Source: Methanolobus bombayensis (GTDB taxonomy: Archaea; Halobacteriota; Methanosarcinia; Methanosarcinales; Methanosarcinaceae). From it: a stretch of 64,000 nucleotides of DNA. Shown here piece after piece: positions 1 to 64,000 of the stretch (position 1 is its first letter; each line of letters begins with the position of its first letter). The translations under genes and the position numbers were made by a program. The notes beneath the pieces were generated by a model. The model ran no database searches, was not told the DNA's origin, and worked only from the letters and a program-made list of their open reading frames with translations. The DNA lies in NCBI RefSeq assembly GCF_017873415.1, contig NZ_JAGGKD010000008.1, forward strand, positions 1 through 64,000. The letters run 5' to 3'.

Positions 1-485
1 TTCCCCCTCACCTGTTAGAAAAAATAGGTCACCTTAAGAATTGCGAAATAATAACTCCTCACATTACAGAGTTATTTTCTATGCATAAATCATTTAATGT
101 AGACTATAAGGTATCTCCTCATGTTTATGTGGTTACTACTACACTCTACCCAAATTTTGATTCTATAATTACAGAACTGATTGAGAATAATGTTGATTTC
201 CATTATGTAGTTTCTCAGGAACTATTTAAAAAACTAAGGACGGAATATCAAAAAGAATTTGCAGGTTTCATTAGCAGTGAATTCTTCCATATGTATGTTT
301 ACAATAAAGAAATGAAGTTTTTATATTTTACATTTGATAGTGTCCATTCTATAATAAGTGCGTTTAATAAGAAAGGAGATTTTGACCATAAGTTCATGCT
401 CTGCACAGGTCAGAGCGCAGTCGACTGGACAAAAGAGCTTTATGATCATATTCTTGAAGATTCAATAGTGGTGAGTGAGATTTAA
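1..485 (+). CDS. C-terminal part of methanogen HTH regulator (DUF1724 type), cut by window edge
   Basis: The frame of the downstream ATG at 81 stays open back to base 3 and reads PPHLLEKIGHLKNCEI, the usual entry into the C-terminal effector domain (DUF1724) of the large winged-helix regulator family of Methanosarcinales. The visible 160 or so residues therefore belong to a longer protein whose N-terminal helix-turn-helix lies outside the window; the ATG at 81 is internal. Family members act as transcription factors, some of them controlling methyltransferase genes. The ligand and targets of this copy cannot be told. It ends in TAA 150 bp before the convergent marR gene. Family assignment is from sequence pattern only. 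Confidence 0.7.
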   Translation, partial: PPHLLEKIGHLKNCEIITPHITELFSMHKSFNVDYKVSPHVYVVTTTLYPNFDSIITELIENNVDFHYVVSQELFKKLRTEYQKEFAGFISSEFFHMYVYNKEMKFLYFTFDSVHSIISAFNKKGDFDHKFMLCTGQSAVDWTKELYDHILEDSIVVSEI

Positions 486-637
486 TTGGTATTGTTCTTC
501 TTTTACTTGCAGAAGCTTGTAGAAAAGGACATGCTCCTTCATGGAAATAAAGAAGAAAGTTTTTATTCTAATATATATTTCCAAATTTGTTAAAACGCAA
601 GTAATGTTTGAATAACAAGGTCCTTTTTTGTAAGATT

Positions 638-1132
638 TCAATTTTTGCCACGAATGTTCCAATGATCCTTCAAAGGAAAAGCAGTTCTTTTCTTATCATC
701 TTTTTCGTATGCTTTTTCATAAATATTCTGTGATATTTTTCGAAGTAAGTCTCTTGCCTCTTTTCTTTCTTTTATAGTAAGTCCTGAGAGTGAATCTTCT
801 TCCATTTCCTCGTCTATTTGAGATATTTTAGGAATAAGTTCCTCACCTTCTTCTGTGAAATAAATACGCACCGCTCGACGGTCAGTTTCATCAGTAATAC
901 GTTTGACAAAGCCTTTATTTACAAGGACATTGACAGCCCTTGCAATGCTTGCCTGATCTATCAGTAGTTGTCGGGAAAGTGTATCCTGTGTTAGTCCCTG
1001 TTCATGAGAAAGAATTAGGAGTACGTAGAACTGGCCTGCGGAAAGACCGAGTTCTTTCATTTTTTGATTTAGTCTTACAAATCCGCTGCGATAGGCTATT
1101 GCGATGAATGCTCCGACAGGTACAGTGTCCAT
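638..1132 (-). CDS. MarR family transcriptional regulator
   Basis: 164 residues, the normal MarR length. The N-terminal dimerisation helix is followed by a winged HTH at about 30-100 (LTQDTLSRQLLIDQASIARA recognition region) and the wing DETDRRAVRIYFTEEG, whose D-R-R-x pattern is the family hallmark. A C-terminal helix pair completes the dimer fold. An AGGAGG ribosome site lies directly upstream of the ATG. The gene is 113 bp downstream of fpoB on the same strand, so the two may be co-transcribed or the regulator may act on fpoB. The inducer is unknown; the C-terminal 20 residues are basic and divergent. Confidence 0.9.
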   Translation of the reverse strand: MDTVPVGAFIAIAYRSGFVRLNQKMKELGLSAGQFYVLLILSHEQGLTQDTLSRQLLIDQASIARAVNVLVNKGFVKRITDETDRRAVRIYFTEEGEELIPKISQIDEEMEEDSLSGLTIKERKEARDLLRKISQNIYEKAYEKDDKKRTAFPLKDHWNIRGKN

Positions 1133-1245
1133 ATTTTCCTCCTAGCTACAGTGTTAGCAATAATATTGGAATCGATATTTAACGATATTGTTTGTAGTTC
1201 TTTTTTCATGGAACTGTACATTTATTTGTTTATCTGTCAATCTTA

Positions 1246-1791
1246 TCAATAATCAATAGCTTTGTCTTTTTTTGCTTCTATCTTTTTCTGTAGTTCAACA
1301 AAACCTTGAATGATTGCTTCAGGTCTTGGAGGACATCCAGGAACATAAACATCTACTGGAAATATTTCGTCCATATTTTGGTGGGTACTGTAGGATTCGT
1401 AAAAAGGGCCACCACTTATAGCACAATCTCCAATGGCTATCACCCATTTTGGTGCAGGCATCTGATCCCATATTCTTCTCAATGCAGGAAGATACTTCTT
1501 TGTTACATATCCACTGATGAGAAGTACATCTGCATGTCTTGGAGAATTACGCGGAAGAATTCCAAAACGATCAGTGTCGAAATGAGCCATACCTACTGCG
1601 ATTAACTCAACACCACAACAACCCATTGCATTTACTGTAAACCACAATGAATTTTTACGACCCCAGTTGATAATATCTTGTATTTTTGTCTTTTTTATAA
1701 AATCTGCGATGCTGTTTGAATCAGTAAGTGCTATCGAGGGAATATCATCGTATGTCACTAGCTCTGGATTATTTTCCTCTACATTATCCAT
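1246..1791 (-). CDS. fpoB: Orphan F420H2 dehydrogenase subunit B-like protein (NuoB/FpoB family)
   Basis: 181 residues of the NuoB/PSST family, which carries cluster N2, the last [4Fe-4S] cluster before the quinone or methanophenazine site in complex I-like enzymes. The four cluster cysteines are visible in AMGCCGVE, GDCAISGG and PGCPPRPE, and the SPRHADVL and DQMPAPKWVIAIG blocks are intact. A GGAG ribosome site precedes the ATG. In relatives fpoB sits inside the long fpo operon between fpoA and fpoC; here it stands alone with a MarR gene downstream and no other complex I subunit nearby. It may be a second paralogue or a relocated single copy; the window cannot decide. Confidence 0.85.
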   Translation of the reverse strand: MDNVEENNPELVTYDDIPSIALTDSNSIADFIKKTKIQDIINWGRKNSLWFTVNAMGCCGVELIAVGMAHFDTDRFGILPRNSPRHADVLLISGYVTKKYLPALRRIWDQMPAPKWVIAIGDCAISGGPFYESYSTHQNMDEIFPVDVYVPGCPPRPEAIIQGFVELQKKIEAKKDKAIDY

Positions 1792-2030
1792 TTTGAATCT
1801 CCTTTTTTAAGTTTATATTATACATTTGTCATGACAATATATGTTAAAACAATAATTGTTGCAACATGTATTTCATAAAATGTAATATTTAAGGATATTG
1901 CTTTATTTTAGAACAAGGAATCTTGAACCTGGAACTATTTTCGAATCAATGAAAATTCTTAATTTTTGTAAGAATCTAATTGTATTGAGAAGTAGGGTAC
2001 ATAAAAAAAGAGGAGTTCAAGTTACGAAAA

Positions 2031-2507
2031 TCATTTTGCAATATCAACAATAGAACCCTCTGGGAATATTGTTCTGAATACAAACCCAACTAGTGGGGCT
2101 GCAACAAAAACTACCAACGGATATGCAAATATAGCACTAATAGCAAGATTATAAATCCAAGTTAAAGGTAGATTTTTTGAAAAACCAACTGCTAAAATTG
2201 AAAAAAATAAGGACATTAAAGTTGCCATTGAACCAACAAAAACTAATGCAGTTAGACTTCTCTTCTGAAACGAAGTATGATGGTTTTTGTGTAATTTGAA
2301 TACTAATTTCATCCCATACTTTGCTACAATAAAATATTCAAGTGTAAATGCCACTACAAAAGTAAGAGGGAAACTTAACCAAGTCATTTTAATTATATCT
2401 GCAGTAAATCCTTGTTGAATCGTTATGTTGTATGCTGTCATTACAAATGCCATAAAACAAACAAACATAAATGTATGAATTAGATTTTCTTTTCTATTTT
2501 TAATCAA
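2031..2507 (-). CDS. DUF2798-like small membrane protein
   Basis: 158 residues with four predicted membrane helices (about 12-30, 42-62, 88-110 and 120-146), in the style of the DUF2798 family of unknown function. Between the second and third helices is a basic loop with HKNHHTSFQKRS. The chosen start is a TTG at 2507, preceded by GGTGAG at a short spacing; the first in-frame ATG would delete the first helix. It stands alone, with AT-rich non-coding DNA on both sides. No substrate or partner can be inferred. Confidence 0.6.
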   Translation of the reverse strand: MIKNRKENLIHTFMFVCFMAFVMTAYNITIQQGFTADIIKMTWLSFPLTFVVAFTLEYFIVAKYGMKLVFKLHKNHHTSFQKRSLTALVFVGSMATLMSLFFSILAVGFSKNLPLTWIYNLAISAIFAYPLVVFVAAPLVGFVFRTIFPEGSIVDIAK

Positions 2508-2880
2508 ATTCTCACCTTGTGCATGTGAAATTTATTATATAAGAAAGTTTAACACAAGGAGTGTTTATATGTATCAAAAACGTTTGACATCTTCTTATAG
2601 CAGCGACGCAATAGTAACAGATTAATGATAAACTTAACGACCAGTGTTTCAATTGTAATTTAAATCATTTTTTTATTCTTATTCGATATTTGCTATATTT
2701 TCAAGCATATTCAGCTATTTTTTTAGAATGATAATGTTTTTGAATGTGAGCTATATTCCATATTTAAACACATCGGTATTCAGTTTGGATCATTGTTTTC
2801 TCCCGCACATACAATCTTCCCATAATAACCTTAAAGAACAACCTCGCCATTAACTCTGCTTATATTAAAGAGGCTTTCAA
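2508..2880. other. AT-rich intergenic region, no gene seen
   Basis: About 370 bases between the divergent DUF2798-like gene and deoxyhypusine synthase. No open frame, tRNA or C/D box pattern was found on either strand. A TATA-like tract near 2760 (tatttaaaca) could serve the deoxyhypusine synthase gene, and a TATA-like tract near 2535 (attatataag) could serve the leftward gene. Confidence 0.5.
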
Positions 2881-3834
2881 ATGGAACATTGTCATTCACA
2901 TGAAGAAAAACTGAAAAATCCTGTCAGACAGGCGAAGATCACAGAGAATATGGGCGTTGACGAACTGGTGCATGCAATCGATGGCTGTGCCTTTGGTGCA
3001 GGAAAACTTGCAGATGCCGTTGACATCTACACTGATATGCTTGCAAACGGGTCAACCAGTTTCTTCGGACTTGCCGGTGCCATGGTTCCGGCAGGAATGC
3101 GCCAGATAGTAACCGATCTCATATATGATGGCTACATCGATGTACTTGTAACAACCGGTGCCAACATGGTTCACGAAATAGTGGAATCCATGGGACTGCA
3201 TCACTACAAAGGCTGTGCAGAATGTGACGACATCGAACTGAAACACGATGAGATAAACAGGATATACGATGTATACCTTCCGGAACCTTATTTTGTAGAC
3301 TTTGAGGAAAAGCTCAAAGCCATTCTTTCTGATATTGGAACTGACACCATATCCATCAGGGAATTCATGACACACCTCGGAAACAACATCGATGACAGGG
3401 ACTCGATCTTAAAAGCAGCAGCAGATATGAACGTTCCAGTATACTGTCCTGCCATTCAGGACTCAATGATAGGTCTTCAGGCATGGCTCTACAAGCAGAC
3501 AAATCCACTCAATGTCGATGCCTTTTCAGATATGAAGGAGATAATAGACATCTGCTACGAGGCAAAAGACCCTGGCGCAGTACTCATCGGCGGCGGAGTC
3601 CCAAAAAACTACATCTTCCAGTCCATGCTCATAACACACCAGGAATTCGAGTACGCTATCCAGCTCACAATGGACACTCCCGAAACAGGAGGCTTAAGTG
3701 GTGCAACACTTGACGAAGCACGTTCATGGGGTAAGGTCAGCGAAACAGCACGCTCAGTAACAGTACACTCCGATGCCACCATCACACTTCCGATCATGGT
3801 TGCAGCAGCAAGAAGCAGACTTTCAAAAATGTAA
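2881..3834 (+). CDS. dys: Deoxyhypusine synthase
   Basis: 317 residues. The enzyme transfers the aminobutyl group of spermidine to a lysine of translation factor aIF5A using NAD. The NAD-fold blocks are present: GSTSFFGLAGAMVPAGMR, LVTTGANMVHEI, GLHHYKG and AVLIGGGVPKNYI. The active-site lysine region is kept as ARSWGK (near residue 280), followed by the usual ATITLPIMVAA. The N-terminus has a short His-rich start (MEHCHSHEEK). Methanosarcinales often carry more than one DHS-like gene, and some paralogues may modify other substrates; the intact lysine argues for a catalytically active enzyme. pyrF follows 70 bp downstream on the same strand. Confidence 0.87.
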   Translation: MEHCHSHEEKLKNPVRQAKITENMGVDELVHAIDGCAFGAGKLADAVDIYTDMLANGSTSFFGLAGAMVPAGMRQIVTDLIYDGYIDVLVTTGANMVHEIVESMGLHHYKGCAECDDIELKHDEINRIYDVYLPEPYFVDFEEKLKAILSDIGTDTISIREFMTHLGNNIDDRDSILKAAADMNVPVYCPAIQDSMIGLQAWLYKQTNPLNVDAFSDMKEIIDICYEAKDPGAVLIGGGVPKNYIFQSMLITHQEFEYAIQLTMDTPETGGLSGATLDEARSWGKVSETARSVTVHSDATITLPIMVAAARSRLSKM

Positions 3835-3904
3835 GTCCGAAGCAGATAGTTGCAAACTGAATAAATCATAAGTCATAATCATATTAGATAAAGGAAGTCA
3901 TCAC

Positions 3905-4558
3905 ATGGAAAGAAAGACAGGACTTATACTTGCACTTGATGTAACTGACAGGGAAGAAGCCGTTCAAATATCCGAAAAGGTTGCAGGATATGTAGATGCC
4001 ATCAAAATTGGCTATCCACTTGTACTTTCAACCGGCATGGACATGATAAGCAAGCTCTCTGAATTTGCACCTATCATTGCTGACTTTAAGGTTGCCGACA
4101 TCCCGAACACCAACCGCCTGATATGCGAGCAGGTTTTCAAGGCAGGTGCAGATGCTGTAATCGTTCAGGGATTCACAGGACATGACAGCCTTGAAGCTGC
4201 CGTAAAACTTGCAAATGAACAGAACAAGGACATCTACGTGGTCACTGAAATGAGCCACCCCGGTGCTCTTGATTTCATGCAGCAGGTCGGGGAAGGAATT
4301 GCAAAGATGGCAGCAGATGCAAAAGCATCAGGTGTGGTCGCTCCGGCAACACGTCCTGAAAGGGTTGCAGAGATCAGGAAAATAATCGGAAATGAACTTT
4401 CCATAATCTCACCTGGTGTAGGTGCTCAGGGAGGGTCAGCTTCCGATGTCATAAAAGCAGGAGCTGACTGGGTAATTGTTGGCAGAGCCATATACCAGGA
4501 TGAAGATCCTTCAATGGCTGCAAAAAAGTTAGTTGATGAGATGAAAGAGTTCATCTGA
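3905..4558 (+). CDS. pyrF: Orotidine 5'-phosphate decarboxylase
   Basis: 217 residues, typical for archaeal OMP decarboxylase, the last step of UMP synthesis. The TIM-barrel signature is clear: [11 protein letters not shown] at strand 1, [11 protein letters not shown] at strand 2, the catalytic [10 protein letters not shown] (Asp-x-Lys-x-x-Asp), [10 protein letters not shown] in the phosphate loop, and [11 protein letters not shown] with the phosphate-binding Arg near the C-terminus. An AAGGAAG ribosome site lies upstream of the ATG. Probably co-transcribed with the deoxyhypusine synthase gene. Confidence 0.95.
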
Positions 4559-4598
4559 AAGCACTATACTAATAAACAAAAAACAAAAATAATAAATC

Positions 4599-4662
4599 TG
4601 TGTGCCAATGATGATAAATCACATCTGACTTGTGATGAACCCTATGAGTTCTGAGGCACACA
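4599..4662 (+). ncRNA. C/D box sRNA (2'-O-methylation guide)
   Basis: A 64-nt element in the gap between convergent pyrF and the coiled-coil gene has every part of an archaeal double-guide C/D RNA in the right order. It has a terminal stem TGTGTGCC (4599-4606) with GGCACACA (4655-4662); C box ATGATGA (4608-4614); a 10-nt guide; D' box CTGA (4625-4628); a 3-nt spacer; C' box GTGATGA (4632-4638); a 12-nt guide; and D box CTGA (4651-4654). Such RNAs bind L7Ae, Nop5 and fibrillarin and direct methylation opposite the fifth guide base upstream of D or D'. The predicted targets would read AACUCAUAGGGU (D guide, fifth base C) and AUGUGAUUUA (D' guide, fifth base G); I could not place them in rRNA or tRNA. 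Confidence 0.85.
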
Positions 4663-4674
4663 TTTAATATCAAA

Positions 4675-6261
4675 TTAGATGGACTGCGGCTTGTCCATCA
4701 ATTCCATGTTGGATTTAAGTATCTGTGAGAATACTTCGTTCTTCTTCATATCACACTTTGCTGCTTCAAGGTTCCTTTTAAGTTCTGCAACTGATGTTTC
4801 AAGGCTCTGTATATAGATGGTCTGTTGCTCCAGTTTATTATTGAGTTTCTTGATATCAAGGTTCTGGCGATGGATAGTAACATGGTTACCGATCTCATTA
4901 TTTGTCTTTTCGATCATCTCATCCAGTTCTTTTCTCTTCTCTTCCATTTCAGCCAGCACTTTTTCCATCTCAGTCTCGAACTTTGAATTCTCCTCACGTT
5001 TTTGGTCGAGTTTCTCGCTCTCAGCCTTGATCTCTGCTTTCTTTGTTTCAAGAGCTTTCATATCTTCCTGGAAAGCACGTTCTTTTTCTTCGTGGGTCTT
5101 CAGGTTTTCCTCATGCTTCAATTTGAGCTGTTCGCGCTCAGCCTTGAACCCCGCTTTCATTTCTTCAAAAGTCTTCTCATAGGCTTTGATTTTCTCTTCA
5201 TGCTCCAGCTTGATCCTTTCCTGCTCAGCTTTGAACCCATTTTTCTTTTCATCAAAAGCCTTAATCTTCTCCTCAAAAGAAAGCTCCTTTTCCTGATGGT
5301 TTTTCAGTCTTTCCTCGTAGCTGACGACTGTCTGCTCAAGCTCCTTTGCTTTGCTTCCGATGTCAGAAATATCGGCCTGGATATGTTCTTTCATCTTTTC
5401 AATGGAAGAACGCTTCTCAGCCAGAAGTGACTTATCATCTTCTAATTGTGTTTTGATCGTCTGGATATCTGCTCTTTTCCTGTTAAGTTCTTTCAGCTCT
5501 GCATAAAATCCAGCCTTAATAACCTCAACTGCGGCAGGTGATGTAGCATCTGTCATCTCAATTGATAACTCTTCACCTTTAGCCAGTTGTTCTTCAAGAA
5601 GCTTGCATTGCTCATCAAGTTCAGATCTCTTACTTCTGTATTGTTCCATTTCGGTCTCATAAGCAGACCTGAGAGACTCAAGTTCTTCTTTTTTGTCTTC
5701 ATACTCGGCCAGTTCCTTTTCATGCTTCTCCTTTGAGATTTCAAGCTTTTCAACACGACTTTCAAAATCTGCACGTTTCTTTTCGAACTCGGCTATTTCC
5801 TTATCAAGCTCTTCTTTTTGATGTTCAGGTATGGCTTTTTCAGTCTTTTCAATAGCTGATTTCAGGATGGCACATTTTTGATTGAGCTTTTTTTCCTCTT
5901 CGGCAAAATTAGTTTTCAGTTCATCAAGCTCTTTCTGCTTTTTCTCAAATTCATTAATGTCAGCTTCATAGCGTTCACGGATCTGAAGAAGCTGTGCCTC
6001 TTTCTGGATAAAATCATCTATGTCAAAGTTGAATCCATCCGGTATATTGAATGTACTTGTCCTCTGTTCAGGAACAGGGTCTGGCATTTTCCCGGCTGAA
6101 GGTACATAGTTCTGAGGATTTGAAGAAGTGTCTTCATTTACTTCTTTTTCTGCTTCTTCTTCTTTAATAACGGGCTTACGGTAAATATTAGGGGTGAATA
6201 CCGATGAAGATGATGATTTTTCCTCTTTCCTGCCCCTGCCTGATAAGTTCAATGGATTCAT
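4675..6261 (-). CDS. Long coiled-coil protein coupled to an actin-like ATPase
   Basis: 528 residues. Residues 1-60 are Ser- and charge-rich and look disordered; FNIPDGFNFDIDDFIQKEAQ (about 72-91) leads into a heptad-rich coiled coil running almost to the C-terminus, dominated by Glu, Lys and Leu. Near 235-250 a short non-coiled insert (TDATSPAAVEVIKAG) breaks the rod, and a repeated unit of about 26-30 residues containing FKAEQERIKLEHEEKIKAYE is seen twice in the middle. No membrane segment or signal peptide. The start codon overlaps the stop of the upstream actin-like gene (TAATG), so the pair is translationally coupled. A filament adaptor or cytoskeletal partner is the natural inference; no function is known. 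Confidence 0.8.
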   Translation of the reverse strand: MNPLNLSGRGRKEEKSSSSSVFTPNIYRKPVIKEEEAEKEVNEDTSSNPQNYVPSAGKMPDPVPEQRTSTFNIPDGFNFDIDDFIQKEAQLLQIRERYEADINEFEKKQKELDELKTNFAEEEKKLNQKCAILKSAIEKTEKAIPEHQKEELDKEIAEFEKKRADFESRVEKLEISKEKHEKELAEYEDKKEELESLRSAYETEMEQYRSKRSELDEQCKLLEEQLAKGEELSIEMTDATSPAAVEVIKAGFYAELKELNRKRADIQTIKTQLEDDKSLLAEKRSSIEKMKEHIQADISDIGSKAKELEQTVVSYEERLKNHQEKELSFEEKIKAFDEKKNGFKAEQERIKLEHEEKIKAYEKTFEEMKAGFKAEREQLKLKHEENLKTHEEKERAFQEDMKALETKKAEIKAESEKLDQKREENSKFETEMEKVLAEMEEKRKELDEMIEKTNNEIGNHVTIHRQNLDIKKLNNKLEQQTIYIQSLETSVAELKRNLEAAKCDMKKNEVFSQILKSNMELMDKPQSI

Positions 6262-7289
6262 TATATCATTTCCTCAGTATCTTTTTCAGTAGTTAGCTGA
6301 TTCCAGAAGTCAGCTGGCATATTCTTTGCGATCTCCAGTGCACCTTCTGAGATCCCGTACTCAGGATCAATGTCAGAAAATACTTTTCCGCCACCCAGTA
6401 CTTTTAATTCGTTCTCGATAAAGCTGTCAATGCCATCGAGATTGCTGGTTCCCCCCAATATATGAATGTTATTTCTTAGTTTTTCACGAAGTTCCGGCTC
6501 ATGATCTGACAGGATCCTGGTAATTCCTGATACAATGTCAGTTACAACAAATTCGCATGCAAGCTGCAATTCTTCAATAATGGATTCCTGAACATGTCCA
6601 TTTTCAAGAGGTACATCAACAACGCATGTATCCGAACCCGGATCAAGTGCACCGTATTTCTCTTTCCATTCCCTTGCAAGTTCTTCACTTATTGTTGAAT
6701 CCGGCCATCTGTCATTGACAAGTTTGACTATCTCCGAATCAATGTCTTTTCCTGCACAGGAAAGTCTCAGGCAATCATTTTCCCTGGGAACCTCACTGTC
6801 GATTATGCATATATCGGTTTTACTGTAGCCAATATCCACTATTATCGATCTGTCAGGAAGATTGTTTTTGTAAGCTGCACAAAAAAGTTCATCAACCAGC
6901 ATAGCTCCTGTAAATACTTCATTGGCCAGCTCCAGAAGTTTCTTTTTATATGCCTTGTCAGCATTTGCAGGAACACCTATTATTGCATAGGTATTCTTTT
7001 CCACGACTTCGTTCTTTTCAAGTACATGCTTCAGGAATCGTCTGCAAGCATCTGTATTCTCTTCACTTTTGAGTTCCCCGTTAAAGAGTTCCACTTTTTT
7101 CCCGTCTTCCAGTTCAAGTGCATCTTTTCCGGCCAGTACTTTCTCAAGGTCGTTACCATTTTCACTGGAAAAAGCAACCAAACTCCGTTCTGAGAACTTT
7201 TTTCCTTCACTGCTGCAAACAGATGTTTTGTACATCCCTGCATCTATACCGATGTAGAGACATTTATCACTGGTTATCTCCCCTTCCAT
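6261..7289 (-). CDS. Actin/Hsp70-fold ATPase (MreB/ParM-like), archaeal
   Basis: 342 residues from the chosen ATG at 7289, with a longer possible start at 7352 that only adds a hydrophobic, unconserved-looking tail. The three nucleotide motifs of the actin superfamily are visible: phosphate 1 YIGIDAGMYKTSV at the N-terminus, phosphate 2 IIVDIGYSKTDICII mid-protein, and the adenosine motif IHILGGTSNLDGI near the C-terminus. IIGVPANADKAYKKKLLELA resembles the connecting segment before the second subdomain seen in MreB and DnaK-like proteins. It is shorter than Hsp70 and lacks its substrate domain. It is coupled to the downstream coiled-coil gene. A polymerising, filament-forming ATPase is inferred from fold only. 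Confidence 0.8.
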   Translation of the reverse strand: MEGEITSDKCLYIGIDAGMYKTSVCSSEGKKFSERSLVAFSSENGNDLEKVLAGKDALELEDGKKVELFNGELKSEENTDACRRFLKHVLEKNEVVEKNTYAIIGVPANADKAYKKKLLELANEVFTGAMLVDELFCAAYKNNLPDRSIIVDIGYSKTDICIIDSEVPRENDCLRLSCAGKDIDSEIVKLVNDRWPDSTISEELAREWKEKYGALDPGSDTCVVDVPLENGHVQESIIEELQLACEFVVTDIVSGITRILSDHEPELREKLRNNIHILGGTSNLDGIDSFIENELKVLGGGKVFSDIDPEYGISEGALEIAKNMPADFWNQLTTEKDTEEMI

Positions 7290-7527
7290 GTAATCAACTG
7301 TTATCGTTATTAAGACCCACATGGAATTATAACAAATATACATGGGATCCATTTTTCTTAATAATAGAAGGTTCTATTAAATCAGTATTTATATATTATG
7401 AACATGAGATCTGCATCTATGGCGACAGATATCACTAAATAAATTCATAACTAATTGAAAAAAGGTATCAATATGATGTATTACTACGCAATCATGTCAT
7501 GTTCAAGAAATACAATATTTATGGATG

Positions 7528-8421
7528 TCAATTAATATAATTATCCATATGTTTTTTGTACAGGACGTGAACTATTCCTTCTGCCAGCCCAAGTTTTGGT
7601 ACATGCATGTATCCGATATCGCTCCATTTCATGACCGAGTGATATATTCTTGATGCAGGGACTATAACATCAGCTCTGTCAGGACGCAGACCAAGTTTTG
7701 TGATCCTCTGCTCCAGTGTGAATCCTTTAAGATATTTTTTCAGTTCTTTGATGTCTTTTCTCATTAGAAGTGTCCCATCCTTTCGGCCCGACATCCTGTA
7801 AAGCTTATTGATGTTGCCGCCACTTCCGATGGCATAATCAGGCTTATGTTCATTGGTGACCTTTTTGACCCATTTCTTCATCTCATTCCAGTCATCCTTT
7901 GTCACAATACCTTCAAGCATCCTGATTGTACCGATATTGAAAGACCTGTATGCAAACACCTTCTTACCTTTAAAGAGGATAATCTCAGTACTACCGCCTC
8001 CAACATCAATATGAAGATAAGTTGAATTACCGTTTCCGATTATCTTTTCTATTCTGTTGGAATAGATTATCTTAGCTTCTTTTCTTCCGCTTATTACATT
8101 AAGGTCGATGCCGCTTTTTTCTTTTATCTTAGCAACTATCTCATCACTGTTATCAGCTTCACGCATGGCTGAAGTTGCACATGCCATATAATCAAGGGGT
8201 TCATAGGCGTCCATCAGGTATTTGAATCCCATCATTGTCTTCAAAAGCCTGGAAACTTTTTCCGGCGGGATGTTATTGTGGATAAATGCATCCTCACCCA
8301 GCCTTATGGGCATGCGTATAAAAGAGACTTTTTCGTAAACAGGTTCGATACCTTCCGAATCAACCTTTGACAGAAGAAGCCTGACAGCATTTGAACCAAT
8401 GTCTATGGCAGCGAATTTCAT
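7528..8421 (-). CDS. ppx: Exopolyphosphatase/GppA-type phosphatase, two-domain short form
   Basis: 297 residues. The ASKHA fold is clear: AAIDIGSNAVRLLL at the N-terminus, ACATSAMREA, the acidic ISGRKEAKIIYS loop, HIDVGGGSTEIILF phosphate loop and AIGSGGNINKL. Family members remove phosphate from polyphosphate ends or hydrolyse pppGpp. The length covers only domains I and II; the C-terminal HD-like domain of E. coli Ppx is absent and a similar HD module is found fused to a CYTH domain at 16002-17255. A GAGGAC ribosome site precedes the ATG. It lies 14 bp downstream of ppk, suggesting one transcript. Confidence 0.9.
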   Translation of the reverse strand: MKFAAIDIGSNAVRLLLSKVDSEGIEPVYEKVSFIRMPIRLGEDAFIHNNIPPEKVSRLLKTMMGFKYLMDAYEPLDYMACATSAMREADNSDEIVAKIKEKSGIDLNVISGRKEAKIIYSNRIEKIIGNGNSTYLHIDVGGGSTEIILFKGKKVFAYRSFNIGTIRMLEGIVTKDDWNEMKKWVKKVTNEHKPDYAIGSGGNINKLYRMSGRKDGTLLMRKDIKELKKYLKGFTLEQRITKLGLRPDRADVIVPASRIYHSVMKWSDIGYMHVPKLGLAEGIVHVLYKKHMDNYIN

Positions 8422-8435
8422 CCAGTGTCCTCGTT

Positions 8436-10490
8436 TTAAAGTTGTTTTTCAAGAAAAGTGTATATATCTTCCTGGGCACGACAGGGCTTGTGTTCGTTCT
8501 GAACATACTTGTTATCCTGTTTTTCATCTATTATTCTGGCTTTAGTGTTATCAGCGAACTGAATATCCATGTGTTGTCTCAGTTCTTTCTGCAAAGCAGG
8601 ATCATATATTGGTGTAGCTACTTCCACACGCCTGTCAAGGTTTCGTACCATCCAGTCGGCAGATGAGATGAAGTATTTCTCATCCCCGTTGTTGCAGAAA
8701 ATGAATATTCTGGAATGCTCAAGGTATTTATCAACTATACTGGTAACTTCTATATTTTCACTGAGGTCTTTGACACCTGGAACAAGTGAACATATTCCTC
8801 TGACAACAAGTTTGACCTTTACACCTGCTTTACCGGCCTCATACAATTTGTTGATCATTTCGCTGTCTACAAGACTATTCATCTTGGCATGGATGTATGC
8901 AGGTTTACCTTCCTCTACATTCTTTATTTCGGTGTCAATGAGTTTTGTGAACTTATTACGCATTTGCAAAGGAGAAACCACAAGGTGCTCATAATCGTAG
9001 ACCTTATAATTGTGATTAAAGAAATTAAAAATCCTGTCAACTTCATATGTAATGTCAGGATTTGTTGTCATCAACATGTGGTCACAATAGAGTTTTGCAG
9101 TTGACTCATTGAAATTGCCTGTGCCGATACAAGAATAATGTACCATCTTATTTTCTTCTTTCCTGGTGATATGGCACAGTTTAGAATGTACCTTCAGACC
9201 CGGCACTCCATCAATGATCCTGGCACCTGCCTGTTCAAGTTTCTGTGTCCAGTAAATGTTTGACTCTTCATCGAACCGTGCCTGAAGTTCGATAACAACA
9301 GTAACATCTTTTCCATTCTTTATCGCATTTATAAGTGCGTTAATGACATTTGAGTTACGTGCAACCCTGTACAGAGTAACTTTGATGCTTGCAACATTAG
9401 GGTCAATTGCCGCTTCCCTTAAAAGATCAATGAAGTAGTCAAAGGACTGGTAGGGGTAATGAAGCAGAATATCTTTTTCCCTGATGGCAGCAAGCATACT
9501 CTTGTAACGTCTCAGGTCTTTGTGTGGTAAAGGAGGTTTCTTTTCATAATAAGATGATTCCGGCCCGATCTTGGGGAAATTCATAAAGTCCTTTGCATTG
9601 TGATATTTTCCACCGGGCACCAGATTTTCAAAATTCTGTATATCAAGTCTTTTGAGAGTAAAATCAAGCAGATAATACGGCATTTCCCTGTCATACACAA
9701 AGCGTACAGGCTGACCTTTTTTCCTTTCTTCAAGGCTTTCGGAAACCTTTTCAAAGAAACTCTTGGTCACATCATCGTCAATATCAAGTTCCGCATCTCT
9801 TGTGAGTTTGATGGTGTATGCACCTATGGAATCATAATCAAAGGTAGAGAAGATATCATCCAGGCCAAAACGGATAACATCGTCAAGCATTATCAAACAC
9901 TTACGTCCTTCTGAATCCGGGAGATTAATAATACGTGGAAGAACATCAGCAGGGACTTCTATCACTGCGAATTTTGAGCTTTGAGGGTCCCACTTTTTCC
10001 TTACATCAATCATCAGATAAATTACCTGATTCTTAAGGTATGGAAAATCGGGAATGTCCTTCAACATTACAGGTATGAGACGTGGGCGAACTTTTTCCTG
10101 GAAATATACTCTCAGAAAATCTTTCTGTTCATCATTAAGCTGGGTTTCATCCAGAATGACAATGTTGTGGGCTTCAAGTTCTTTTGTAAGCTCAACAAAA
10201 ACCTTATCGAAATCATCCCTGAGATCAAGCACGATGCTATGTACCTGTTTCATCACTTTTTTCGGTGAAACCCCAACCATGGCTTTGGACTTAACTCCTG
10301 CATCTATCATCCTTTGCAGGGTGCCAACTCTCACACTGAAGAATTCATCCAGATTGGATGAAAATATCCCGAGGAATTTCAAACGTTCAAGTAAAGGGAC
10401 AGTGGGATCCTTTGCTTCCTGAAGGACTCTTTCATTAAAAGAAAGCCAGCTGATTTCCCTGTTTATATAATCACTTACTTCATTGGACAT
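8436..10490 (-). CDS. ppk: Polyphosphate kinase 1
   Basis: 684 residues from the ATG at 10490 (an ATG at 10499 is equally possible; the long N-terminal extension back to 10655 is hydrophobic and unlike the family). The enzyme reversibly polymerises ATP gamma-phosphate into polyphosphate. NREISWLSFNERVLQEA marks the N domain; YPYQSFDYFIDLLREAA and KVTLYRVARNSNVINALI the C1 domain; VHSKLCHITR carries the phosphorylated histidine, CIGTGNFNESTAKLYCDH follows, and IHAKMNSLVD carries the second histidine region. Upstream, TATA-like tracts near 10590-10605 would give a leader of 60-90 nt. It sits between the CHAD gene and ppx on the same strand. Confidence 0.95.
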   Translation of the reverse strand: MSNEVSDYINREISWLSFNERVLQEAKDPTVPLLERLKFLGIFSSNLDEFFSVRVGTLQRMIDAGVKSKAMVGVSPKKVMKQVHSIVLDLRDDFDKVFVELTKELEAHNIVILDETQLNDEQKDFLRVYFQEKVRPRLIPVMLKDIPDFPYLKNQVIYLMIDVRKKWDPQSSKFAVIEVPADVLPRIINLPDSEGRKCLIMLDDVIRFGLDDIFSTFDYDSIGAYTIKLTRDAELDIDDDVTKSFFEKVSESLEERKKGQPVRFVYDREMPYYLLDFTLKRLDIQNFENLVPGGKYHNAKDFMNFPKIGPESSYYEKKPPLPHKDLRRYKSMLAAIREKDILLHYPYQSFDYFIDLLREAAIDPNVASIKVTLYRVARNSNVINALINAIKNGKDVTVVIELQARFDEESNIYWTQKLEQAGARIIDGVPGLKVHSKLCHITRKEENKMVHYSCIGTGNFNESTAKLYCDHMLMTTNPDITYEVDRIFNFFNHNYKVYDYEHLVVSPLQMRNKFTKLIDTEIKNVEEGKPAYIHAKMNSLVDSEMINKLYEAGKAGVKVKLVVRGICSLVPGVKDLSENIEVTSIVDKYLEHSRIFIFCNNGDEKYFISSADWMVRNLDRRVEVATPIYDPALQKELRQHMDIQFADNTKARIIDEKQDNKYVQNEHKPCRAQEDIYTFLEKQL

Positions 10491-10659
10491 AAAATTCATA
10501 TTTCTCAATCTTAAAAACGCCAGAATACTGTCGTGTTTTGATAAAACAACAGTAATTCTATTATATAACACTTCATACAGATTCATATATAGTAATATAT
10601 AGCACAATATAGTCTTACGTAGTCGATACAATTTTCCAGGCCATATTATCAGCAATTCT

Positions 10660-12573
10660 TCAGGAATTGTATAATCCTGCTATTGCCTGTGAGAACCTGA
10701 CACTGAAATCAGGGTCAATAACATTTGACCATGCATCAGGGAATGATTCCAGCAGCGATGCAAGTTCTTTCTTTCTGTACTCGATATAGGCATCAACTCC
10801 CGGATAATCCCTGATGCTGGCAGAGTTCTTCTTTCCGTGTGTCTCTCCCCATACACCATATCTCTCGAAATTCTCAAGCATTTCAAGTGCAACCACAGTG
10901 TCATGCATATCTCCGAGATTATCCTGGAGAGCTTTCAGGTCCTTTATAAGGCTCTTTGTTTCTGAACCAAGAACTTCTTTGAAGAACTCAATGGTATAAC
11001 GCAGTATCTTCACATCTATCCTTAATTGATGATATTTTTCAAGGTAAGGGTCAATGGATATATCGTTAGTGAGTACATCACCATATGCCCTTACAGTTGC
11101 AAGCTGGGAGTAGAGAAGCACAGGCAATACATCCACAACTCTGGCAGGAACAGGCTCGCCGTTTTTCTTTGATGATTTCATCTTCCATGATTTCTTATGC
11201 AGCAAATAGTCTGCAAATTTCTTCTTGAACTTATTATAACGTGGATCATCAAGGTACACAAGCATCGTACCACGATGTTTTGCCCTTTCTATAAGAATGG
11301 AATCTGTAAGTGGATCCATTTCAGGAACACTTTCCGGTGCTTGTGCCTCAAGATAATGATCTATCTTCTCAAGGAACACATCCAGGTCACGCACGGTTCC
11401 TAGCGTCTTCCTTATGGATTTTATATCTTTGTAATGGGAAGACATTTCCTTCATGTTAAGATAGTCTTCCAGAACTTCGATGATTGAACGCATACGCATA
11501 GCAGCAACACGCATGTCATGGAGCTCTTCAATATCTTTTCCAACTTTTGTGCCCCTTTCATGCTCTATCATCTGACCAAAATGATACATGAGTATCTTAC
11601 GTGCAGCCCCACGCATTGTATCATCAGCCTTTATGTCCGTCTTTTTGATTGACCGGAACTCTGAGTAAGGAGTTATCAATGCTTTTTCTTCAGTTTTATC
11701 CTGATATTCAGCTTCTTTCTGTTCCGGTTCCTCTGTCTTTTTTTCATCTAAGTCATTTTCAGGAGACTCGGTAATTTCCGGCTCAGGAACATCGACGATT
11801 TCCGGGAATTGTGTAGTTTCAAGAGCAATGGGCTCTTCATGAGTTTCATCTGTATTGCAAACTTTAGTATTTTCAATGCTGAAAGATTCAGTTACATTTT
11901 CAGCATCTTCTTCCGTTTCTCTTTTTTCTTCATAGGATTCCATGATCAGGGTCTCCGGTAATTTTTCTTCGGAAACTGTATTATTTACAATATAATTGTT
12001 CTCACCATCACTGGTACCTGTGCCTGTAATAATGGCAGGTTCATAGGAACCTGATGTGATATTTGTCATCATTATGCCTGCAAAAGTTGTCAGAACAGAG
12101 CATTCTTGTTGCTTTGTTTCATTTTGCAATGTGTCAGAATCAATATCCCTGTCTTCACAGAGCTCATTTTCTCCCTGTGCCTGAAGGAAGTAGTTTACAA
12201 AAATGTTGATCAATAGCAGGAATATTCCAAGAGAATATGAAATAATTGCATAACTTACTATGGGATATATCCAGTTATCGGGAAAAGAGAACATGAACAC
12301 AAGAAGTCCTGAAACAGACAACAGCAAACCTGCAAGGAAAGAATAGCTGCGTGAAAGTCTCTGGCTTATTCCTGCAATATTAATGCCAGCAAGAATGAAC
12401 ACTATGCCGGAAGCAAGGAGCATACAAACCGTCAGAATAACTTCAGGGCCGGAACCGCGGTTCAGTCTGCTGACTATGGCAAAAAGCAGACCTGTCATGC
12501 AAAATACCAGGCCTGTGAGAAAACCAAGTGATGCTACTAAGGAATATTTTCTGATAAATACACTAGATGACAT
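10660..12573 (-). CDS. Membrane-anchored CHAD-domain protein (polyphosphate binding)
   Basis: 637 residues from the ATG at 12573, chosen because GGGAG precedes it closely; an ATG 45 bases upstream lacks such a site. Four hydrophobic helices occupy residues 10-135, then an acidic, Glu/Thr-rich linker to about 305. The CHAD domain follows (about 315-630), with its conserved basic helices visible: LHDMRVAAMRMRSIIEVLED, IRKTLGTVRDLDVFLEKIDH, HQLRIDVKILRYTIEFF and LQDNLGDMHDTVVALEML. CHAD domains bind polyphosphate through conserved His, Arg and Lys residues. With PPK1 and Ppx next door this protein probably tethers polyphosphate or its enzymes to the membrane. Confidence 0.88.
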   Translation of the reverse strand: MSSSVFIRKYSLVASLGFLTGLVFCMTGLLFAIVSRLNRGSGPEVILTVCMLLASGIVFILAGINIAGISQRLSRSYSFLAGLLLSVSGLLVFMFSFPDNWIYPIVSYAIISYSLGIFLLLINIFVNYFLQAQGENELCEDRDIDSDTLQNETKQQECSVLTTFAGIMMTNITSGSYEPAIITGTGTSDGENNYIVNNTVSEEKLPETLIMESYEEKRETEEDAENVTESFSIENTKVCNTDETHEEPIALETTQFPEIVDVPEPEITESPENDLDEKKTEEPEQKEAEYQDKTEEKALITPYSEFRSIKKTDIKADDTMRGAARKILMYHFGQMIEHERGTKVGKDIEELHDMRVAAMRMRSIIEVLEDYLNMKEMSSHYKDIKSIRKTLGTVRDLDVFLEKIDHYLEAQAPESVPEMDPLTDSILIERAKHRGTMLVYLDDPRYNKFKKKFADYLLHKKSWKMKSSKKNGEPVPARVVDVLPVLLYSQLATVRAYGDVLTNDISIDPYLEKYHQLRIDVKILRYTIEFFKEVLGSETKSLIKDLKALQDNLGDMHDTVVALEMLENFERYGVWGETHGKKNSASIRDYPGVDAYIEYRKKELASLLESFPDAWSNVIDPDFSVRFSQAIAGLYNS

Positions 12574-12659
12574 TATTCTCCCTTTGACAACTTTTGCCCT
12601 GTTCAATAATTGCTTCAATTACACTTATCTATATTTACGATTGTTATTCTCTCTGGAAA

Positions 12660-13004
12660 TTAAAGCTTAATGTGTTTCAGTTCCTTCATAGTTCCCCAAA
12701 GGATCTTTTGCTGGCGCTTTAGCTGTCTCATCTGACTCTTGATGACACGTTTCTTAGCTTTCTTACTCTTATATTCCGAGAGTGATTTCTTTGCATCCTT
12801 AATATTTGAAGCAATACCGGATTTTACAATTTCTTTGTCTTTGAGGATTGCTTTTACAGGACAGATCTTAATGCATTTTCCGCAGTTGATACATTTATCT
12901 TCCTTGATAAGGGCTTTACCTTTTACCATATCAATTGCATCAACCGGGCATTTCTTAACACATTTCTTGCATGACACACATTTTTTTTTATTAACCCACG
13001 GCAT
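12660..13004 (-). CDS. 2[4Fe-4S] ferredoxin with a basic C-terminal tail
   Basis: 114 residues from the ATG at 13004 (GAGGAT eight bases upstream). Two classic motifs, CVSCKKCVKKCP and CINCGKCIKICP, each with the following Pro-Val-x-Ala-Ile, form a bacterial-type dicluster ferredoxin in residues 1-60. The last 50 residues are unusual: a Lys/Arg-rich helical tail (SKKAKKRVIKSQMRQLKRQ). Electron partner unknown. It lies between the CHAD gene and a divergent MgtC gene within the polyphosphate island; the basic tail could contact a polyanion, which is speculation. Confidence 0.88.
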   Translation of the reverse strand: MPWVNKKKCVSCKKCVKKCPVDAIDMVKGKALIKEDKCINCGKCIKICPVKAILKDKEIVKSGIASNIKDAKKSLSEYKSKKAKKRVIKSQMRQLKRQQKILWGTMKELKHIKL

Positions 13005-13164
13005 GATAATCAATCCTCATTACTAATCGGTCAAGCAGATATAAAAATATATAGCAATATATGTATTAGATAACACCAATGTTACTATTTGTACAGATGG
13101 TATAATTTACCATTTGCTGAACAGATATTCATCAGGATTATTTCCTCGGAAAGGATGAAGATAT

Positions 13165-14442
13165 ATGGATATTCAACTGGGTATTGACCCTTTGTACACT
13201 TCAATTCTGGAAAAAATAGTACTTTCAATGATGATAGGTATACTGATAGGTCTTGAAAGAGAACACTGGCGTTCGGATAAGAAGATATTCGCAGGTGTGA
13301 GAACTTTTTCCATTACCTGTATTGCAGGTACCCTTGCAACCTTTCTTGCAGACTACATTGGTATGTGGATACTAATATTAAGTACATTGCTTGTTCTTTT
13401 TGCTTCTGCATCCCTGATATATCTGGTAAATATCATTAAGGAAAAATCCGGACTAACCACTTCAATCGCATTGTTTTGTACTTATCTTCTGGGAATCATC
13501 GTGGCTGAAGGTCTGTACCTGATAGCAATAGTTACCGGACTGCTAATGACCTTCCTGCTCATTGAGAAAAAACCTCTTCACTCTTTTGCAGAAAATCTCT
13601 CTGAAGATGATATAAGCAGTGCACTCAAATTCCTTGCAGTTGCTTTTGTGTTATATCCAATAGTGCCTGAAGAACCCATTTACGGAATAATCAGGCTTAA
13701 ACAAGCTATACTTATTGTGGTACTTGTTTCTTTCATAACTTTTGTGAGTTATGTATCACTGAAAAAAATGGGTCCAAAAGGTGGCATTCCATATTCCGGT
13801 TTCTTTGGAGGATTCATAAGCAGTGAAGCCACAGTTGCAGCCCTTGCAGGTCTCTCTAAAAAGGGACCATTGTTAAAAGATTCCGTTCACATAGGTTCCA
13901 TACTTGCAGTGGTGTCCATGATAATAAGCAACAGTATTATTGCATTCATAGCAGACCCTACAATGCAGACCGTAACTCTGATGGCTCCTGCGTTCCTTGT
14001 AATGGGAGCAGTGGCACTGGTAGTTGTTGCTTTTAAATGGAAAAAGACCATCACTCCGAAAGAGAACATAGAAATAGGATCTCCCTTTGCCCTTGGTCCT
14101 GCTTTTAAGTTCGGTGCAGTATTTACGATCCTGCTTATTGTTGCAAATTTTGCTAACGAATATGGAGGAGCTGAGGGTGCATATATCACTGCACTTGGTG
14201 GTATCGTCAGCAGTTCTGCTGTAACTGCTTCAGTTGCAGCCCTTGCTTTTTCAGGTAACCTTTCTGCACATACTGCTGCAGAAACAGCTATACTTGCGGG
14301 TCTTGTCAGCACTCTCAGCAAACCGTTTTATATAAAAATAAGTGGCTCTCCTGAATTTTTCAAAACATCCCTTCTCTCATTTCTGGCAATAGTATTTTCA
14401 GGTTCAATAACCTTGCTTATCTGGAACTTCTACATTAATTGA
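13165..14442 (+). CDS. MgtC/SapB-DUF4010 membrane protein
   Basis: 425 residues with 10-12 hydrophobic helices. The N-terminal 140 residues match the MgtC/SapB family (MIGILIGLEREHWRSDKKIFAGVRTF has the conserved G-x-E-R-E and G-x-R-T-F), and the remainder matches DUF4010 (KGGIPYSGFFGGFISSEATVAAL and the C-terminal GGIVSSSAVTASVAALA). Such fusions are common in archaea and bacteria; a transport or ion-homeostasis role is suspected but unproven. MgtC-type proteins are linked to magnesium and phosphate homeostasis, which suits the polyphosphate neighbours. Promoter region shared with the divergent ferredoxin gene. Confidence 0.85.
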   Translation: MDIQLGIDPLYTSILEKIVLSMMIGILIGLEREHWRSDKKIFAGVRTFSITCIAGTLATFLADYIGMWILILSTLLVLFASASLIYLVNIIKEKSGLTTSIALFCTYLLGIIVAEGLYLIAIVTGLLMTFLLIEKKPLHSFAENLSEDDISSALKFLAVAFVLYPIVPEEPIYGIIRLKQAILIVVLVSFITFVSYVSLKKMGPKGGIPYSGFFGGFISSEATVAALAGLSKKGPLLKDSVHIGSILAVVSMIISNSIIAFIADPTMQTVTLMAPAFLVMGAVALVVVAFKWKKTITPKENIEIGSPFALGPAFKFGAVFTILLIVANFANEYGGAEGAYITALGGIVSSSAVTASVAALAFSGNLSAHTAAETAILAGLVSTLSKPFYIKISGSPEFFKTSLLSFLAIVFSGSITLLIWNFYIN

Positions 14443-14505
14443 TTATTAAATATTTGTATCAATATAACTATATATACAAAGATTAACTATATTTAACGGG
14501 ATATC

Positions 14506-16008
14506 ATGCTTGAAAATGTAGACCTTTCCAAGAGTCTTCCCAAAGATGAGTACAAGAAAATAATGGATGACCTGAAGATACGAATGGGAGAACTGCAGCG
14601 AAAAGCCTGGAAAATGAACATTCCTATTATTATTGTTTTTGAGGGCTGGCATGCTTCAGGTATGTCAGAGATCATAAATCGTTTTCTTTTGACATTAAGT
14701 CCTATGGGCTTTAATCTTTATACAACCGGAAGACCCTGTTATCAGGAAGAACAGAAACCTCTTTTATGGCGTTTCTGGACAAAGATCCCTCAGAATGGCA
14801 GAATTGCCATCTTCGACAGAAGCTGGTATCGCAGGATAATTATTGAAAATAACAAGAAAGGTAAAACTGATAAGGATATGCAAAGGTGCCTTTCAAATCT
14901 GACCTATTTTGAAAGACAACTAACAGACGGTGGCTATCTGATGATCAAACTGTTTCTTCATATAAGTAAGGAGGAACAGGATAATAGATATCTTGAAATG
15001 AAAAAAACGGGAATACCCCAGTTCATCATTGAAGAGGAAGAAAGGGATTATCTGAAAGGTTATGACAAATATTTGCCTCTTATTGAGGGAATACTTGAAA
15101 AAACAGATCGTTCTTCTGCTCCATGGACTATCATAGAATCCGATGATAAGAATTTCGCAACGGTTAAAATTCTTGCAAAGGTGATGGAGTCTATTGAATA
15201 CAAGATACAGGATATCGAAAATAAAACATTGATGGAAAAAAATCAGGAAAAAGATGATTGTATAATTCCTAATATAGATTCTTCAATACTTGAAAAAGTC
15301 AACCCTGATAAGAGTCTCACACATGACACATACAAAAAAGAGAAAAAAAAGTATCAGAAAAAACTGAAACGACTCCAGTATGATCTTTTCAGAAACAGGA
15401 TACCAGTTATTATTGTTTTTGAAGGATGGGATGCCTCCGGGAAAGGTGGCGGTATCAGAAGACTTGTTAAAGATCTGAATCCAAGGCTATATCAGGTAAC
15501 TTCTGTGGGTGTGCCCAATCAGAATGAACTTGAACACCATTATCTCTGGCGATTCTACAATCAGATCCCTGAAGCAGGCCATATTGGAATATTTGACAGG
15601 AGCTGGTATGGAAGAGTGCTGGTAGAAAGAGTGGAGAATCTCTGTAATGTTGAAGAGTGGAAACGCGCATACAGGGAGATCAATGAATTCGAAGAGACTC
15701 TTTCCAACTATGGTACTATAATCATTAAGTTCTGGCTGCATATTGATAAGGATGAGCAGCTGAAAAGATTCAAGCAGCGTGAAAAGACCGAACACAAGCA
15801 ATGGAAGATAACTCCTGACGACTGGAGGAACCGTGAAAAATGGAACCTCTATCTTGACGCTGCCGATGAAATGCTGACGAAAACAAGTACTTCATGGGCT
15901 CCCTGGACAATTGTTGAATCCAATGACAAGTACTATTCCAGGATCAAAATAATGAACACTGTCGTCGACAGTATCGAAAAAGAACTGAGAGAACGCGGGC
16001 TTCAGTAA
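14506..16008 (+). CDS. Tandem-domain PPK2 (polyphosphate:AMP phosphotransferase-like)
   Basis: 500 residues made of two PPK2 domains, about 1-240 and 260-500. The C-terminal one has an intact Walker A (FEGWDASGKGGGIRRL), lid-like WRFYNQIPEAGHIGIFDRSWYGRVLVERV and the conserved E-x-x-W-x-R-A-Y segment. In the N-terminal one Walker A is degenerate (FEGWHASGMSEIINRF: Asp to His, Lys to Met) while IFDRSWYRRIIIE remains. In studied two-domain PPK2 enzymes (class II) such a fusion phosphorylates AMP to ADP with polyphosphate. The C-terminal half is the likely active unit. It overlaps the convergent CYTH-HD gene by 7 bp. Confidence 0.9.
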   Translation: MLENVDLSKSLPKDEYKKIMDDLKIRMGELQRKAWKMNIPIIIVFEGWHASGMSEIINRFLLTLSPMGFNLYTTGRPCYQEEQKPLLWRFWTKIPQNGRIAIFDRSWYRRIIIENNKKGKTDKDMQRCLSNLTYFERQLTDGGYLMIKLFLHISKEEQDNRYLEMKKTGIPQFIIEEEERDYLKGYDKYLPLIEGILEKTDRSSAPWTIIESDDKNFATVKILAKVMESIEYKIQDIENKTLMEKNQEKDDCIIPNIDSSILEKVNPDKSLTHDTYKKEKKKYQKKLKRLQYDLFRNRIPVIIVFEGWDASGKGGGIRRLVKDLNPRLYQVTSVGVPNQNELEHHYLWRFYNQIPEAGHIGIFDRSWYGRVLVERVENLCNVEEWKRAYREINEFEETLSNYGTIIIKFWLHIDKDEQLKRFKQREKTEHKQWKITPDDWRNREKWNLYLDAADEMLTKTSTSWAPWTIVESNDKYYSRIKIMNTVVDSIEKELRERGLQ

Positions 16009-17255
16009 TCTTCCCTGAAGTAGATATCCCGTTCAAACAGCAAGCGCCAGAGATCGGCTTTGGTGTCTGCTCTATCTGCATCGATACTGGCTCCAGGGCC
16101 TTTAATTTTAATTATGATATCTTCTTTTGCAAGATCAACTTCGGAGATTTCGCTATCCATTCTGCTATAGTCCAGTGCATCGGCAAGTCTCAGCAATGCT
16201 GAGAGCTTGAGAATATCTTCCTGCATCTGGCTCGGCAGCTCAAAGAATTTCTTTTTCAGGGATAATTTGTGGAGTTTCTTCCTGTCTATTCTTTTTTTGT
16301 GCAGAAAAGTCATCCATGGCAGAAAGGTGCAAAGAGGATATGGAAGTTCATCGGGGCATGTCTCCAAGAGTATATCACGGCCCACTTTATGATGGTTTTT
16401 TGCATCTGTCATAACGCCTATATCGTGAACAACCGCAGCTACTCTAAGTGTTTGACGAAGCTCATCCGGCAGAAGATGTATACTTTTCAGTTCATCAAAA
16501 AGGTGGAAGGAATTTTCAGCAACATTTCGTGAATGTTCAACCTCTATCCCATATTCATCTATCATGTCACTGAGAGGAACAAATGAAATATCATCATATC
16601 CTGTTTTTATGCCGTAGTTTAATATGCTGGCGTCCTTTTGCATATTTTCTCTGAAGAGTTCCAGACCGTTATCGAACTTTGAACTAGTTCCAGGAACCAG
16701 TCCTTCCATGTCTTTCAGATTTGAGACTATCTGGTGCAGTTCTGATTCAGTTCCATCTCCCGCAAGTTCAACTTCCAGTTCAAGATAGCTTTTTTTGTTG
16801 TCTTCACATACAATGACTACATCATCAAAACTCATCTCTGCAATATTTCTCTGGTTGCTATCTATCTGAACATCCGCTCTTTTATGCATTACAGTAAAAA
16901 GAGGGAATAGTTCACCTTCGCCTATAATTGAAAGCACTCTGTGCCTGAGAACACAATTATTCCACTTTTTTACAGGCAGTTTCTCGTCAAGTGTGAACTC
17001 AACTTCTTCTCTCATGTGTACAAGAGAATCAGAACTTGAGAGTGATTTTAGTGTATATGTCACCTTGTCAGCTTTCTCACGGCAGCGGAATGAAAAACCT
17101 GAAGCATAAATTGCCATATCAAGTGTATCAAGATAGGTGTCTGTGAAAACTTTGTCTTTTCTGTCTCCTACACTGAATCCGTTAATAGCGGCTACACCTT
17201 TAAGTTTTTCAAAGATGTCAGGTTCTGATATGAGGAATTTAGCTTCAATCTCCAT
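16002..17255 (-). CDS. CYTH-HD fusion protein (polyphosphate/nucleotide phosphohydrolase)
   Basis: 417 residues. The N-terminal half is a CYTH (triphosphate tunnel) domain: MEIEAKFLI signature, DTYLDTLDMAIYASGFSFRCR, a central basic strand with TYTLKS, and acidic SYLELEVEL. Residues 220-415 form an HD domain with HSRNVAENSFHLFDEL, RVAAVVHDIGVM (the HD pair) and LLRLADALDYSR, resembling the C-terminal domain of Ppx/GppA. CYTH enzymes hydrolyse triphosphate-containing substrates including short polyphosphate. With PPK1, Ppx, CHAD and PPK2 nearby, a role in polyphosphate turnover is likely. An IS element lies just upstream of its start. Confidence 0.88.
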   Translation of the reverse strand: MEIEAKFLISEPDIFEKLKGVAAINGFSVGDRKDKVFTDTYLDTLDMAIYASGFSFRCREKADKVTYTLKSLSSSDSLVHMREEVEFTLDEKLPVKKWNNCVLRHRVLSIIGEGELFPLFTVMHKRADVQIDSNQRNIAEMSFDDVVIVCEDNKKSYLELEVELAGDGTESELHQIVSNLKDMEGLVPGTSSKFDNGLELFRENMQKDASILNYGIKTGYDDISFVPLSDMIDEYGIEVEHSRNVAENSFHLFDELKSIHLLPDELRQTLRVAAVVHDIGVMTDAKNHHKVGRDILLETCPDELPYPLCTFLPWMTFLHKKRIDRKKLHKLSLKKKFFELPSQMQEDILKLSALLRLADALDYSRMDSEISEVDLAKEDIIIKIKGPGASIDADRADTKADLWRLLFERDIYFREDY

Positions 17256-17327
17256 AATGGAAGATATGTTTTAAGAGTAAAAAGTCTTTCACCACTGAAA
17301 GTAGAACAAAGTGAACTACCACCCTAT

Positions 17328-18464
17328 TCATAGGGTGGTTTCCTGCTTCATTATCGAATCCAACGACTCAATTCCACAGGCTTTAACTGTAGTTCCTACA
17401 GCACGATTGAGAATATTGATAGCAGCATTATGGTCACGGTCAAGAACTAATCCACAGTGAGGACAGTTGTGTGTCCTTACCGCTAATGATTTTTCTACCT
17501 TTTGACCACAGTTGCTACATAGTTGAGATGTGTTATATGGATTAACTAATTCTACAAACTTACCAGCTTCTTCCGCTTTGTATTTTGTAATCTGAATTAG
17601 ATCACTCCATGATGCATCATGTATTGACTTTGATAGTCTTGAATTTTTAACCATGTTCTTTACATTCAGATCTTCAAAAGCTATGTAATCGTAAGCATTA
17701 ATGAGTTCCCTGCTTAGTTTATGGTTAAAATCGGTTCTCTGATTGCGAATTTTACGATGCAAGGTGTTTACCTTATCACATTGTTTCTTCCAATTGTTAG
17801 AGAATTTCTTTTTACGACTAAGGTTACGTTGTTGTCTTTTTAATTCGCCTTCAGTATTGCGATAATATTTCGGAGGATCTATCTGAGTACCATCACTCAA
17901 AGTAACCAGAGAATTGAGTCCTACGTCAATACCTACAAAGGTAACAGGTTCAACAGGTGTAACATTGTTCTCAACGACTACAGAGAATGTAACATACCAT
18001 TGTTTCCCATCTTTGCGAATAGTACAGGTCTTGATCTTGCCTTCAATCTCTCGATGCTGAACTATCTTGATCTCTCCAATCTTCGATAGCTTCAACTTCT
18101 TTCCAGAGATACTAAAACCAGATTGGGGATAGGTAAAACTGTTATATCGTCTCTTTCCTTTGAACCGAGGATAACCTACTTTTGCTTCTCCGTTCTTACA
18201 TCGTCTGAAAAAAGCATCAAATGATTTACCTAATCTCCTGATTACATCCTGTTTTACCTGAGAATGTACGTCTGTATCAAATTCAAGATACTGAACCTGA
18301 TACAACTGTTCCATAGTAGATAATCCTTGATTACATCTATCATAGGCATTTCTACGGTCTGTAAGAAATTCGTTATAGATATGTCTACAAACATCAATTG
18401 TCCTGATTAAAGTTACTTCCTGTTGTTTGGTAGGATACAATCTAAACTTATAAGATTTCTGCAT
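17328..18464 (-). CDS. tnpB: TnpB, RNA-guided nuclease of IS605 family
   Basis: 378 residues. The RuvC nuclease residues are all present: GIDVGLNS (Asp), FEDLNVKNM (Glu) and LDRDHNAAINI (Asp), with the zinc ribbon CSNCGQK...CPHCG between the last two. The N-terminus has the usual YKFRLYPTKQQE start and a basic RNA-binding region. The stop codon overlaps the terminal hairpin of the element, as expected if the guide RNA overlaps the gene's 3' end. It appears intact and so potentially active. Confidence 0.93.
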   Translation of the reverse strand: MQKSYKFRLYPTKQQEVTLIRTIDVCRHIYNEFLTDRRNAYDRCNQGLSTMEQLYQVQYLEFDTDVHSQVKQDVIRRLGKSFDAFFRRCKNGEAKVGYPRFKGKRRYNSFTYPQSGFSISGKKLKLSKIGEIKIVQHREIEGKIKTCTIRKDGKQWYVTFSVVVENNVTPVEPVTFVGIDVGLNSLVTLSDGTQIDPPKYYRNTEGELKRQQRNLSRKKKFSNNWKKQCDKVNTLHRKIRNQRTDFNHKLSRELINAYDYIAFEDLNVKNMVKNSRLSKSIHDASWSDLIQITKYKAEEAGKFVELVNPYNTSQLCSNCGQKVEKSLAVRTHNCPHCGLVLDRDHNAAINILNRAVGTTVKACGIESLDSIMKQETTL

Positions 18465-18517
18465 TAAATACCTATAGGTTCACAATGTTTAAATACCTTT
18501 CGTACCTATAGGATAAC

Positions 18518-18934
18518 ATGTCATATTCAAGTTCTGCTGTGTATGAAATTAATTATCATATTGTATGGTGTACTAAATACCGGAAACAGGTTATGAATGA
18601 TGAATTGAAGGAGTTTCTTGATGACCAGATAAGAACAATTGCTGATTCTAAGGAATGGGAAATACTTGAACTTGAAGTTATGCCTGAACACATCCACCTT
18701 TTCATATCTGCACCACCATTCATAGCACCGACTGATATTGTTAAAATTATGAAAGGAGTTACTGCTAAGAGGGTTTTCCAGAAGTTTCCCGAATTACGAA
18801 AAAAGGAATTTTTGGGAAATCATCTTTGGTCACCAAGCTATTATATTGGTACTCATGGTCAAGTATCTGCTGAAACGATTAAGAAATACATTGACGGTAG
18901 TTCCAATAAGGGACGTAATTCATCCACCGTTTGA
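18518..18934 (+). CDS. tnpA: TnpA, Y1 HUH transposase of IS200/IS605 family
   Basis: 138 residues, normal for TnpA. The HUH motif is EHIHLFIS (His-x-His) and the catalytic tyrosine lies in TIKKYIDG near the C-terminus; YHIVWCTKYRK is the usual N-terminal block. The enzyme excises and inserts single-stranded element DNA at hairpin ends. The gene's 3' end enters the terminal hairpin at 18924-18943. It is the only transposase in the window, and the tnpB-only elements at 35407 and 45300 share end features it could act on in trans. Confidence 0.94.
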   Translation: MSYSSSAVYEINYHIVWCTKYRKQVMNDELKEFLDDQIRTIADSKEWEILELEVMPEHIHLFISAPPFIAPTDIVKIMKGVTAKRVFQKFPELRKKEFLGNHLWSPSYYIGTHGQVSAETIKKYIDGSSNKGRNSSTV

Positions 18935-18993
18935 AAACGGTGGGCTTCTTACTCCAACGGTGATAAAATAAAAAAGAGTGCCATGTAGTTTCA

Positions 18994-19332
18994 TCAATGG
19001 CAGTATCTTGGAATTGATCCTTTCTTTTTGAATATGTAAGAACCGTCTTCCATGCTTACAAAGCCCATCTTTTCCCAGAAACCTTTTGCAGTGGGTCTTA
19101 CCCTGTCGGCAATAATGGTATTGAATTGGGATTTGAACAGGTCAACTGTCCTTCTGCCATAATTCTTTCCTTCAAATTCCGGGAAGATGTTAATTGAGTA
19201 GATTGTAAGAACATTGCCATCTGCCTTTCCTCTGGCTTTTCCCACCCTGATACCTCTTCTGTCTATATTCATCCACCTGCACTCAGAACCCTGTGCAGGA
19301 GGGAGCAAGGTGAATTTAAGTTCCTGGGGCAT
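18994..19332 (-). CDS. GNAT-like N-acetyltransferase, short
   Basis: 112 residues. The core GNAT elements are recognisable: a strand with LTIYSINIFPEFEGKNYGRRTVDLF, matching the motif A turn (normally Q/R-x-x-G-x-G/A) in a form with G-K-N-Y-G, then ADRVRPTAKGFWEKMGF, the motif B 'F-W-x-K-x-G-F' end typical of the fold. It is compact, so some peripheral strands may be missing. It follows cheR on the same strand by about 35 bp and may share its transcript. Substrate unknown. Confidence 0.7.
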   Translation of the reverse strand: MPQELKFTLLPPAQGSECRWMNIDRRGIRVGKARGKADGNVLTIYSINIFPEFEGKNYGRRTVDLFKSQFNTIIADRVRPTAKGFWEKMGFVSMEDGSYIFKKKGSIPRYCH

Positions 19333-19367
19333 ATTTATAATCTCTCTTTTTTGTATGCACTGTATTA

Positions 19368-19967
19368 TTAATTCAGCTTGCGATATAATTGTGCATTTGC
19401 AACTACCGGTTCGAAATGACCCCGAAGTTCATCAGGCATTTTCTGGGTTTGTTCGGTTGCAAAATAACCACCATCAAGAGAATCATGGAACATCCGCATT
19501 ACTTCAACCCTTTCAGCTTCATTAAAATGCAGGAGAACATTTTTGCAGAGAACAAGGTTCAGCCCTGTTCTGATCGGTTTCATGTCCAGAAGATTGTGCT
19601 TGGTGAACTCGACACTTCTTCTTATTTCATCGTCTATTTTAAAGTGATCAGGCTCGTCAGCAGGTGAGAAGTATTTCTCAAATATTGGTTTTGGTATTCT
19701 CTGCACCATTTCTCTGGGATAGATGCCTTCTTTGATGATATCACCGAAAAGATTACTGTTATCAATGTCAGTTGCGTGTATCTTCACGTTCCTGAAGATC
19801 ATTCCCATGTTCTCTCTTAACACAATAGCCAGTGAATATGGTTCAGGACCCATTGCACATCCTGCGTCCCATATGTGGATGTACCTTCTGCTTCTGAGCT
19901 CAGGAATTACGTAGTCTCTGATCATTTCCAGTGTCTGCATGTCTCTGAAGAAATAAGTGAATGCCAT
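19368..19967 (-). CDS. cheR: CheR-type chemoreceptor methyltransferase, lacking the N-terminal domain
   Basis: 199 residues from the ATG at 19967, chosen for the AGGAGAGG site six bases upstream; the longer frame adds only hydrophobic residues. It begins TYFFRDMQTLEMIRDYVIPE, the linker that precedes the SAM domain in CheR, followed by IWDAGCAMGPEPYSLAIVL (SAM loop, G-C-A-x-G-x-E-P-Y-S), KIHATDIDNSNL and VLCKNVLLHF. The all-alpha N-terminal domain of classical CheR is missing, as in several archaeal forms. It would methylate glutamates of the two receptors encoded upstream. An (AAAT)7 tract lies in the gap between cheW and cheR. Confidence 0.88.
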   Translation of the reverse strand: MAFTYFFRDMQTLEMIRDYVIPELRSRRYIHIWDAGCAMGPEPYSLAIVLRENMGMIFRNVKIHATDIDNSNLFGDIIKEGIYPREMVQRIPKPIFEKYFSPADEPDHFKIDDEIRRSVEFTKHNLLDMKPIRTGLNLVLCKNVLLHFNEAERVEVMRMFHDSLDGGYFATEQTQKMPDELRGHFEPVVANAQLYRKLN

Positions 19968-20076
19968 AATTTTCCTCTCCTGTATTGAAAAGAATTCAAT
20001 GTACATAAATATATATATAATGTTCAAAAGTAGGTAATTCATGTACATGCTTACTGATTATACTAATATAAAGAAC

Positions 20077-20104
20077 AAATAAATAAATAAATAAATAAAT
20101 AAAT
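20077..20104. repeat. (AAAT)7 tetranucleotide repeat between cheW and cheR
   Basis: Seven perfect copies of AAAT (ATTT on the coding strand of cheR) in the 200-bp gap upstream of cheR. A TATA-like tract on the minus strand (near 20004-20022) sits between the repeat and the cheR start. Tracts of this kind are prone to slippage; an effect on cheR expression is possible but not shown. Confidence 0.9.
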
Positions 20105-20165
20105 ATATAATACAAATTTTGGATGGATAAAAATCAAAAAAAGAAAAGAGCAGATGTCTGTATTC

Positions 20166-20657
20166 TCAGGCAAGTTCTGCTATTTCTTCAACTTCTTTTT
20201 TATCCATGATCTTTGCAAGGTCGAGGAATATCAGTAGACGCTCATCGAGCTTTCCAACACCTGTAATATATTCTTTACTAATGTTGGACATTACCAGATC
20301 CGGTGCCGGATCTACACTTGATTCCGGAATTCTGAGTACCTCATTGACAGAATCTACGATCATTCCCACAACATTGTCACCTATCTCAACTACAATGATA
20401 CGGGAATGTGCATCTGCTTCCTTGGAAGCAAGATTGAAGCGTTTGTCAAGGTTGATGACAACAATTATCCTGCCACGAAGATTGATTACACCTTCAACAA
20501 AGTCAGGAGATTGGGGGATCTGGGTGATCTCAGGCATCCTGATGATCTCCTGAACTTTCATGATCTCTACGCCAAACTCCTCGCCTCCCAACTGGAAGAC
20601 TACCATCTGTAATAATTCCTCAGTCGGTCCATTTCCGGCTATTGAAACATCTTTCAT
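20166..20657 (-). CDS. cheW: CheW chemotaxis adaptor
   Basis: 163 residues with the CheW fold: VVFQLGGEEFGVEIMKVQEIIRM, the FVEGVINLRGRIIVVINLDKRF centre with the conserved N-L-R-G, VGMIVDSVNEVLRI and the C-terminal ITGVGKLDERLLIFLDLAKIM. CheW couples receptors to the CheA kinase. It is 12 bp downstream of the receptor gene at 20670. A second cheW is at 24633-25145, so each receptor is followed by its own adaptor, as expected from duplication of a receptor-cheW unit. Confidence 0.95.
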   Translation of the reverse strand: MKDVSIAGNGPTEELLQMVVFQLGGEEFGVEIMKVQEIIRMPEITQIPQSPDFVEGVINLRGRIIVVINLDKRFNLASKEADAHSRIIVVEIGDNVVGMIVDSVNEVLRIPESSVDPAPDLVMSNISKEYITGVGKLDERLLIFLDLAKIMDKKEVEEIAELA

Positions 20658-20669
20658 ATTCTCATCTCA

Positions 20670-23600
20670 TTATACGAGGAGCTGCTCCTCTTTGTCTGAA
20701 TCTTCCCTTTTCCCGGGGCCAGAAGTATTTCCACTTGCCATGGAAATGGAGTCTAATATAAACTTGTCAACTACAACTTTCATATCTGCTGCAAGAGTTG
20801 ACAGGTCTTCTGCAGACCTTGAAAGTTCCTGCATTGTTGCACTCTGCTCTTCAACAGCTGCTGATGCTTCCTCAGTTCCTGCTGCGGATTCTTCTGAAAT
20901 GGCACTAACTTCTTCGATCGAGGAAGTGACCTCTTCGATAGAAGCGGACTGCTCCTGGGCAGCAGCAGCAATATCCTGAACCATATTTGCTATGAGGTTT
21001 CCTGACTCAACCACCTGCTCAATACTTGATACAGCTTCATGAAGGGCAGTTGCTCCAGATTCTACTTCCTCTGAACCCTGCTGCATTGATGTTACAGCAT
21101 TCTGTGTTCCTTCCTGTATCTCACTGATAAGTGTGGAAATCTGCTTAGCTGCATTACCAGAATCCTCTGCAAGTTTCCTGACTTCATCTGCAACCACAGC
21201 GAATCCCCGACCATGTTCCCCTGCACGTGCTGCTTCAATTGCTGCATTTAGTGCAAGAAGGTTTGTCTGGTCTGCAATATTAGTAATGAGGTTTACTATC
21301 TCACCGATCTGCTTGGATTTACCATCAAGCTCCATGATAACGTTTGATGATTCTCCTGTTGCCTTTTTGATTGAATCCATCTTTAAAAGGAGGTCCTTGG
21401 CATTAACACCAAGACTATTGATCATCTCATTTGAATCCTTAGCGTTCTCTGCTGCCTTTTGTGAGTTAGTTGCAACTTCCTGGACTGTCATGGTCATATC
21501 AACCATTGCACGAGATACCTCTTCTGTCTTAGAAGCCTGGCTCTGTGCACCTCTTGATATTTCAGAAACAGTGTCTGCTACCTGATATGATGATGATGAC
21601 ATTTGCTCAACTGAAGCAGACATTTCTTCGGCTGTTGATGCAACATTTCTTGAACTGTCATGTACCATGGATACAACTTCATTAAGTGATCTTCTGGTGT
21701 TCTCTATACCATCAGTTAGTACTTTGAACTCTCCAACACCATGGACTGAGACTGCCTGACTGAGATCATTATTTGCAATTGCTTCAAGAACATTTGCGGA
21801 ATCTTCAATAATTGATTGCAGGTCGTTACCAAATGCATCGACAGTATCGGCAAATACCTTAAAGTCACCTTCTGTTTCAAAGCTGAACCTTGCATCGAGA
21901 TGACCTCCAGAGAACTCATTGACCATGCGCATTGCCTCATTCATAGGTGTTACAAGTGCTTCGATTGCCTCTGAAACAGCATCCATTGCATCTCTGTATG
22001 CCCCTTCAAATTGTGATGAATCGGCCTTATAGTCAAGATTACCGCTCTTTGCAGCGTTACCAAGTTTAACGAATTCATTACCAAGGCTCTCTATATTGCT
22101 CATCATGGTAATGTAACATGGAATCAGTTCGTCATTCTCTGAACGTTTACCGGTTTTCTTGAGTCCTTCAAGGTCACTAAGGTCGCCTACTGCGATTCTT
22201 TTATTGACACCCATAACTGTAAGGATTCTCTGTCGGATTCCGTTTGTAGCATTTGCCACTTCTTCATAGATTCCCTGATAATCGCCTTCAACAGCTCTTG
22301 TGTGGTCGTTGTCAACCATGAGCTGCAGGACTTCATTTGCCTCTACAAGACCACCAAGACCATCAATACAATCATTGATGTTGTTCTTGAGAATGTTGAA
22401 ATCACCCTGGTATTCATCAGTTATCTTTTCAGGTATTTCTCCTTTAGATATCTGCTCTACATAATCTGCGGCGACATTGAGCGGATCGATTACAGCATCA
22501 AGTGTGTTATTTACACCTTCCACGACTTTACGGAAGTCGCCTTCATGTCTTGAAGCATCTGCACGGGTATCGAGACGCCCCTCAACTGCCGCTGTTTCAA
22601 GCATGTTAGCATCTGTGATAAGACTGGAAACTGCTGTTGCCACATCATCAAGCGATTCATATATTTTTGAGAAATTCTCATACTGAACAGCAGTGTGTTC
22701 ACTGGCAGCGGTTATGTTCGAGTCGATCTCCAGATTACCAGATGCAATATTCTCCAGGTTAGCAACCAGGCGCGTAATCTCTTTTGAAGTGTAAATTGCG
22801 TTCACCTTTGAAGCTGAGACATCCTGAACTACCTCGATATGACCGATCTGTTTACCCTTGGAGTCATATATGTATGAGGTATCTACCTGCAAGTGGCTCT
22901 TCTCTCCATCTTCCCCGGGTTGTTCGAAGAACGTAATTGGATTACCATTCTCTAACCTGCAGACACCACATTTTTCTGTGCCGCATATGTTGGCTCCCCA
23001 TTCACTGCATTGATGACCGATGACCTCCTCACGCTTCAGACCTGTTGCTTCTTCAGCTGGTTTGTTAAGGAAGGTCCAGTTAAGATCATTATCTGTTACT
23101 GATACTGGGAAAGGAATGCTGTCAAGAATTGAATTATACCAATATACTTTATTCACAACAGTATCAAGAGTATTGTTCACTCCGTCTACAACCTTACGGA
23201 AGTCACCGTTGTGCCTGCTCGCATCAGCACGGGTATCAAAGTGCTCGTTTGTGGCTGCTTCTGCCAGCATCTCTGCATCTTCAATAAGCGCCCCTACTGC
23301 ATCTATACACTGGTTGAGGTTGTTCTTGATCTCGTTGAAATCACCGTTATAGTCATCAGTGATCTTTTCAGGAATATCACCTTTGGAGATTCGATCAACG
23401 TATTCTGCAGTTACATTGAGTGGAGCGATCAAAGCATCAAATGCACCGTTTACGGTACCAACCGCTTCCTGGAAAAGACCATCGAACTCTGAAGAATCTA
23501 CCCTGTAGTCCAGATTTCCGGCTTCGGCGGCCTGTCCGAGTTCAATGAACTCATCAGCCATTCCCTTGACTGTTTCCATGAGCCTGATTGTGTATGGTAA

Positions 23601-24425
23601 TAGTTTGTCATTATCTGACCGTTTTCCTGCCTGTTTGTACCTTGGAAGGTCACTGAAGTCACCTCTGGCCATAAACTCGAACGTACGCTGGATATTAAGG
23701 AGCCTGTTGCGGACTTCGTTAACTGCATATGCATTGTCTTTGAAAATTCCGTCATACTCTCCTTCGACACCATTCTCAAAATCATTGACAGCCAGTTTTA
23801 GCAGAATATCGGTACTTTCGTTCAAAGGTTTTGAAATCGAATCAAGTGTATGGTTCAGGTTCTCTATTATGGTTCTGAATTCTCCGCCATGTCTTGTGGC
23901 ATCTGCACGAATATCCACTTTTCCTTCAGAACCTGCTTCTGCCAGCATTTCAGAATCTTCAATAAGAGCATTGATCGCATCGACACAAACGTTGAGTTTA
24001 TTTTTGAAATCATTGTAACTGCCTTTGAATTCTTTTGTTATTTTTGGTGGAATATCTCCGTTAGATAGGCGAGTTACATATTTTGACGCAGCCATGAATG
24101 GAGTAACTATTGCGTCGATCATTTGGTTAATTCCGGTCGCAAGTTCCCTGAATTCACCTTCAAAGTCTTCAGGTTGCATTCTCACATCAAGCTGACCTTC
24201 AACTGTTGCATTCACCATCTTGTTGACCTGCTTTGATAGTTCATGCTGCTGCTCAGCTTCATTTTTCCATCCAGAAGCTTTTTCAAGAAAAGCGTTCAGT
24301 GCTTCTGTCATCTCTTTCTCAGTTCCAGTTAATTCTGTACTGAGTCTGACATCTGAATTTCCTTCATTAAATGAATCCAGAACATCGATTATCTCTGTAT
24401 ATAATTTAGTGTTTTTCCCTAACAT
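20670..24425 (-). CDS. Soluble poly-HAMP methyl-accepting receptor with Cys-motif PAS domain
   Basis: 1251 residues from the ATG at 24425, chosen for GGGTGA just upstream (an ATG 21 bases earlier exists). No membrane helix, so it is cytoplasmic. Counting from that earlier ATG: repeated HAMP-like units of about 45 residues fill 75-430 and 555-950, with alternating signatures such as [19 protein letters not shown] and [22 protein letters not shown] domain lies at 433-548 with cysteines at 480, 488, 493 and 496. The signalling hairpin tip [20 protein letters not shown] is near 1056, flanked by Glu/Gln-rich methylation helices. The ligand is unknown; a redox or metal stimulus is possible given the cysteines. 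Confidence 0.93.
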
Positions 24426-24632
24426 GTTTTCACCCTGCAGTAACAAAAGCTAAACCAACCAAGTTCAACTGTTGCATATCTGCTGCCTATTTATAAAATA
24501 TAAACACATCTATATAATTATATTTATGCAACTTTAAAGATGTAGATAATTATATAAAAATATATCTTTGAAAAAAGATTGATGTACACAAATGCACATC
24601 TATGTTAAATACTGTTGGTTTTTAAAAATCGA

Positions 24633-25145
24633 TCAGGAAGAAACTGCTTCCTTATAGCCGGATTCTACAATATTCAATTGCTCATCCTTTCCCAACACTT
24701 TCTTAGAATCAATCAGAAGAAGGAGACGCTCATCCAGTTTCCCTACACCCTTTACAGCCTCTGATTCATTGCGAGATACTAACATGTCGGGAGCAGGATC
24801 AATTTCAGATTTCTGAATTCGGAGAACCTCAGTTACTGATTCAACCATAAGACCCACTATAATATCATCAAGTTCTGTGACAATAATACGAGAATTGTGG
24901 TCCTGTTCTCTGAATTGCACGTTAAAGAGCTTTGCCATATTTATTGCAACTATTACATCACCTCGGATATTGACAATACCTTCAACGTAATCGGGTGCTT
25001 GCGGCATGTGTGTCATTTCAGGAATTCTAATTATCTCTTTTACATTCATGATATCCATTCCGAACTCCTCACCTGCCAGTTGAAAAACAACTACCTGAAG
25101 AACATCTTCTGCACTTGTAGCTGAGTTTGAAAAAGTTTCTTCCAC
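24633..25145 (-). CDS. cheW: CheW chemotaxis adaptor, second copy
   Basis: 170 residues. Matches its paralogue at 20166 in every block: VVFQLAGEEFGMDIMNVKEIIRI, YVEGIVNIRGDVIVAINMAKLF (N-I-R-G), VGLMVESVTEVLRI and VKGVGKLDERLLLLIDSKKVL. It lies 15 bp downstream of the receptor gene at 25161 and about 200 bp upstream of the other receptor, with an AT-rich, possibly promoter-bearing gap between. Confidence 0.95.
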   Translation of the reverse strand: MEETFSNSATSAEDVLQVVVFQLAGEEFGMDIMNVKEIIRIPEMTHMPQAPDYVEGIVNIRGDVIVAINMAKLFNVQFREQDHNSRIIVTELDDIIVGLMVESVTEVLRIQKSEIDPAPDMLVSRNESEAVKGVGKLDERLLLLIDSKKVLGKDEQLNIVESGYKEAVSS

Positions 25146-25160
25146 TTAAATTCCTCCTAT

Positions 25161-28100
25161 TTACACCAGTGCAGAATTTTCAGTTGCAGATTCGGCAATC
25201 TCCGGATTTCCTGTGCCTTTGTTATTAGTCTGCCTGTTTTCCGAACAGAACGTCTTGAATCTGCTTACAGCCTTTTTCATATCCTGGGCAATATATGATA
25301 ATTCATCTGCAGAATTTGCAATTTCATGTGTTGAAGAAGTTTGTTCCTGAACGGCAGCAGCTGTCTGTTCAGTACCTGCTGCAGTTTCTTCTGAAATTGC
25401 TGCAACTTCCTGAATGGACGATGCTGCCTCCTCAATCGAAGCAGACTGTTCTTCTGCCGCAGCAGCAATGTCTACAACCATTTTTGTAATGTCATCAACA
25501 GCAATTATTACTTGATCGATCTCCTCAACACCGGCACCAAGTGATTCAGCACCCTTTGAAACTTCAGTTGTACCCATTTCCATAGAAGTAACAGCTTCTG
25601 AGGTTCCATCCTGTATTTCATGTATAAGGTCTGCGATCTGTTTTGCAGCATTTCCTGAATCTTCCGCAAGTTTTCTGACCTCATCTGCAACAACTGCAAA
25701 ACCACGTCCGTGTTCTCCTGCACGTGCTGCTTCAATAGCAGCGTTAAGAGCAAGCAGGTTTGTCTGGTCAGCAATATTTGTGATAAGATTGACTATCTCA
25801 TCAATACGGTTTGATTTTTCTTCCAGGTCATTGATTACAGTAGCAGAGCCCGATACAGCTTCCTTTATGCTGTCCATCATTCTGAGCAATTCCTTACTTG
25901 TTTTACCCAATTCGGTCATTTTCTCATTGGATTCGCGTGCATGGGTTGCAGCATTCTGTGAATTGCAGGCCACTTCCTGTATGCTCTGGGTCATATGCTG
26001 CATGGTTCTGGAAACTTCCTCGGTCTTGGTTGATTGATCCTGTGATCCTCTGGAAATTTCCTCAACAGTTCCTGAAACTTCTACTGCTGAAGAATTTAGT
26101 TGTGTGGTTGATGCGGACATGTCTTCGGCAGTTCTGACTACCATGTCAGCAACATTTATCACATTCGATACTACTTCATTAAGGGATAAACGGGCACTTT
26201 CAATACCATCGGTGAGTTTCCTGAACTCTCCCACAGATTCCACGGATATTGCCCGGGTGAGATTATCATTGGACATTTCTGATAATACTTCACATGCATC
26301 TCCCATCATTTTCTGGAGGTTGTCTCCAAAAGAGTTCAATGTGTTTGCCAGATCGTTAAAATCACCATTCATCTTCATGGTGATCCTGGCATCAAGGTCA
26401 CCTTCTGCATATGCTGTGATAACATCAGAGCTTACTTTCAGTGGTGTGACAATCGCATCCAGTGTATTGTTAAAGCCTTCGATTATCCTGGAGAAATCGC
26501 CTCCATGTTGTGATACATCAGCACGTGTTTCCAGCTGGCCATCAACTCCTGCCTGTGCAAGTAGCTGTGAATCCCTTATTAGTAAATTAATGGCATCAAT
26601 ACAGACATTGATATTATTCTTTATCTCATTGAAGTCACCATAATATGTATCTGTAATAGGTTCCGGAATGTCACCTTTTGATATTCTGTCAATATATTCT
26701 GCTGCTACGTTCAGTGGTGATATTACCGCATCAAAAGCAACGTTAACATCCTGTATTGCTTCATTGTAGACACCTTCGAAACCATCAGGGCTCGCTCTGT
26801 AATCGAGCTTTCCTTCTTCAACTGCAGATCCAAGTTCAACGAACTGGTCCACAAGACCCTGTATACTTTCCATCATTTTTATGTATGCAGGAATGAATTC
26901 ATCATTTTCTGATCTCTTTCCAATTTCCCTGTATGTTTCAAGCATTCTCAGATTTCCACTGGCAATTTCCTGAGTTGTACTCAGCACCACTTTGTTGTGG
27001 TCAAGAGCTTTGTTTGTACCTTCGGAAATCTCAGCGTAGATTCCCTGGTACTCATCGGAAACCCGGGTTGTGAGGTCGTTAACTGACATTTTATGTAACA
27101 CTTCGTTACATTCAATAAGGGCTCCCAATCCATCAATACACATATTGAGGTTGTTCTTGATCTCATTGAAATCTCCTCTGTATTCGTCGGTGATCTTTTC
27201 CGGTATGTCGCCCTTTGAGATACGATCAATATACTCTGCTGCTACGTTCAACGGACCAATAAATGCATCAAGGGTTTCGTTCACCGCATTGACAATATCC
27301 TTCGGGTTACCTTCAAACTGATTTATATCTGCACGTGCATCCAGTCTTCCGTTAACTGCTGCATCCGCAAGTTTGAGTACTTCCTTTGTGACATTTATCT
27401 CAGAGGTCATATCCATAACATATTCAAGACCTCCGATTATCTCCCCTTCACTGTTCTTTAGCGGGGTTGCAGTATAACGGATCGGAAGTTCTCCTGCAGG
27501 AAGATTTGCAACAGTATCGGCAGAAGAAGTGTTACCTTCTTTCATGGCTCTGGCAACACGGCATTCTGCGGTGTTACAGTGTGGGGTATTGAACAGCTCG
27601 TAACATTTCATACCTTTACATTCTGTGGCAGTTTTCCCTACTGCATTAGCACCGGCAGGATTAATGAATGATACATTGAATTCTTTATCTACAGCCATTA
27701 CAGGTGCCGGAATCCTGTTTAGGAGTTCTACTTTGGATCCGGAATCTTCAAGAGCATTCCTGATCTCGGTCTGGTCCATGAATATCTCAAGTGAACCTAT
27801 TATTTTACCTTCTCTGTTTTTCAGTGGAACACCACTGCACTTAATAGATACATCCTGATTCAGGTTTGCCACGGCTTCACCGTGTTCGATATTATTTGTA
27901 ATCATTGATTTTGTACATACACAATTGTCAGTCTTACAGACATTTGTCTTGTAATGATCGTAGCATTTAGTTCCAACCATGTGATCGGTTGTAAGACCTG
28001 CAGTTTCTGCAGCCTTGCTGTTAACATAATTAATATTGTATTCCCTGTCAATGATCATGAAAGGAACAGGGATACTATCTATATGTCCGACAAGTGTTTC

Positions 28101-28772
28101 CACTACATCGTTCATACCTTCTACAAGTCTTGCATACTCTCCGCTGAACCTGGAACTGTCTGCTCTTGTGTTCAGCTTTCCTTCGATTGCAGCGTCAGTA
28201 AGGAACTCAGCCTCTTCTAGTAGTGAATTGATAGAATCGATACAAAGGTTGAGATTGTTCTTTATTTCGTTGAAGTCCCCACTGTAAGAATCTGTGATCT
28301 TTTCGGGTATGTCTCCTTTAGATATGCGATCGATGTACTCAGCTGCAACATTCAGTGGGCCGATGAATGCGTCCAGGCATCCATTGACACCTTCCACAAC
28401 CTTACGGTAATCTCCATTGTGTCTGCTGGTATCGGCACGTCTGTCAAGCTGGCCTTCAACACCTGCCTGAGCCAGCATTATAGAATCTTCAACCAGGGCG
28501 TTTATGGCATCAATGCACATATTGAGATTGTTTTTAATCTCATTGAAATCCCCTTTGTATTCATCTGTAATTTTTTCAGGAATATCTCCTTTGGATATGC
28601 GGTCTATATATTCCGCAGAAACGTTAAGTGGTCCCATTACAGCATCAAGCAGCTGGTTAACACCTTCCAGAACATTTTTACAATTTCCTGTCAGCTCAGA
28701 AGTGTCACCACGGGCATCAAGTTTTCCCTCAACAACAGAATCTATAAGATCAAGGACCTGCTCTGCAAGCAT
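25161..28772 (-). CDS. Soluble poly-HAMP methyl-accepting receptor with two Cys-motif PAS domains
   Basis: 1203 residues, no membrane helix. HAMP-like repeats fill 1-225 and 460-870 (for example [20 protein letters not shown] three times or more). Two PAS domains lie at about 230-337 and 347-457, with cysteines at 270, 279, 284, 286 and at 385, 390, 399, 404. The signalling tip [20 protein letters not shown] is followed by [20 protein letters not shown] and Glu/Ala-rich methylation helices. The frame is open for 26 codons upstream of the ATG (back to 28848) and reads like helix, but holds no usual start codon. It is a paralogue of the receptor at 20670. Confidence 0.92.
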
Positions 28773-28865
28773 TTGATTGTGGAAGTCCTCTGCTTCTTTT
28801 AAATCAATGATGCTGCTTTTTTGCGTAAGTTCGTTTTTTAGAGCAAATCATATTAGTTTATATTA

Positions 28866-30299
28866 ATGGAATTATACAAGGAAGAAGCTTCCAGGATCAA
28901 AGCAATCCTGAAAAAAAATCCCCGGGGACTTAGTGTAACGGATATTTCTAAAAAAATAGGTGTGAACAGGAATACTGTCGCAAAATATCTGGAACTTCTA
29001 AGAATCAGTGGCCATGTAGAGATGGAGAATGTCGGTACCGCAAAAGTTTATTTCCTTTCACAAAGAATTCCAGTTTCCACTCTACTCGACTTTTCCTCTG
29101 ACTATATATTAGTAATAGACACTGATCTTAAGGTCGTTCAGGTGAACAACAAGTTCTCCGATATTGCAAAAACTACAAAAGAGGACCTCATTGGCAGTCA
29201 AATAGCTGATATCCTGCCTCCGATGATATCCAATAAAACATTAATGGAAAAAATCGATGAGGAGCTTACAGGAAAATCATTTGTTGAAATGCTGGATATT
29301 ATTATCAATAACGAATTGTGGTTCCTGAAAACAAAGATAATTCCTTCAAGATTTGATGACGGTCAGCCTGGTGTAACTCTCATTATGGAGAATATAACAG
29401 AAGAGATCCGAAAACAGAATTCTTTAAGAGAAGAACAGGAAAAACTGGAAAGACTGGTTTCTGAAAGAACCTCTGAACTTGAAAAAGCAAATGAAATGCT
29501 CAAAAAGAAGATAATGGAAAGAAAGCAGATCGAAGAAAAACTCCATGAAGAGCATGAAAAAGCGCAAAAATACCTTGATATTGCGGGTGTTCTGATTACA
29601 GTAACTGATAAACATAATAATATAAAAAACATTAACAGAAAAGGTCTTGAGATTCTCGGCTGTACGAATGAAGAAGCTGTTGGAAAGAACCTTGTAGATG
29701 CCTTCATATTCGAATCCGATAGAAAAGATGCAAAGAACCTATGTGCACAGATTTTAAATGAGGAAGGAGAGGCCAACTTCGAAAGCTATATTGTCACACC
29801 AGGTGGCAAAAAAAAGCTAATTAAATGGACAAATGTGAGCTTTAAGGACAAAGATGGAAACGTTGTAGGAATTGTAGCATCCGGACAGGACATCACCGAA
29901 CAGAGAAAAATTGAAAGGGAATTAAAAGAAAGCGAGAAGAAATATCGTTTGCTTGCCGACAATACCTTTGACAGCATTTGGCAATTGGATAAAGATTTAG
30001 TATTCACCTATGCCAATCCTGCCTCAGTTAACATAACTGATCTGGAAGCTGATGATTTTATCGGGACAAATATTCAGGACCATTTCCCGGATAGCGAAAT
30101 TGAAAAGATGATGAAGATTATGAGCTATCGATTAAAGAATGGGTCCGATGATGAATACACTAAGATAGAGACAGTTATTTATGACAAAAGCAAAAATCTT
30201 GTTCCCATAGAGATCTATGCTAAAATGCTATTTGACGAAGAAGGGACTTTTTCCGGTTTTCAGGGAACGACAAAAAGAGTCAATTCAAACAAGGCTTAA
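28866..30299 (+). CDS. HTH-PAS sensory regulator without kinase domain
   Basis: 477 residues. Residues 8-65 form a winged HTH (LSVTDISKKIGVNRNTVAKYLELL). Three PAS domains follow, about 72-180, 235-350 and 355-470, with a coiled coil (REEQEKLERLVSERTSELEK) between the first and second. The ends of the second and third carry PAS-C features (DGNVVGIVASGQDITEQR). No histidine kinase, receiver or output enzyme is seen, so the likely role is a one-component DNA-binding sensor. It is divergent from the poly-HAMP receptor gene and may control that operon. Signal unknown. Confidence 0.85.
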   Translation: MELYKEEASRIKAILKKNPRGLSVTDISKKIGVNRNTVAKYLELLRISGHVEMENVGTAKVYFLSQRIPVSTLLDFSSDYILVIDTDLKVVQVNNKFSDIAKTTKEDLIGSQIADILPPMISNKTLMEKIDEELTGKSFVEMLDIIINNELWFLKTKIIPSRFDDGQPGVTLIMENITEEIRKQNSLREEQEKLERLVSERTSELEKANEMLKKKIMERKQIEEKLHEEHEKAQKYLDIAGVLITVTDKHNNIKNINRKGLEILGCTNEEAVGKNLVDAFIFESDRKDAKNLCAQILNEEGEANFESYIVTPGGKKKLIKWTNVSFKDKDGNVVGIVASGQDITEQRKIERELKESEKKYRLLADNTFDSIWQLDKDLVFTYANPASVNITDLEADDFIGTNIQDHFPDSEIEKMMKIMSYRLKNGSDDEYTKIETVIYDKSKNLVPIEIYAKMLFDEEGTFSGFQGTTKRVNSNKA

Positions 30300-30398
30300 A
30301 AGTAAATAGACCTTTGAATATTATATTTCATAGTAATTATATGTTACACAATATTATTAGTCCTTAGTTGTTTTTTTTCAAAACGTTTGGTTTTTTTA

Positions 30399-30419
30399 GG
30401 TGATATATAAATGCTCACC
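30399..30419 (+). promoter_or_regulatory. TATA box inside an inverted repeat upstream of pycB
   Basis: GGTGA (30399-30403) and TCACC (30415-30419) form an inverted repeat around TATATAAATG, a strong archaeal TATA element. Transcription would start near 30430, about 125 nt before pycB. A dimeric repressor binding here would block TATA-binding protein; BirA, encoded at the end of the same gene cluster and bearing an HTH, is a candidate. The half-sites do not match the known bacterial BirA operator. Confidence 0.45.
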
Positions 30420-30553
30420 AGAAACTACATAAAAGAACATGATATATAGACTACAATTTCATTTCATATGACATGAAGTTAGATGCTTCACTATTATAAT
30501 ACCAGAAATGCTACGGCATTTTATCATTATTAGGAAATTCCCGGAGGATTCAC

Positions 30554-32281
30554 ATGAAAGTAAAAATAACTGAAACTATTCTTCGAGATGCGCATCAATC
30601 CCTCATTGCTACCAGGATGCGCACACGCAACATGCTCCCGATAGTTGACAAACTTGATGAAGTCGGATACTATTCACTCGAGATGTGGGGAGGGGCAACA
30701 TTCGACAGCTCTATCAGATATCTTAATGAAGACCCATGGGAAAGACTAAAAGAACTCAAGAAACACATGAAGGAAACTCCTGCACAGATGCTGCTCAGGG
30801 GACAGAACCTGGTAGGATACAGGCATTACTCTGATGATGTTGTGGAAAAGTTCGTAAAGAAAGCTTATGAGAACGGTATCGACATTTTCAGAGTATTTGA
30901 TGCTGTTAACGATATCCGCAATATGGAAAAAGCCATCACTGTGGCTAAAAAGGAAGGGGCACATGTACAGGGTACAATTGCATATACCATCAGTCCTGTA
31001 CATACCATTGAAAAATATGTGGAGCTGGCAACCGAACTTGCCGAACTTGAATGCGATTCTATTTGTATAAAAGATATGGCAGGTCTTATCTCACCACAGC
31101 AGGCATATGATCTTGTAAAAGCTCTTAAAACAGAGGTCAATCTGCCAGTTGACCTGCATGCCCACTGTACATCAGGTATGGCTCCAATGAGTTATATGGC
31201 TGCATGCAGAGCAGGTGTGGACATACTGGATACTGCACTTTCTCCATTTGCATGGGGAACATCACAGCCACCAACAGAGTCCATTGTAGCATCACTTTCA
31301 GAAACAAAAAGGGCTACAGGACTTGATCTTGAGCTTATTTCCGAGATATCAAAATACTTCAAGGATATCAAGGAGGAATATCGCTGTATACTCGATCCGA
31401 TATCAGAACAGATCGATACCAATGTCCTGCTCTATCAGATTCCGGGTGGTATGCTTTCAAACCTTGTTTCACAGCTTAAAGAGCAGGATGCACTTGACAA
31501 ATTTGACGATGTGCTAAAGGAAATGCCACACGTACGTGCAGAACTCGGTTATCCGCCTCTTGTAACCCCGACCAGCCAGATAGTAGGTACTCAGGCGGTT
31601 CTCAATGTACTTATGGGTGAGAGATACAAGGTCATTCCAAAAGAGGTAAAGGATTATGTACGTGGTCTCTATGGAAGACCACCTCAGAAGATCAGTGATG
31701 AGATCATTGCAAAGATCATTGGTGATGAAGAACCTATCACATGCAGACCGGCTGACCTTATCGATCCTGAATACGAGAAAGCTAAAAAGGAAGCAGAGGA
31801 AATGGGACTTGTCAAAAAGGAAGAGGATATTCTGACATATGCGCTATATCCTGCTATTGCTCCTGCATTCCTCAAGGGTGAGCTTGAAGAGGAACAGCTT
31901 ACGCCAATTATGGAAAAGAAAAATCCATGTGCAACTGCTGATGTGACAGGTATACCAACAGAATATAATGTTGAAGTCGATGGTGAGGTTTTCAATGTAA
32001 AGGTGAATCCTGCCGTAGGTGCGGTACAGGTTGTTGAAACAGCAGAGAAAACAAGTTCTGACTCCGTTGCCGGGGCTGTTACAAGTCACATGCAGGGAAT
32101 GGTTCTCTCCATTAAAGTAAATGTGGGTGACTCCATTGAAGAAGGAGACACTGTTTGTGTCATTGAGGCCATGAAGATGGAGAATGCAATCCATGCACCA
32201 CATGGCGGAACTGTTAAAGCTATTCTGATTTCAGAGGGCGATGCTGTGAAATCAGGTGATGTGCTGTTGAGTGTTGAGTAG
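30554..32281 (+). CDS. pycB: Pyruvate carboxylase subunit B (carboxyltransferase and biotin carrier)
   Basis: 575 residues. The N-terminal TIM barrel begins ITETILRDAHQSLIATRMRT, with metal-binding residues in SICIKDMAG and VDLHAHCTSGMA. A conserved linker domain follows, then the biotinyl domain at about 500-575 with VIEAMKMENAI, whose lysine is biotinylated. It transfers carboxyl from biotin to pyruvate to give oxaloacetate for glutamate and aspartate synthesis. A CGGAGGA ribosome site lies before the ATG. pycA follows after 10 bp and birA after that, so carboxylase and its biotinylating enzyme are co-located. No membrane partner (as in oxaloacetate decarboxylase) is present. Confidence 0.95.
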   Translation: MKVKITETILRDAHQSLIATRMRTRNMLPIVDKLDEVGYYSLEMWGGATFDSSIRYLNEDPWERLKELKKHMKETPAQMLLRGQNLVGYRHYSDDVVEKFVKKAYENGIDIFRVFDAVNDIRNMEKAITVAKKEGAHVQGTIAYTISPVHTIEKYVELATELAELECDSICIKDMAGLISPQQAYDLVKALKTEVNLPVDLHAHCTSGMAPMSYMAACRAGVDILDTALSPFAWGTSQPPTESIVASLSETKRATGLDLELISEISKYFKDIKEEYRCILDPISEQIDTNVLLYQIPGGMLSNLVSQLKEQDALDKFDDVLKEMPHVRAELGYPPLVTPTSQIVGTQAVLNVLMGERYKVIPKEVKDYVRGLYGRPPQKISDEIIAKIIGDEEPITCRPADLIDPEYEKAKKEAEEMGLVKKEEDILTYALYPAIAPAFLKGELEEEQLTPIMEKKNPCATADVTGIPTEYNVEVDGEVFNVKVNPAVGAVQVVETAEKTSSDSVAGAVTSHMQGMVLSIKVNVGDSIEEGDTVCVIEAMKMENAIHAPHGGTVKAILISEGDAVKSGDVLLSVE

Positions 32282-32291
32282 GTGAACAGGA

Positions 32292-33773
32292 ATGTTCAAG
32301 AAAGTACTTGTAGCCAACAGGGGTGAGATCGCAATACGCGCTATGCGTGCATGTCGTGAACTTGGCGTTCAGACTGTTGCAGTTTACTCCGAAGCTGACC
32401 AGAATGCTCTTTTTGCAAAGTATGCAGATGAAGCCTACAATATAGGTCCTGCTCCTTCCAGTCAGAGCTATCTGAATATTGACAGGATCATAGAAGTCGC
32501 ACTTGAATGTGGTGCTGAGGGAATTCATCCTGGATATGGTTTCCTTTCTGAAAATGCAAAATTTGCCCGCAAGTGCGAAGAAGCTGGTATAACCTTTATC
32601 GGTCCTTCAAGTAAGGCCATTGAGCAGATGGGAAGTAAGATCGCTGCCAGAAATACAATGATAGAGGCCGGTGTTCCTGTCGTCCCCGGAACCAACGAGG
32701 CAATATCCGATCCGGAAGAAGCTATGAATATTGCAGATGGCATTGGGTATCCTGTAATGATAAAGGCTTCAGCCGGTGGCGGCGGAATAGGTATGAAGAT
32801 CGTTCATTCCAGGGATGATTTTCAGCATTCTCTCAGTTCCATACAGTCTGTTGCAGAATCGGCTTTTGGTGACTCTACGGTATTTATCGAGAAATATGTT
32901 GAGGAACCAAGACACATAGAGTTCCAGATACTGGCTGATAAATATGGGGATGCTGTGTATGTCATGGAAAGGGAATGTTCCATCCAGCGCAGACACCAGA
33001 AACTCATAGAAGAAGCTCCTTCCCCGGTAATGACTCCGGAATTACGTAAACAGATGGGCGAGGCCGCTGTTAAGGCTGCTAAGGCAATTGGGTACGAAAA
33101 TGCCGGTACTGTTGAATTCCTTTATTCCAAGGGAGATTTCTATTTCCTCGAGGTTAACACCAGACTTCAGGTAGAACACACCATCAGTGAAATGATAACA
33201 GGTATCGACCTTGCAAAACAACAACTTCACATTGCGTGTGGAGAACCGCTACCATTCAAACAGGAAGATATCAGCATCAGAGGATGGGCAATTGAGTGCC
33301 GTATCAATGCTGAGGACCCATTGAATGACTTTGCACCTTCGCCTGGTAAGATCAGAAGATATCGCTCTGCAGGCGGACCTGGCATCAGGGTTGACAGCGG
33401 AGTTCACATGGGATACACGATATCACCATATTATGATTCAATGATCTCAAAGCTTTGTGCCTGGGGAAGTGACAGGAATGAAGCGATTGACAGGATGCGA
33501 CGTGCGCTTTACGAGTATGTTGTTGTGGGAGTAACCACTAACATACCTTTCCATAAGGCTGTCCTGCGTCATCCTGCATTCAGGGAAGGAAAGCTTACAA
33601 CCCATTTCATTGATGACTATGACATCATAGAAGATGTTAAAAAGGTTGTAAAAGAAGAATCCACTAAAGGATCCACACTGGCATCTGCTCTTGCTAATAA
33701 GGATCAGAAGGTTGCTGCTGTTACTGCTGCTGTCAACTCATATGTGGAAGCTGCTAAAAAACAGACAAGGTAA
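32292..33773 (+). CDS. pycA: Pyruvate carboxylase subunit A (biotin carboxylase)
   Basis: 493 residues, the standard biotin carboxylase length plus a short C-terminal tail. [19 protein letters not shown] opens the protein; [16 protein letters not shown], the ATP-grasp glycine loop [28 protein letters not shown] and [15 protein letters not shown] carry the ATP, bicarbonate and metal residues. It carboxylates the biotin on PycB using ATP and bicarbonate. Ten bases separate it from pycB. Confidence 0.96.
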
Positions 33774-33829
33774 TAAACTTTGGCAGCGTATCTTTAATTG
33801 GGAGCAAACATTCGTACGGTGGAATACCT

Positions 33830-34813
33830 GTGAATGATAATAAGAAATCAATTATAAAGATATTAAAAAACTCAGAAGGGAACCCTGTATCCGGGCAGGA
33901 GATAGGGGAAAAGCTCGGCATTACAAGGGCAATGGTATGGAAATACGTCAGGGCTCTCAGGAGAGAAGGATATGATATTCGTTCTTCACCCAAAACCGGA
34001 TATATTCTGGATTCCTGTCCTGACAAGATAGATCCTGATGAACTGAGAGGTATTTTAAAAACCAGTCTGATAGGGAATGATATTCGTTATCATCTGGATC
34101 TGGACTCTACTAATAATACTGCAAGGGAAATTGCTCCGAGGGTGCCTGAAGGCACGGTCATAGTGGCAGAAACCCAGAGAAGCGGAAGGGGCCGGATGGG
34201 AACAGAATGGCAGTCAGTTCCCGGAGGAATATGGTTTTCCCTGATTCTTAAACCTTCTATTCCTCTTGAAAATCTTTCAAAAATAACTCTTATTGCAGGT
34301 ATTGCAGTAGCGAATGCACTTAGGGGAATAGGTGTGGATGCACATATAAAATGGCCTAATGATGTACTTGTGAAAGGCAAAAAGATATGTGGAATCCTTA
34401 CGGAAGTCAGTGCTGAAGTTGAAAAAGTTGATCACGTTATTCTTGGTATTGGTATTAATGCAAATATCAAGCTTTCCGAACTGAAAGATGGAATCAGGAA
34501 AAACTCTACCAGTATTGCAAATGAAGTTGGAAAGTCTGTTAATAGAACAGTTTTCCTTGCTTCACTTCTCTATGAAATGGAACAGGAATACATAAGGTTT
34601 AAGACCCGACAATTTACTGAGATTCTGGATGAATGGATAAGTCTTTCAGACACCATTGGAAAAGATGTTCGTGTTACAACACCTAATGTTATCATTGAAG
34701 GAAAGGCAGTAGGTATTACTGAAAAAGGTGCACTTGTGGTTCTTGACAAAAATAACAAAAAACATGAGATTATTGCCGGTAATTGCCGCTACAGTGATCA
34801 GTTACTGAAGTGA
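33830..34813 (+). CDS. birA: Biotin protein ligase with N-terminal HTH (BirA)
   Basis: 327 residues from a GTG start at 33830; no ATG fits. A winged HTH occupies residues 5-60 (SGQEIGEKLGITRAMVWKYV), followed by the ligase domain with ETQRSGRGRMGTEW (biotinyl-AMP loop), IKWPNDVLVKGKKICGIL (lysine and nucleotide site) and a C-terminal SH3-like cap. It activates biotin and attaches it to the PycB lysine. The HTH makes it a possible repressor of biotin-related genes, including this operon. It follows pycA by about 55 bp and overlaps nothing. Confidence 0.94.
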   Translation: MNDNKKSIIKILKNSEGNPVSGQEIGEKLGITRAMVWKYVRALRREGYDIRSSPKTGYILDSCPDKIDPDELRGILKTSLIGNDIRYHLDLDSTNNTAREIAPRVPEGTVIVAETQRSGRGRMGTEWQSVPGGIWFSLILKPSIPLENLSKITLIAGIAVANALRGIGVDAHIKWPNDVLVKGKKICGILTEVSAEVEKVDHVILGIGINANIKLSELKDGIRKNSTSIANEVGKSVNRTVFLASLLYEMEQEYIRFKTRQFTEILDEWISLSDTIGKDVRVTTPNVIIEGKAVGITEKGALVVLDKNNKKHEIIAGNCRYSDQLLK

Positions 34814-34819
34814 CCTTTC

Positions 34820-35404
34820 ATGAACTTTCAGAAAAGAACCTTTTATGCGTTCTGCATCTTCTTTTTTTCTTTTTTCATGCTGATGACAGTTAATGCTGAA
34901 TCTCTGCATATAGATCAGGCTCTGGGCATGAATAATGACAGGGATTCTGTATTGATCAATGGCACCGGGATATTTCTTACAACAGGTGATTCCTGGGATT
35001 TCTACCAGAATTATTCATTGCATGTCATGAGTGTCAACCAGGATAATAAACAGGTATGGGTAAAGCTTTATCATGATGGTGATCTTCTCAAGGATGGCAT
35101 ACTGGGTGAAGGCGAGGTCATAGTATTTTCCAAAAATACTGAGATACTCAATATTACTGTAGATACAATATACATAAGTCCGGGTGGTGAGCTGATCACT
35201 TTCAAACCTGTGTATCAGTATCTGGACGACGAGTATCCTGAACCTGAGATTGAAGAAACTGCTGGTAACTCCAGTCAGGAAAATGAGGATGCAGTATCGG
35301 GTGATAATTCCCCTTCACAGACAGAAGGATTTACAATATTCCAGGTACTATCATGTTTCACTGCAGTTATACTATGCAGATCGTTCATAAGGAAAAGTAG
35401 ATGA
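34820..35404 (+). CDS. Single-domain S-layer-like exported protein with C-terminal anchor
   Basis: 194 residues. An N-terminal signal sequence (FYAFCIFFFSFFMLMTVNA) is followed by one domain of the Methanosarcinales S-layer type: LINGTGIFLTTGDSWDFYQN, VNQDNKQVWVKLYHDGDLL and VDTIYISPGGELITFKPVYQY. An acidic Ser/Asn linker leads to a hydrophobic C-terminal helix and the basic end IRKSR. The main S-layer proteins of this family carry two such domains, so this is a half-size relative. It begins 6 bp after birA. A TnpB element is inserted two bases after its stop. Confidence 0.75.
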   Translation: MNFQKRTFYAFCIFFFSFFMLMTVNAESLHIDQALGMNNDRDSVLINGTGIFLTTGDSWDFYQNYSLHVMSVNQDNKQVWVKLYHDGDLLKDGILGEGEVIVFSKNTEILNITVDTIYISPGGELITFKPVYQYLDDEYPEPEIEETAGNSSQENEDAVSGDNSPSQTEGFTIFQVLSCFTAVILCRSFIRKSR

Positions 35405-35406
35405 GA

Positions 35407-36804
35407 GTGAACTACCACCGGATAAATCCGGTGGCTTCCTGCTCAATAGTAGTTGTCTACTAAGTATCAACAGGCTCTTCCTGCAGTTCCTGCAGTGCTT
35501 AAGTTATTCAATGCAATTTGTTTGATATTGAGACTTGCGTTTATGTCTCTATCATGTAATGTCTTGCATGAAGGACATTTCCACTCTCTTATGTCAAGAG
35601 TAAGATCATCCTTCTTATATCCACAAAAATTACAGAGTTTTGATGATACCTCAAACCTACCTATTTGAAGAATGGTCTTACCATACCATTCTGCTTTGTA
35701 AGTAAGTTTCCTTATGAATTCAGACCATCCAACATCGCTGATGGCTTGAGCTAGATTGTGATTTTTGACCATTCCTTTGACATTAAGATTCTCAATTCCG
35801 ATTGCTTGGTTTTCGCTAATTATCTTCATGGATATCTTATGCTGGAAGTCATTTCTTTGGTTTGATATTAATTGATGTTGTTTTGCCAATTTAGCAATTG
35901 CTTTTTTCCTGTTTTTAGAACCTTTTTGTTTCCTGCTAACTGCTTTTTGTAGTTTCTTCAACTTCATAAGAGACTTCTTCAGGAACTTGGGATTTTCAAT
36001 AACTTCTCCGGATGAAAGAATAGCAAATGATTTAATTCCTACATCAATTCCAACTGTTGTATTCTCATTAAATTCAACTGGTATTGGTTCAGGAATATGA
36101 TCATCTATCAGAATGCTCACATGATATCTTCCAGCTGATGTCCTGGAAACAGTTAAAGTCTTAAGGATATCAAGCTTCCTGTTAAGTTTCTGGTCAAGGA
36201 TAAGTTCTCCGTTGACTTCCTTTGTAACAAGTTTATTCTCAATGAACTCTTTGTCTAAGAAATCCCTATGAAAAACTATCTTTATCCATCCTATTTTTGG
36301 AAGATATATTTTCGATGAGGTCAAATTGATTTGATAATTCTGAGGAACTTGAAATGAGAAAATGTTGTCTTTCTTACTTTTCCTGGTAGGATATGCTCCA
36401 TTTCCTTCAAAGAAGTTCTTGAATCCAGTTAACAAGTTCCTGTTAGCCTGTTGCAATGATTGTGAGTTTAGATCTTTCATCCATGGATGAAGCTCTTTAA
36501 GAGATGTCAGATTGTTGTTCAAGTCAATCTCACTAATGTTGATCTTGAACTTAGAATACATAAGATTCTTGATGAAAAGTGACCGATTGTAGATGAATCG
36601 AGTTCCTCCGAAATGTTGCTCTAAAAGAGAACATTGCTCTTTGTTTGGATAGATTCGGTATCTATAACCTCTTTTCATTGTAATCACTATTCAAAACAGC
36701 TAGTTTAACAAGGTGTTGTATGTTTGCATAGAATATATGCCTTTTTTTGTTGTGGACGCAATTCATCCACCCCTTGAAATGGGTGGTCTTCTTGCTCCTT
36801 AAGG
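35407..36804 (-). mobile_element. TnpB-only element, 1398 bp, copy A
   Basis: One tnpB gene on the minus strand, no tnpA. The tnpB 3' side ends at GTGAACTACC (35407) with hairpin CCACCGGAT/ATCCGGTGG at 35415-35435; the other end has CCACCCC/GGGTGG at about 36767-36786 and stops before ATAAA (36805-36809), TTTAT on the minus strand. The boundary is supported by copy B at 45300-46697, which has exactly the same length and the same end bases. The presumed guide outside the element starts TCTCATCTACTTTTCCTTAT on the minus strand, from the 3' end of the S-layer-like gene. Confidence 0.85.
35467..36687 (-). CDS. tnpB: TnpB, RNA-guided nuclease, copy A
   Basis: 406 residues. RuvC residues are intact: GIDVGIKSFAIL (Asp), IGIENLNVKGM (Glu) and HDRDINASLNI (Asp), with zinc ribbon CNFCGYKK...CPSCK. 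Nearly identical to copy B outside a central stretch of about 80 codons around the first RuvC motif, where the two differ clearly. It is only distantly related to the TnpB at 17328. Confidence 0.93.
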   Translation of the reverse strand: MITMKRGYRYRIYPNKEQCSLLEQHFGGTRFIYNRSLFIKNLMYSKFKINISEIDLNNNLTSLKELHPWMKDLNSQSLQQANRNLLTGFKNFFEGNGAYPTRKSKKDNIFSFQVPQNYQINLTSSKIYLPKIGWIKIVFHRDFLDKEFIENKLVTKEVNGELILDQKLNRKLDILKTLTVSRTSAGRYHVSILIDDHIPEPIPVEFNENTTVGIDVGIKSFAILSSGEVIENPKFLKKSLMKLKKLQKAVSRKQKGSKNRKKAIAKLAKQHQLISNQRNDFQHKISMKIISENQAIGIENLNVKGMVKNHNLAQAISDVGWSEFIRKLTYKAEWYGKTILQIGRFEVSSKLCNFCGYKKDDLTLDIREWKCPSCKTLHDRDINASLNIKQIALNNLSTAGTAGRAC

Positions 36805-36842
36805 ATAAAATAAAAAAAGTATGATCAGGAAGATTTGAAGTA

Positions 36843-37766
36843 TCAGAACTTCAGGTCTCCCTTGTCCATAAGAACTTTAAGATCTTCAAGGCTCAGACGG
36901 CCGCTCTTCTCAAGTTTCTCTTTAGCAACAACAAGATGTTCTTCTTTCTTTTTGTCATCCTTTTCAACCTGTATATCATTGAGCTTACTAAGGTAGACAT
37001 CAAGTTCTTCCCTGAGAAGTGTTATCTTCTTTTTAAGAGGATCTATTTTCTCTCTGATAGGGGCAGTTACTGCATAATTTTCAGATATTTGTGAATGAGC
37101 AGTGTCTGCTGCTTTTCTTGGTTCATCTGCCTGGTTGTACAGGTCTATCATCTCAAGATGGTACTTCTGTGACTCTTCTGCGAGTTTGGTGATCTCGCTG
37201 TTGAAATCTTCCCTGGATTCAAATACATCTTTTGATTCTTCATATGTTTCCATGAGTTTTTCATGCATTGAATTTGCGTCAAAAGCAGCTCCAAGGCGTT
37301 CTTTAAGACTGAGAAGTCTGCTGAAAAGATCAATCTCGTGTTTCAGAGGAATATCAGCATTAAGGAAAAGTTCAAGGTCAGCGGCATAGGCTTTAGAGAG
37401 AGTTTCAACACTTCCCTTGGATAATTTGTTAAGGTTGTCCCTTTTAGCTTTAAGGTCACTTATATTGTCTGAGAACTCTTTGCTCTTTTCACTGGCAGCA
37501 TTACGGGCCGATTTAAGTGATGCGATCTTTGCATTTATATCATCTCTTTTGGCCTTTGCTTCACGTGCTTTTGAAACCAGTTCCCGAACTTCGGCGTTAA
37601 GTTTGTCTCTTTTCTTTTTCAGTTCATCGGTATTTGTACGATGAAGTTTCAGCTCACGATAAATTCCCTTAAGCTCACGGTCATGATGTCCTATCTGGGT
37701 ACGAAGTTCATTAACTTTGTTTTTGAGATCTTTTTCACTCATAGAGGATATGTCTATATCACTCAT
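36843..37766 (-). CDS. Archaeal coiled-coil protein, 307 residues
   Basis: Soluble coiled coil from about 8 to 125 and again 185-290, separated by a helical segment (LSKAYAADLELFLNADIPLK) that interrupts the heptads. It ends in a short Gly-Arg-Leu segment (SGRLSLEDLKVLMDKGDLKF) that looks like a conserved C-terminal peptide. Coiled-coil proteins of this form are widespread in Euryarchaeota and have no assigned function. The start overlaps the stop of the upstream coiled-coil gene by four bases (ATGA), so both are likely co-translated. Confidence 0.78.
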   Translation of the reverse strand: MSDIDISSMSEKDLKNKVNELRTQIGHHDRELKGIYRELKLHRTNTDELKKKRDKLNAEVRELVSKAREAKAKRDDINAKIASLKSARNAASEKSKEFSDNISDLKAKRDNLNKLSKGSVETLSKAYAADLELFLNADIPLKHEIDLFSRLLSLKERLGAAFDANSMHEKLMETYEESKDVFESREDFNSEITKLAEESQKYHLEMIDLYNQADEPRKAADTAHSQISENYAVTAPIREKIDPLKKKITLLREELDVYLSKLNDIQVEKDDKKKEEHLVVAKEKLEKSGRLSLEDLKVLMDKGDLKF

Positions 37767-38455
37767 GCCTCAGCCCCCTGCTTATCACTTTCAAGTGGTT
37801 GCTTTTCCCAGTATTCAAGAGCATCCTGATGACTTTTGATCCTGTTTTCCAGCCATTTGTACCTGGGCTCGATCTCTTTGATATTTTCTTCACTTGAAGA
37901 TACTTTGTCACTGTAAACTTCTTCTGAGCTGTCAATGGAACTAAGTTCTATTTTTGAATTTATTGCATCTTTTATCCTGTTAGAGATATTTGCAAGACGG
38001 TCTTCAATTCCCGATACTTTTGAACCAAGTGAAGTAATGTTCTGCACAATCTCATCTACTTGCTTTTGCTCATCTTCAGGAGCCAGTGAACCCTTGACCT
38101 TTCCAAGCCTTTCTTTTATCTGGGTAACTTCCCTGGAAATATCACTGTCAGATGCTGAATCTACGAGCTCATCAAGCAACTTTTCAGCCTGATGATAGAA
38201 CAATTGTCTCTTTTCAGCAAGTATCTCTATTTTTTCCTGAGCTTCAACTTTGTTCTTGTTTGAAGTATCTATATTCTCCTGAAGTTCTTTCATTTTATTG
38301 TCCAGCTCATTGAATTCGGCAGTATATTCAGCAATGTATTTTTTGTGTTTCTGCACAACTCCTTCAATAAGCTCTTTCCTGTCATAGGTATGTGGTGCAT
38401 TGTTACTCGCACCCTGATCCACCGTATCGTTATTCATAACTATACCTCGTAGCAA
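37763..38455 (-). CDS. Second archaeal coiled-coil protein, 230 residues
   Basis: Heptad-rich segments at 25-75 and 110-200; the rest is charged and probably disordered. Its N-terminus (MLRGIVMNNDTVDQGASNN) contains a second ATG at codon 7 that may be the real start. It follows the DUF424 gene directly and overlaps the next coiled-coil gene by four bases. Together with mcm upstream this forms a four-gene, same-strand group. Function unknown; a structural partner of the 307-residue protein is a plausible inference. Confidence 0.75.
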   Translation of the reverse strand: MLRGIVMNNDTVDQGASNNAPHTYDRKELIEGVVQKHKKYIAEYTAEFNELDNKMKELQENIDTSNKNKVEAQEKIEILAEKRQLFYHQAEKLLDELVDSASDSDISREVTQIKERLGKVKGSLAPEDEQKQVDEIVQNITSLGSKVSGIEDRLANISNRIKDAINSKIELSSIDSSEEVYSDKVSSSEENIKEIEPRYKWLENRIKSHQDALEYWEKQPLESDKQGAEA

Positions 38456-38746
38456 TTATATCCGGAATATCTGGGCATGTGCTACTTCATTAATGATCTT
38501 TACATTTTCTTTATCTACAACCCCACATTCAATGGCACAGGATACTGACTTTTCACCAAAGATATTAACGTTGCCAGCTGTTGAAAGGATATCAATTGCC
38601 TCTTCTCTGGATATCAGTTCTCCTTTGTAGAATTCTTCAGATATAGTAACATTTATGTTACCTTCTTTAAGTGTCTTTCCAATTAATTCTTTGTCACAGA
38701 GAGCAACAATGGTATTATCACCGGATTTATGAATCTTCAGATACAT
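38456..38746 (-). CDS. DUF424 family protein
   Basis: 96 residues matching the archaeal DUF424 family: MYLKIHKSGDNTIVALCDKE start, LIGKTLKEGNINVTISEEFY, then the helix ISREEAIDILSTAGNVNIFG and ending INEVAHAQIFRI. The family is small, archaea-specific and uncharacterised. It lies 19 bp downstream of mcm on the same strand, and abuts the next coiled-coil gene. Confidence 0.88.
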   Translation of the reverse strand: MYLKIHKSGDNTIVALCDKELIGKTLKEGNINVTISEEFYKGELISREEAIDILSTAGNVNIFGEKSVSCAIECGVVDKENVKIINEVAHAQIFRI

Positions 38747-38765
38747 GGGACCATTCCATTTGGTT

Positions 38766-40856
38766 CTATACTACTTTAACATGTTCTTTGTCGGGTTTAA
38801 TGAGGTCACCGGAGCGTCTCATGCGTGCAATCAGATCCTCTGCATGTTGCCTGTCTATCTGTTGGTTCTGAGCTTCTGCATAGACTTCCTCAAGTGGGGC
38901 TTTTCCACCGGGATGTTTTTCTCCGACTGATTTTATGATATCTTTTATGATTTTTATCCTGTCTCTCTGACTCTTACTTGTACCGGAGGCAATAACATCA
39001 ACATCAAATGCACCTGTGTCCGGATCAACTCCAACCTGTCTCAGGCAGGAATATACAATTCTTGTTGTCCTTTTAGCATCGTCAAGGGTTGCAACGTTAC
39101 TGAGCCTCAGTCGTGCACTGGCTTCCGCAAGTCTTACAAGGGCTTCAAGCTGACGTGCTGTAACAGGGACCGGTGCATCTTTTCCATCTCCCATTCTTCT
39201 CATGTCCATGTAGAATTTTACAAGATGGTCACGTGCATCGTCTTCCATGACAGGGAAAATATTTCTCCTGGAATATGCAACATATTTTCTTAAGAAATCC
39301 GGATTTATCACAGGTCTGATAACTTCCATATGATTTTCGACCTGTTCCTGAGTGACATTACTGGTTGGCAGATTCTTACGCTGTTCTGAAAGTTCACCTG
39401 CATAGTGTGATTTGAGGATGTGCTTTGCTATTTTAGAGTCCATGTCCTCATTTGGAGTATCAAGAAGAACGAATATCATATCAAACCTTGAAATGAGGGC
39501 TGGTGGCATGTTAATTTGTTGAGCTATGCCTTCATATCTGTCAAAACGTCCGTATTTCGGGTTGGCAGCACCAAGCAGGGCACAACGGGATTTTAGTGTG
39601 GCAAGAATACCTGCTTTTGCAACACTGATGGTCTGCTGTTCCATTGCTTCGTGGAGTGCACTCTTATCTTCAGTGCTCATCTTATCCATTTCATCCACCG
39701 CGGCAATACCCATATCTGCCATTACAAGTGCACCGGCTTCCAGTGTCCAGCGGCCGTCTCCCAGTTCATCACGCACGGCTGCAGCGGTAAGACCACTTGA
39801 TGATGCGCTTTTACCGGATGCGAAAACACCTCTTGGTGATAGTTTGACCATGTACCTCAGCAACTGACTTTTAGCAACACCCGGGTCACCCATAAAGAGC
39901 ATATGAATGTCACCGCGTACTCTTGAGCCATCCGGCAGGTGCTTGGCAACACCGGAGAACAACTGAAGTGAAAGTGCTTCTTTCACATCATCATAACCAT
40001 AAATTGAAGGAGCTATGGATCCGATAACTTTCTGGTATATCTCAGGATCCTTTCCAAGAGTAAGTATCTCTTCCTCTTCTTCAGGACTAATCTCAAGCTC
40101 GTCGAACTCCAGATCCATATATTCGATAGAATTTGCGTGCAGGACAAGATCATAGAAAGGAGATTTTCCTTCCCTTGTGGTTCTCTGGTGAGAGCGGAGC
40201 ACTCCATTGATAATCACGCGGTCACCGGGTTTCACTATACCTGCAAGGTCATCTTCAATATCAACATCAAGACTCTGTGGCTGTGAACCACCTTTGAGGT
40301 TCTCAGGTGATTCCTGTATCTGAAGTTTCTGGGCATCAACAAAAACAGATTGATTTACAACTATCTTAAATGGCCCCTTCCTTCCACATGTCTCGTTTTC
40401 ACATTCCACGGGTTCTACAAATTTTATTTCATTTTGGGGAACCATAGTTACATGTTCACAACGAAGACACTGGAAAGCAGCATTAAGAACTTTCGGGCGA
40501 ACCTCCGTTGCCTTACGTATCATACCTTCAATTGCAACGAACTGCAGGAGATGTTTGCTGCGTAGATCACGGTTCGGTATCTTATTTGGTATCTTTACGA
40601 AGCGAACTTTTGCGTCAATAAGGGTCTTTTCAACCGGAAGATCGATCTGTTGAAGTGCATTATCAGAACTTGGCAATACCTCATCAGGGTTTACAAGCAG
40701 CTCGTTTGCAATCTCCCTGTCAAAAACATCAAGGTCATAGAAATCAACTTCAAGACTACGCTGATCGGGATAGTTATTAGCAAGCTGTAGAATATCATCC
40801 CAATAGTACTTTTTAAGGAACACTATGAATTTTTCGTCCCATTTACCTTCAGTCAT
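38766..40856 (-). CDS. mcm: MCM replicative DNA helicase
   Basis: 696 residues. The N-terminal domain carries a zinc site (CLRCEH and CENETCGRK), followed by the OB region with DLAGIVKPGDRVIINGVL. The AAA+ domain has Walker A GDPGVAKSQLL, Walker B IAAVDEMDKM, sensor region GAANPKYGRFD and arginine finger SRFDMIFVLLD. A winged helix closes the C-terminus (GKAPLEEVYAEAQNQ). It forms the hexameric replicative helicase and moves 3'-5'. Length and motif order are normal. It heads a same-strand group with DUF424 and two coiled-coil genes. Confidence 0.97.
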   Translation of the reverse strand: MTEGKWDEKFIVFLKKYYWDDILQLANNYPDQRSLEVDFYDLDVFDREIANELLVNPDEVLPSSDNALQQIDLPVEKTLIDAKVRFVKIPNKIPNRDLRSKHLLQFVAIEGMIRKATEVRPKVLNAAFQCLRCEHVTMVPQNEIKFVEPVECENETCGRKGPFKIVVNQSVFVDAQKLQIQESPENLKGGSQPQSLDVDIEDDLAGIVKPGDRVIINGVLRSHQRTTREGKSPFYDLVLHANSIEYMDLEFDELEISPEEEEEILTLGKDPEIYQKVIGSIAPSIYGYDDVKEALSLQLFSGVAKHLPDGSRVRGDIHMLFMGDPGVAKSQLLRYMVKLSPRGVFASGKSASSSGLTAAAVRDELGDGRWTLEAGALVMADMGIAAVDEMDKMSTEDKSALHEAMEQQTISVAKAGILATLKSRCALLGAANPKYGRFDRYEGIAQQINMPPALISRFDMIFVLLDTPNEDMDSKIAKHILKSHYAGELSEQRKNLPTSNVTQEQVENHMEVIRPVINPDFLRKYVAYSRRNIFPVMEDDARDHLVKFYMDMRRMGDGKDAPVPVTARQLEALVRLAEASARLRLSNVATLDDAKRTTRIVYSCLRQVGVDPDTGAFDVDVIASGTSKSQRDRIKIIKDIIKSVGEKHPGGKAPLEEVYAEAQNQQIDRQHAEDLIARMRRSGDLIKPDKEHVKVV

Positions 40857-40940
40857 GTTTACACAATAATTAATTAAAAATCGTTTAGGAATGCAACATG
40901 GGTTTCAAATGATATGAACATTTCGAAACATCCCTCACTG

Positions 40941-41672
40941 TCATTTCTCTTCATTTTCAAAAACATTAGAGTTTCCGTTTTCATTATTGCAGTTTCTCTG
41001 GATCTTTCTGATAATTCCTCTAAGTGTCTGGACTTCACGGGGCATAAGACATGCTCTTCCGAATATCCTTTTTAGCATAAGATCTGTCTTTTCTTTTTTG
41101 TGTTCGGGATAATCAATATCATCCAGAAGTTCTGACAAATGGCCATACAGGAGCCTGATGTCAAATGGATCAGCTAATGGTGTTTCTCCGGATTTGATTG
41201 AACTGAATTCGTAGAGAACAACCGTAACTGCGTGAGAAAGGTTCATGACCGGATAAACTTCAGATGTAGGGATTGTCATGATCATGTCACATTTTTTGAG
41301 TTCCTCTCTGGTAAAGCCGTTGTCTTCCCTGCCAAAGAGAACTGCTACTTTTCCATCTACCCCGCTAAGACGTTCTTTCATCTCCTCAGGGGTATAACCA
41401 GGTACACGCAGATGCAGATCAAATCTAGAACCTGCTATACCTGTTGTACCTATTATAATACTGCAGTCTTCAATAGCTTCTTCTAAAGTGGAGACTATCT
41501 TTGCGTTTTCCAGCAGATCCCTTGCATGAGAAGACATTGCCCTTGCCTCTCCCTCAAGCTTACAGGGATTAACAAGTACAAGGTCAGAGAAACCAAAATT
41601 CTTCATTGCTCTTGTAACAGAACCTACATTTCCCTGATATAGAGGTTCTACGAGTACTATTCTTAGGTTCAT
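40941..41672 (-). CDS. trmJ: TrmJ-type SpoU tRNA 2'-O-methyltransferase
   Basis: 243 residues. The SPOUT trefoil-knot motifs are clear: LVEPLYQGNVGSVTRAMKNF (motif 1), FGREDNGFTREELKKCD (motif 2) and PVMNLSHAVTVVLYE (motif 3). A C-terminal helical extension (DLMLKRIFGRACLMPREVQT) is typical of TrmJ, which methylates position 32 of tRNA. It is separated by 85 bp from mcm and is upstream of it on the same strand. Confidence 0.88.
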   Translation of the reverse strand: MNLRIVLVEPLYQGNVGSVTRAMKNFGFSDLVLVNPCKLEGEARAMSSHARDLLENAKIVSTLEEAIEDCSIIIGTTGIAGSRFDLHLRVPGYTPEEMKERLSGVDGKVAVLFGREDNGFTREELKKCDMIMTIPTSEVYPVMNLSHAVTVVLYEFSSIKSGETPLADPFDIRLLYGHLSELLDDIDYPEHKKEKTDLMLKRIFGRACLMPREVQTLRGIIRKIQRNCNNENGNSNVFENEEK

Positions 41673-41931
41673 TTATCAAGACAACCTATTGCTTCTTTTT
41701 GTTTTTTAGGTTCTAAAGCATGTGACGGCATATAAGGTTAATTAATTATTGCTCATCAATTGTGTGGGAATTTGGCACAACAATACGCCTACTGATATAG
41801 ATTTTGTTGATGACAATCTTTAAATAATATCGGCGCTACAATCATGCAAACCAAACTGGTTACTTTAGAGTAAAGAACAGTTTATCTTTATAATAATTAT
41901 GAGTTTATAATAATATCAGGAGAAGAAAAAT

Positions 41932-42723
41932 ATGGATTATTTTGCAGGTGTAACCGATGCACTAAGGGTGACCTTTGTGCAGATGATGCTCATTTCCGCT
42001 CTTGCCATGGGTATTTTCGTTGTAGGAATGTACATGAACTTAAAGAAATGGGGTATGGGCTCCACAGGATATGGAGACACTCCTTCTAAAAGTATATTAG
42101 CATTCCCTAAAATGCTTATGTACCAGATGAATGAGCATGCACACGTTCACAATCAGTCCGTTCTTGAAACATTCGTTCTTGACATCCTTTTCCAGAGAAG
42201 GATTCTGAGAAGAAGTCCCCTCAGATGGTTTATGCACTTCACCATTTTTGTTGGCTGGATGACCCTTTTTGCGCTTTCATTTGCAATGTTCTTTGTTGAA
42301 ATGGTCCACATGATCGGTGAGAAGGTAGGATATGCACATTCCCTTCCGGAATTCATGTATCCCGAAATCTTCAGAGAGCTCCTTGCAGTACCAAACGACA
42401 TATTCAGTTACATTTTGCTCGTAGGTATCATTATTGCAATCTACAGAAGGCTCTTTGTTGCAAAGGTAAGAGAAGCAACTATAGCATACGATTCTATTCT
42501 TCTTATCGGACTTACTATCATTACAATCTCAGGATTTGTTGCTGATGGTATCAGAACAGGAAGGTTCTGGGGATTCGGAATTGACGCTGAAATCGCACCA
42601 CCAATGGCGCTTTTCCACGTAGTTATCTCACTTCTGTTCTGTATAGCATATATCCCGTTCAGTAAGTATATACATGTGATAGCAATTCCACTTGCACTCC
42701 TTGCAAACAAGGGAGGAGAATAA
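41932..42723 (+). CDS. hdrE: Heterodisulfide reductase subunit E (cytochrome b)
   Basis: 263 residues with five membrane helices and several helix-borne histidines (for example [12 protein letters not shown] and [11 protein letters not shown]) that would ligate two b hemes. HdrE receives electrons from methanophenazine and passes them to HdrD for CoM-S-S-CoB reduction, conserving energy at the membrane. An AGGAG ribosome site precedes the ATG, and TATA-like tracts near 41819 and 41888 lie in the upstream gap. hdrD starts one base after its stop codon region. Confidence 0.95.
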
Positions 42724-42724
42724 A

Positions 42725-43969
42725 ATGGCAAAACGTGAACCTTCTATTAATACAGAGAACTTTACAGCAGTCCAGCTTATGGAACTTGACTCATGTAGTC
42801 GCTGTGGCGAATGTGTGGACTGGTGTCCGACATATGATGCATCAGGAAAAGATCCGGGACTTGCACCAAGAGATAAGATCCTCAGATGGAGGGAATACAT
42901 GAACAAGTCCTACGGACTTCGTGCAAAACTCTTCGGTCCAAAAGAGATTCCTGAGGAAGAAATCGAGCAGTTCAAGGATGATGTATACGGCTGTACAACC
43001 TGTGGTATGTGTGCAACGGTCTGTGAATCCGCGATCAATACTGTGGAACTCTGGGAATCCATGCGTGCAAACCTTGTAAAGCGTGGAAATGGTCCATTTG
43101 GTAAGCAAGGGGCATTCCTTAAACTCATCGGCGAATACAAGAACCCATACATGGCTGACAACAAAGACAGGACCAACTGGTTCCCTGAAGATGTTAAGAT
43201 CGAGGATAAAGCAGAAGTTCTTTACTTCGGAGGATGTACCGCAGAACTCAGGCAGAGAAAACTTGCACTTGCAACTGCACGTGTACTCAACAAGCTTGGA
43301 ATTAAGTTCACAATGCTTGGTGAAGATGAGATCTGCTGTGGTTCAGCACTTATCAGAACAGGTCAGTATTATGTAAATGACGTTGCAAAGGTAAATGCAC
43401 AGAAGAACATCGACAACATTGTAGCAAAGGGTGCAAAGACCGTGCTTTACGCATGTGCAGGATGTTACAGAGCTTCGATCATTGACTGGCCCCGACTCAC
43501 AGGAAAAGAACTTCCTTTCAAGGTTGTTCATATTACTGAGTTCCTGCAGGATCTTATAGAGAAAGGTGAGATCAAGTGGGAGAAGTCCATAGACAAGAAG
43601 GTCACATACCATGACCCATGCCACATGGGACGTCACGTAGGTGTCTTCGAACCACCAAGGGCTGTCCTTGAGGCAATTCCTGGAATCGAGTTCATAGAGA
43701 TGGATAGAATAAAAGATAATCAACGCTGCTGTGGAGCAGGTGGTGGTGTGAAAGCAGGTATTCCTGACCTTGCACTCGGTGTTGCTTCAACCCGTGTTGA
43801 AGATGCACTGGCAACAAATGCAGATCTTCTTTCAAGTGCATGCCCGTTCTGTAAGAGGAACCTAAGTGATGGAAGAGACGCAATTGGTGCAAAGGAACTT
43901 GAGGTTGAGGATGTCATTGTTTTGACAGCAGAAGCAATGGGAATCGACCTAAGTGACACACCAGAGTGA
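42725..43969 (+). CDS. hdrD: Heterodisulfide reductase subunit D
   Basis: 414 residues from the ATG at 42725, which has GGAGGAG just upstream; a start at 42692 inside hdrE is rejected. Two [4Fe-4S] sites, [12 protein letters not shown] and [12 protein letters not shown], are followed by two CCG domains: GGCTAEL, ICCGSAL, ACAGCYR and [23 protein letters not shown], which hold the active-site noncubane clusters. HdrD reduces the heterodisulfide CoM-S-S-CoB. A terminator hairpin overlaps its stop codon. Confidence 0.96.
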
Positions 43970-43997
43970 TTAAATCACTCTTCTTTTTTTATTTTTA
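43964..43997 (+). terminator. hdrED terminator hairpin
   Basis: GAGTGAT (43964-43970) and ATCACTC (43974-43980) form a 7-bp stem with a TAA loop, followed by ttctttttttattttta. The hairpin overlaps the hdrD stop codon. Confidence 0.7.
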
Positions 43998-44038
43998 GGG
44001 TAAACTGAATATACTTATTCGTACAATTTACTTCTCTC

Positions 44039-44677
44039 ATGCAAATCCCTTATGAATTACTTGGAAAAGTCTTTATTCTTATATTTGTGACTGCACTTGT
44101 AGTGTTATCAATAGCATTATTGGTTGGAGCTTACAGTTTTAAGAATCACAAAATATTATTTCCAAATTTTGTTCTTTTCATTCTTTATCTGTTCTATGGG
44201 CCTGCAAAATGGATTTGCAGGGTGTTCGGTATAAAAGATACACTTGTAGATGAGATTCTCGTAGAGGTTCGTAATGCAGTGATGCTCGAACAATTCAAAG
44301 AGATTAAGAATGGAAGGGTCGTATTCCTTCCTCAATGTCTCAGACATCCAAATTGCAAAGCTCGTTGTGACCCATTAATAGGATATGAATGCAAATTGTG
44401 TGGCCTGTGTGATATCGGAACTATATGTAAAGCTGCCAAAGAGCGGGGATTTGAAGTTTATGTTATTCCCGGTGGTAGTTTTGTAAAGAAGATCATCAAA
44501 GCACACCGGCCTGAAAGTTGTATCGGTGTAGCTTGTTATCCCGAACTCGCAGAATCCATGCAAGGTGCATCACCTTTTATGGTTGTACAGGGCGTTTCAC
44601 TGCTCCAGGATGGATGCTACAATACTAAAGTAGATGTGGATGAGGTCATAAGAAAGATGGAGGAATGTGATGTATAG
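44039..44677 (+). CDS. DUF116 membrane protein, first copy
   Basis: 212 residues. Two hydrophobic N-terminal helices (about 8-32 and 40-58) lead to a soluble DUF116 domain with conserved cysteines: PQCLRHPNCKARCD, CKLCGLCDIGTIC, then PGGSFVKKIIKAHRPESCIGVACYPEL and LLQDGCYNTKVD. The cysteine pattern suggests metal or Fe-S binding. Family function unknown; in several archaea and bacteria it is linked to cobamide or lipoate-like genes only loosely. It is followed, with a short overlap, by a second DUF116 gene. Confidence 0.87.
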   Translation: MQIPYELLGKVFILIFVTALVVLSIALLVGAYSFKNHKILFPNFVLFILYLFYGPAKWICRVFGIKDTLVDEILVEVRNAVMLEQFKEIKNGRVVFLPQCLRHPNCKARCDPLIGYECKLCGLCDIGTICKAAKERGFEVYVIPGGSFVKKIIKAHRPESCIGVACYPELAESMQGASPFMVVQGVSLLQDGCYNTKVDVDEVIRKMEECDV

Positions 44678-45290
44678 GACAATCGGATTATTGGTAACCA
44701 TTGTTTTACTAGTATCCTTTATACTTGCAGTTCTTGCATTGGCTGTAAGCCGTATAAGTCTTAACAGGCATGTGTGGCTGGCAGGATTCTTTGCAGGTGT
44801 ACTTGATTTTTTTTACATGCCTCTGAAATATTTCTTCTTCAAATTTTCCGATCCGAGGATACTTGACAAATGGATGGTTTCCCTGAAAAACATAGCTAAC
44901 AGGAACGCTTTCAAAAAGTCTAAAAGACGTATGATCATAGCTCCTCATTGCATGCGTTCCATGGATTGCCCGGCTTCTTCCAAAAGAACGGGAATCCAAT
45001 GTGTTGCTTGTGGTAAATGTGTTTTCAGTAAATTGAAAAAAGATGCTCCAAAATACGGATATGATCTTTACATTGTCACGGGTTCATCTTTCGTGAAACA
45101 TGTTATTAAAGAAAAGAATTATGATGCAGCTTTGTTAGTTGCATGTGATTACGAGTTAAATAAGGTTATGATGGGGCTTAAAGGCAAGAATATTGTGACA
45201 TATGGTGTCCCAATGCTTAATGATGGATGTTTTAATACAGAAGTCGATTATGAGAAAGTACTCGAAACGCTGGAAATGCTCTCAAGCTAA
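44670..45290 (+). CDS. DUF116 membrane protein, second copy
   Basis: 206 residues from the ATG at 44670 (GGAGGAA upstream; a GTG three bases earlier is also possible). Two N-terminal helices, then the DUF116 domain with PHCMRSMDCPASSKRTGIQC, CVACGKCVFSK, VTGSSFVKHVIKEKNYDAAL and LNDGCFNTEVDYEKVLETL. It overlaps the first copy and is clearly its paralogue (same order of cysteines), though the central C-x-x-C cluster is slightly different. A TnpB element begins ten bases after its stop. Confidence 0.87.
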   Translation: MYRTIGLLVTIVLLVSFILAVLALAVSRISLNRHVWLAGFFAGVLDFFYMPLKYFFFKFSDPRILDKWMVSLKNIANRNAFKKSKRRMIIAPHCMRSMDCPASSKRTGIQCVACGKCVFSKLKKDAPKYGYDLYIVTGSSFVKHVIKEKNYDAALLVACDYELNKVMMGLKGKNIVTYGVPMLNDGCFNTEVDYEKVLETLEMLSS

Positions 45291-45299
45291 TTGCAAAAG

Positions 45300-46697
45300 G
45301 TGAACTACCACCAGATAAATCCGGTGGCTTCCTGCTCAATAGTAGTTGTCTACTAAGTATCAACAGGCTCTTCCTGCAGTTCCTGCAGTGCTTAAGTTAT
45401 TCAATGCAATTTGTTTGATATTGAGACTTGCGTTTATGTCTCTATCATGTAATGTCTTGCATGAAGGACATTTCCACTCTCTTATGTCAAGAGTAAGATC
45501 ATCCTTCTTATATCCACAAACATTACAGAGTTTTGATGATGCGTGAAACCTACCTATTTGAAGAATGGTCTTACCATACCATTCTGCTTTGTAAGTAAGT
45601 TTCCTTATGAATTCAGACCATCCAACATCGCTGATTGCTTGAGCTAGATTATGATTTTTGACCATTCCTTTGACATTAAGATCCTCAATTCCGATTGCTT
45701 GGTTTTCGCTAATTATCTTCATGGATATCTTATGCTGGAAGTCATTTCTTTGGTTTGATATTAATTGATGTTGTTTTGCTAATTTCATTACTGCTTTTTT
45801 TCTGTTTTTAGAACCTTTCTTCATCCTGCTAACATCTTTCTGCAGTTTCTTCAATCTATCAAGAGATGTCTTCAGAAACCTTGGATTTTCAATTATCTCT
45901 CCGGTTGAGAGAACAGCAAATGATTTGAGACCTATATCTATTCCAATTGTTGTGTTTTCATCGAATTCAACACGTTTTGGATTGAGTACATGGTCATCTA
46001 TCAGGATGCTTACATGATACCTTCCAGCTGATGTTCTGGAAACAGTTAAGGTCTTAAGGATATCGAACTTCTTGTTAAGTTTCTGGTCAAGGATAAGTTC
46101 TCCGTTGACTTCCTTTGTAACAAGTTCATTCTCAATGAACTCTTTGTCTAAGAAATCCCTATGAAGAACTATCTTTATCCATCCTATTTTTGGAAGATAT
46201 ATTTTCGATGAGGTTAAATTGATTTGATAATTCTGAGGAACTTGAAATGAGAAAATGTTGTCCTTCTTACTTTTCCTTGTAGGATATGCTCCATTTCCTT
46301 CAAAGAAGTTCTTGAATCCAGTTAACAAGTTCCTGTTAGCCTGTTGCAATGATTGTGAGTTTAGATCTTTCATCCATGGATGAAGCTCTTTAAGAGATGT
46401 CAGATTGTTGTTCAGGTCAATCTCACTAATGTTGATCTTGAACTTAGAATACATAAGATTCTTGATGAAAAGTGACCGATTGTAGATGAATCGAGTTCCT
46501 CCGAAATGTTGCTCTAAAAGAGAACATTGCTCTTTGTTTGGATAGATTCGGTATCTATAACCTCTTTTCATTGTAATCACTATTCAAAACAGTTAGTTTA
46601 GCAAGATGTTGTATGTTTGCATAGAATATATGCCTTTTTTTGTTGTGGACGCAATTCATCCACCCCTTGAAATGGGTGGTCTTCTTGCTCCTTAAGG
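45300..46697 (-). mobile_element. TnpB-only element, 1398 bp, copy B
   Basis: Direct-repeat partner of 35407-36804, same length and orientation. Ends at GTGAACTACC (45300) and before ATAAA (46698-46702; TTTAT on the minus strand). Hairpins of CCACC/GGTGG type lie near both ends. The presumed guide outside the element is the minus-strand sequence from 45299 leftwards, starting CTTTTGCAATTAGC. The central third of the element differs from copy A while both flanks are almost identical. Confidence 0.85.
45360..46580 (-). CDS. tnpB: TnpB, RNA-guided nuclease, copy B
   Basis: 406 residues with all nuclease residues intact: GIDIGLKSFAVL, IGIEDLNVKGM, HDRDINASLNI, and zinc ribbon CNVCGYKK...CPSCK. 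Residues about 200-275 differ at many positions from copy A, whereas the remainder is almost identical, giving a mosaic look. Confidence 0.93.
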   Translation of the reverse strand: MITMKRGYRYRIYPNKEQCSLLEQHFGGTRFIYNRSLFIKNLMYSKFKINISEIDLNNNLTSLKELHPWMKDLNSQSLQQANRNLLTGFKNFFEGNGAYPTRKSKKDNIFSFQVPQNYQINLTSSKIYLPKIGWIKIVLHRDFLDKEFIENELVTKEVNGELILDQKLNKKFDILKTLTVSRTSAGRYHVSILIDDHVLNPKRVEFDENTTIGIDIGLKSFAVLSTGEIIENPRFLKTSLDRLKKLQKDVSRMKKGSKNRKKAVMKLAKQHQLISNQRNDFQHKISMKIISENQAIGIEDLNVKGMVKNHNLAQAISDVGWSEFIRKLTYKAEWYGKTILQIGRFHASSKLCNVCGYKKDDLTLDIREWKCPSCKTLHDRDINASLNIKQIALNNLSTAGTAGRAC

Positions 46698-46734
46698 ATA
46701 AAGTTTTTGTACTTTTTTTATTGTTCTCTATGGA

Positions 46735-47124
46735 ATTGAGTGAGGAGAGTAAGCTCCCTTCTGTTGATGCAATACATTCATCCCGATCTGGCAGGATGAT
46801 GTGCTCATTAGAGCTGCATTGACGGCATTCGGCTACGCGTCCATAAACTTCGGGAATGGTCTAAACAACCATTGCCCCCTACTTCTGACTTGCACCCACG
46901 AGGATTCGCCGTTCCATCCGCATTCCATGCGATCTCAACTTTTCAGCATCATTGCATTAACATGGTGCGATATCGTTTCTGTGCCAGCATGTGCAGAGCA
47001 CATGAGTTGCAAAGCAACTGCCCGGGCTCTCGCCCGATACCCTTTACAGGTATTCGTGTGTTTAGAAGGTGGGGAGACTTTCCTCAGGTCAAATGACCCG
47101 GCGGCCGTCCTTCCTCTCTCAGTG
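46735..47124 (-). ncRNA. rnpB: RNase P RNA (archaeal type A)
   Basis: On the minus strand the region carries the conserved RNase P blocks in order: GAGGAAAGTC (CR-I) near the 5' end, ACAGAAAC after a GC-rich hairpin region, GGTGCAAGTCAGAAGTAGGG (CR-II/III, matching GAGCAAGGCCAAAUAGG), and ACAGAAGGGAGCTTAC (CR-V) near the 3' end. P1 can pair TGAG-AGAG near 47118 with CTCT-C-CTCA near 46740. A TATA-like tract GCTATATATTA lies at about 47142-47152, placing the start near 47120. The GC content is well above the surroundings. The 5' and 3' ends are approximate. Confidence 0.88.
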
Positions 47125-47278
47125 ATTGAGATGAAATCAAATAATATATAGCTTATGATAAATACTGAAATCTTTAAATGCCTTTTTAATTTCATATGAC
47201 ATTACAATTTTACAAACCATCTTAAAATAATTAGGTGTAAATCATAACATTTATTTACAATCTAATTAAACAACTAAG

Positions 47279-47512
47279 ATGGTTGGTATGAAATATAACA
47301 GATATCTCATAGTAGGTATTACACTGTTGACGGTGCTATTTTTGTTCATGTTCTCAGGAGCGGTTTCTGAAACTGAGACTAACCTGTTCAGTGCAAATGG
47401 ATTCAATGTTGAGGAGGATGGTTACGGTGTATTATTAATAGGCATGGTAGTTCCTCTTGTGTTTGCACTCATATACGTGGCATCCAGAATGAAAAAAGAA
47501 ATCCATCAATGA
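47279..47512 (+). CDS. Small membrane protein, unknown
   Basis: 77 residues (or 74 from the second ATG). An N-terminal hydrophobic helix with a signal-like end (VLFLFMFSGAVSETE), a short polar exterior segment (LFSANGFNVEEDGYG), then a second helix and a basic end (ASRMKKEIHQ). This predicts a two-helix protein with an external loop. No family recognised. Confidence 0.6.
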   Translation: MVGMKYNRYLIVGITLLTVLFLFMFSGAVSETETNLFSANGFNVEEDGYGVLLIGMVVPLVFALIYVASRMKKEIHQ

Positions 47513-47538
47513 AATAAAATAGTGTAAAAAACGATGGC

Positions 47539-47757
47539 TTAAAGTTTAAGCACACCACAGCCACAGCCACGGTTCAGAAGGTAATCCACCTTGGAAATGA
47601 TCTCTTCCTGATGAAAGTCAGACAGCCCTTCAAACTCGTCCTTATGCTCTGTTTTGACATGTTCTATCATTTTTTCCTTTGCCTTTTTAGGGTCATTGTC
47701 AACGACTATGAAATCATCATTAAAACCAAGGTCTCTGCATCTGAGTATATGTACTAT
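47539..47757 (-). CDS. DUF1059-like small protein, apparent AUA start
   Basis: 72 codons ending in TAA. The product begins xVHILRCRDLGFNDDFIVVD and continues KAKEKMIEHVKTEHK, the DUF1059 pattern (C-R-D-x-G-x-D followed by an H-rich helix), and ends with a Cys pair in NRGCGCGVLKL. A near-perfect GGGAGG site lies six bases before an ATA codon that sits exactly where family members have their Met. No ATG, GTG or TTG exists in frame upstream to the previous stop; the first in-frame ATG is at codon 30 and would remove the conserved core. Either AUA is used, or the start has mutated. Confidence 0.6.
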   Translation of the reverse strand: MVHILRCRDLGFNDDFIVVDNDPKKAKEKMIEHVKTEHKDEFEGLSDFHQEEIISKVDYLLNRGCGCGVLKL

Positions 47758-47843
47758 TTTAAAACCTCCCTTCTTAAAATTAAAACTCCTGCCTTATTAA
47801 TTTTTGTTTTGACTGCTAAAAATAAGGTAATTATAATCGTACC

Positions 47844-48434
47844 TCAAAAGAAAAATGAAATGCCGATTACAATGAAAAGTATTCCTGCAGCTCTGGAAAT
47901 AGTATTCTTATCTATTTTCTGCATCAGGATCTTACCAACATATATTGCCATTGAAGATAGCAGGAACAATGCAAGTATAACGCCAGCAAATACCAGTATT
48001 GGATTGTACTGGGTTGCAAAAAGTGCAGAAGCAAGCTGGGTCTTGTCTCCCATTTCAGATACCAGTATAAGCGCGAAACCAGATATAAAAGGACTTTTCA
48101 ATTCATATGATCCTTCTTCATCGTCGTCGCCTTTGTTCAATAATGTCATTAAACCGAAAAGAATGAACATGACTCCGGCACCAATACGCACATAGTCCAT
48201 AGGGACTCTATTTGCTATTAAATTTCCAAGAAGAATTGCCAGACCATCAGTCAAGATAAAGGCCAGCATGACACCGGCAAGTAAGCGGGCATATTCTTTT
48301 GTTTTTGTAGATAGTACAAGAACGGCTATCTGTGTTTTGTCTCCAAGTTCTGCAAGGCCTACAAGCAGAAATGGTATAAGAATATCCTGTATCATACAGA
48401 TAGGAAAAGCACCTTCTCTATAATAAGTTTTCAC
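47844..48434 (-). CDS. GDT1/TMEM165 (UPF0016) family cation transporter
   Basis: 196 residues with six membrane helices in two halves, each with the family signature E-x-G-D-K-T: GLAELGDKTQIAVLVL and VSEMGDKTQLASALF. An acidic loop (NKGDDDEEGS) separates the halves. Characterised members move Mn2+ or Ca2+. An upstream ATG at 48434 is used; codon 8 (MIQDILIP) is an alternative. Divergent from azlC, sharing a short promoter gap. Confidence 0.9.
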   Translation of the reverse strand: MKTYYREGAFPICMIQDILIPFLLVGLAELGDKTQIAVLVLSTKTKEYARLLAGVMLAFILTDGLAILLGNLIANRVPMDYVRIGAGVMFILFGLMTLLNKGDDDEEGSYELKSPFISGFALILVSEMGDKTQLASALFATQYNPILVFAGVILALFLLSSMAIYVGKILMQKIDKNTISRAAGILFIVIGISFFF

Positions 48435-48484
48435 AAATCAATGCTGTAAAAAAACTAAAGTATTAAAGTGCATTTTATTAATCA

Positions 48485-49192
48485 ATGGAAAGTCAGAAAA
48501 CAGATCCATTACTGGAAGCTATCAGAATTACAATGCCCGTGATGTTCGGTTATGTTCCGATAGGAATAGCTTTCGGTTTGCTGGTCACACATTATGGATT
48601 TAACTGGCTATATTCGGTGTTAATGAGCATTGTGGTATTTTCCGGTGCAGCGCAATTCATTGCTGTAGCTCTGGCAGTAAGTGGCGCAGGAGCTATAGAA
48701 ATTGTGCTGACAATGTTGTTCCTGAATCTCAGGCATTCTTTTTTCGGACTTTCACTCCTAAACAAGTTTGAAGGTATCGGCAGGATCAAAGCTTATCTGG
48801 TTCTTGCACTTACTGATGAAACGTATGCACTCATTACAGGTCATAATGTTCCTGAAAGAGTTTCATCATCCCGTTTTTATGCATATGTTACAGGGCTTGA
48901 TCACCTGTACTGGGTAACCGGAACAGCTATGGGTGCTCTTCTTGGAAAGGTTCTGAATATGAACCTCAACGGCCTGGAATTTTCACTGACCGCACTTTTT
49001 GTTGTTCTCAGTATAGAGAAATACCGTTCAGCAAAAACGAGATTCCCATTTATAGCGGCTATAGTATCAGGGATAATTGCCATGTTATTTGCAGGAAGTC
49101 AGAACATGCTTCTTGTGTCGATAATAATTGGTACTTTCCTTTTGTTGGTATATGAAAAAATAAATAATGGGGTGCAAACAGATGATCGCTGA
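48485..49192 (+). CDS. azlC: AzlC-type branched-chain amino acid exporter subunit
   Basis: 235 residues with seven or so helices. Family blocks: PVMFGYVPIGIAFGLLVTHYG, VVFSGAAQFIAVAL, LNLRHSFFGLSL (N-L-R-H) and ALTDETYAL. AzlC with AzlD exports branched-chain amino acids. It overlaps azlD at its 3' end. Confidence 0.92.
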   Translation: MESQKTDPLLEAIRITMPVMFGYVPIGIAFGLLVTHYGFNWLYSVLMSIVVFSGAAQFIAVALAVSGAGAIEIVLTMLFLNLRHSFFGLSLLNKFEGIGRIKAYLVLALTDETYALITGHNVPERVSSSRFYAYVTGLDHLYWVTGTAMGALLGKVLNMNLNGLEFSLTALFVVLSIEKYRSAKTRFPFIAAIVSGIIAMLFAGSQNMLLVSIIIGTFLLLVYEKINNGVQTDDR

Positions 49193-49553
49193 GGACGTAT
49201 CTTCAATAGATATTATATGGATCATAGTGATTACTGCTCTTATAACAGCATTTACAAGAGCTTTGCCTTTTATCTTTTTCAGGAGGAGGAAACAACCAGA
49301 GTGTCTAAAAGTAATAGAAAGGGATTTCCCGGCAATGATAATGCTCCTTCTTGTTTTCTATTGTCTGAACAGTGTATCATGGGGAATGGTGCCATACGGC
49401 CTTCCTGAATTACTGTGCATTTTTGTAGTGGCATGTCTCCATATATGGAAGGGTAATGCCCTTTTGAGTATCTTTACCGGAACTATAATTTATATGTACT
49501 TCACCAATTCAGGCATTATTACGGTTTTATTAACAGAAATCATAAGGATTTAA
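49182..49553 (+). CDS. azlD: AzlD-type small transporter subunit
   Basis: 123 residues from the ATG at 49182 (GGGGTG seven bases upstream), overlapping the end of azlC by 11 bp. Four helices with the AzlD motifs TRALPFIFF and LLVFYCLNSVSW. Partner of AzlC; the pair forms the export complex. Confidence 0.9.
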   Translation: MIAEDVSSIDIIWIIVITALITAFTRALPFIFFRRRKQPECLKVIERDFPAMIMLLLVFYCLNSVSWGMVPYGLPELLCIFVVACLHIWKGNALLSIFTGTIIYMYFTNSGIITVLLTEIIRI

Positions 49554-49616
49554 TTGAGTTAAAACCATCCAAAAATGATTTACCTTTGAACATCAATAAT
49601 GAATTGGGGAAATAAA

Positions 49617-50057
49617 ATGAGTGTGGAAATAAATAAGATAGTTCTGGCTACCGATGGTTCTGAAAATGTAAAGAATGCAATAGATTGGAGTATAGAGATA
49701 GCAAAAACCAATGATGCAGAAATTATTGCTCTTTATGTGCTACCGAATCCGGGTGTCACACTTGCAATGCGCGGGGAAAACTGGGTAAAGGGACTCCATG
49801 AGCATCTTAAAGAAGAAGGTAAGGATGCTATTCAATATGTTGTTGATACCGGTGAAAATGAAGGAGTTAAGGTAGACAGAATGATTATAGAGGACAAAAA
49901 TCCAGCAGATGCGATTGTGGATTTTGCCAAAGATAACAATGCAGATCTGATAGTGATGGGAACACAGGGAAGAACAGGGCTCAGCCACATCCTTCTTGGA
50001 AGTGTTGCAGAGAATGTTGTGCGCCACGCAAAGAGGCAGGTACTTGTTGTTCCTTGA
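49617..50057 (+). CDS. Universal stress protein (UspA family)
   Basis: 146 residues from the ATG at 49617 (GGGGAA before it). The fold begins INKIVLATDGSENVKNAI and ends with the ATP-binding loop GTQGRTGLSHILLGSVAENVV (G-x2-G-x9-G-S) and QVLVVP. A nucleotide-binding member. Role unspecified. Confidence 0.93.
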   Translation: MSVEINKIVLATDGSENVKNAIDWSIEIAKTNDAEIIALYVLPNPGVTLAMRGENWVKGLHEHLKEEGKDAIQYVVDTGENEGVKVDRMIIEDKNPADAIVDFAKDNNADLIVMGTQGRTGLSHILLGSVAENVVRHAKRQVLVVP

Positions 50058-50293
50058 AGATATGGAGAACTGGAATTAACAGGCATGCATAATTTGATTT
50101 TTAGCAAAAACCACTTTCATTCCATCTTTTTATTCTTTTTTATCGCTATTGACATGATTTCATCATATTTTTAATTATTAATTGATTAATTCTATTCTTT
50201 ATTAAATATCTAAATATCCTTAAGTATGAAAAATAGGCACAAGGTTGCTTTATAGGGGTATAACATATCAAAATTCAGGGATAGACAATAAGT

Positions 50294-50302
50294 TTTATAT
50301 AT
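50294..50302 (+). promoter_or_regulatory. TATA box of the glutamate-synthase-like gene
   Basis: tttatatat lies about 25 bases upstream of 50324, the first base of a proposed structured leader, and 118 bases upstream of the ATG. It is the best TATA element in the 355-base gap 50058-50412. The remainder of that gap is AT-rich and shows no open frame or tRNA. Confidence 0.55.
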
Positions 50303-50323
50303 AAGCATAAGCCAACCGTTAGC

Positions 50324-50390
50324 CTACTATTACTTTCCGCATGGTTAGTACAGGTAGGAGCTAGGAAGACCTATCTGTAAAATAATAGTA
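50324..50390 (+). ncRNA. Candidate structured 5' leader of the glutamate-synthase-like gene
   Basis: An outer stem TACTATTA (50325-50332) with TAATAGTA (50383-50390) encloses a hairpin ACAGGTAG (50350-50357) with CTATCTGT (50371-50378). The hairpin loop holds GGAAG (50364-50368), which can pair with CTTTCC (50333-50338) to form a pseudoknot. The leader starts where transcription would begin from the TATA box and ends 22 bases before the start codon, next to GAGGAAG. It does not match a riboswitch class I recognise, and has no tRNA features. Confidence 0.45.
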
Positions 50391-50412
50391 TTAATAGAGG
50401 AAGTGACTAAAA

Positions 50413-52005
50413 ATGGGTAACCTTAGGCAACCAAACTCAAATGACGCTACTCAGACCTTTAATAGGTCAAAGAGCGTGGTACCGATGTCAGGAATCTGTA
50501 CACGTTGCGTGGACGGATGTCGTGGAAATTGTGAAATATTCAAGTCTACATTCAGAGGACGAGAAGTACTTTATCCCGGACCTTTCGGAGAGGTCACAGC
50601 CGGTGCAGACAAAGACTATCCTATCGACTATTCACATCTGAATATTCAGGGATATGCCGTTGGAGCCGTCGGAATGCCGGATGATATGGTACCTGGTCCT
50701 GAAACTGCAAGATTCCCGAATGTAAGCACTGAAACAGAATACGGCTGGGACAAGAAAGTAAAGATGAGAGTACCTATCTTTACAGGAGCACTTGGCTCTA
50801 CAGATATTGCAAGAAAGAACTGGGAGCACTTCGCAATTGGTGCAGCCATCTCAGGTGTCACCATTGTCTGTGGTGAGAATGTTTGTGGTGTGGATCCTGA
50901 ACTTAAAAGAGGTAGTGACGGACTTGTAACAGAATCCCCGGAAATGGACCGCAGGATTGAGCTTTACAGGAAATTCTATGATGGTTATGGTGAAATGCTG
51001 GTTCAGATGAACGTAGAAGACACTAACCTTGGTGTTGCGGAATATCTCTCCAGTAAGCATGAAATGGATACCATCGAGCTCAAATGGGGACAGGGTGCAA
51101 AATGTATTGGTGGAGAGATCAAGGTAAGAGACCTTGACCGCGCTATCGAACTTAAGAAAAGAGGATACATTGTAACTCCTGATCCGGAACTTGCATCTGT
51201 GCAGGAAGCCTTCAAGGTTGGAGCCATAAGAGAATTCGAGAGACACTCAAGGCTTGGTTTTGTTACAGAGGAAGGGTTCCATGCAGAGTGTGACAGGCTC
51301 AGAGATCTCGGATTTAAGCGTATAACCTTAAAGACCGGTGCTTATTCCATGGCCGAAACTGCAATGGCACTCAAATACAGTTCAGATGCAAAAATAGACC
51401 TGCTCACATATGACGGTGCACCAGGTGGTACTGGAATGAGCCCATGGCCAATGATGGAAGAATGGGGTACACCGACATTCTATCTACAGTCATTGGTATA
51501 TGAATTTGCAGAAAAATTGAACTCCAAGGGCAAGAGAGTACCTGACCTTGCAATGGCTGGTGGATTCTCAACAGAGGACGGCATCTACAAGGTACTTGCA
51601 ATGGGTGCACCTTACTTTAAGGCAGTATGCATGGGTCGTGGCCTTATGATTCCCGGAATGGTTGGTAAGAATATCGGAAAATGGCTTGAGGAAGAAAACC
51701 TACCAAAGACTGTTTCCGAATTTGGCCACAGGAAGGAAGAGATATTTGTTCACTATGAGGAACTTGAAGAGCGCTATGGAAGCGACATTGACGAGATTCC
51801 ACTGGGAGCCATCGGTATTTATTCCTACGCTCAAAAGACAAAGGTCGGACTTCAGCAGTTGATGGCTGGTTCCAGAAGGTTCAACACTTCCACGCTCGCA
51901 CGTAAGGACCTTATGGCACTTACAGAAGAGGCAGCAAAGGTTTCAGGCATCGATTATGTAATGGATGCATACAGGGACATTGCAGAAGAGATACTTGACG
52001 GATAA
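50413..52005 (+). CDS. Glutamate synthase-like FMN/Fe-S protein, archaeal type
   Basis: 530 residues. The N-terminus has an Fe-S-like cluster CTRCVDGCRGNCEIF (residues about 29-43), followed by the FMN-binding synthase barrel of GltB: VPIFTGALGSTDIARKNWE, VQMNVEDTNLGVAEY, IELKWGQGAKCIGGEIKV (the Q-G-A-K-x-G-x-G-G-like block), LLTYDGAPGGTGMSPWPMM and FKAVCMGRGLMIPGM. The amidotransferase domain of bacterial GltB is absent, so ammonia or a separate subunit must serve. Whether it makes glutamate or does a related reaction is uncertain. GAGGAAG precedes the ATG, and a strong terminator follows. Confidence 0.85.
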   Translation: MGNLRQPNSNDATQTFNRSKSVVPMSGICTRCVDGCRGNCEIFKSTFRGREVLYPGPFGEVTAGADKDYPIDYSHLNIQGYAVGAVGMPDDMVPGPETARFPNVSTETEYGWDKKVKMRVPIFTGALGSTDIARKNWEHFAIGAAISGVTIVCGENVCGVDPELKRGSDGLVTESPEMDRRIELYRKFYDGYGEMLVQMNVEDTNLGVAEYLSSKHEMDTIELKWGQGAKCIGGEIKVRDLDRAIELKKRGYIVTPDPELASVQEAFKVGAIREFERHSRLGFVTEEGFHAECDRLRDLGFKRITLKTGAYSMAETAMALKYSSDAKIDLLTYDGAPGGTGMSPWPMMEEWGTPTFYLQSLVYEFAEKLNSKGKRVPDLAMAGGFSTEDGIYKVLAMGAPYFKAVCMGRGLMIPGMVGKNIGKWLEEENLPKTVSEFGHRKEEIFVHYEELEERYGSDIDEIPLGAIGIYSYAQKTKVGLQQLMAGSRRFNTSTLARKDLMALTEEAAKVSGIDYVMDAYRDIAEEILDG

Positions 52006-52008
52006 ACA

Positions 52009-52040
52009 AAGTAAGCGTAATGCTTACTTTTATTTTTTTA
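52009..52040 (+). terminator. Terminator after glutamate-synthase-like gene
   Basis: AAGTAAGC (52009-52016) and GCTTACTT (52022-52029) form an 8-bp stem with loop GTAAT, followed by ttattttttta. Confidence 0.8.
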
Positions 52041-52072
52041 TTTAAGTTCTGTTTTTTTTAAAAAGAAGTTGA

Positions 52073-52279
52073 TCAGTCTTCAACTTCCAGGGCCTGAATT
52101 ATATCGTGCACAGTAAGTTCTCCCCGTGCAACCCTGAGTACCATTGGATATATGAAAGAACAATCATCAATTGCATTCCAGCGCTTTTCACCTACAGTCC
52201 TGATTACCTCATCCATTACTTTTCCACACTCATTACAATATTTTGTATCACTTTCAATACCACAAACAATACAGTTCAT
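52073..52279 (-). CDS. Small zinc-ribbon protein
   Basis: 68 residues. CIVCGIESDTKYCNECGK is a four-cysteine zinc ribbon; the remaining helix-rich part (ELTVHDIIQALEVED) has no recognised family. A GGAGGT site before the ATG supports translation. It is convergent with the glutamate-synthase-like gene. Confidence 0.75.
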   Translation of the reverse strand: MNCIVCGIESDTKYCNECGKVMDEVIRTVGEKRWNAIDDCSFIYPMVLRVARGELTVHDIIQALEVED

Positions 52280-52526
52280 AAATTTACCTCCACATTTACA
52301 TTATTCATAGACTCCTATCTAAGTGAATCTATGGTTATTTTAAATGTGTGTGCTGATAGTATATAGGTTTTGAGCATCTTATTTTCATTTGATTTATATT
52401 ACTAAATTTATGGAATAAATCTCAAAATAGCGTTATATTAATATCAGAAACTCTCATTATTCAGCGGCATAAAAGATAAATTAAAATCAATCTAAAATAG
52501 ATGTTAAATTTACCTGAGGTAAAAAC

Positions 52527-53669
52527 GTGTCTGATAATCTTTTTGATATTAATGTAGGAAATTTCAGTTTTAGAAATCCAATTGCGCTTGCACCCATGGG
52601 GGGAATTACAAACAGTACTTTTGCAAACGAAAGGGCAAATGATGCCGGACTTGTGATCCTTGGAGGATACAATCTGGATTCCGCAACCCAGAAAGCTGCG
52701 GCGGAAATGGTCACCCGTGGCAGGAAGGAGTTTGAAACCCATGAACCCTTCAAAATTATAGAAAATGAGATCAAGGCTGTTAATAAAGGACCTGTTATTG
52801 GTATTAATGTAAGAAGTTCAAAGATCGCCCCTCTTATTAAAACAGCAGAGCTTGTAAAAAATGCAGGAGCAATCCTTGAACTCGATGCCCATTGCAGACA
52901 GCAGGAAATAACTGACGTAGGCGCAGGACAGGCATTACTAAGTGATCTGCCAAAACTCAGCGAATGGATCTCCAGGATCAAGGAAACAGGTGTGGTACTT
53001 TCTGTAAAAGTACGTGCAAATGTTGTGGATGACATCGAGCTTGTTCAGGTCATTGAAGCTGCTGGTGCGGATATCCTTCATCTTGATGCAATGAAAGAAG
53101 GTTCGGGAGCAGATCTCAAACTAATAAAAGAGGTGCGTGACTCAACCAGAATGTTCCTTATTTGCAATAATTCTGTTACGGATGTGGAAACTGCAAAGAA
53201 CATGTTCTCAAGAGGAGCAGAAATGGTTTCTGTAGCACGTGCTGTTATGGATGAACCGGAAATAATAAGCCAGCTTGTCAACAGGATATCAATGCAGCAG
53301 GAAGATATGGGCTGGTACAACGCACCAAAGCATGTTTGCAGAGGAGAAGGTGACCTCAGAGGACTTGCATTCTGCTGCCTGCCTGTAAAACCATGTCCTG
53401 TTCATAACGTGATAGGCAAACTTGGTTACTCTGCGCAGGAATTTGCAGATATAAAGAACGAGTTTGCAAAGGGCACAATGCTTGAATATGGTGACAGTAC
53501 ATGTTTTGGAAGCCTTGTCTGGTGTTGTAAGATATCAAAACCATGCTTCCTGAGAGATGGTGTCCTGGAGACCCTTGGTCTTTCGGATTCAGAATACATG
53601 CGTCTTAAAAAGGAACTTGCAGACTACATAATTGACCAGGCCAAAAAACCTGTAAATGCTAAAGCATGA
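52527..53669 (+). CDS. DUS-like flavoprotein with methanogenesis marker domain 9
   Basis: 380 residues from a GTG at 52527 (TGAGGT upstream). Residues 1-260 are a TIM barrel of the dihydrouridine synthase/dihydroorotate dehydrogenase type: NPIALAPMGGITNSTFANE, VLSVKVRANVVDDIELV, ADILHLDAM and GAEMVSVARAVMD. Residues 270-350 are Cys-rich (HVCRG, FCCLPVKPCPVHN, TCFGSLVWCCKISKPCFL), which is methanogenesis marker domain 9. Found in nearly all methanogens. It heads a same-strand group with methanopterin-linked genes. Precise reaction unknown. Confidence 0.87.
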   Translation: MSDNLFDINVGNFSFRNPIALAPMGGITNSTFANERANDAGLVILGGYNLDSATQKAAAEMVTRGRKEFETHEPFKIIENEIKAVNKGPVIGINVRSSKIAPLIKTAELVKNAGAILELDAHCRQQEITDVGAGQALLSDLPKLSEWISRIKETGVVLSVKVRANVVDDIELVQVIEAAGADILHLDAMKEGSGADLKLIKEVRDSTRMFLICNNSVTDVETAKNMFSRGAEMVSVARAVMDEPEIISQLVNRISMQQEDMGWYNAPKHVCRGEGDLRGLAFCCLPVKPCPVHNVIGKLGYSAQEFADIKNEFAKGTMLEYGDSTCFGSLVWCCKISKPCFLRDGVLETLGLSDSEYMRLKKELADYIIDQAKKPVNAKA

Positions 53670-53715
53670 CCGGGAAAAGTAATATCCTATCTTCACTAAA
53701 ACTAAAAAGATACAG

Positions 53716-54672
53716 ATGATCGATTCACTATACAATGTTGACCGGGGTAATTATCCTCTCCCGGCACACATTGCAAGATGTGCACAGCTTGCAATGTGCC
53801 TTGAAGTTTCCTCTTCTCCTAAACCGGGGAATATTGACAGGTACAGTGATTACCATGACACACGCTATGAGCATTTTCTTGCATCTGCAAGTGCTGTCTA
53901 TCCTGTTATTGAAGAAGCTGTTTCCTGTGAAAATGGTGTGGGGCGACTTATCTATAATGCAGTTAGTGAAAGTGTACGCTGGCAGAAAGGCGGCAACACT
54001 CATTTTGGAGCCTTCCTGTTATTGGTACCATTTGCAATGGCTGCTGGTGAGATATTTCAGGAAGATGAGACTTTTACAATCCAGCAGCTCATAGAATCTG
54101 CTTACAGGATTGTCAAGAATACTACAACTGAGGATTCCGTGAACTTTTACAGTTGTTTTGACGCAGCAGGTGTCAAGGTCAATTCAGTTGATGAGTTCGA
54201 TCTCAAGAGTAGTGCTGCTATTGATGAGCTCCATGAAAAGGATATGAGCCTTTACAAGCTCATGGATATTGCCAGAGGTTATGACATAATAGCCAATGAA
54301 TGGGTAACCGGTTTTAAAAGATGTGCCCTTTGTGCAGAACTGATAATCGATGGTATGAATGGTCTGGAGGCTCCGAAACTGAATGCTGACATCAATAATG
54401 TTACTGTTTATGCATTTATGAAGATTCTTTCTGATAATGAAGACACTTTCATAAGTACCAAGTATGATACTGATACGGCTGCTTATGTATCAGGTAAAGC
54501 CAGAGGGATAATTGAGGAAATGTATAAGTCTGGTGAGGATTTTAATAGTATATTACCTTTGATCAATAAACTGGACCAGGAACTCCTTGAAAAGAAGATA
54601 AATCCGGGTTCAACAGCAGACATAACCATTGCAGGCCTGTTTATTTCATTGCTTGCCGGAGTCCGATTTTAA
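53716..54672 (+). CDS. Triphosphoribosyl-dephospho-CoA synthase-like protein (CitG/MdcB family)
   Basis: 318 residues. The signature SSSPKPGNIDRYSDYHDTRYEHFLAS and the GGNTHFGAFLLLVPFAMAAG block are family hallmarks. In methanogens and C1-metabolising bacteria a member of this family is found in methanopterin gene clusters, where it is thought to attach a ribosyl-phosphate group. The neighbours here (marker 9, DUF447, DmrX-like) support that role rather than citrate lyase activation, since no citrate lyase gene is present. Its stop overlaps the start of the next gene (TAATG). Confidence 0.87.
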   Translation: MIDSLYNVDRGNYPLPAHIARCAQLAMCLEVSSSPKPGNIDRYSDYHDTRYEHFLASASAVYPVIEEAVSCENGVGRLIYNAVSESVRWQKGGNTHFGAFLLLVPFAMAAGEIFQEDETFTIQQLIESAYRIVKNTTTEDSVNFYSCFDAAGVKVNSVDEFDLKSSAAIDELHEKDMSLYKLMDIARGYDIIANEWVTGFKRCALCAELIIDGMNGLEAPKLNADINNVTVYAFMKILSDNEDTFISTKYDTDTAAYVSGKARGIIEEMYKSGEDFNSILPLINKLDQELLEKKINPGSTADITIAGLFISLLAGVRF

Positions 54673-55259
54673 TGAAAATGAAATTAGATCTTGAGGATTA
54701 CGGGATATATGAAGGCATTTCTGAAACCATTGTTACAACTAGCAGGGGCTGGTCTATAAATGCTGCACCTATGGGGATAATTCGCCGTAAGGACAAGCTA
54801 TTTTTGCGCCTGTTCAAGGGTTCTACAACCTATGATAATGTGTTGTCTGAAAAAATCCTTGTTGCAAATACCACATGGAATGCAATCACATTTGTAAATT
54901 CTACTTTTTCTGATCTTAATGATTCCGAATTCGAATCCGAAAACTGCAACGGAAGGACTATTGTTTCCCTCAAAGAAGCCCAAAGCTGGGTGGCTTTTGA
55001 ATGCACCAATACAAAACTTACTTCGGATGCTCTTGTTGCTGAACTTATACCAATCAGGACCCATGTCAACAAATGTCTTATCAGGGCACCAAATCGTGGT
55101 TTTTTAGGTGTAATTGAAGCATGCATCCACGGAACCAGATATCAATTAACAGGAGATGAAAAATACCTCAAGCTCATCAAGGCCTACGGGGACATCGTTG
55201 ACAAGTGTGGCGGTGAAACTGAAAAGGAAGCTATGAAGCTGCTTTATGGTTATCTTTGA
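54672..55259 (+). CDS. DUF447 family protein (methanopterin-linked)
   Basis: 195 residues. FMN-binding split-barrel-like domain: ETIVTTSRGWSINAAPMGII, LFLRLFKGSTTYDN, LVANTTWNAITFV, then C-terminal helices with NKCLIRAPNRGFLGVIEA. DUF447 occurs in the methanopterin gene sets of methanogens and methylotrophs. Coupled to the preceding gene by start-stop overlap. Confidence 0.87.
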   Translation: MKMKLDLEDYGIYEGISETIVTTSRGWSINAAPMGIIRRKDKLFLRLFKGSTTYDNVLSEKILVANTTWNAITFVNSTFSDLNDSEFESENCNGRTIVSLKEAQSWVAFECTNTKLTSDALVAELIPIRTHVNKCLIRAPNRGFLGVIEACIHGTRYQLTGDEKYLKLIKAYGDIVDKCGGETEKEAMKLLYGYL

Positions 55260-55305
55260 CCATTCAATGCAAAGAATATAATAAGAAAACGACTATTTTC
55301 TCCCT

Positions 55306-56010
55306 ATGACAAAAACGATAGCATGGGGAATTACAGGTGCCGGACATTTCCTGTCTTCCAGTTTCAGCATATTCGGGCAGATAAAAAGTGAACATGATAT
55401 CAGAGTGAACTCTTTCCTTTCCAGTGCTGCCGAAGAAGTTGTCAGGATGTATGGACTCGAGAAGGAACTGGAAAACATATCCTGCGGTGAATACCTTGAA
55501 GAGATATTTCTTGAAACACAACAGGGAAAGAGCTGGCCAAAAACAGGACGTTTTCTGCTTGACAAATATGATGCTCTTGTTGTCACACCTGCCACATCCA
55601 ATACTGTTTCAAAGATAGCATACGGCACAGCCGATACTCTGGTGAGCAACGCTGTTGCCCAGGCAGTAAAAGGAAGTGTGCCGGTATATGTGGTTCCTGT
55701 TGATATTGCAGGTGTAGTTGTATCTGAACTTCCCTATGGTATTGCCAGGGAAAAATGTCAGAAATGTGACCCATGTCCTCCAAGGGATAATTGCCCTAAT
55801 GAGGCAATAACTGATCAGATAGATCTTCTCAAATGTAGCGGTTGCGGTATATGCAAGGAACTCTGCAATTTCAATGCGATAAAAGGTGGTCCAGTGGAGC
55901 TGAAAGTAAGGGATATTGACTCCAGGAATGTAGAGCTTGTCAGAGAGCTTGAAGGCATCACCATACTGGAAAAACCGGAAGATATACCTTTAATTCTGGA
56001 TGAAATATAA
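55306..56010 (+). CDS. dmrX: Archaeal dihydromethanopterin reductase-like flavoprotein (DmrX type)
   Basis: 234 residues. The N-terminal flavoprotein part begins IAWGITGAGHFLSSSFSIF and has LVVTPATSNTVSKIAYGTADTLVSNA (flavin-binding, like the UbiX/PPC-decarboxylase family); the C-terminal part has two 4Fe-4S motifs, CQKCDPCPPRDNC and CSGCGICKELC. The DmrX proteins of Methanosarcina reduce dihydromethanopterin as the last step of tetrahydrosarcinapterin synthesis. The gene context matches. Confidence 0.87.
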   Translation: MTKTIAWGITGAGHFLSSSFSIFGQIKSEHDIRVNSFLSSAAEEVVRMYGLEKELENISCGEYLEEIFLETQQGKSWPKTGRFLLDKYDALVVTPATSNTVSKIAYGTADTLVSNAVAQAVKGSVPVYVVPVDIAGVVVSELPYGIAREKCQKCDPCPPRDNCPNEAITDQIDLLKCSGCGICKELCNFNAIKGGPVELKVRDIDSRNVELVRELEGITILEKPEDIPLILDEI

Positions 56011-56064
56011 ATCCCGTGTCATCAGATTTAACTGGTTTACGTTTTATCGGTTTAAAGCAAAAAG

Positions 56065-56084
56065 CCACTGGTTTTAATCAGTGG
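56065..56084. terminator. Bidirectional terminator-like hairpin
   Basis: CCACTG (56065-56070) and CAGTGG (56079-56084) with an AT-rich loop, placed between convergent dmrX and the PHP gene. U-runs are short on both strands. Confidence 0.5.
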
Positions 56085-56094
56085 TAGCTCACAA

Positions 56095-56766
56095 TTATCT
56101 CATTCCAAAACGTCTGCTAAGTTTATTGATATGTCCTATGAACATTTGTTTTACTACAAATGAAACCGGTGTTTTTTCACCACCAGGACTTGTCTTTCCT
56201 TCCCTGATGGCATCAAGTACGTCTTCTGCCTTTGTGGCATCGGTGTCTATCTCAGTATAAGACCGCCCAACCATTTCCGCTTCGTGTGCGTCGCTTCCTC
56301 CTGCCATAGGATATCCATGTTCCTGTGCAGCTTTTCTGGCTTTGTTATTAGGACCGTCGGTCACACATCTTGAGTTTAACACCTCTATCGCATCAGCATC
56401 AAGTCCTTCAATATAACCTATTCCATGGGATGTCAGTTTGAATGGATGAGGAATGATAACAACTGCCCCCTGCTGACGTGCAATCTTTATTGTTTCTTCA
56501 GGGCTTAATCCCGGTTCTATGGGTTTGCGAATACCAAGTGCAAGGATGTGTCCTTTCGAGGAACTCACTTCCACACCAGGTATAACTATGATTTTCGAGC
56601 CAAGTTCCTGTGCTCTTTTAACACATTCGAATCCACCTTCTATGCGGTCATGGTCACATATTGCAAATCCATCCAGTCCGTTAGCTTCAGCATGTTTAAT
56701 AATATCATCCAGACTGGCGTTGCTGTCTTTTGAATAACAGGAATGAACGTGAAGATCGAACTTCAT
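56095..56766 (-). CDS. PHP-domain phosphoesterase
   Basis: 223 residues. Metal-binding motifs in order: DLHVHSCYSKDSNAS, AICDHDRIEGG, VIPGVEVSS, IIPHPFK and GGSDAHEAEMVGR. PHP proteins hydrolyse phosphodiester or phosphate bonds with a trinuclear metal site; this small stand-alone type resembles archaeal nucleoside-3',5'-bisphosphate phosphatase or similar. Substrate uncertain. Upstream, a candidate sRNA occupies 56850-56944. Confidence 0.88.
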   Translation of the reverse strand: MKFDLHVHSCYSKDSNASLDDIIKHAEANGLDGFAICDHDRIEGGFECVKRAQELGSKIIVIPGVEVSSSKGHILALGIRKPIEPGLSPEETIKIARQQGAVVIIPHPFKLTSHGIGYIEGLDADAIEVLNSRCVTDGPNNKARKAAQEHGYPMAGGSDAHEAEMVGRSYTEIDTDATKAEDVLDAIREGKTSPGGEKTPVSFVVKQMFIGHINKLSRRFGMR

Positions 56767-56849
56767 AGATGTACCTTGGTTTTCAGAGTTTATAAAGATA
56801 TTTTAAAATCACTTTTCTAATATTGTATTGAGAACCAACCAGAAATCAG

Positions 56850-56944
56850 CTAAAAAACAGAATGTTATGCGAACGGGATAAAAATGGTGGTTGGGTGGTT
56901 GGATAGGATTGGTGGTACATTAGAGTGTTTACCCGTTCGCATAC
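56850..56944 (-). ncRNA. Candidate small RNA closed by a 12-bp stem with C-rich loop
   Basis: TATGCGAACGGG (minus strand, 56943-56932) pairs perfectly with CCCGTTCGCATA (56877-56866). The 54-nt loop on that strand is C-rich, with three ACCACC motifs. A strong TATA box (TTATATATA, minus strand, about 56973-56964) lies about 26 bases upstream of the first stem base. A run of six U follows the 3' stem strand (56857-56852). It could be a free regulatory RNA, since the loop can pair with GGUGGU-type ribosome sites, or a long leader of the PHP gene. Confidence 0.5.
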
Positions 56945-57019
56945 ATACTAACTACCTTATCGCATATATATATAACGCTGTGAATAAAATAATTTATTTT
57001 ATACGGCTGTATATACATG

Positions 57020-58270
57020 TCATGATAGTCCATTTGCTAGAGATATGGCTTTATTTATAACTTTATCCCTTGCTTCAAAATCAATTGAAATAGTATTTGT
57101 GTAGTTTATGCTGTGTACAAGCCCTTCGTCGTATATCCAGGCTACTAGTGCCATACCTTCTTCTGATTGTGGTATTGAAAGTTTTATTCGTTTCCACTCC
57201 GGCAGAAGGCTTTGAATCTGTTCTTTCAATTTTTCAAATCCGAAACCGGTTTTTGCAGATACAGTAACAGAATGTGGAGCAAGATATGCAAGAGTCGCCA
57301 TTTTTTCCTGCAATTCATCATCTGTTATCAGGTCGATCTTGTTGAACACCGTTACAATGGCAACTTCCTGTAACTGGTCCCACATCGTTTCGTGGCAAAC
57401 GAGTAACTTTTTACGTATAAGTTCCATCTGCTCTGAAGAATCAACAACAAGGAGGACGACGTCTGCAAGGAATATCTCATCAAGAGTTGACTTGAAAGCA
57501 TCCACCATCCAGTGCGGAAGATCTTCTATAAATCCTACAGTATCTGTCACAAGAATGTCTCGTCCTTTCACTTTGAGTGATCTGGTTGTAGGTAGCAATG
57601 TTGTAAAAAGCATATCTTTTGATTCTACGTTCTCATCTACAAGTGCATTGAAAAGAGTGCTTTTTCCTGCATTGGTATAACCTGCGAGTGCTGCCAGCGA
57701 GAAGCCTCTTGAATGACGGTGTGCTCTCAGGGATTCATTATCCTTTTGTATGGTCTCAAGCTCGTTTTTGATTCGAGCCATCCTGTTCTTAATATCCTGG
57801 GCGTAGGAATCCTCATAACCACCAAGTCCCATAAAACCGGGTCTTTCATCTTTTTTCAGGATAGATACAACAGCTCTGGCACGGGGCAGTTCGTATTCCA
57901 GTCTTGCCAGCTCTACCTGTAGTTTGGAACGGTGAGTTGTTGCCCTTGTTGCAAATATCTCAAGGATAAGTTGGAACTTGTCAATGGTCTCACAGCGGCA
58001 TGTTTCTGAGATATTGTATATCTGCATTGTGCTGAGTGGGTTGTGAAATATAATCTTATCAGGCTTCAGGTCAGTGACTATCTGTGAAAGTTCTTCCACT
58101 TTTCCTCTTCCAAGGTGATATTTGCGGTCTGGATGTCGCATCTGGGTCATTTCGGCAATGATATTATAACCTGCAGCTCCGGCAAGTTCCCTGAGCTCAT
58201 TCATCTGAAGCTCATTTCTGTCATCATCTGATCTTGGATCGTTCCTTTTAACTAAAATTGCACGCATCAT
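57020..58270 (-). CDS. hflX: HflX-type GTPase
   Basis: 416 residues (415 if the second Met is used). The N-terminal HflX domain includes MRHPDRKYHLGRGKVEELSQ, then a helical linker with TTHRSKLQVELARLEYELPRA. The G domain has G1 GYTNAGKSTLFNAL, switch II DTVGFIEDLPHWMV and G4 FNKIDLI. HflX binds the large ribosomal subunit and in bacteria rescues or splits ribosomes; archaeal members bind 50S. DUF2209 is encoded just upstream on the same strand. Confidence 0.95.
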   Translation of the reverse strand: MMRAILVKRNDPRSDDDRNELQMNELRELAGAAGYNIIAEMTQMRHPDRKYHLGRGKVEELSQIVTDLKPDKIIFHNPLSTMQIYNISETCRCETIDKFQLILEIFATRATTHRSKLQVELARLEYELPRARAVVSILKKDERPGFMGLGGYEDSYAQDIKNRMARIKNELETIQKDNESLRAHRHSRGFSLAALAGYTNAGKSTLFNALVDENVESKDMLFTTLLPTTRSLKVKGRDILVTDTVGFIEDLPHWMVDAFKSTLDEIFLADVVLLVVDSSEQMELIRKKLLVCHETMWDQLQEVAIVTVFNKIDLITDDELQEKMATLAYLAPHSVTVSAKTGFGFEKLKEQIQSLLPEWKRIKLSIPQSEEGMALVAWIYDEGLVHSINYTNTISIDFEARDKVINKAISLANGLS

Positions 58271-58294
58271 GTGAATTCCTTGCTTTCCGGGCTT

Positions 58295-58687
58295 TCAGCG
58301 GATATCCAGTTCTTTGAGTAGAAGCTTTCTTGAACTGAGTGAAACATGATGGGCAATCTCAATACACCTTCTTTCACTCAGTGATTCCTGATATTTGAGA
58401 TCACAAGAGAACATACTGTCAATTAACCATTGGGGTTTATTATAGAAATCACCTGCTTCTGTAACAATTGTGCCACTAAATTTCAGTTCTGAAACCGTCT
58501 CTTCTACAATCTTAACAACATCCTGAACATCAGGTGCAGAACTATCTCTGAATGACCTGACAACTATCTGATTGACCTTCTCTATGTGATCTGCAGTGAC
58601 AGAAGCAGCAACTGCTGCGCATACCATAAGGTATCCATCATTTGTTTTGTGTCTTCCGGAAATATCAACTGCAATAATATCGAACAT
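58295..58687 (-). CDS. DUF2209 family protein
   Basis: 130 residues. MFDIIAVDISGRHKTNDGYL starts the family; VCAAVAASVTADHIEKVNQI and the C-terminal CIEIAHHVSLSSRKLLLKEL follow. The D-I-S-G opening and later Glu recall an RNase H-like fold, which is an inference. Archaea-specific family of unknown function, 25 bp upstream of hflX. Confidence 0.82.
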   Translation of the reverse strand: MFDIIAVDISGRHKTNDGYLMVCAAVAASVTADHIEKVNQIVVRSFRDSSAPDVQDVVKIVEETVSELKFSGTIVTEAGDFYNKPQWLIDSMFSCDLKYQESLSERRCIEIAHHVSLSSRKLLLKELDIR

Positions 58688-58754
58688 CTGCTAAAGCAAA
58701 GTAGGGTATATTATATAAGTCTGAGTAGTTCATGATAGTCATTTCATAATAGCA

Positions 58755-59822
58755 TTACATCTTTATTCTGCCAACATCAACATATTCGATCTTCCCTGCA
58801 ATCTCAACTGCATAGAGCATTTGTTTTCTTACACTGTTCGCAAGTCTTATGGCCCTGGACATAACCGGCAGTAAGAATTTGTGCTCATGGGATATTGCAT
58901 GAATAAGATAGCTAGAATGGGGCAGTTTTTTGAGTGATTGTATCTCATTGTAAACCCTGAAATGCGTACCGAACTTAAATCCGGTCTTGGGAATAAATCC
59001 CCTGCTTCGAAGGTCAACATAAGTTATGTACTTCAGTGGGAAGTCAGGATCAATTGAAGCTGCAATTTCGGAAAATGCAGAGATATCAGGAATTATCCTG
59101 TTATTGCTGTCTTTTATCTCTATTATTCCCTTATCAAGTAAATATGCGGATTCCACAAGAGACAGTTGAAGGCGTTCGTTATCAAGGGGTTTGCCGTAGA
59201 ATCCATTTTCATAAAGAAGTTTTGAGGTTCCTTCATCCCAGACAAGAACACGATCTTCAAGCATTGTTACTGGTGCAGGCTGAGCCAGGGAAAGAGCTTC
59301 ATCCATATTGCCTTTAATATCCAATCTCTTTACTTCATAGTATGTGATGTCACTTTCCTCGTCAACAATGGCAAGTATCATTTGTTTTCGCACATTCAGT
59401 GCGGCATTATGCTGGCTGAGCAGATCTTTCAGTAACATTGGTACACGTTCAGACCTGACATAGACGAACATCTTTGCCTGTGTTTTGCCTGGATGTCCAC
59501 CTCTTGGATATACCCTGAAATCCGTCACACTGGGCTGGACATAATAACCTCTTTCACGGAGGTCCTTATATACGATATACTTCAGCTCAAAAAATTGCTG
59601 TCTTTTTGATGCTTCTGTGAAAAACTCTTCAAATTCAAGGGTCTTTTCATCCAGACTTATCTCTAGTTTGTTCTTATAAAGCAGATATGCCGCTTCAACC
59701 AGCGTAAGCTCAAGAACATCGCCCTTTGGACGACCATAGTATCCGGTATTGTAGAGCTCGTTGATTGCCTGCTTCCCGGATTTTACCTTTTCTTTGACAA
59801 GTTTTCCGATCAAAAAATTCAC
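58755..59822 (-). CDS. endA: tRNA-splicing endonuclease, two-repeat (alpha-prime-2) form
   Basis: 355 residues in two related halves (about 1-170 and 180-355), so two subunits make the four-fold complex. The C-terminal half has the catalytic parts GTHFRVYNE (with the Tyr/His region), SSYLIHAI and SVRKQMLYA (Lys); the N-terminal half keeps YPRGGHPGKTQAKMFVYV and NVRKQMILA but with the active-site positions altered, as in structural subunits. The enzyme cuts tRNA introns at bulge-helix-bulge motifs. A TnpB element lies about 85 bp upstream of its start. Confidence 0.93.
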   Translation of the reverse strand: MNFLIGKLVKEKVKSGKQAINELYNTGYYGRPKGDVLELTLVEAAYLLYKNKLEISLDEKTLEFEEFFTEASKRQQFFELKYIVYKDLRERGYYVQPSVTDFRVYPRGGHPGKTQAKMFVYVRSERVPMLLKDLLSQHNAALNVRKQMILAIVDEESDITYYEVKRLDIKGNMDEALSLAQPAPVTMLEDRVLVWDEGTSKLLYENGFYGKPLDNERLQLSLVESAYLLDKGIIEIKDSNNRIIPDISAFSEIAASIDPDFPLKYITYVDLRSRGFIPKTGFKFGTHFRVYNEIQSLKKLPHSSYLIHAISHEHKFLLPVMSRAIRLANSVRKQMLYAVEIAGKIEYVDVGRIKM

Positions 59823-59906
59823 CTGGAATAAATAAGAATGTATTTACAATTTTACAATAATAGTGATTCAGATATTGTATTATATATTTAATCATGGTGG
59901 ACTGGA

Positions 59907-61126
59907 GTCAACTACCACCCTATAAATAGGGTGGCTTGTCCTTCTATGTTCCTTTTAATAGGCCAGAGGACGATGGGACAGTTGACAGATGCCCCTTAAT
60001 GATATGTTCTTTGAAGCGTTAATATCGGCATTTTCTTGGTGGCCACACTTAACACAACAAAACTCTGCTTGAGTTTTCCTGTTCTTCTTATCTATATGTC
60101 CACATACTGAGCATTCTCTTGATGTGTTCTTAGGGTCTATCTCAAATACTGGAATGCCTGCAAGGGTAGCTTTGTATTTGAGGAAGTTTCCTAATTCATC
60201 GAAAGCCCATTTACCGATAGCTGTTCTTACTGCTTTGTTAACCGTGCTGTTAGTTCTAATGCCTTTGAGATTTTCAATGGCAATAGCTCTGTTTGTGTCT
60301 TTTGCAGTTTGAACAATTGCTTTAGCTATACAGTGATTGGTATCTTTTTTAAAACGTCTTTCCTTACCACTTATTTTCTTGAGATGCTTCTTAGCGGAGT
60401 AGGTTCCCACACTTTGAAGTCTTGCTTTTAGAGCAGAATAGCGTTGTCTTACTTCGGTGCATTTCTTTCCTGAGAATACTTCACCGTCTGAGGTCGTGGC
60501 TATGTTGACTATTCCCATATCCACACCCATGACTCCATCAGGGTCTATTGGGTCTGCATCGGGAACATCTACAACTACCATGAGATAGAAGGTATTATTA
60601 TGGTAGATGAGGTCTGCTTGTCCTTTTACTCGTTCCATGTCAAGAGGACAGTATTCTCCGTATTTTATGGTAATACGTTCTCTGCCTTCGAGTGTTAGGA
60701 TTGAAACTTCATCGGATGCTTTGAAAGTTAGAATTCTCTGGTCATAGACTATTGCACCGTGTTTATTGAATTCATGTTGGCAAGTTTTATCTACTCTGTA
60801 TGATTCTGCTACTTTTCCTATGGCTCTAACTACCATTTGTGCGGAAAGATTGTATTTTTCTCTAACGTCATAATATACGATTTTTTGAATACCAACCTTT
60901 CCGAAAGTACGTGTACTCCATGCAATTTTAGAAATATAGTCACATGCTTCATTGAAGCGTTCTATCGTTTCTAAAAGAGCTTTTTCTTGTTGCTCATTTG
61001 GGTACAGTTTTACTTTGATAGTTAAAAGCATCTATTGAACATAAGATTCATTGATATAAAAAGGGTATTATGGGGTTTGACGCATTCCTCCACCGTATGA
61101 ATACGGTGGCATCTTGCTCTAATTAG
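59907..61126 (-). mobile_element. TnpB-only element, distinct family
   Basis: One tnpB on the minus strand. The tnpB 3' side starts GTCAACTACC (59907) with hairpin CCACCCTA/TAGGGTGG at 59915-59934; the other end has CCACCGTA/TACGGTGG at 61090-61109. The outer boundary next to 61126 is approximate: on the minus strand it reads TTCAC before CTAATTAG, differing from the TTTAT of the other elements. No tnpA. It lies between endA and the VOC gene; the GTG start of the VOC gene falls at the junction. Confidence 0.78.
59955..61031 (-). CDS. tnpB: TnpB-family protein, IS1341-like
   Basis: 358 residues. RuvC motifs intact: GVDMGIVNIATTSDG (Asp), IAIENLKGIR (Glu), ENADINASKNI (Asp), with zinc ribbon CSVCGHID...CVKCGH. 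Little similarity to the other TnpBs here apart from these motifs. Starts IKVKLYPNEQQEKALLET. Confidence 0.92.
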   Translation of the reverse strand: MLLTIKVKLYPNEQQEKALLETIERFNEACDYISKIAWSTRTFGKVGIQKIVYYDVREKYNLSAQMVVRAIGKVAESYRVDKTCQHEFNKHGAIVYDQRILTFKASDEVSILTLEGRERITIKYGEYCPLDMERVKGQADLIYHNNTFYLMVVVDVPDADPIDPDGVMGVDMGIVNIATTSDGEVFSGKKCTEVRQRYSALKARLQSVGTYSAKKHLKKISGKERRFKKDTNHCIAKAIVQTAKDTNRAIAIENLKGIRTNSTVNKAVRTAIGKWAFDELGNFLKYKATLAGIPVFEIDPKNTSRECSVCGHIDKKNRKTQAEFCCVKCGHQENADINASKNISLRGICQLSHRPLAY

Positions 61127-61546
61127 GTGAACAAATGTGACAAAGGAGGGCTGGCCATTAAGAGATTTGATATAGAGCACATAGGTCTCATTGTAGAGAA
61201 ACCGCTTGAAATGGCAAAGTGGTATCATGATGTAATGGGTTTCAACATCAAGTTCAAGGCAAAGGATGATGAAAAGTCAGTGGCTTTTGTTACTGATCCG
61301 GTCGACAGGGTAATGCTGGAGCTGGCACAGATACCCGATGTAAAAGCATTAACCACGCGAACCGATCATCATTTGCAGTTGCATATTGCTGCTAAAAGTA
61401 ATGATATTGATGAAGATATTGAATACCTTGTAGACAAGGGAGCAACTCTAATAGAAAAATGTCCGCTTAGTAGACCCGGAGACTATATGGTGGTTTTGTA
61501 TGATCCCTAGGGTAATTGCATCCAGCTTGTTCAAAGAGTAAATTAA
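61127..61546 (+). CDS. VOC (glyoxalase) family protein with in-frame amber codon
   Basis: The frame from the GTG at 61127 reads a VOC domain: FDIEHIGLIVEKPLEMAKWY, VAFVTDPVDRVMLELAQI, HHLQLHIAAKS, ending YDP-TAG-GNCIQLVQRVN and TAA at 61544. TAG (61508-61510) sits in the conserved D-P-x-G-N-x-I-Q-L motif, where Trp or Asp is usual. In Methanosarcinaceae TAG can be read as pyrrolysine, so the protein may be full length (139 residues); otherwise it is a nonsense mutation that removes a metal-ligand strand. A GGAGGG site lies six bases before an ATT codon, a possible alternative start, and the TnpB element ends at the GTG. Confidence 0.68.
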
Positions 61547-61681
61547 ATTTAATAAGTTCCAAAAAGAAATCAAGAGAAGAAGCTGGGTATGAATTCCATA
61601 TCATATTAATAAACAATTTATCTATAATTATGAACAACCTTTTATAGGCCAAGGACACCATTTTGTATGGGAGTGTAAAAT

Positions 61682-61900
61682 ATGATAGGGATAGAATCAT
61701 TATCATATCAAAGTCCGGCATTCATGGCTTTTGTTATAGTACTGGTCCTGTGGCAAATTCTCTGGAAAGGTGTCGGATTATGGAAAGCTGCAAGAAATGA
61801 TGATAGATACTGGTTTATTGCTATATTACTAATCAATTCACTGGGAATTCTGCCCATACTGTATATCTATTTTTTCCGGAAAAGTAAGAAGAGGATCTAA
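61682..61900 (+). CDS. DUF5652 small membrane protein
   Basis: 72 residues with two helices and the motif LWQILWKGVGLWKAARNDDRYWFIAILL followed by NSLGILPILYIYFF, typical of DUF5652. Ends in a basic tail. It immediately precedes the glycosyltransferase gene (2 bp gap), suggesting co-transcription. Function unknown. Confidence 0.83.
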   Translation: MIGIESLSYQSPAFMAFVIVLVLWQILWKGVGLWKAARNDDRYWFIAILLINSLGILPILYIYFFRKSKKRI

Positions 61901-61902
61901 TC

Positions 61903-63111
61903 ATGGGAGCGGATAAGATGGAACTAAGTCACGGAATATTGGATAAACTTGAGGAAATAGGTGAAGTGGATGTTGTTGTAGGTATATTGACCAAAAATGT
62001 AGAACCTACTATACTTCATGTAATGAACGTTGTAAGGGAGGGAATATTACAATACCTTTCTCAGTACAGGACATTGATCGTTGTTTCTGATGGTTTTTCT
62101 ACAGACAGGACGGCAGAACTTGCAAGTATGTTTGAAATTAAACCTGTGCAGAAGTTGGTTGTCGAGCAGATGGGGGTTCCGGGAAAAGGAGATGGCATAC
62201 ACACTGTTATGGAAATTGCCCACGAATTAAATTCAAAAGCAGTTGCTTTTGTTGATGGGGATCTTCTATCCATAAAGGAAGAATGGATACAGGAAATGGC
62301 CATGCCTGTACTTTACGGAAGAACTGACCTTGTAGTTCCTTTTTACGTACGGGACAAGTTTGACGGTGTTATCACAAACAACCTGGCATATCCGTTTACA
62401 AAAGCTTACTATGGAAGTGATATAAGACAGCCGATTGGTGGAGAGTTCTGTATTTCCCGAAAATTGATGGAAATACTCCGGGACCACCCTCTCTTCCCGT
62501 CTAACTTTGGCATAGATATATTCATTACTACTGTAGCTGCAGCTGAAAGGACAAGAATAAGGGAAGCAATGCTTGGATTAAAACTCCATGAATCAACAAC
62601 TAAGTATCTGGATCCGGAATCATCACTTATACCCATGTTCAGGCAGGTTGTACAAACTATGTTTGACCTTGCAGTATATTACTCACACAAAAATGAACGA
62701 CCTGCAAAAACAAATATTATATTATCTGATTACTACGGTCCAATACCTATTCCTGTTGAAGTTAACAGAGATAAGATGCTTGAAACCGTGGCAACACGTT
62801 ACGAAGAATATCATGATATATTTGAAAAGGTATTACCTGCGGATATATTGAAGATAACACAGAAATTCCCGCAAGGCCATGCTTCCCTTGATGCAAATAA
62901 CTGGGCAAAATGTGTCTGGTATATGTTTTTAGAATATTCTAAAACAAAGGATGGTACATTAATAGATGCACTGCGTGTGTTGTGGCTTGCCAGATTTGTA
63001 GAGTTTTATAACGAATGCAAGGATATGAACTTTATTGAGGCAGAAACAGCCATTCGTGAAAATGCAGAGGTATTTGAAGACCTCAAATGTGAGATATTAA
63101 GGCAAAAATAA
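61903..63111 (+). CDS. GpgS-type glycosyltransferase (glucosyl-3-phosphoglycerate synthase-like)
   Basis: 402 residues. GT-A fold: VDVVVGILTKNVEPTILHVM, TLIVVSDGFSTDRTAELA, PGKGDGIHTVMEIA, the DxD-type AFVDGDLLSI, and IGGEFCISRKLMEIL. This resembles GT81 enzymes such as GpgS, which makes glucosyl-3-phosphoglycerate, a precursor of the compatible solute glucosylglycerate known in Methanococcoides; MpgS-like activity is the alternative. GAGGAT lies six bases before the ATG. It is convergent with the phosphorylase gene. Confidence 0.75.
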   Translation: MGADKMELSHGILDKLEEIGEVDVVVGILTKNVEPTILHVMNVVREGILQYLSQYRTLIVVSDGFSTDRTAELASMFEIKPVQKLVVEQMGVPGKGDGIHTVMEIAHELNSKAVAFVDGDLLSIKEEWIQEMAMPVLYGRTDLVVPFYVRDKFDGVITNNLAYPFTKAYYGSDIRQPIGGEFCISRKLMEILRDHPLFPSNFGIDIFITTVAAAERTRIREAMLGLKLHESTTKYLDPESSLIPMFRQVVQTMFDLAVYYSHKNERPAKTNIILSDYYGPIPIPVEVNRDKMLETVATRYEEYHDIFEKVLPADILKITQKFPQGHASLDANNWAKCVWYMFLEYSKTKDGTLIDALRVLWLARFVEFYNECKDMNFIEAETAIRENAEVFEDLKCEILRQK

Positions 63112-63162
63112 GAGTGAAGTACAGACAAAATATTTCCTGAATCTCAAAAATGTAAAATACCA

Positions 63163-63185
63163 AAGCTTACTTTAAAGGTAAGCTT
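63163..63185. terminator. Convergent terminator hairpin
   Basis: AAGCTTAC (63163-63170) and GTAAGCTT (63178-63185) form an 8-bp stem with loop TTTAAAG. It covers the end of the phosphorylase gene and lies 50 bases after the glycosyltransferase stop. Confidence 0.6.
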
Positions 63186-64000
63186 CGGTAACATAACGAT
63201 GCATCATTCTGTGGCTGTTGAAATAATAAGCTATCATTTCAATTGAATTGTTCATGAGACCTATCCACTCATCTTTTCTGCAATAGTATTTAGGGATCAT
63301 GATATATTCCAGTTTATTGTACAGATCATCAAGCTCCATCATTTCAATTTCCTCAGGTGATTTTTCCACATGAGGCATAGGGCCGATTGCATAGCCGGTA
63401 ACACCTTCCACACAACCCTCAAGCCACCATCCGTCAAGCACACTGAAATTCACAACACCATTGTGGGCTGCTTTCATTCCGCTTGTACCTGAAGCTTCAA
63501 GAGGTTTCTTAGGATTGTTCAGCCAGATATCAACACCTGAAACGATCTTCATCGCAAGGTCTATACCATAGTTTTCAAGATAGGCAATTTCTATTTCACC
63601 CTTAAGTTCTTCTTTGTACTGGAAAATTCTTTCAATGAACTGCTTTCCCTGTATGTCCCTGGGATGGGCCTTTCCTGCGAAGATCAACTGGATCTTTCCG
63701 GCTTCATTTACTTTTCTCAGTCTTTTGAGATCAGAAAAAATGAACGTAGGCCTCTTATATTCAGTAATACGTCTTGCAAAACCGATTGTCAACGTATCGG
63801 GGTCCATATTTGTTCCGCACTTGCTGTTAACATAATCAAGAAGCTCTTTTTTGGCAAGTTGGTGTGCATCCCATATCTCATTATCCGGAATGCTTCTGAC
63901 CCTCACAAGGAGTTCAGGTTCATTAGCCCAACCACGAAGATACTTGTCATAAAGTTCCCTGAAATGCTGACAGACCCATGTATAAGAATGTACTCCGTTG
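63172..64000 (-). CDS. glgP: Alpha-glucan phosphorylase, C-terminal part, cut by window edge
   Basis: The frame is open to the window end, reading NGVHSYTWVCQHFRELYDKY before the internal GTG at 63906, so this is the 3' part (about 275 residues) of a longer protein. It has LTIGFARRITEYKRPTFIFS, FAGKAHPRDIQGKQFI and the PLP-lysine region KPLEASGTSGMKAAHNG, then NFSVLDGWWLEG. Family members release glucose 1-phosphate from glycogen-like glucans. The compact archaeal/Thermotoga-type phosphorylase fits. Confidence 0.9.
   Translation of the reverse strand, partial: NGVHSYTWVCQHFRELYDKYLRGWANEPELLVRVRSIPDNEIWDAHQLAKKELLDYVNSKCGTNMDPDTLTIGFARRITEYKRPTFIFSDLKRLRKVNEAGKIQLIFAGKAHPRDIQGKQFIERIFQYKEELKGEIEIAYLENYGIDLAMKIVSGVDIWLNNPKKPLEASGTSGMKAAHNGVVNFSVLDGWWLEGCVEGVTGYAIGPMPHVEKSPEEIEMMELDDLYNKLEYIMIPKYYCRKDEWIGLMNNSIEMIAYYFNSHRMMHRYVTEAYL

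Follow-up and report, generated by a model that had tools for sequence, protein, structure and literature searches.

The two-gene unit formed by an actin and a coiled-coil protein in Methanolobus bombayensis looks like an undescribed archaeal scaffold that holds something inside the cell. The stretch of DNA analyzed here, hereafter called the window, comprises 64,000 nucleotides (contig NZ_JAGGKD010000008.1, positions 1 to 64,000). The reading that we favor, with a probability of roughly 60%, is an autonomous scaffold in which a MamK-type filament is combined with a dedicated rod adaptor tethering something to the filament. The computed basis of this reading comprises the kinship of the actin with MamK, the strict pairing and co-occurrence of the two genes, a C-terminal module (CTM) shared by the rod partners, an ArlD/E-type head in the relatives, and purifying selection. 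From these results, we infer polymerization, the polarity of binding, and a cytoskeletal or positioning role of the pair.

Both open reading frames described in the earlier note are present on the minus strand. The first gene of the unit (7289..6261) encodes a 342-residue actin-fold protein with MamK-like NCBIfam, PDB, and Pfam matches, and the second (6261..4675) encodes a 528-residue coiled-coil partner, which is the next gene 3' of the actin in each Methanolobus locus examined. The stop codon of the actin gene (TAA, 6263..6261) shares its last A with the start codon of the rod gene (ATG, 6261..6259), and this TAATG overlap (6259..6263, minus strand) implies translational coupling. In nearly all relatives, the two genes either overlap by 1 or 4 nt or stand no more than 46 nt apart. 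An alternative, longer actin start is possible at 7352; close relatives start at the site matching 7289. The dN/dS values between relatives are about 0.08–0.23 for both genes, above those of neighboring genes yet clearly indicative of purifying selection, and both frames are therefore real genes. The locus contains ppx–ppk1–CHAD upstream of the pair and pyrF–DHS downstream, and no division, partition, or shape gene adjoins it, in agreement with the earlier note, in which the upstream polyphosphate genes (Ppx, PPK1, CHAD, PPK2, and CYTH) were not mentioned. A promoter of its own is probable for the pair, since the 238-nt gap between the actin gene and ppx contains, approximately 100 nt before the actin start, a TATA-box-like sequence, TATATAAATA (7386..7395, minus strand). 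Elsewhere in the window, two overlapping coiled-coil genes (307 and 230 residues) lie at 36843–38455 and resemble SMC/Rad50 only through coiled-coil composition. Four TnpB-like (IS605-type OrfB) genes were recognized by eye at 17328–18464, 35467–36687, 45360–46580, and 59955–61031, the second and third of which are near-identical.

The actin is a filament-type protein related to MamK and is neither a chaperone nor a true MreB. Its best model and its best solved structure are both MamK: the NCBIfam model NF040964 matches residues 11–334 with 220.8 bits (E = 2.4e-65), and the PDB chains 5ljw, 5jyg, and 5ljv match at about 1e-41. The Pfam MreB_Mbl model scores 64.9 bits. A chaperone, the outcome that the earlier note had regarded as fatal to its proposal, is rejected, as the only Hsp70-type match is HscA at 18.4 bits (cut-off 743) and no Hsp70 occurs among the listed solved structures. 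Likewise, a true MreB is rejected by PRK13927 (52.8 of 293 bits) and by the lack of mreC, mreD, and rodA nearby, and salactin by NF053533 (39 of 400 bits). The 400-bit cut-off of the MamK family is not reached by the actins of the window, Methanoperedens (387 bits), or ANME-2 (371 bits), whereas magnetosome MamK proteins of Nitrospirota score 447–465 bits. In a maximum-likelihood tree, the actins of Methanolobus, g14 (a further Methanosarcinaceae lineage bearing the pair), ANME-2, and Methanoperedens are positioned beside bacterial MamK, whereas salactin and MreB-type proteins are separated from these archaeal actins by a very long branch; the deep placement is unsure owing to long branches, which the Methanolobus actins also show. 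Two bacterial relatives, both from Nitrospirota, were recovered by an alignment-based contig scan, while a single-protein scan gave no match. One of them (L135) lies in a magnetosome cluster, with a MamM match of 392.7 bits, and the neighbors of the other (L133) resemble those of the first by eye. Among 820 open reading frames at the archaeal loci, no convincing mam homolog was found, with one weak match only.

The actin and the rod constitute a true two-gene unit. The actin is present in 54 of the 186 genomes of the order, distributed over Methanolobus (26 of 27), Methanoperedens (19 of about 31), the ANME-2 family (six), and g14 (three). In the single Methanolobus genome lacking it (G120), ppx is located at the contig end, exactly where the actin would start. 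Across the window and 53 loci from relatives, a coiled-coil or short rod gene follows 3' of the actin wherever the sequence suffices, and the order actin–partner is constant in all pair-bearing lineages. The earlier note had called for a survey of Methanosarcinales and had made its case depend on the two genes being neighbors in relatives; they are found together in all four lineages. In Methanoperedens, a full-length partner occurs in exactly the 19 genomes with the actin, and the approximately 12 others lack it (Fisher's test, 7e-9, kinship ignored). A search of open-licence full texts returned no paper on MamK in Methanoperedens, on an actin-like protein in Methanolobus, or on FlaD/FlaE with actin.

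Judged by their sequences, all rod partners form one family, with a head, a rod of about 80 to about 1,800 residues, and a conserved CTM of about 66 residues. Total lengths are about 200 residues in Methanoperedens, 447–607 in Methanolobus, and up to 1,940 in ANME-2, and the rod helix would extend over about 60 nm in the window partner, against a maximum of about 260 nm among the ANME-2 partners. The longest example (L058:3640–9462, 1,940 residues) carries an ArlD/E head, and its counterpart in a close relative (L074) comprises 1,657 residues. In the AlphaFold2 model of the window partner, residues 1–80 (6022..6261, minus strand) form a low-confidence coil with no secondary structure and pLDDT values mostly of 35–50, followed by helices at residues 81–143, 146–227, and 243–522. 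Short breaks separate the helices at residues 144–145 and 228–242; at the latter (5536..5580, minus strand), the helix is interrupted and pLDDT drops below 50 at residues 230–241. The disordered start and the internal break proposed in the earlier note are thus both seen in the model. The alignment of Methanolobus partners revealed the motif FTPNIYRKP at residues 22–30 (6172..6198, minus strand), in which F22 and P24–P30 (PNIYRKP) are invariant, and its exact back-translated pattern occurs once in this genome. The Methanoperedens, ANME-2, and g14 partners have as their head the ArlD/E domain known from the archaellum switch complex (PF04659), with E-values of 3.7e-17 and 9.3e-10 for the two partners tested, and g14 aligns in the same block. 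A profile search detected no PF04659 match in the window partner, and in Methanolobus the disordered region with PNIYRKP takes its place. A Foldseek comparison of the Methanoperedens partner model with the PDB gave no match with E < 0.001, so that no solved structure could be assigned to the ArlD/E-type head as a counterpart.

The CTM of the window partner (residues 456–521; 4699..4896, minus strand) is in register with those of the Methanoperedens, ANME-2, and g14 partners. A profile of the Methanoperedens CTM matches nearly all Methanolobus, ANME-2, and g14 C-termini with E-values of about 1e-11 to 1e-5, two Methanolobus partners matching more weakly. Apart from a Methanolobus paralog, nothing else scores better than 0.01, and the first unrelated protein appears at 0.015. 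Chance coiled-coil similarity is rejected, since the matches are located at the C-termini and those outside the family are weaker than 0.01. In a genome-wide search (E < 1e-9), the CTM was detected in 52 of the 54 actin-bearing genomes and in 2 of the 132 others. The partners of the two actin-bearing genomes without a match run off their contigs, and the two CTM genomes without a detected actin are G120 and G023, the latter from the ANME-2 family. A 281-residue coiled-coil protein with a CTM is encoded away from the pair in 25 of the 27 Methanolobus genomes, including G120; in M. bombayensis itself, it is located at L138:9340–10185 (contig C4, near 180 kb) among unrelated neighbors. G023 encodes a 239-residue coiled-coil CTM protein (L158:6877–7596). 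Because the CTM also occurs on the 281-residue protein elsewhere and on the G023 protein without an actin, it may be a module for coiled-coil pairing rather than for actin binding.

Three candidate cargos, namely the archaellum, the chemotaxis machinery, and polyphosphate, were tested, and none is universal among the pair-bearing genomes. The PF04659 head raises the idea that the pair is a polar scaffold anchoring archaellum motors or chemoreceptor arrays, with the ArlD/E-type head touching the motor. ArlCDE is thought to contact the polar cap (PMC8978795), which favors such an arrangement, and the pair could be part of the cap, the protein make-up of which is not given in that 2022 review. 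Archaellins are present in every Methanolobus genome and CheW in nearly all, and CheR–CheW–MCP genes lie directly upstream of the pair in those Methanolobus genomes that lack the polyphosphate cluster; however, the che genes adjoin the pair there only because the intervening cluster is missing. Furthermore, the window partner itself lacks PF04659, and the pair is absent from many genera of the order that have archaella. A strict dependence on the archaellum or chemotaxis is ruled out by two ANME-2 genomes, G015 (100% complete) and G019 (97%), which retain the pair with neither archaellins nor any other PF04659 protein, and by G128 (99%), which retains it without CheW. The polar-cap idea is attractive for archaellated species on account of the ArlCDE contact but cannot be the whole story, and we consider a polar scaffold rather unlikely. 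At 19368–28772, the window also encodes two chemoreceptors of very large size, in which HAMP-like segments are repeated, together with CheW and CheR genes.

The nucleotide pocket bears on whether the Methanolobus actin is dynamic. D17, E143, and D161 of MamK are all retained in the window actin; alignment to MamK places the catalytic E143 at E134 (6888..6890, minus strand) and D161 at D152. The earlier note had described the ATPase as intact, which applies to the reading frame, E134, and D152 but not to the phosphate-2 loop. At residues 152–159 (6813..6836, minus strand), this loop reads DIGYSKTD against DIGAGTTD in MamK (D161–D168), so that GAGT is replaced by GYSK, with the loss of G165 and the change of T166 to lysine. 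G165 is lost in 25 of the 26 Methanolobus actins and position 166 is lysine or arginine in 25 of 26, whereas G165 and T166 are kept in all Methanoperedens, ANME-2, and g14 actins. The residue equivalent to E143 is glutamate in 16 of the 26 Methanolobus actins and glycine, aspartate, or serine in the other 10; ANME-2 actins carry aspartate there. The near-fixed basic residue at T166 suggests a changed function and not random decay, and the altered pocket suggests that ATP hydrolysis is weak or absent in the Methanolobus actin, for which ATP-driven dynamics are not to be assumed. Given the rewritten loop, a Methanolobus filament would more likely be stable than dynamic in its role as a scaffold. 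The degenerate loop could also mean that the Methanolobus actin no longer polymerizes and serves only as a scaffold or switch bound to the rod, for which the loss of the glycine and of the catalytic glutamate and the long branches would speak. This non-filament alternative appears improbable, as the window actin retains the D17, D161, and E143 equivalents and the MamK-type C-terminal P-x-x-W, and the active sites are intact in relatives with the same partner family.

The reading with the least in its favor, and to us a highly improbable one, is that the pair organizes polyphosphate granules by placing or segregating the bodies made by Ppx, PPK1, CHAD, PPK2, and CYTH: the pair directly adjoins ppx–ppk1–CHAD in the window and in most Methanolobus genomes, but a functional tie is ruled out by genus g11 (L099, L103, and L107), in which pyrF directly adjoins ppx–ppk1–CHAD and neither an actin nor a rod gene intervenes, and by four 99%-complete Methanolobus genomes that keep the pair without a PPK1 match, while the Methanoperedens and ANME-2 pair loci lack polyphosphate genes and the gap with the TATA-like box parts the pair from ppx. 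The region at 7528–17255 encodes Ppx, PPK1, a membrane-anchored CHAD protein, a ferredoxin, MgtC/DUF4010, a two-domain PPK2 (polyphosphate:AMP phosphotransferase), and a CYTH-HD protein.

In the scaffold with a dedicated adaptor that we favor, the MamK-type actin would form a filament, the adaptor would bind it via the CTM, the head would bind the target, and the rod would set the distance between filament and target; in Methanolobus, the filament would act as a stable scaffold. This polarity is proposed because the CTM tracks the actin and the head differs between lineages. The best-supported reading by analogy is that the pair works like MamK with its MamJ or Mad adaptors. The window actin belongs to the same subfamily as MamK over its full length, with the P-x-x-W and the catalytic Glu and Asp kept, and MamK is likewise accompanied by an adaptor gene; the window actin differs in falling below the family cut-off, in sharing 29% identity with AMB-1 MamK, in the absence of magnetosome genes nearby, and in its phosphate-2 loop. 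MamJ tethers magnetosomes to MamK, and its hypervariable middle is dispensable (PMC10653835). As in the archaeal partner, conserved ends surround a variable middle in this adaptor encoded beside MamK, a likeness of arrangement for which homology is not claimed. Coiled-coil Mad proteins together with MamK and Mad28 organize magnetosome chains (PMC12748827), and Mad20, Mad23, Mad25, and Mad26, with extensive coiled coil, act with MamK and again resemble the archaeal partner in arrangement only. Unlike MamJ and the Mad proteins, the archaeal partner has its own CTM and an ArlD/E-type or PNIYRKP head. ArlD and ArlE share PF04659 with the N-terminal domain of the Methanoperedens, ANME-2, and g14 partners; the domain is absent from the window partner, and the partners that carry it go with an actin and are found in ANME-2 genomes devoid of archaellins. 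Salactin, likewise an archaeal actin, has been reported as nearest to MamK (PMC10746226), but it is remote from the window actin in both score and branch length, and no such partner is described for it. The filament-and-partner reading of the earlier note holds in part, as to the filament-type actin and the true unit; the pair is not unrelated to known kinds, since MamK with coiled-coil or acidic adaptors positions magnetosomes.

To our knowledge, a role or partner is known for few archaeal actins, and this pair supplies defined genes and motifs for experiments. A fuller and more tentative picture, possible but doubtful at present, is a positioning cytoskeleton of Methanosarcinales with a MamK-type filament, rods of variable length, and an ArlD/E head used outside the archaellum, in which Methanolobus has replaced the head and the ATP site and works independently of hydrolysis. 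If the scaffold reading is true, the magnetosome-type arrangement of actin and tether exists beyond magnetotaxis, in methanogens and anaerobic methane oxidizers, and cells devoid of archaellins make use of the ArlD/E domain of the archaellum. Having lost the phosphate-2 glycine across the genus, Methanolobus provides a natural test of a MamK-type actin working without hydrolysis.
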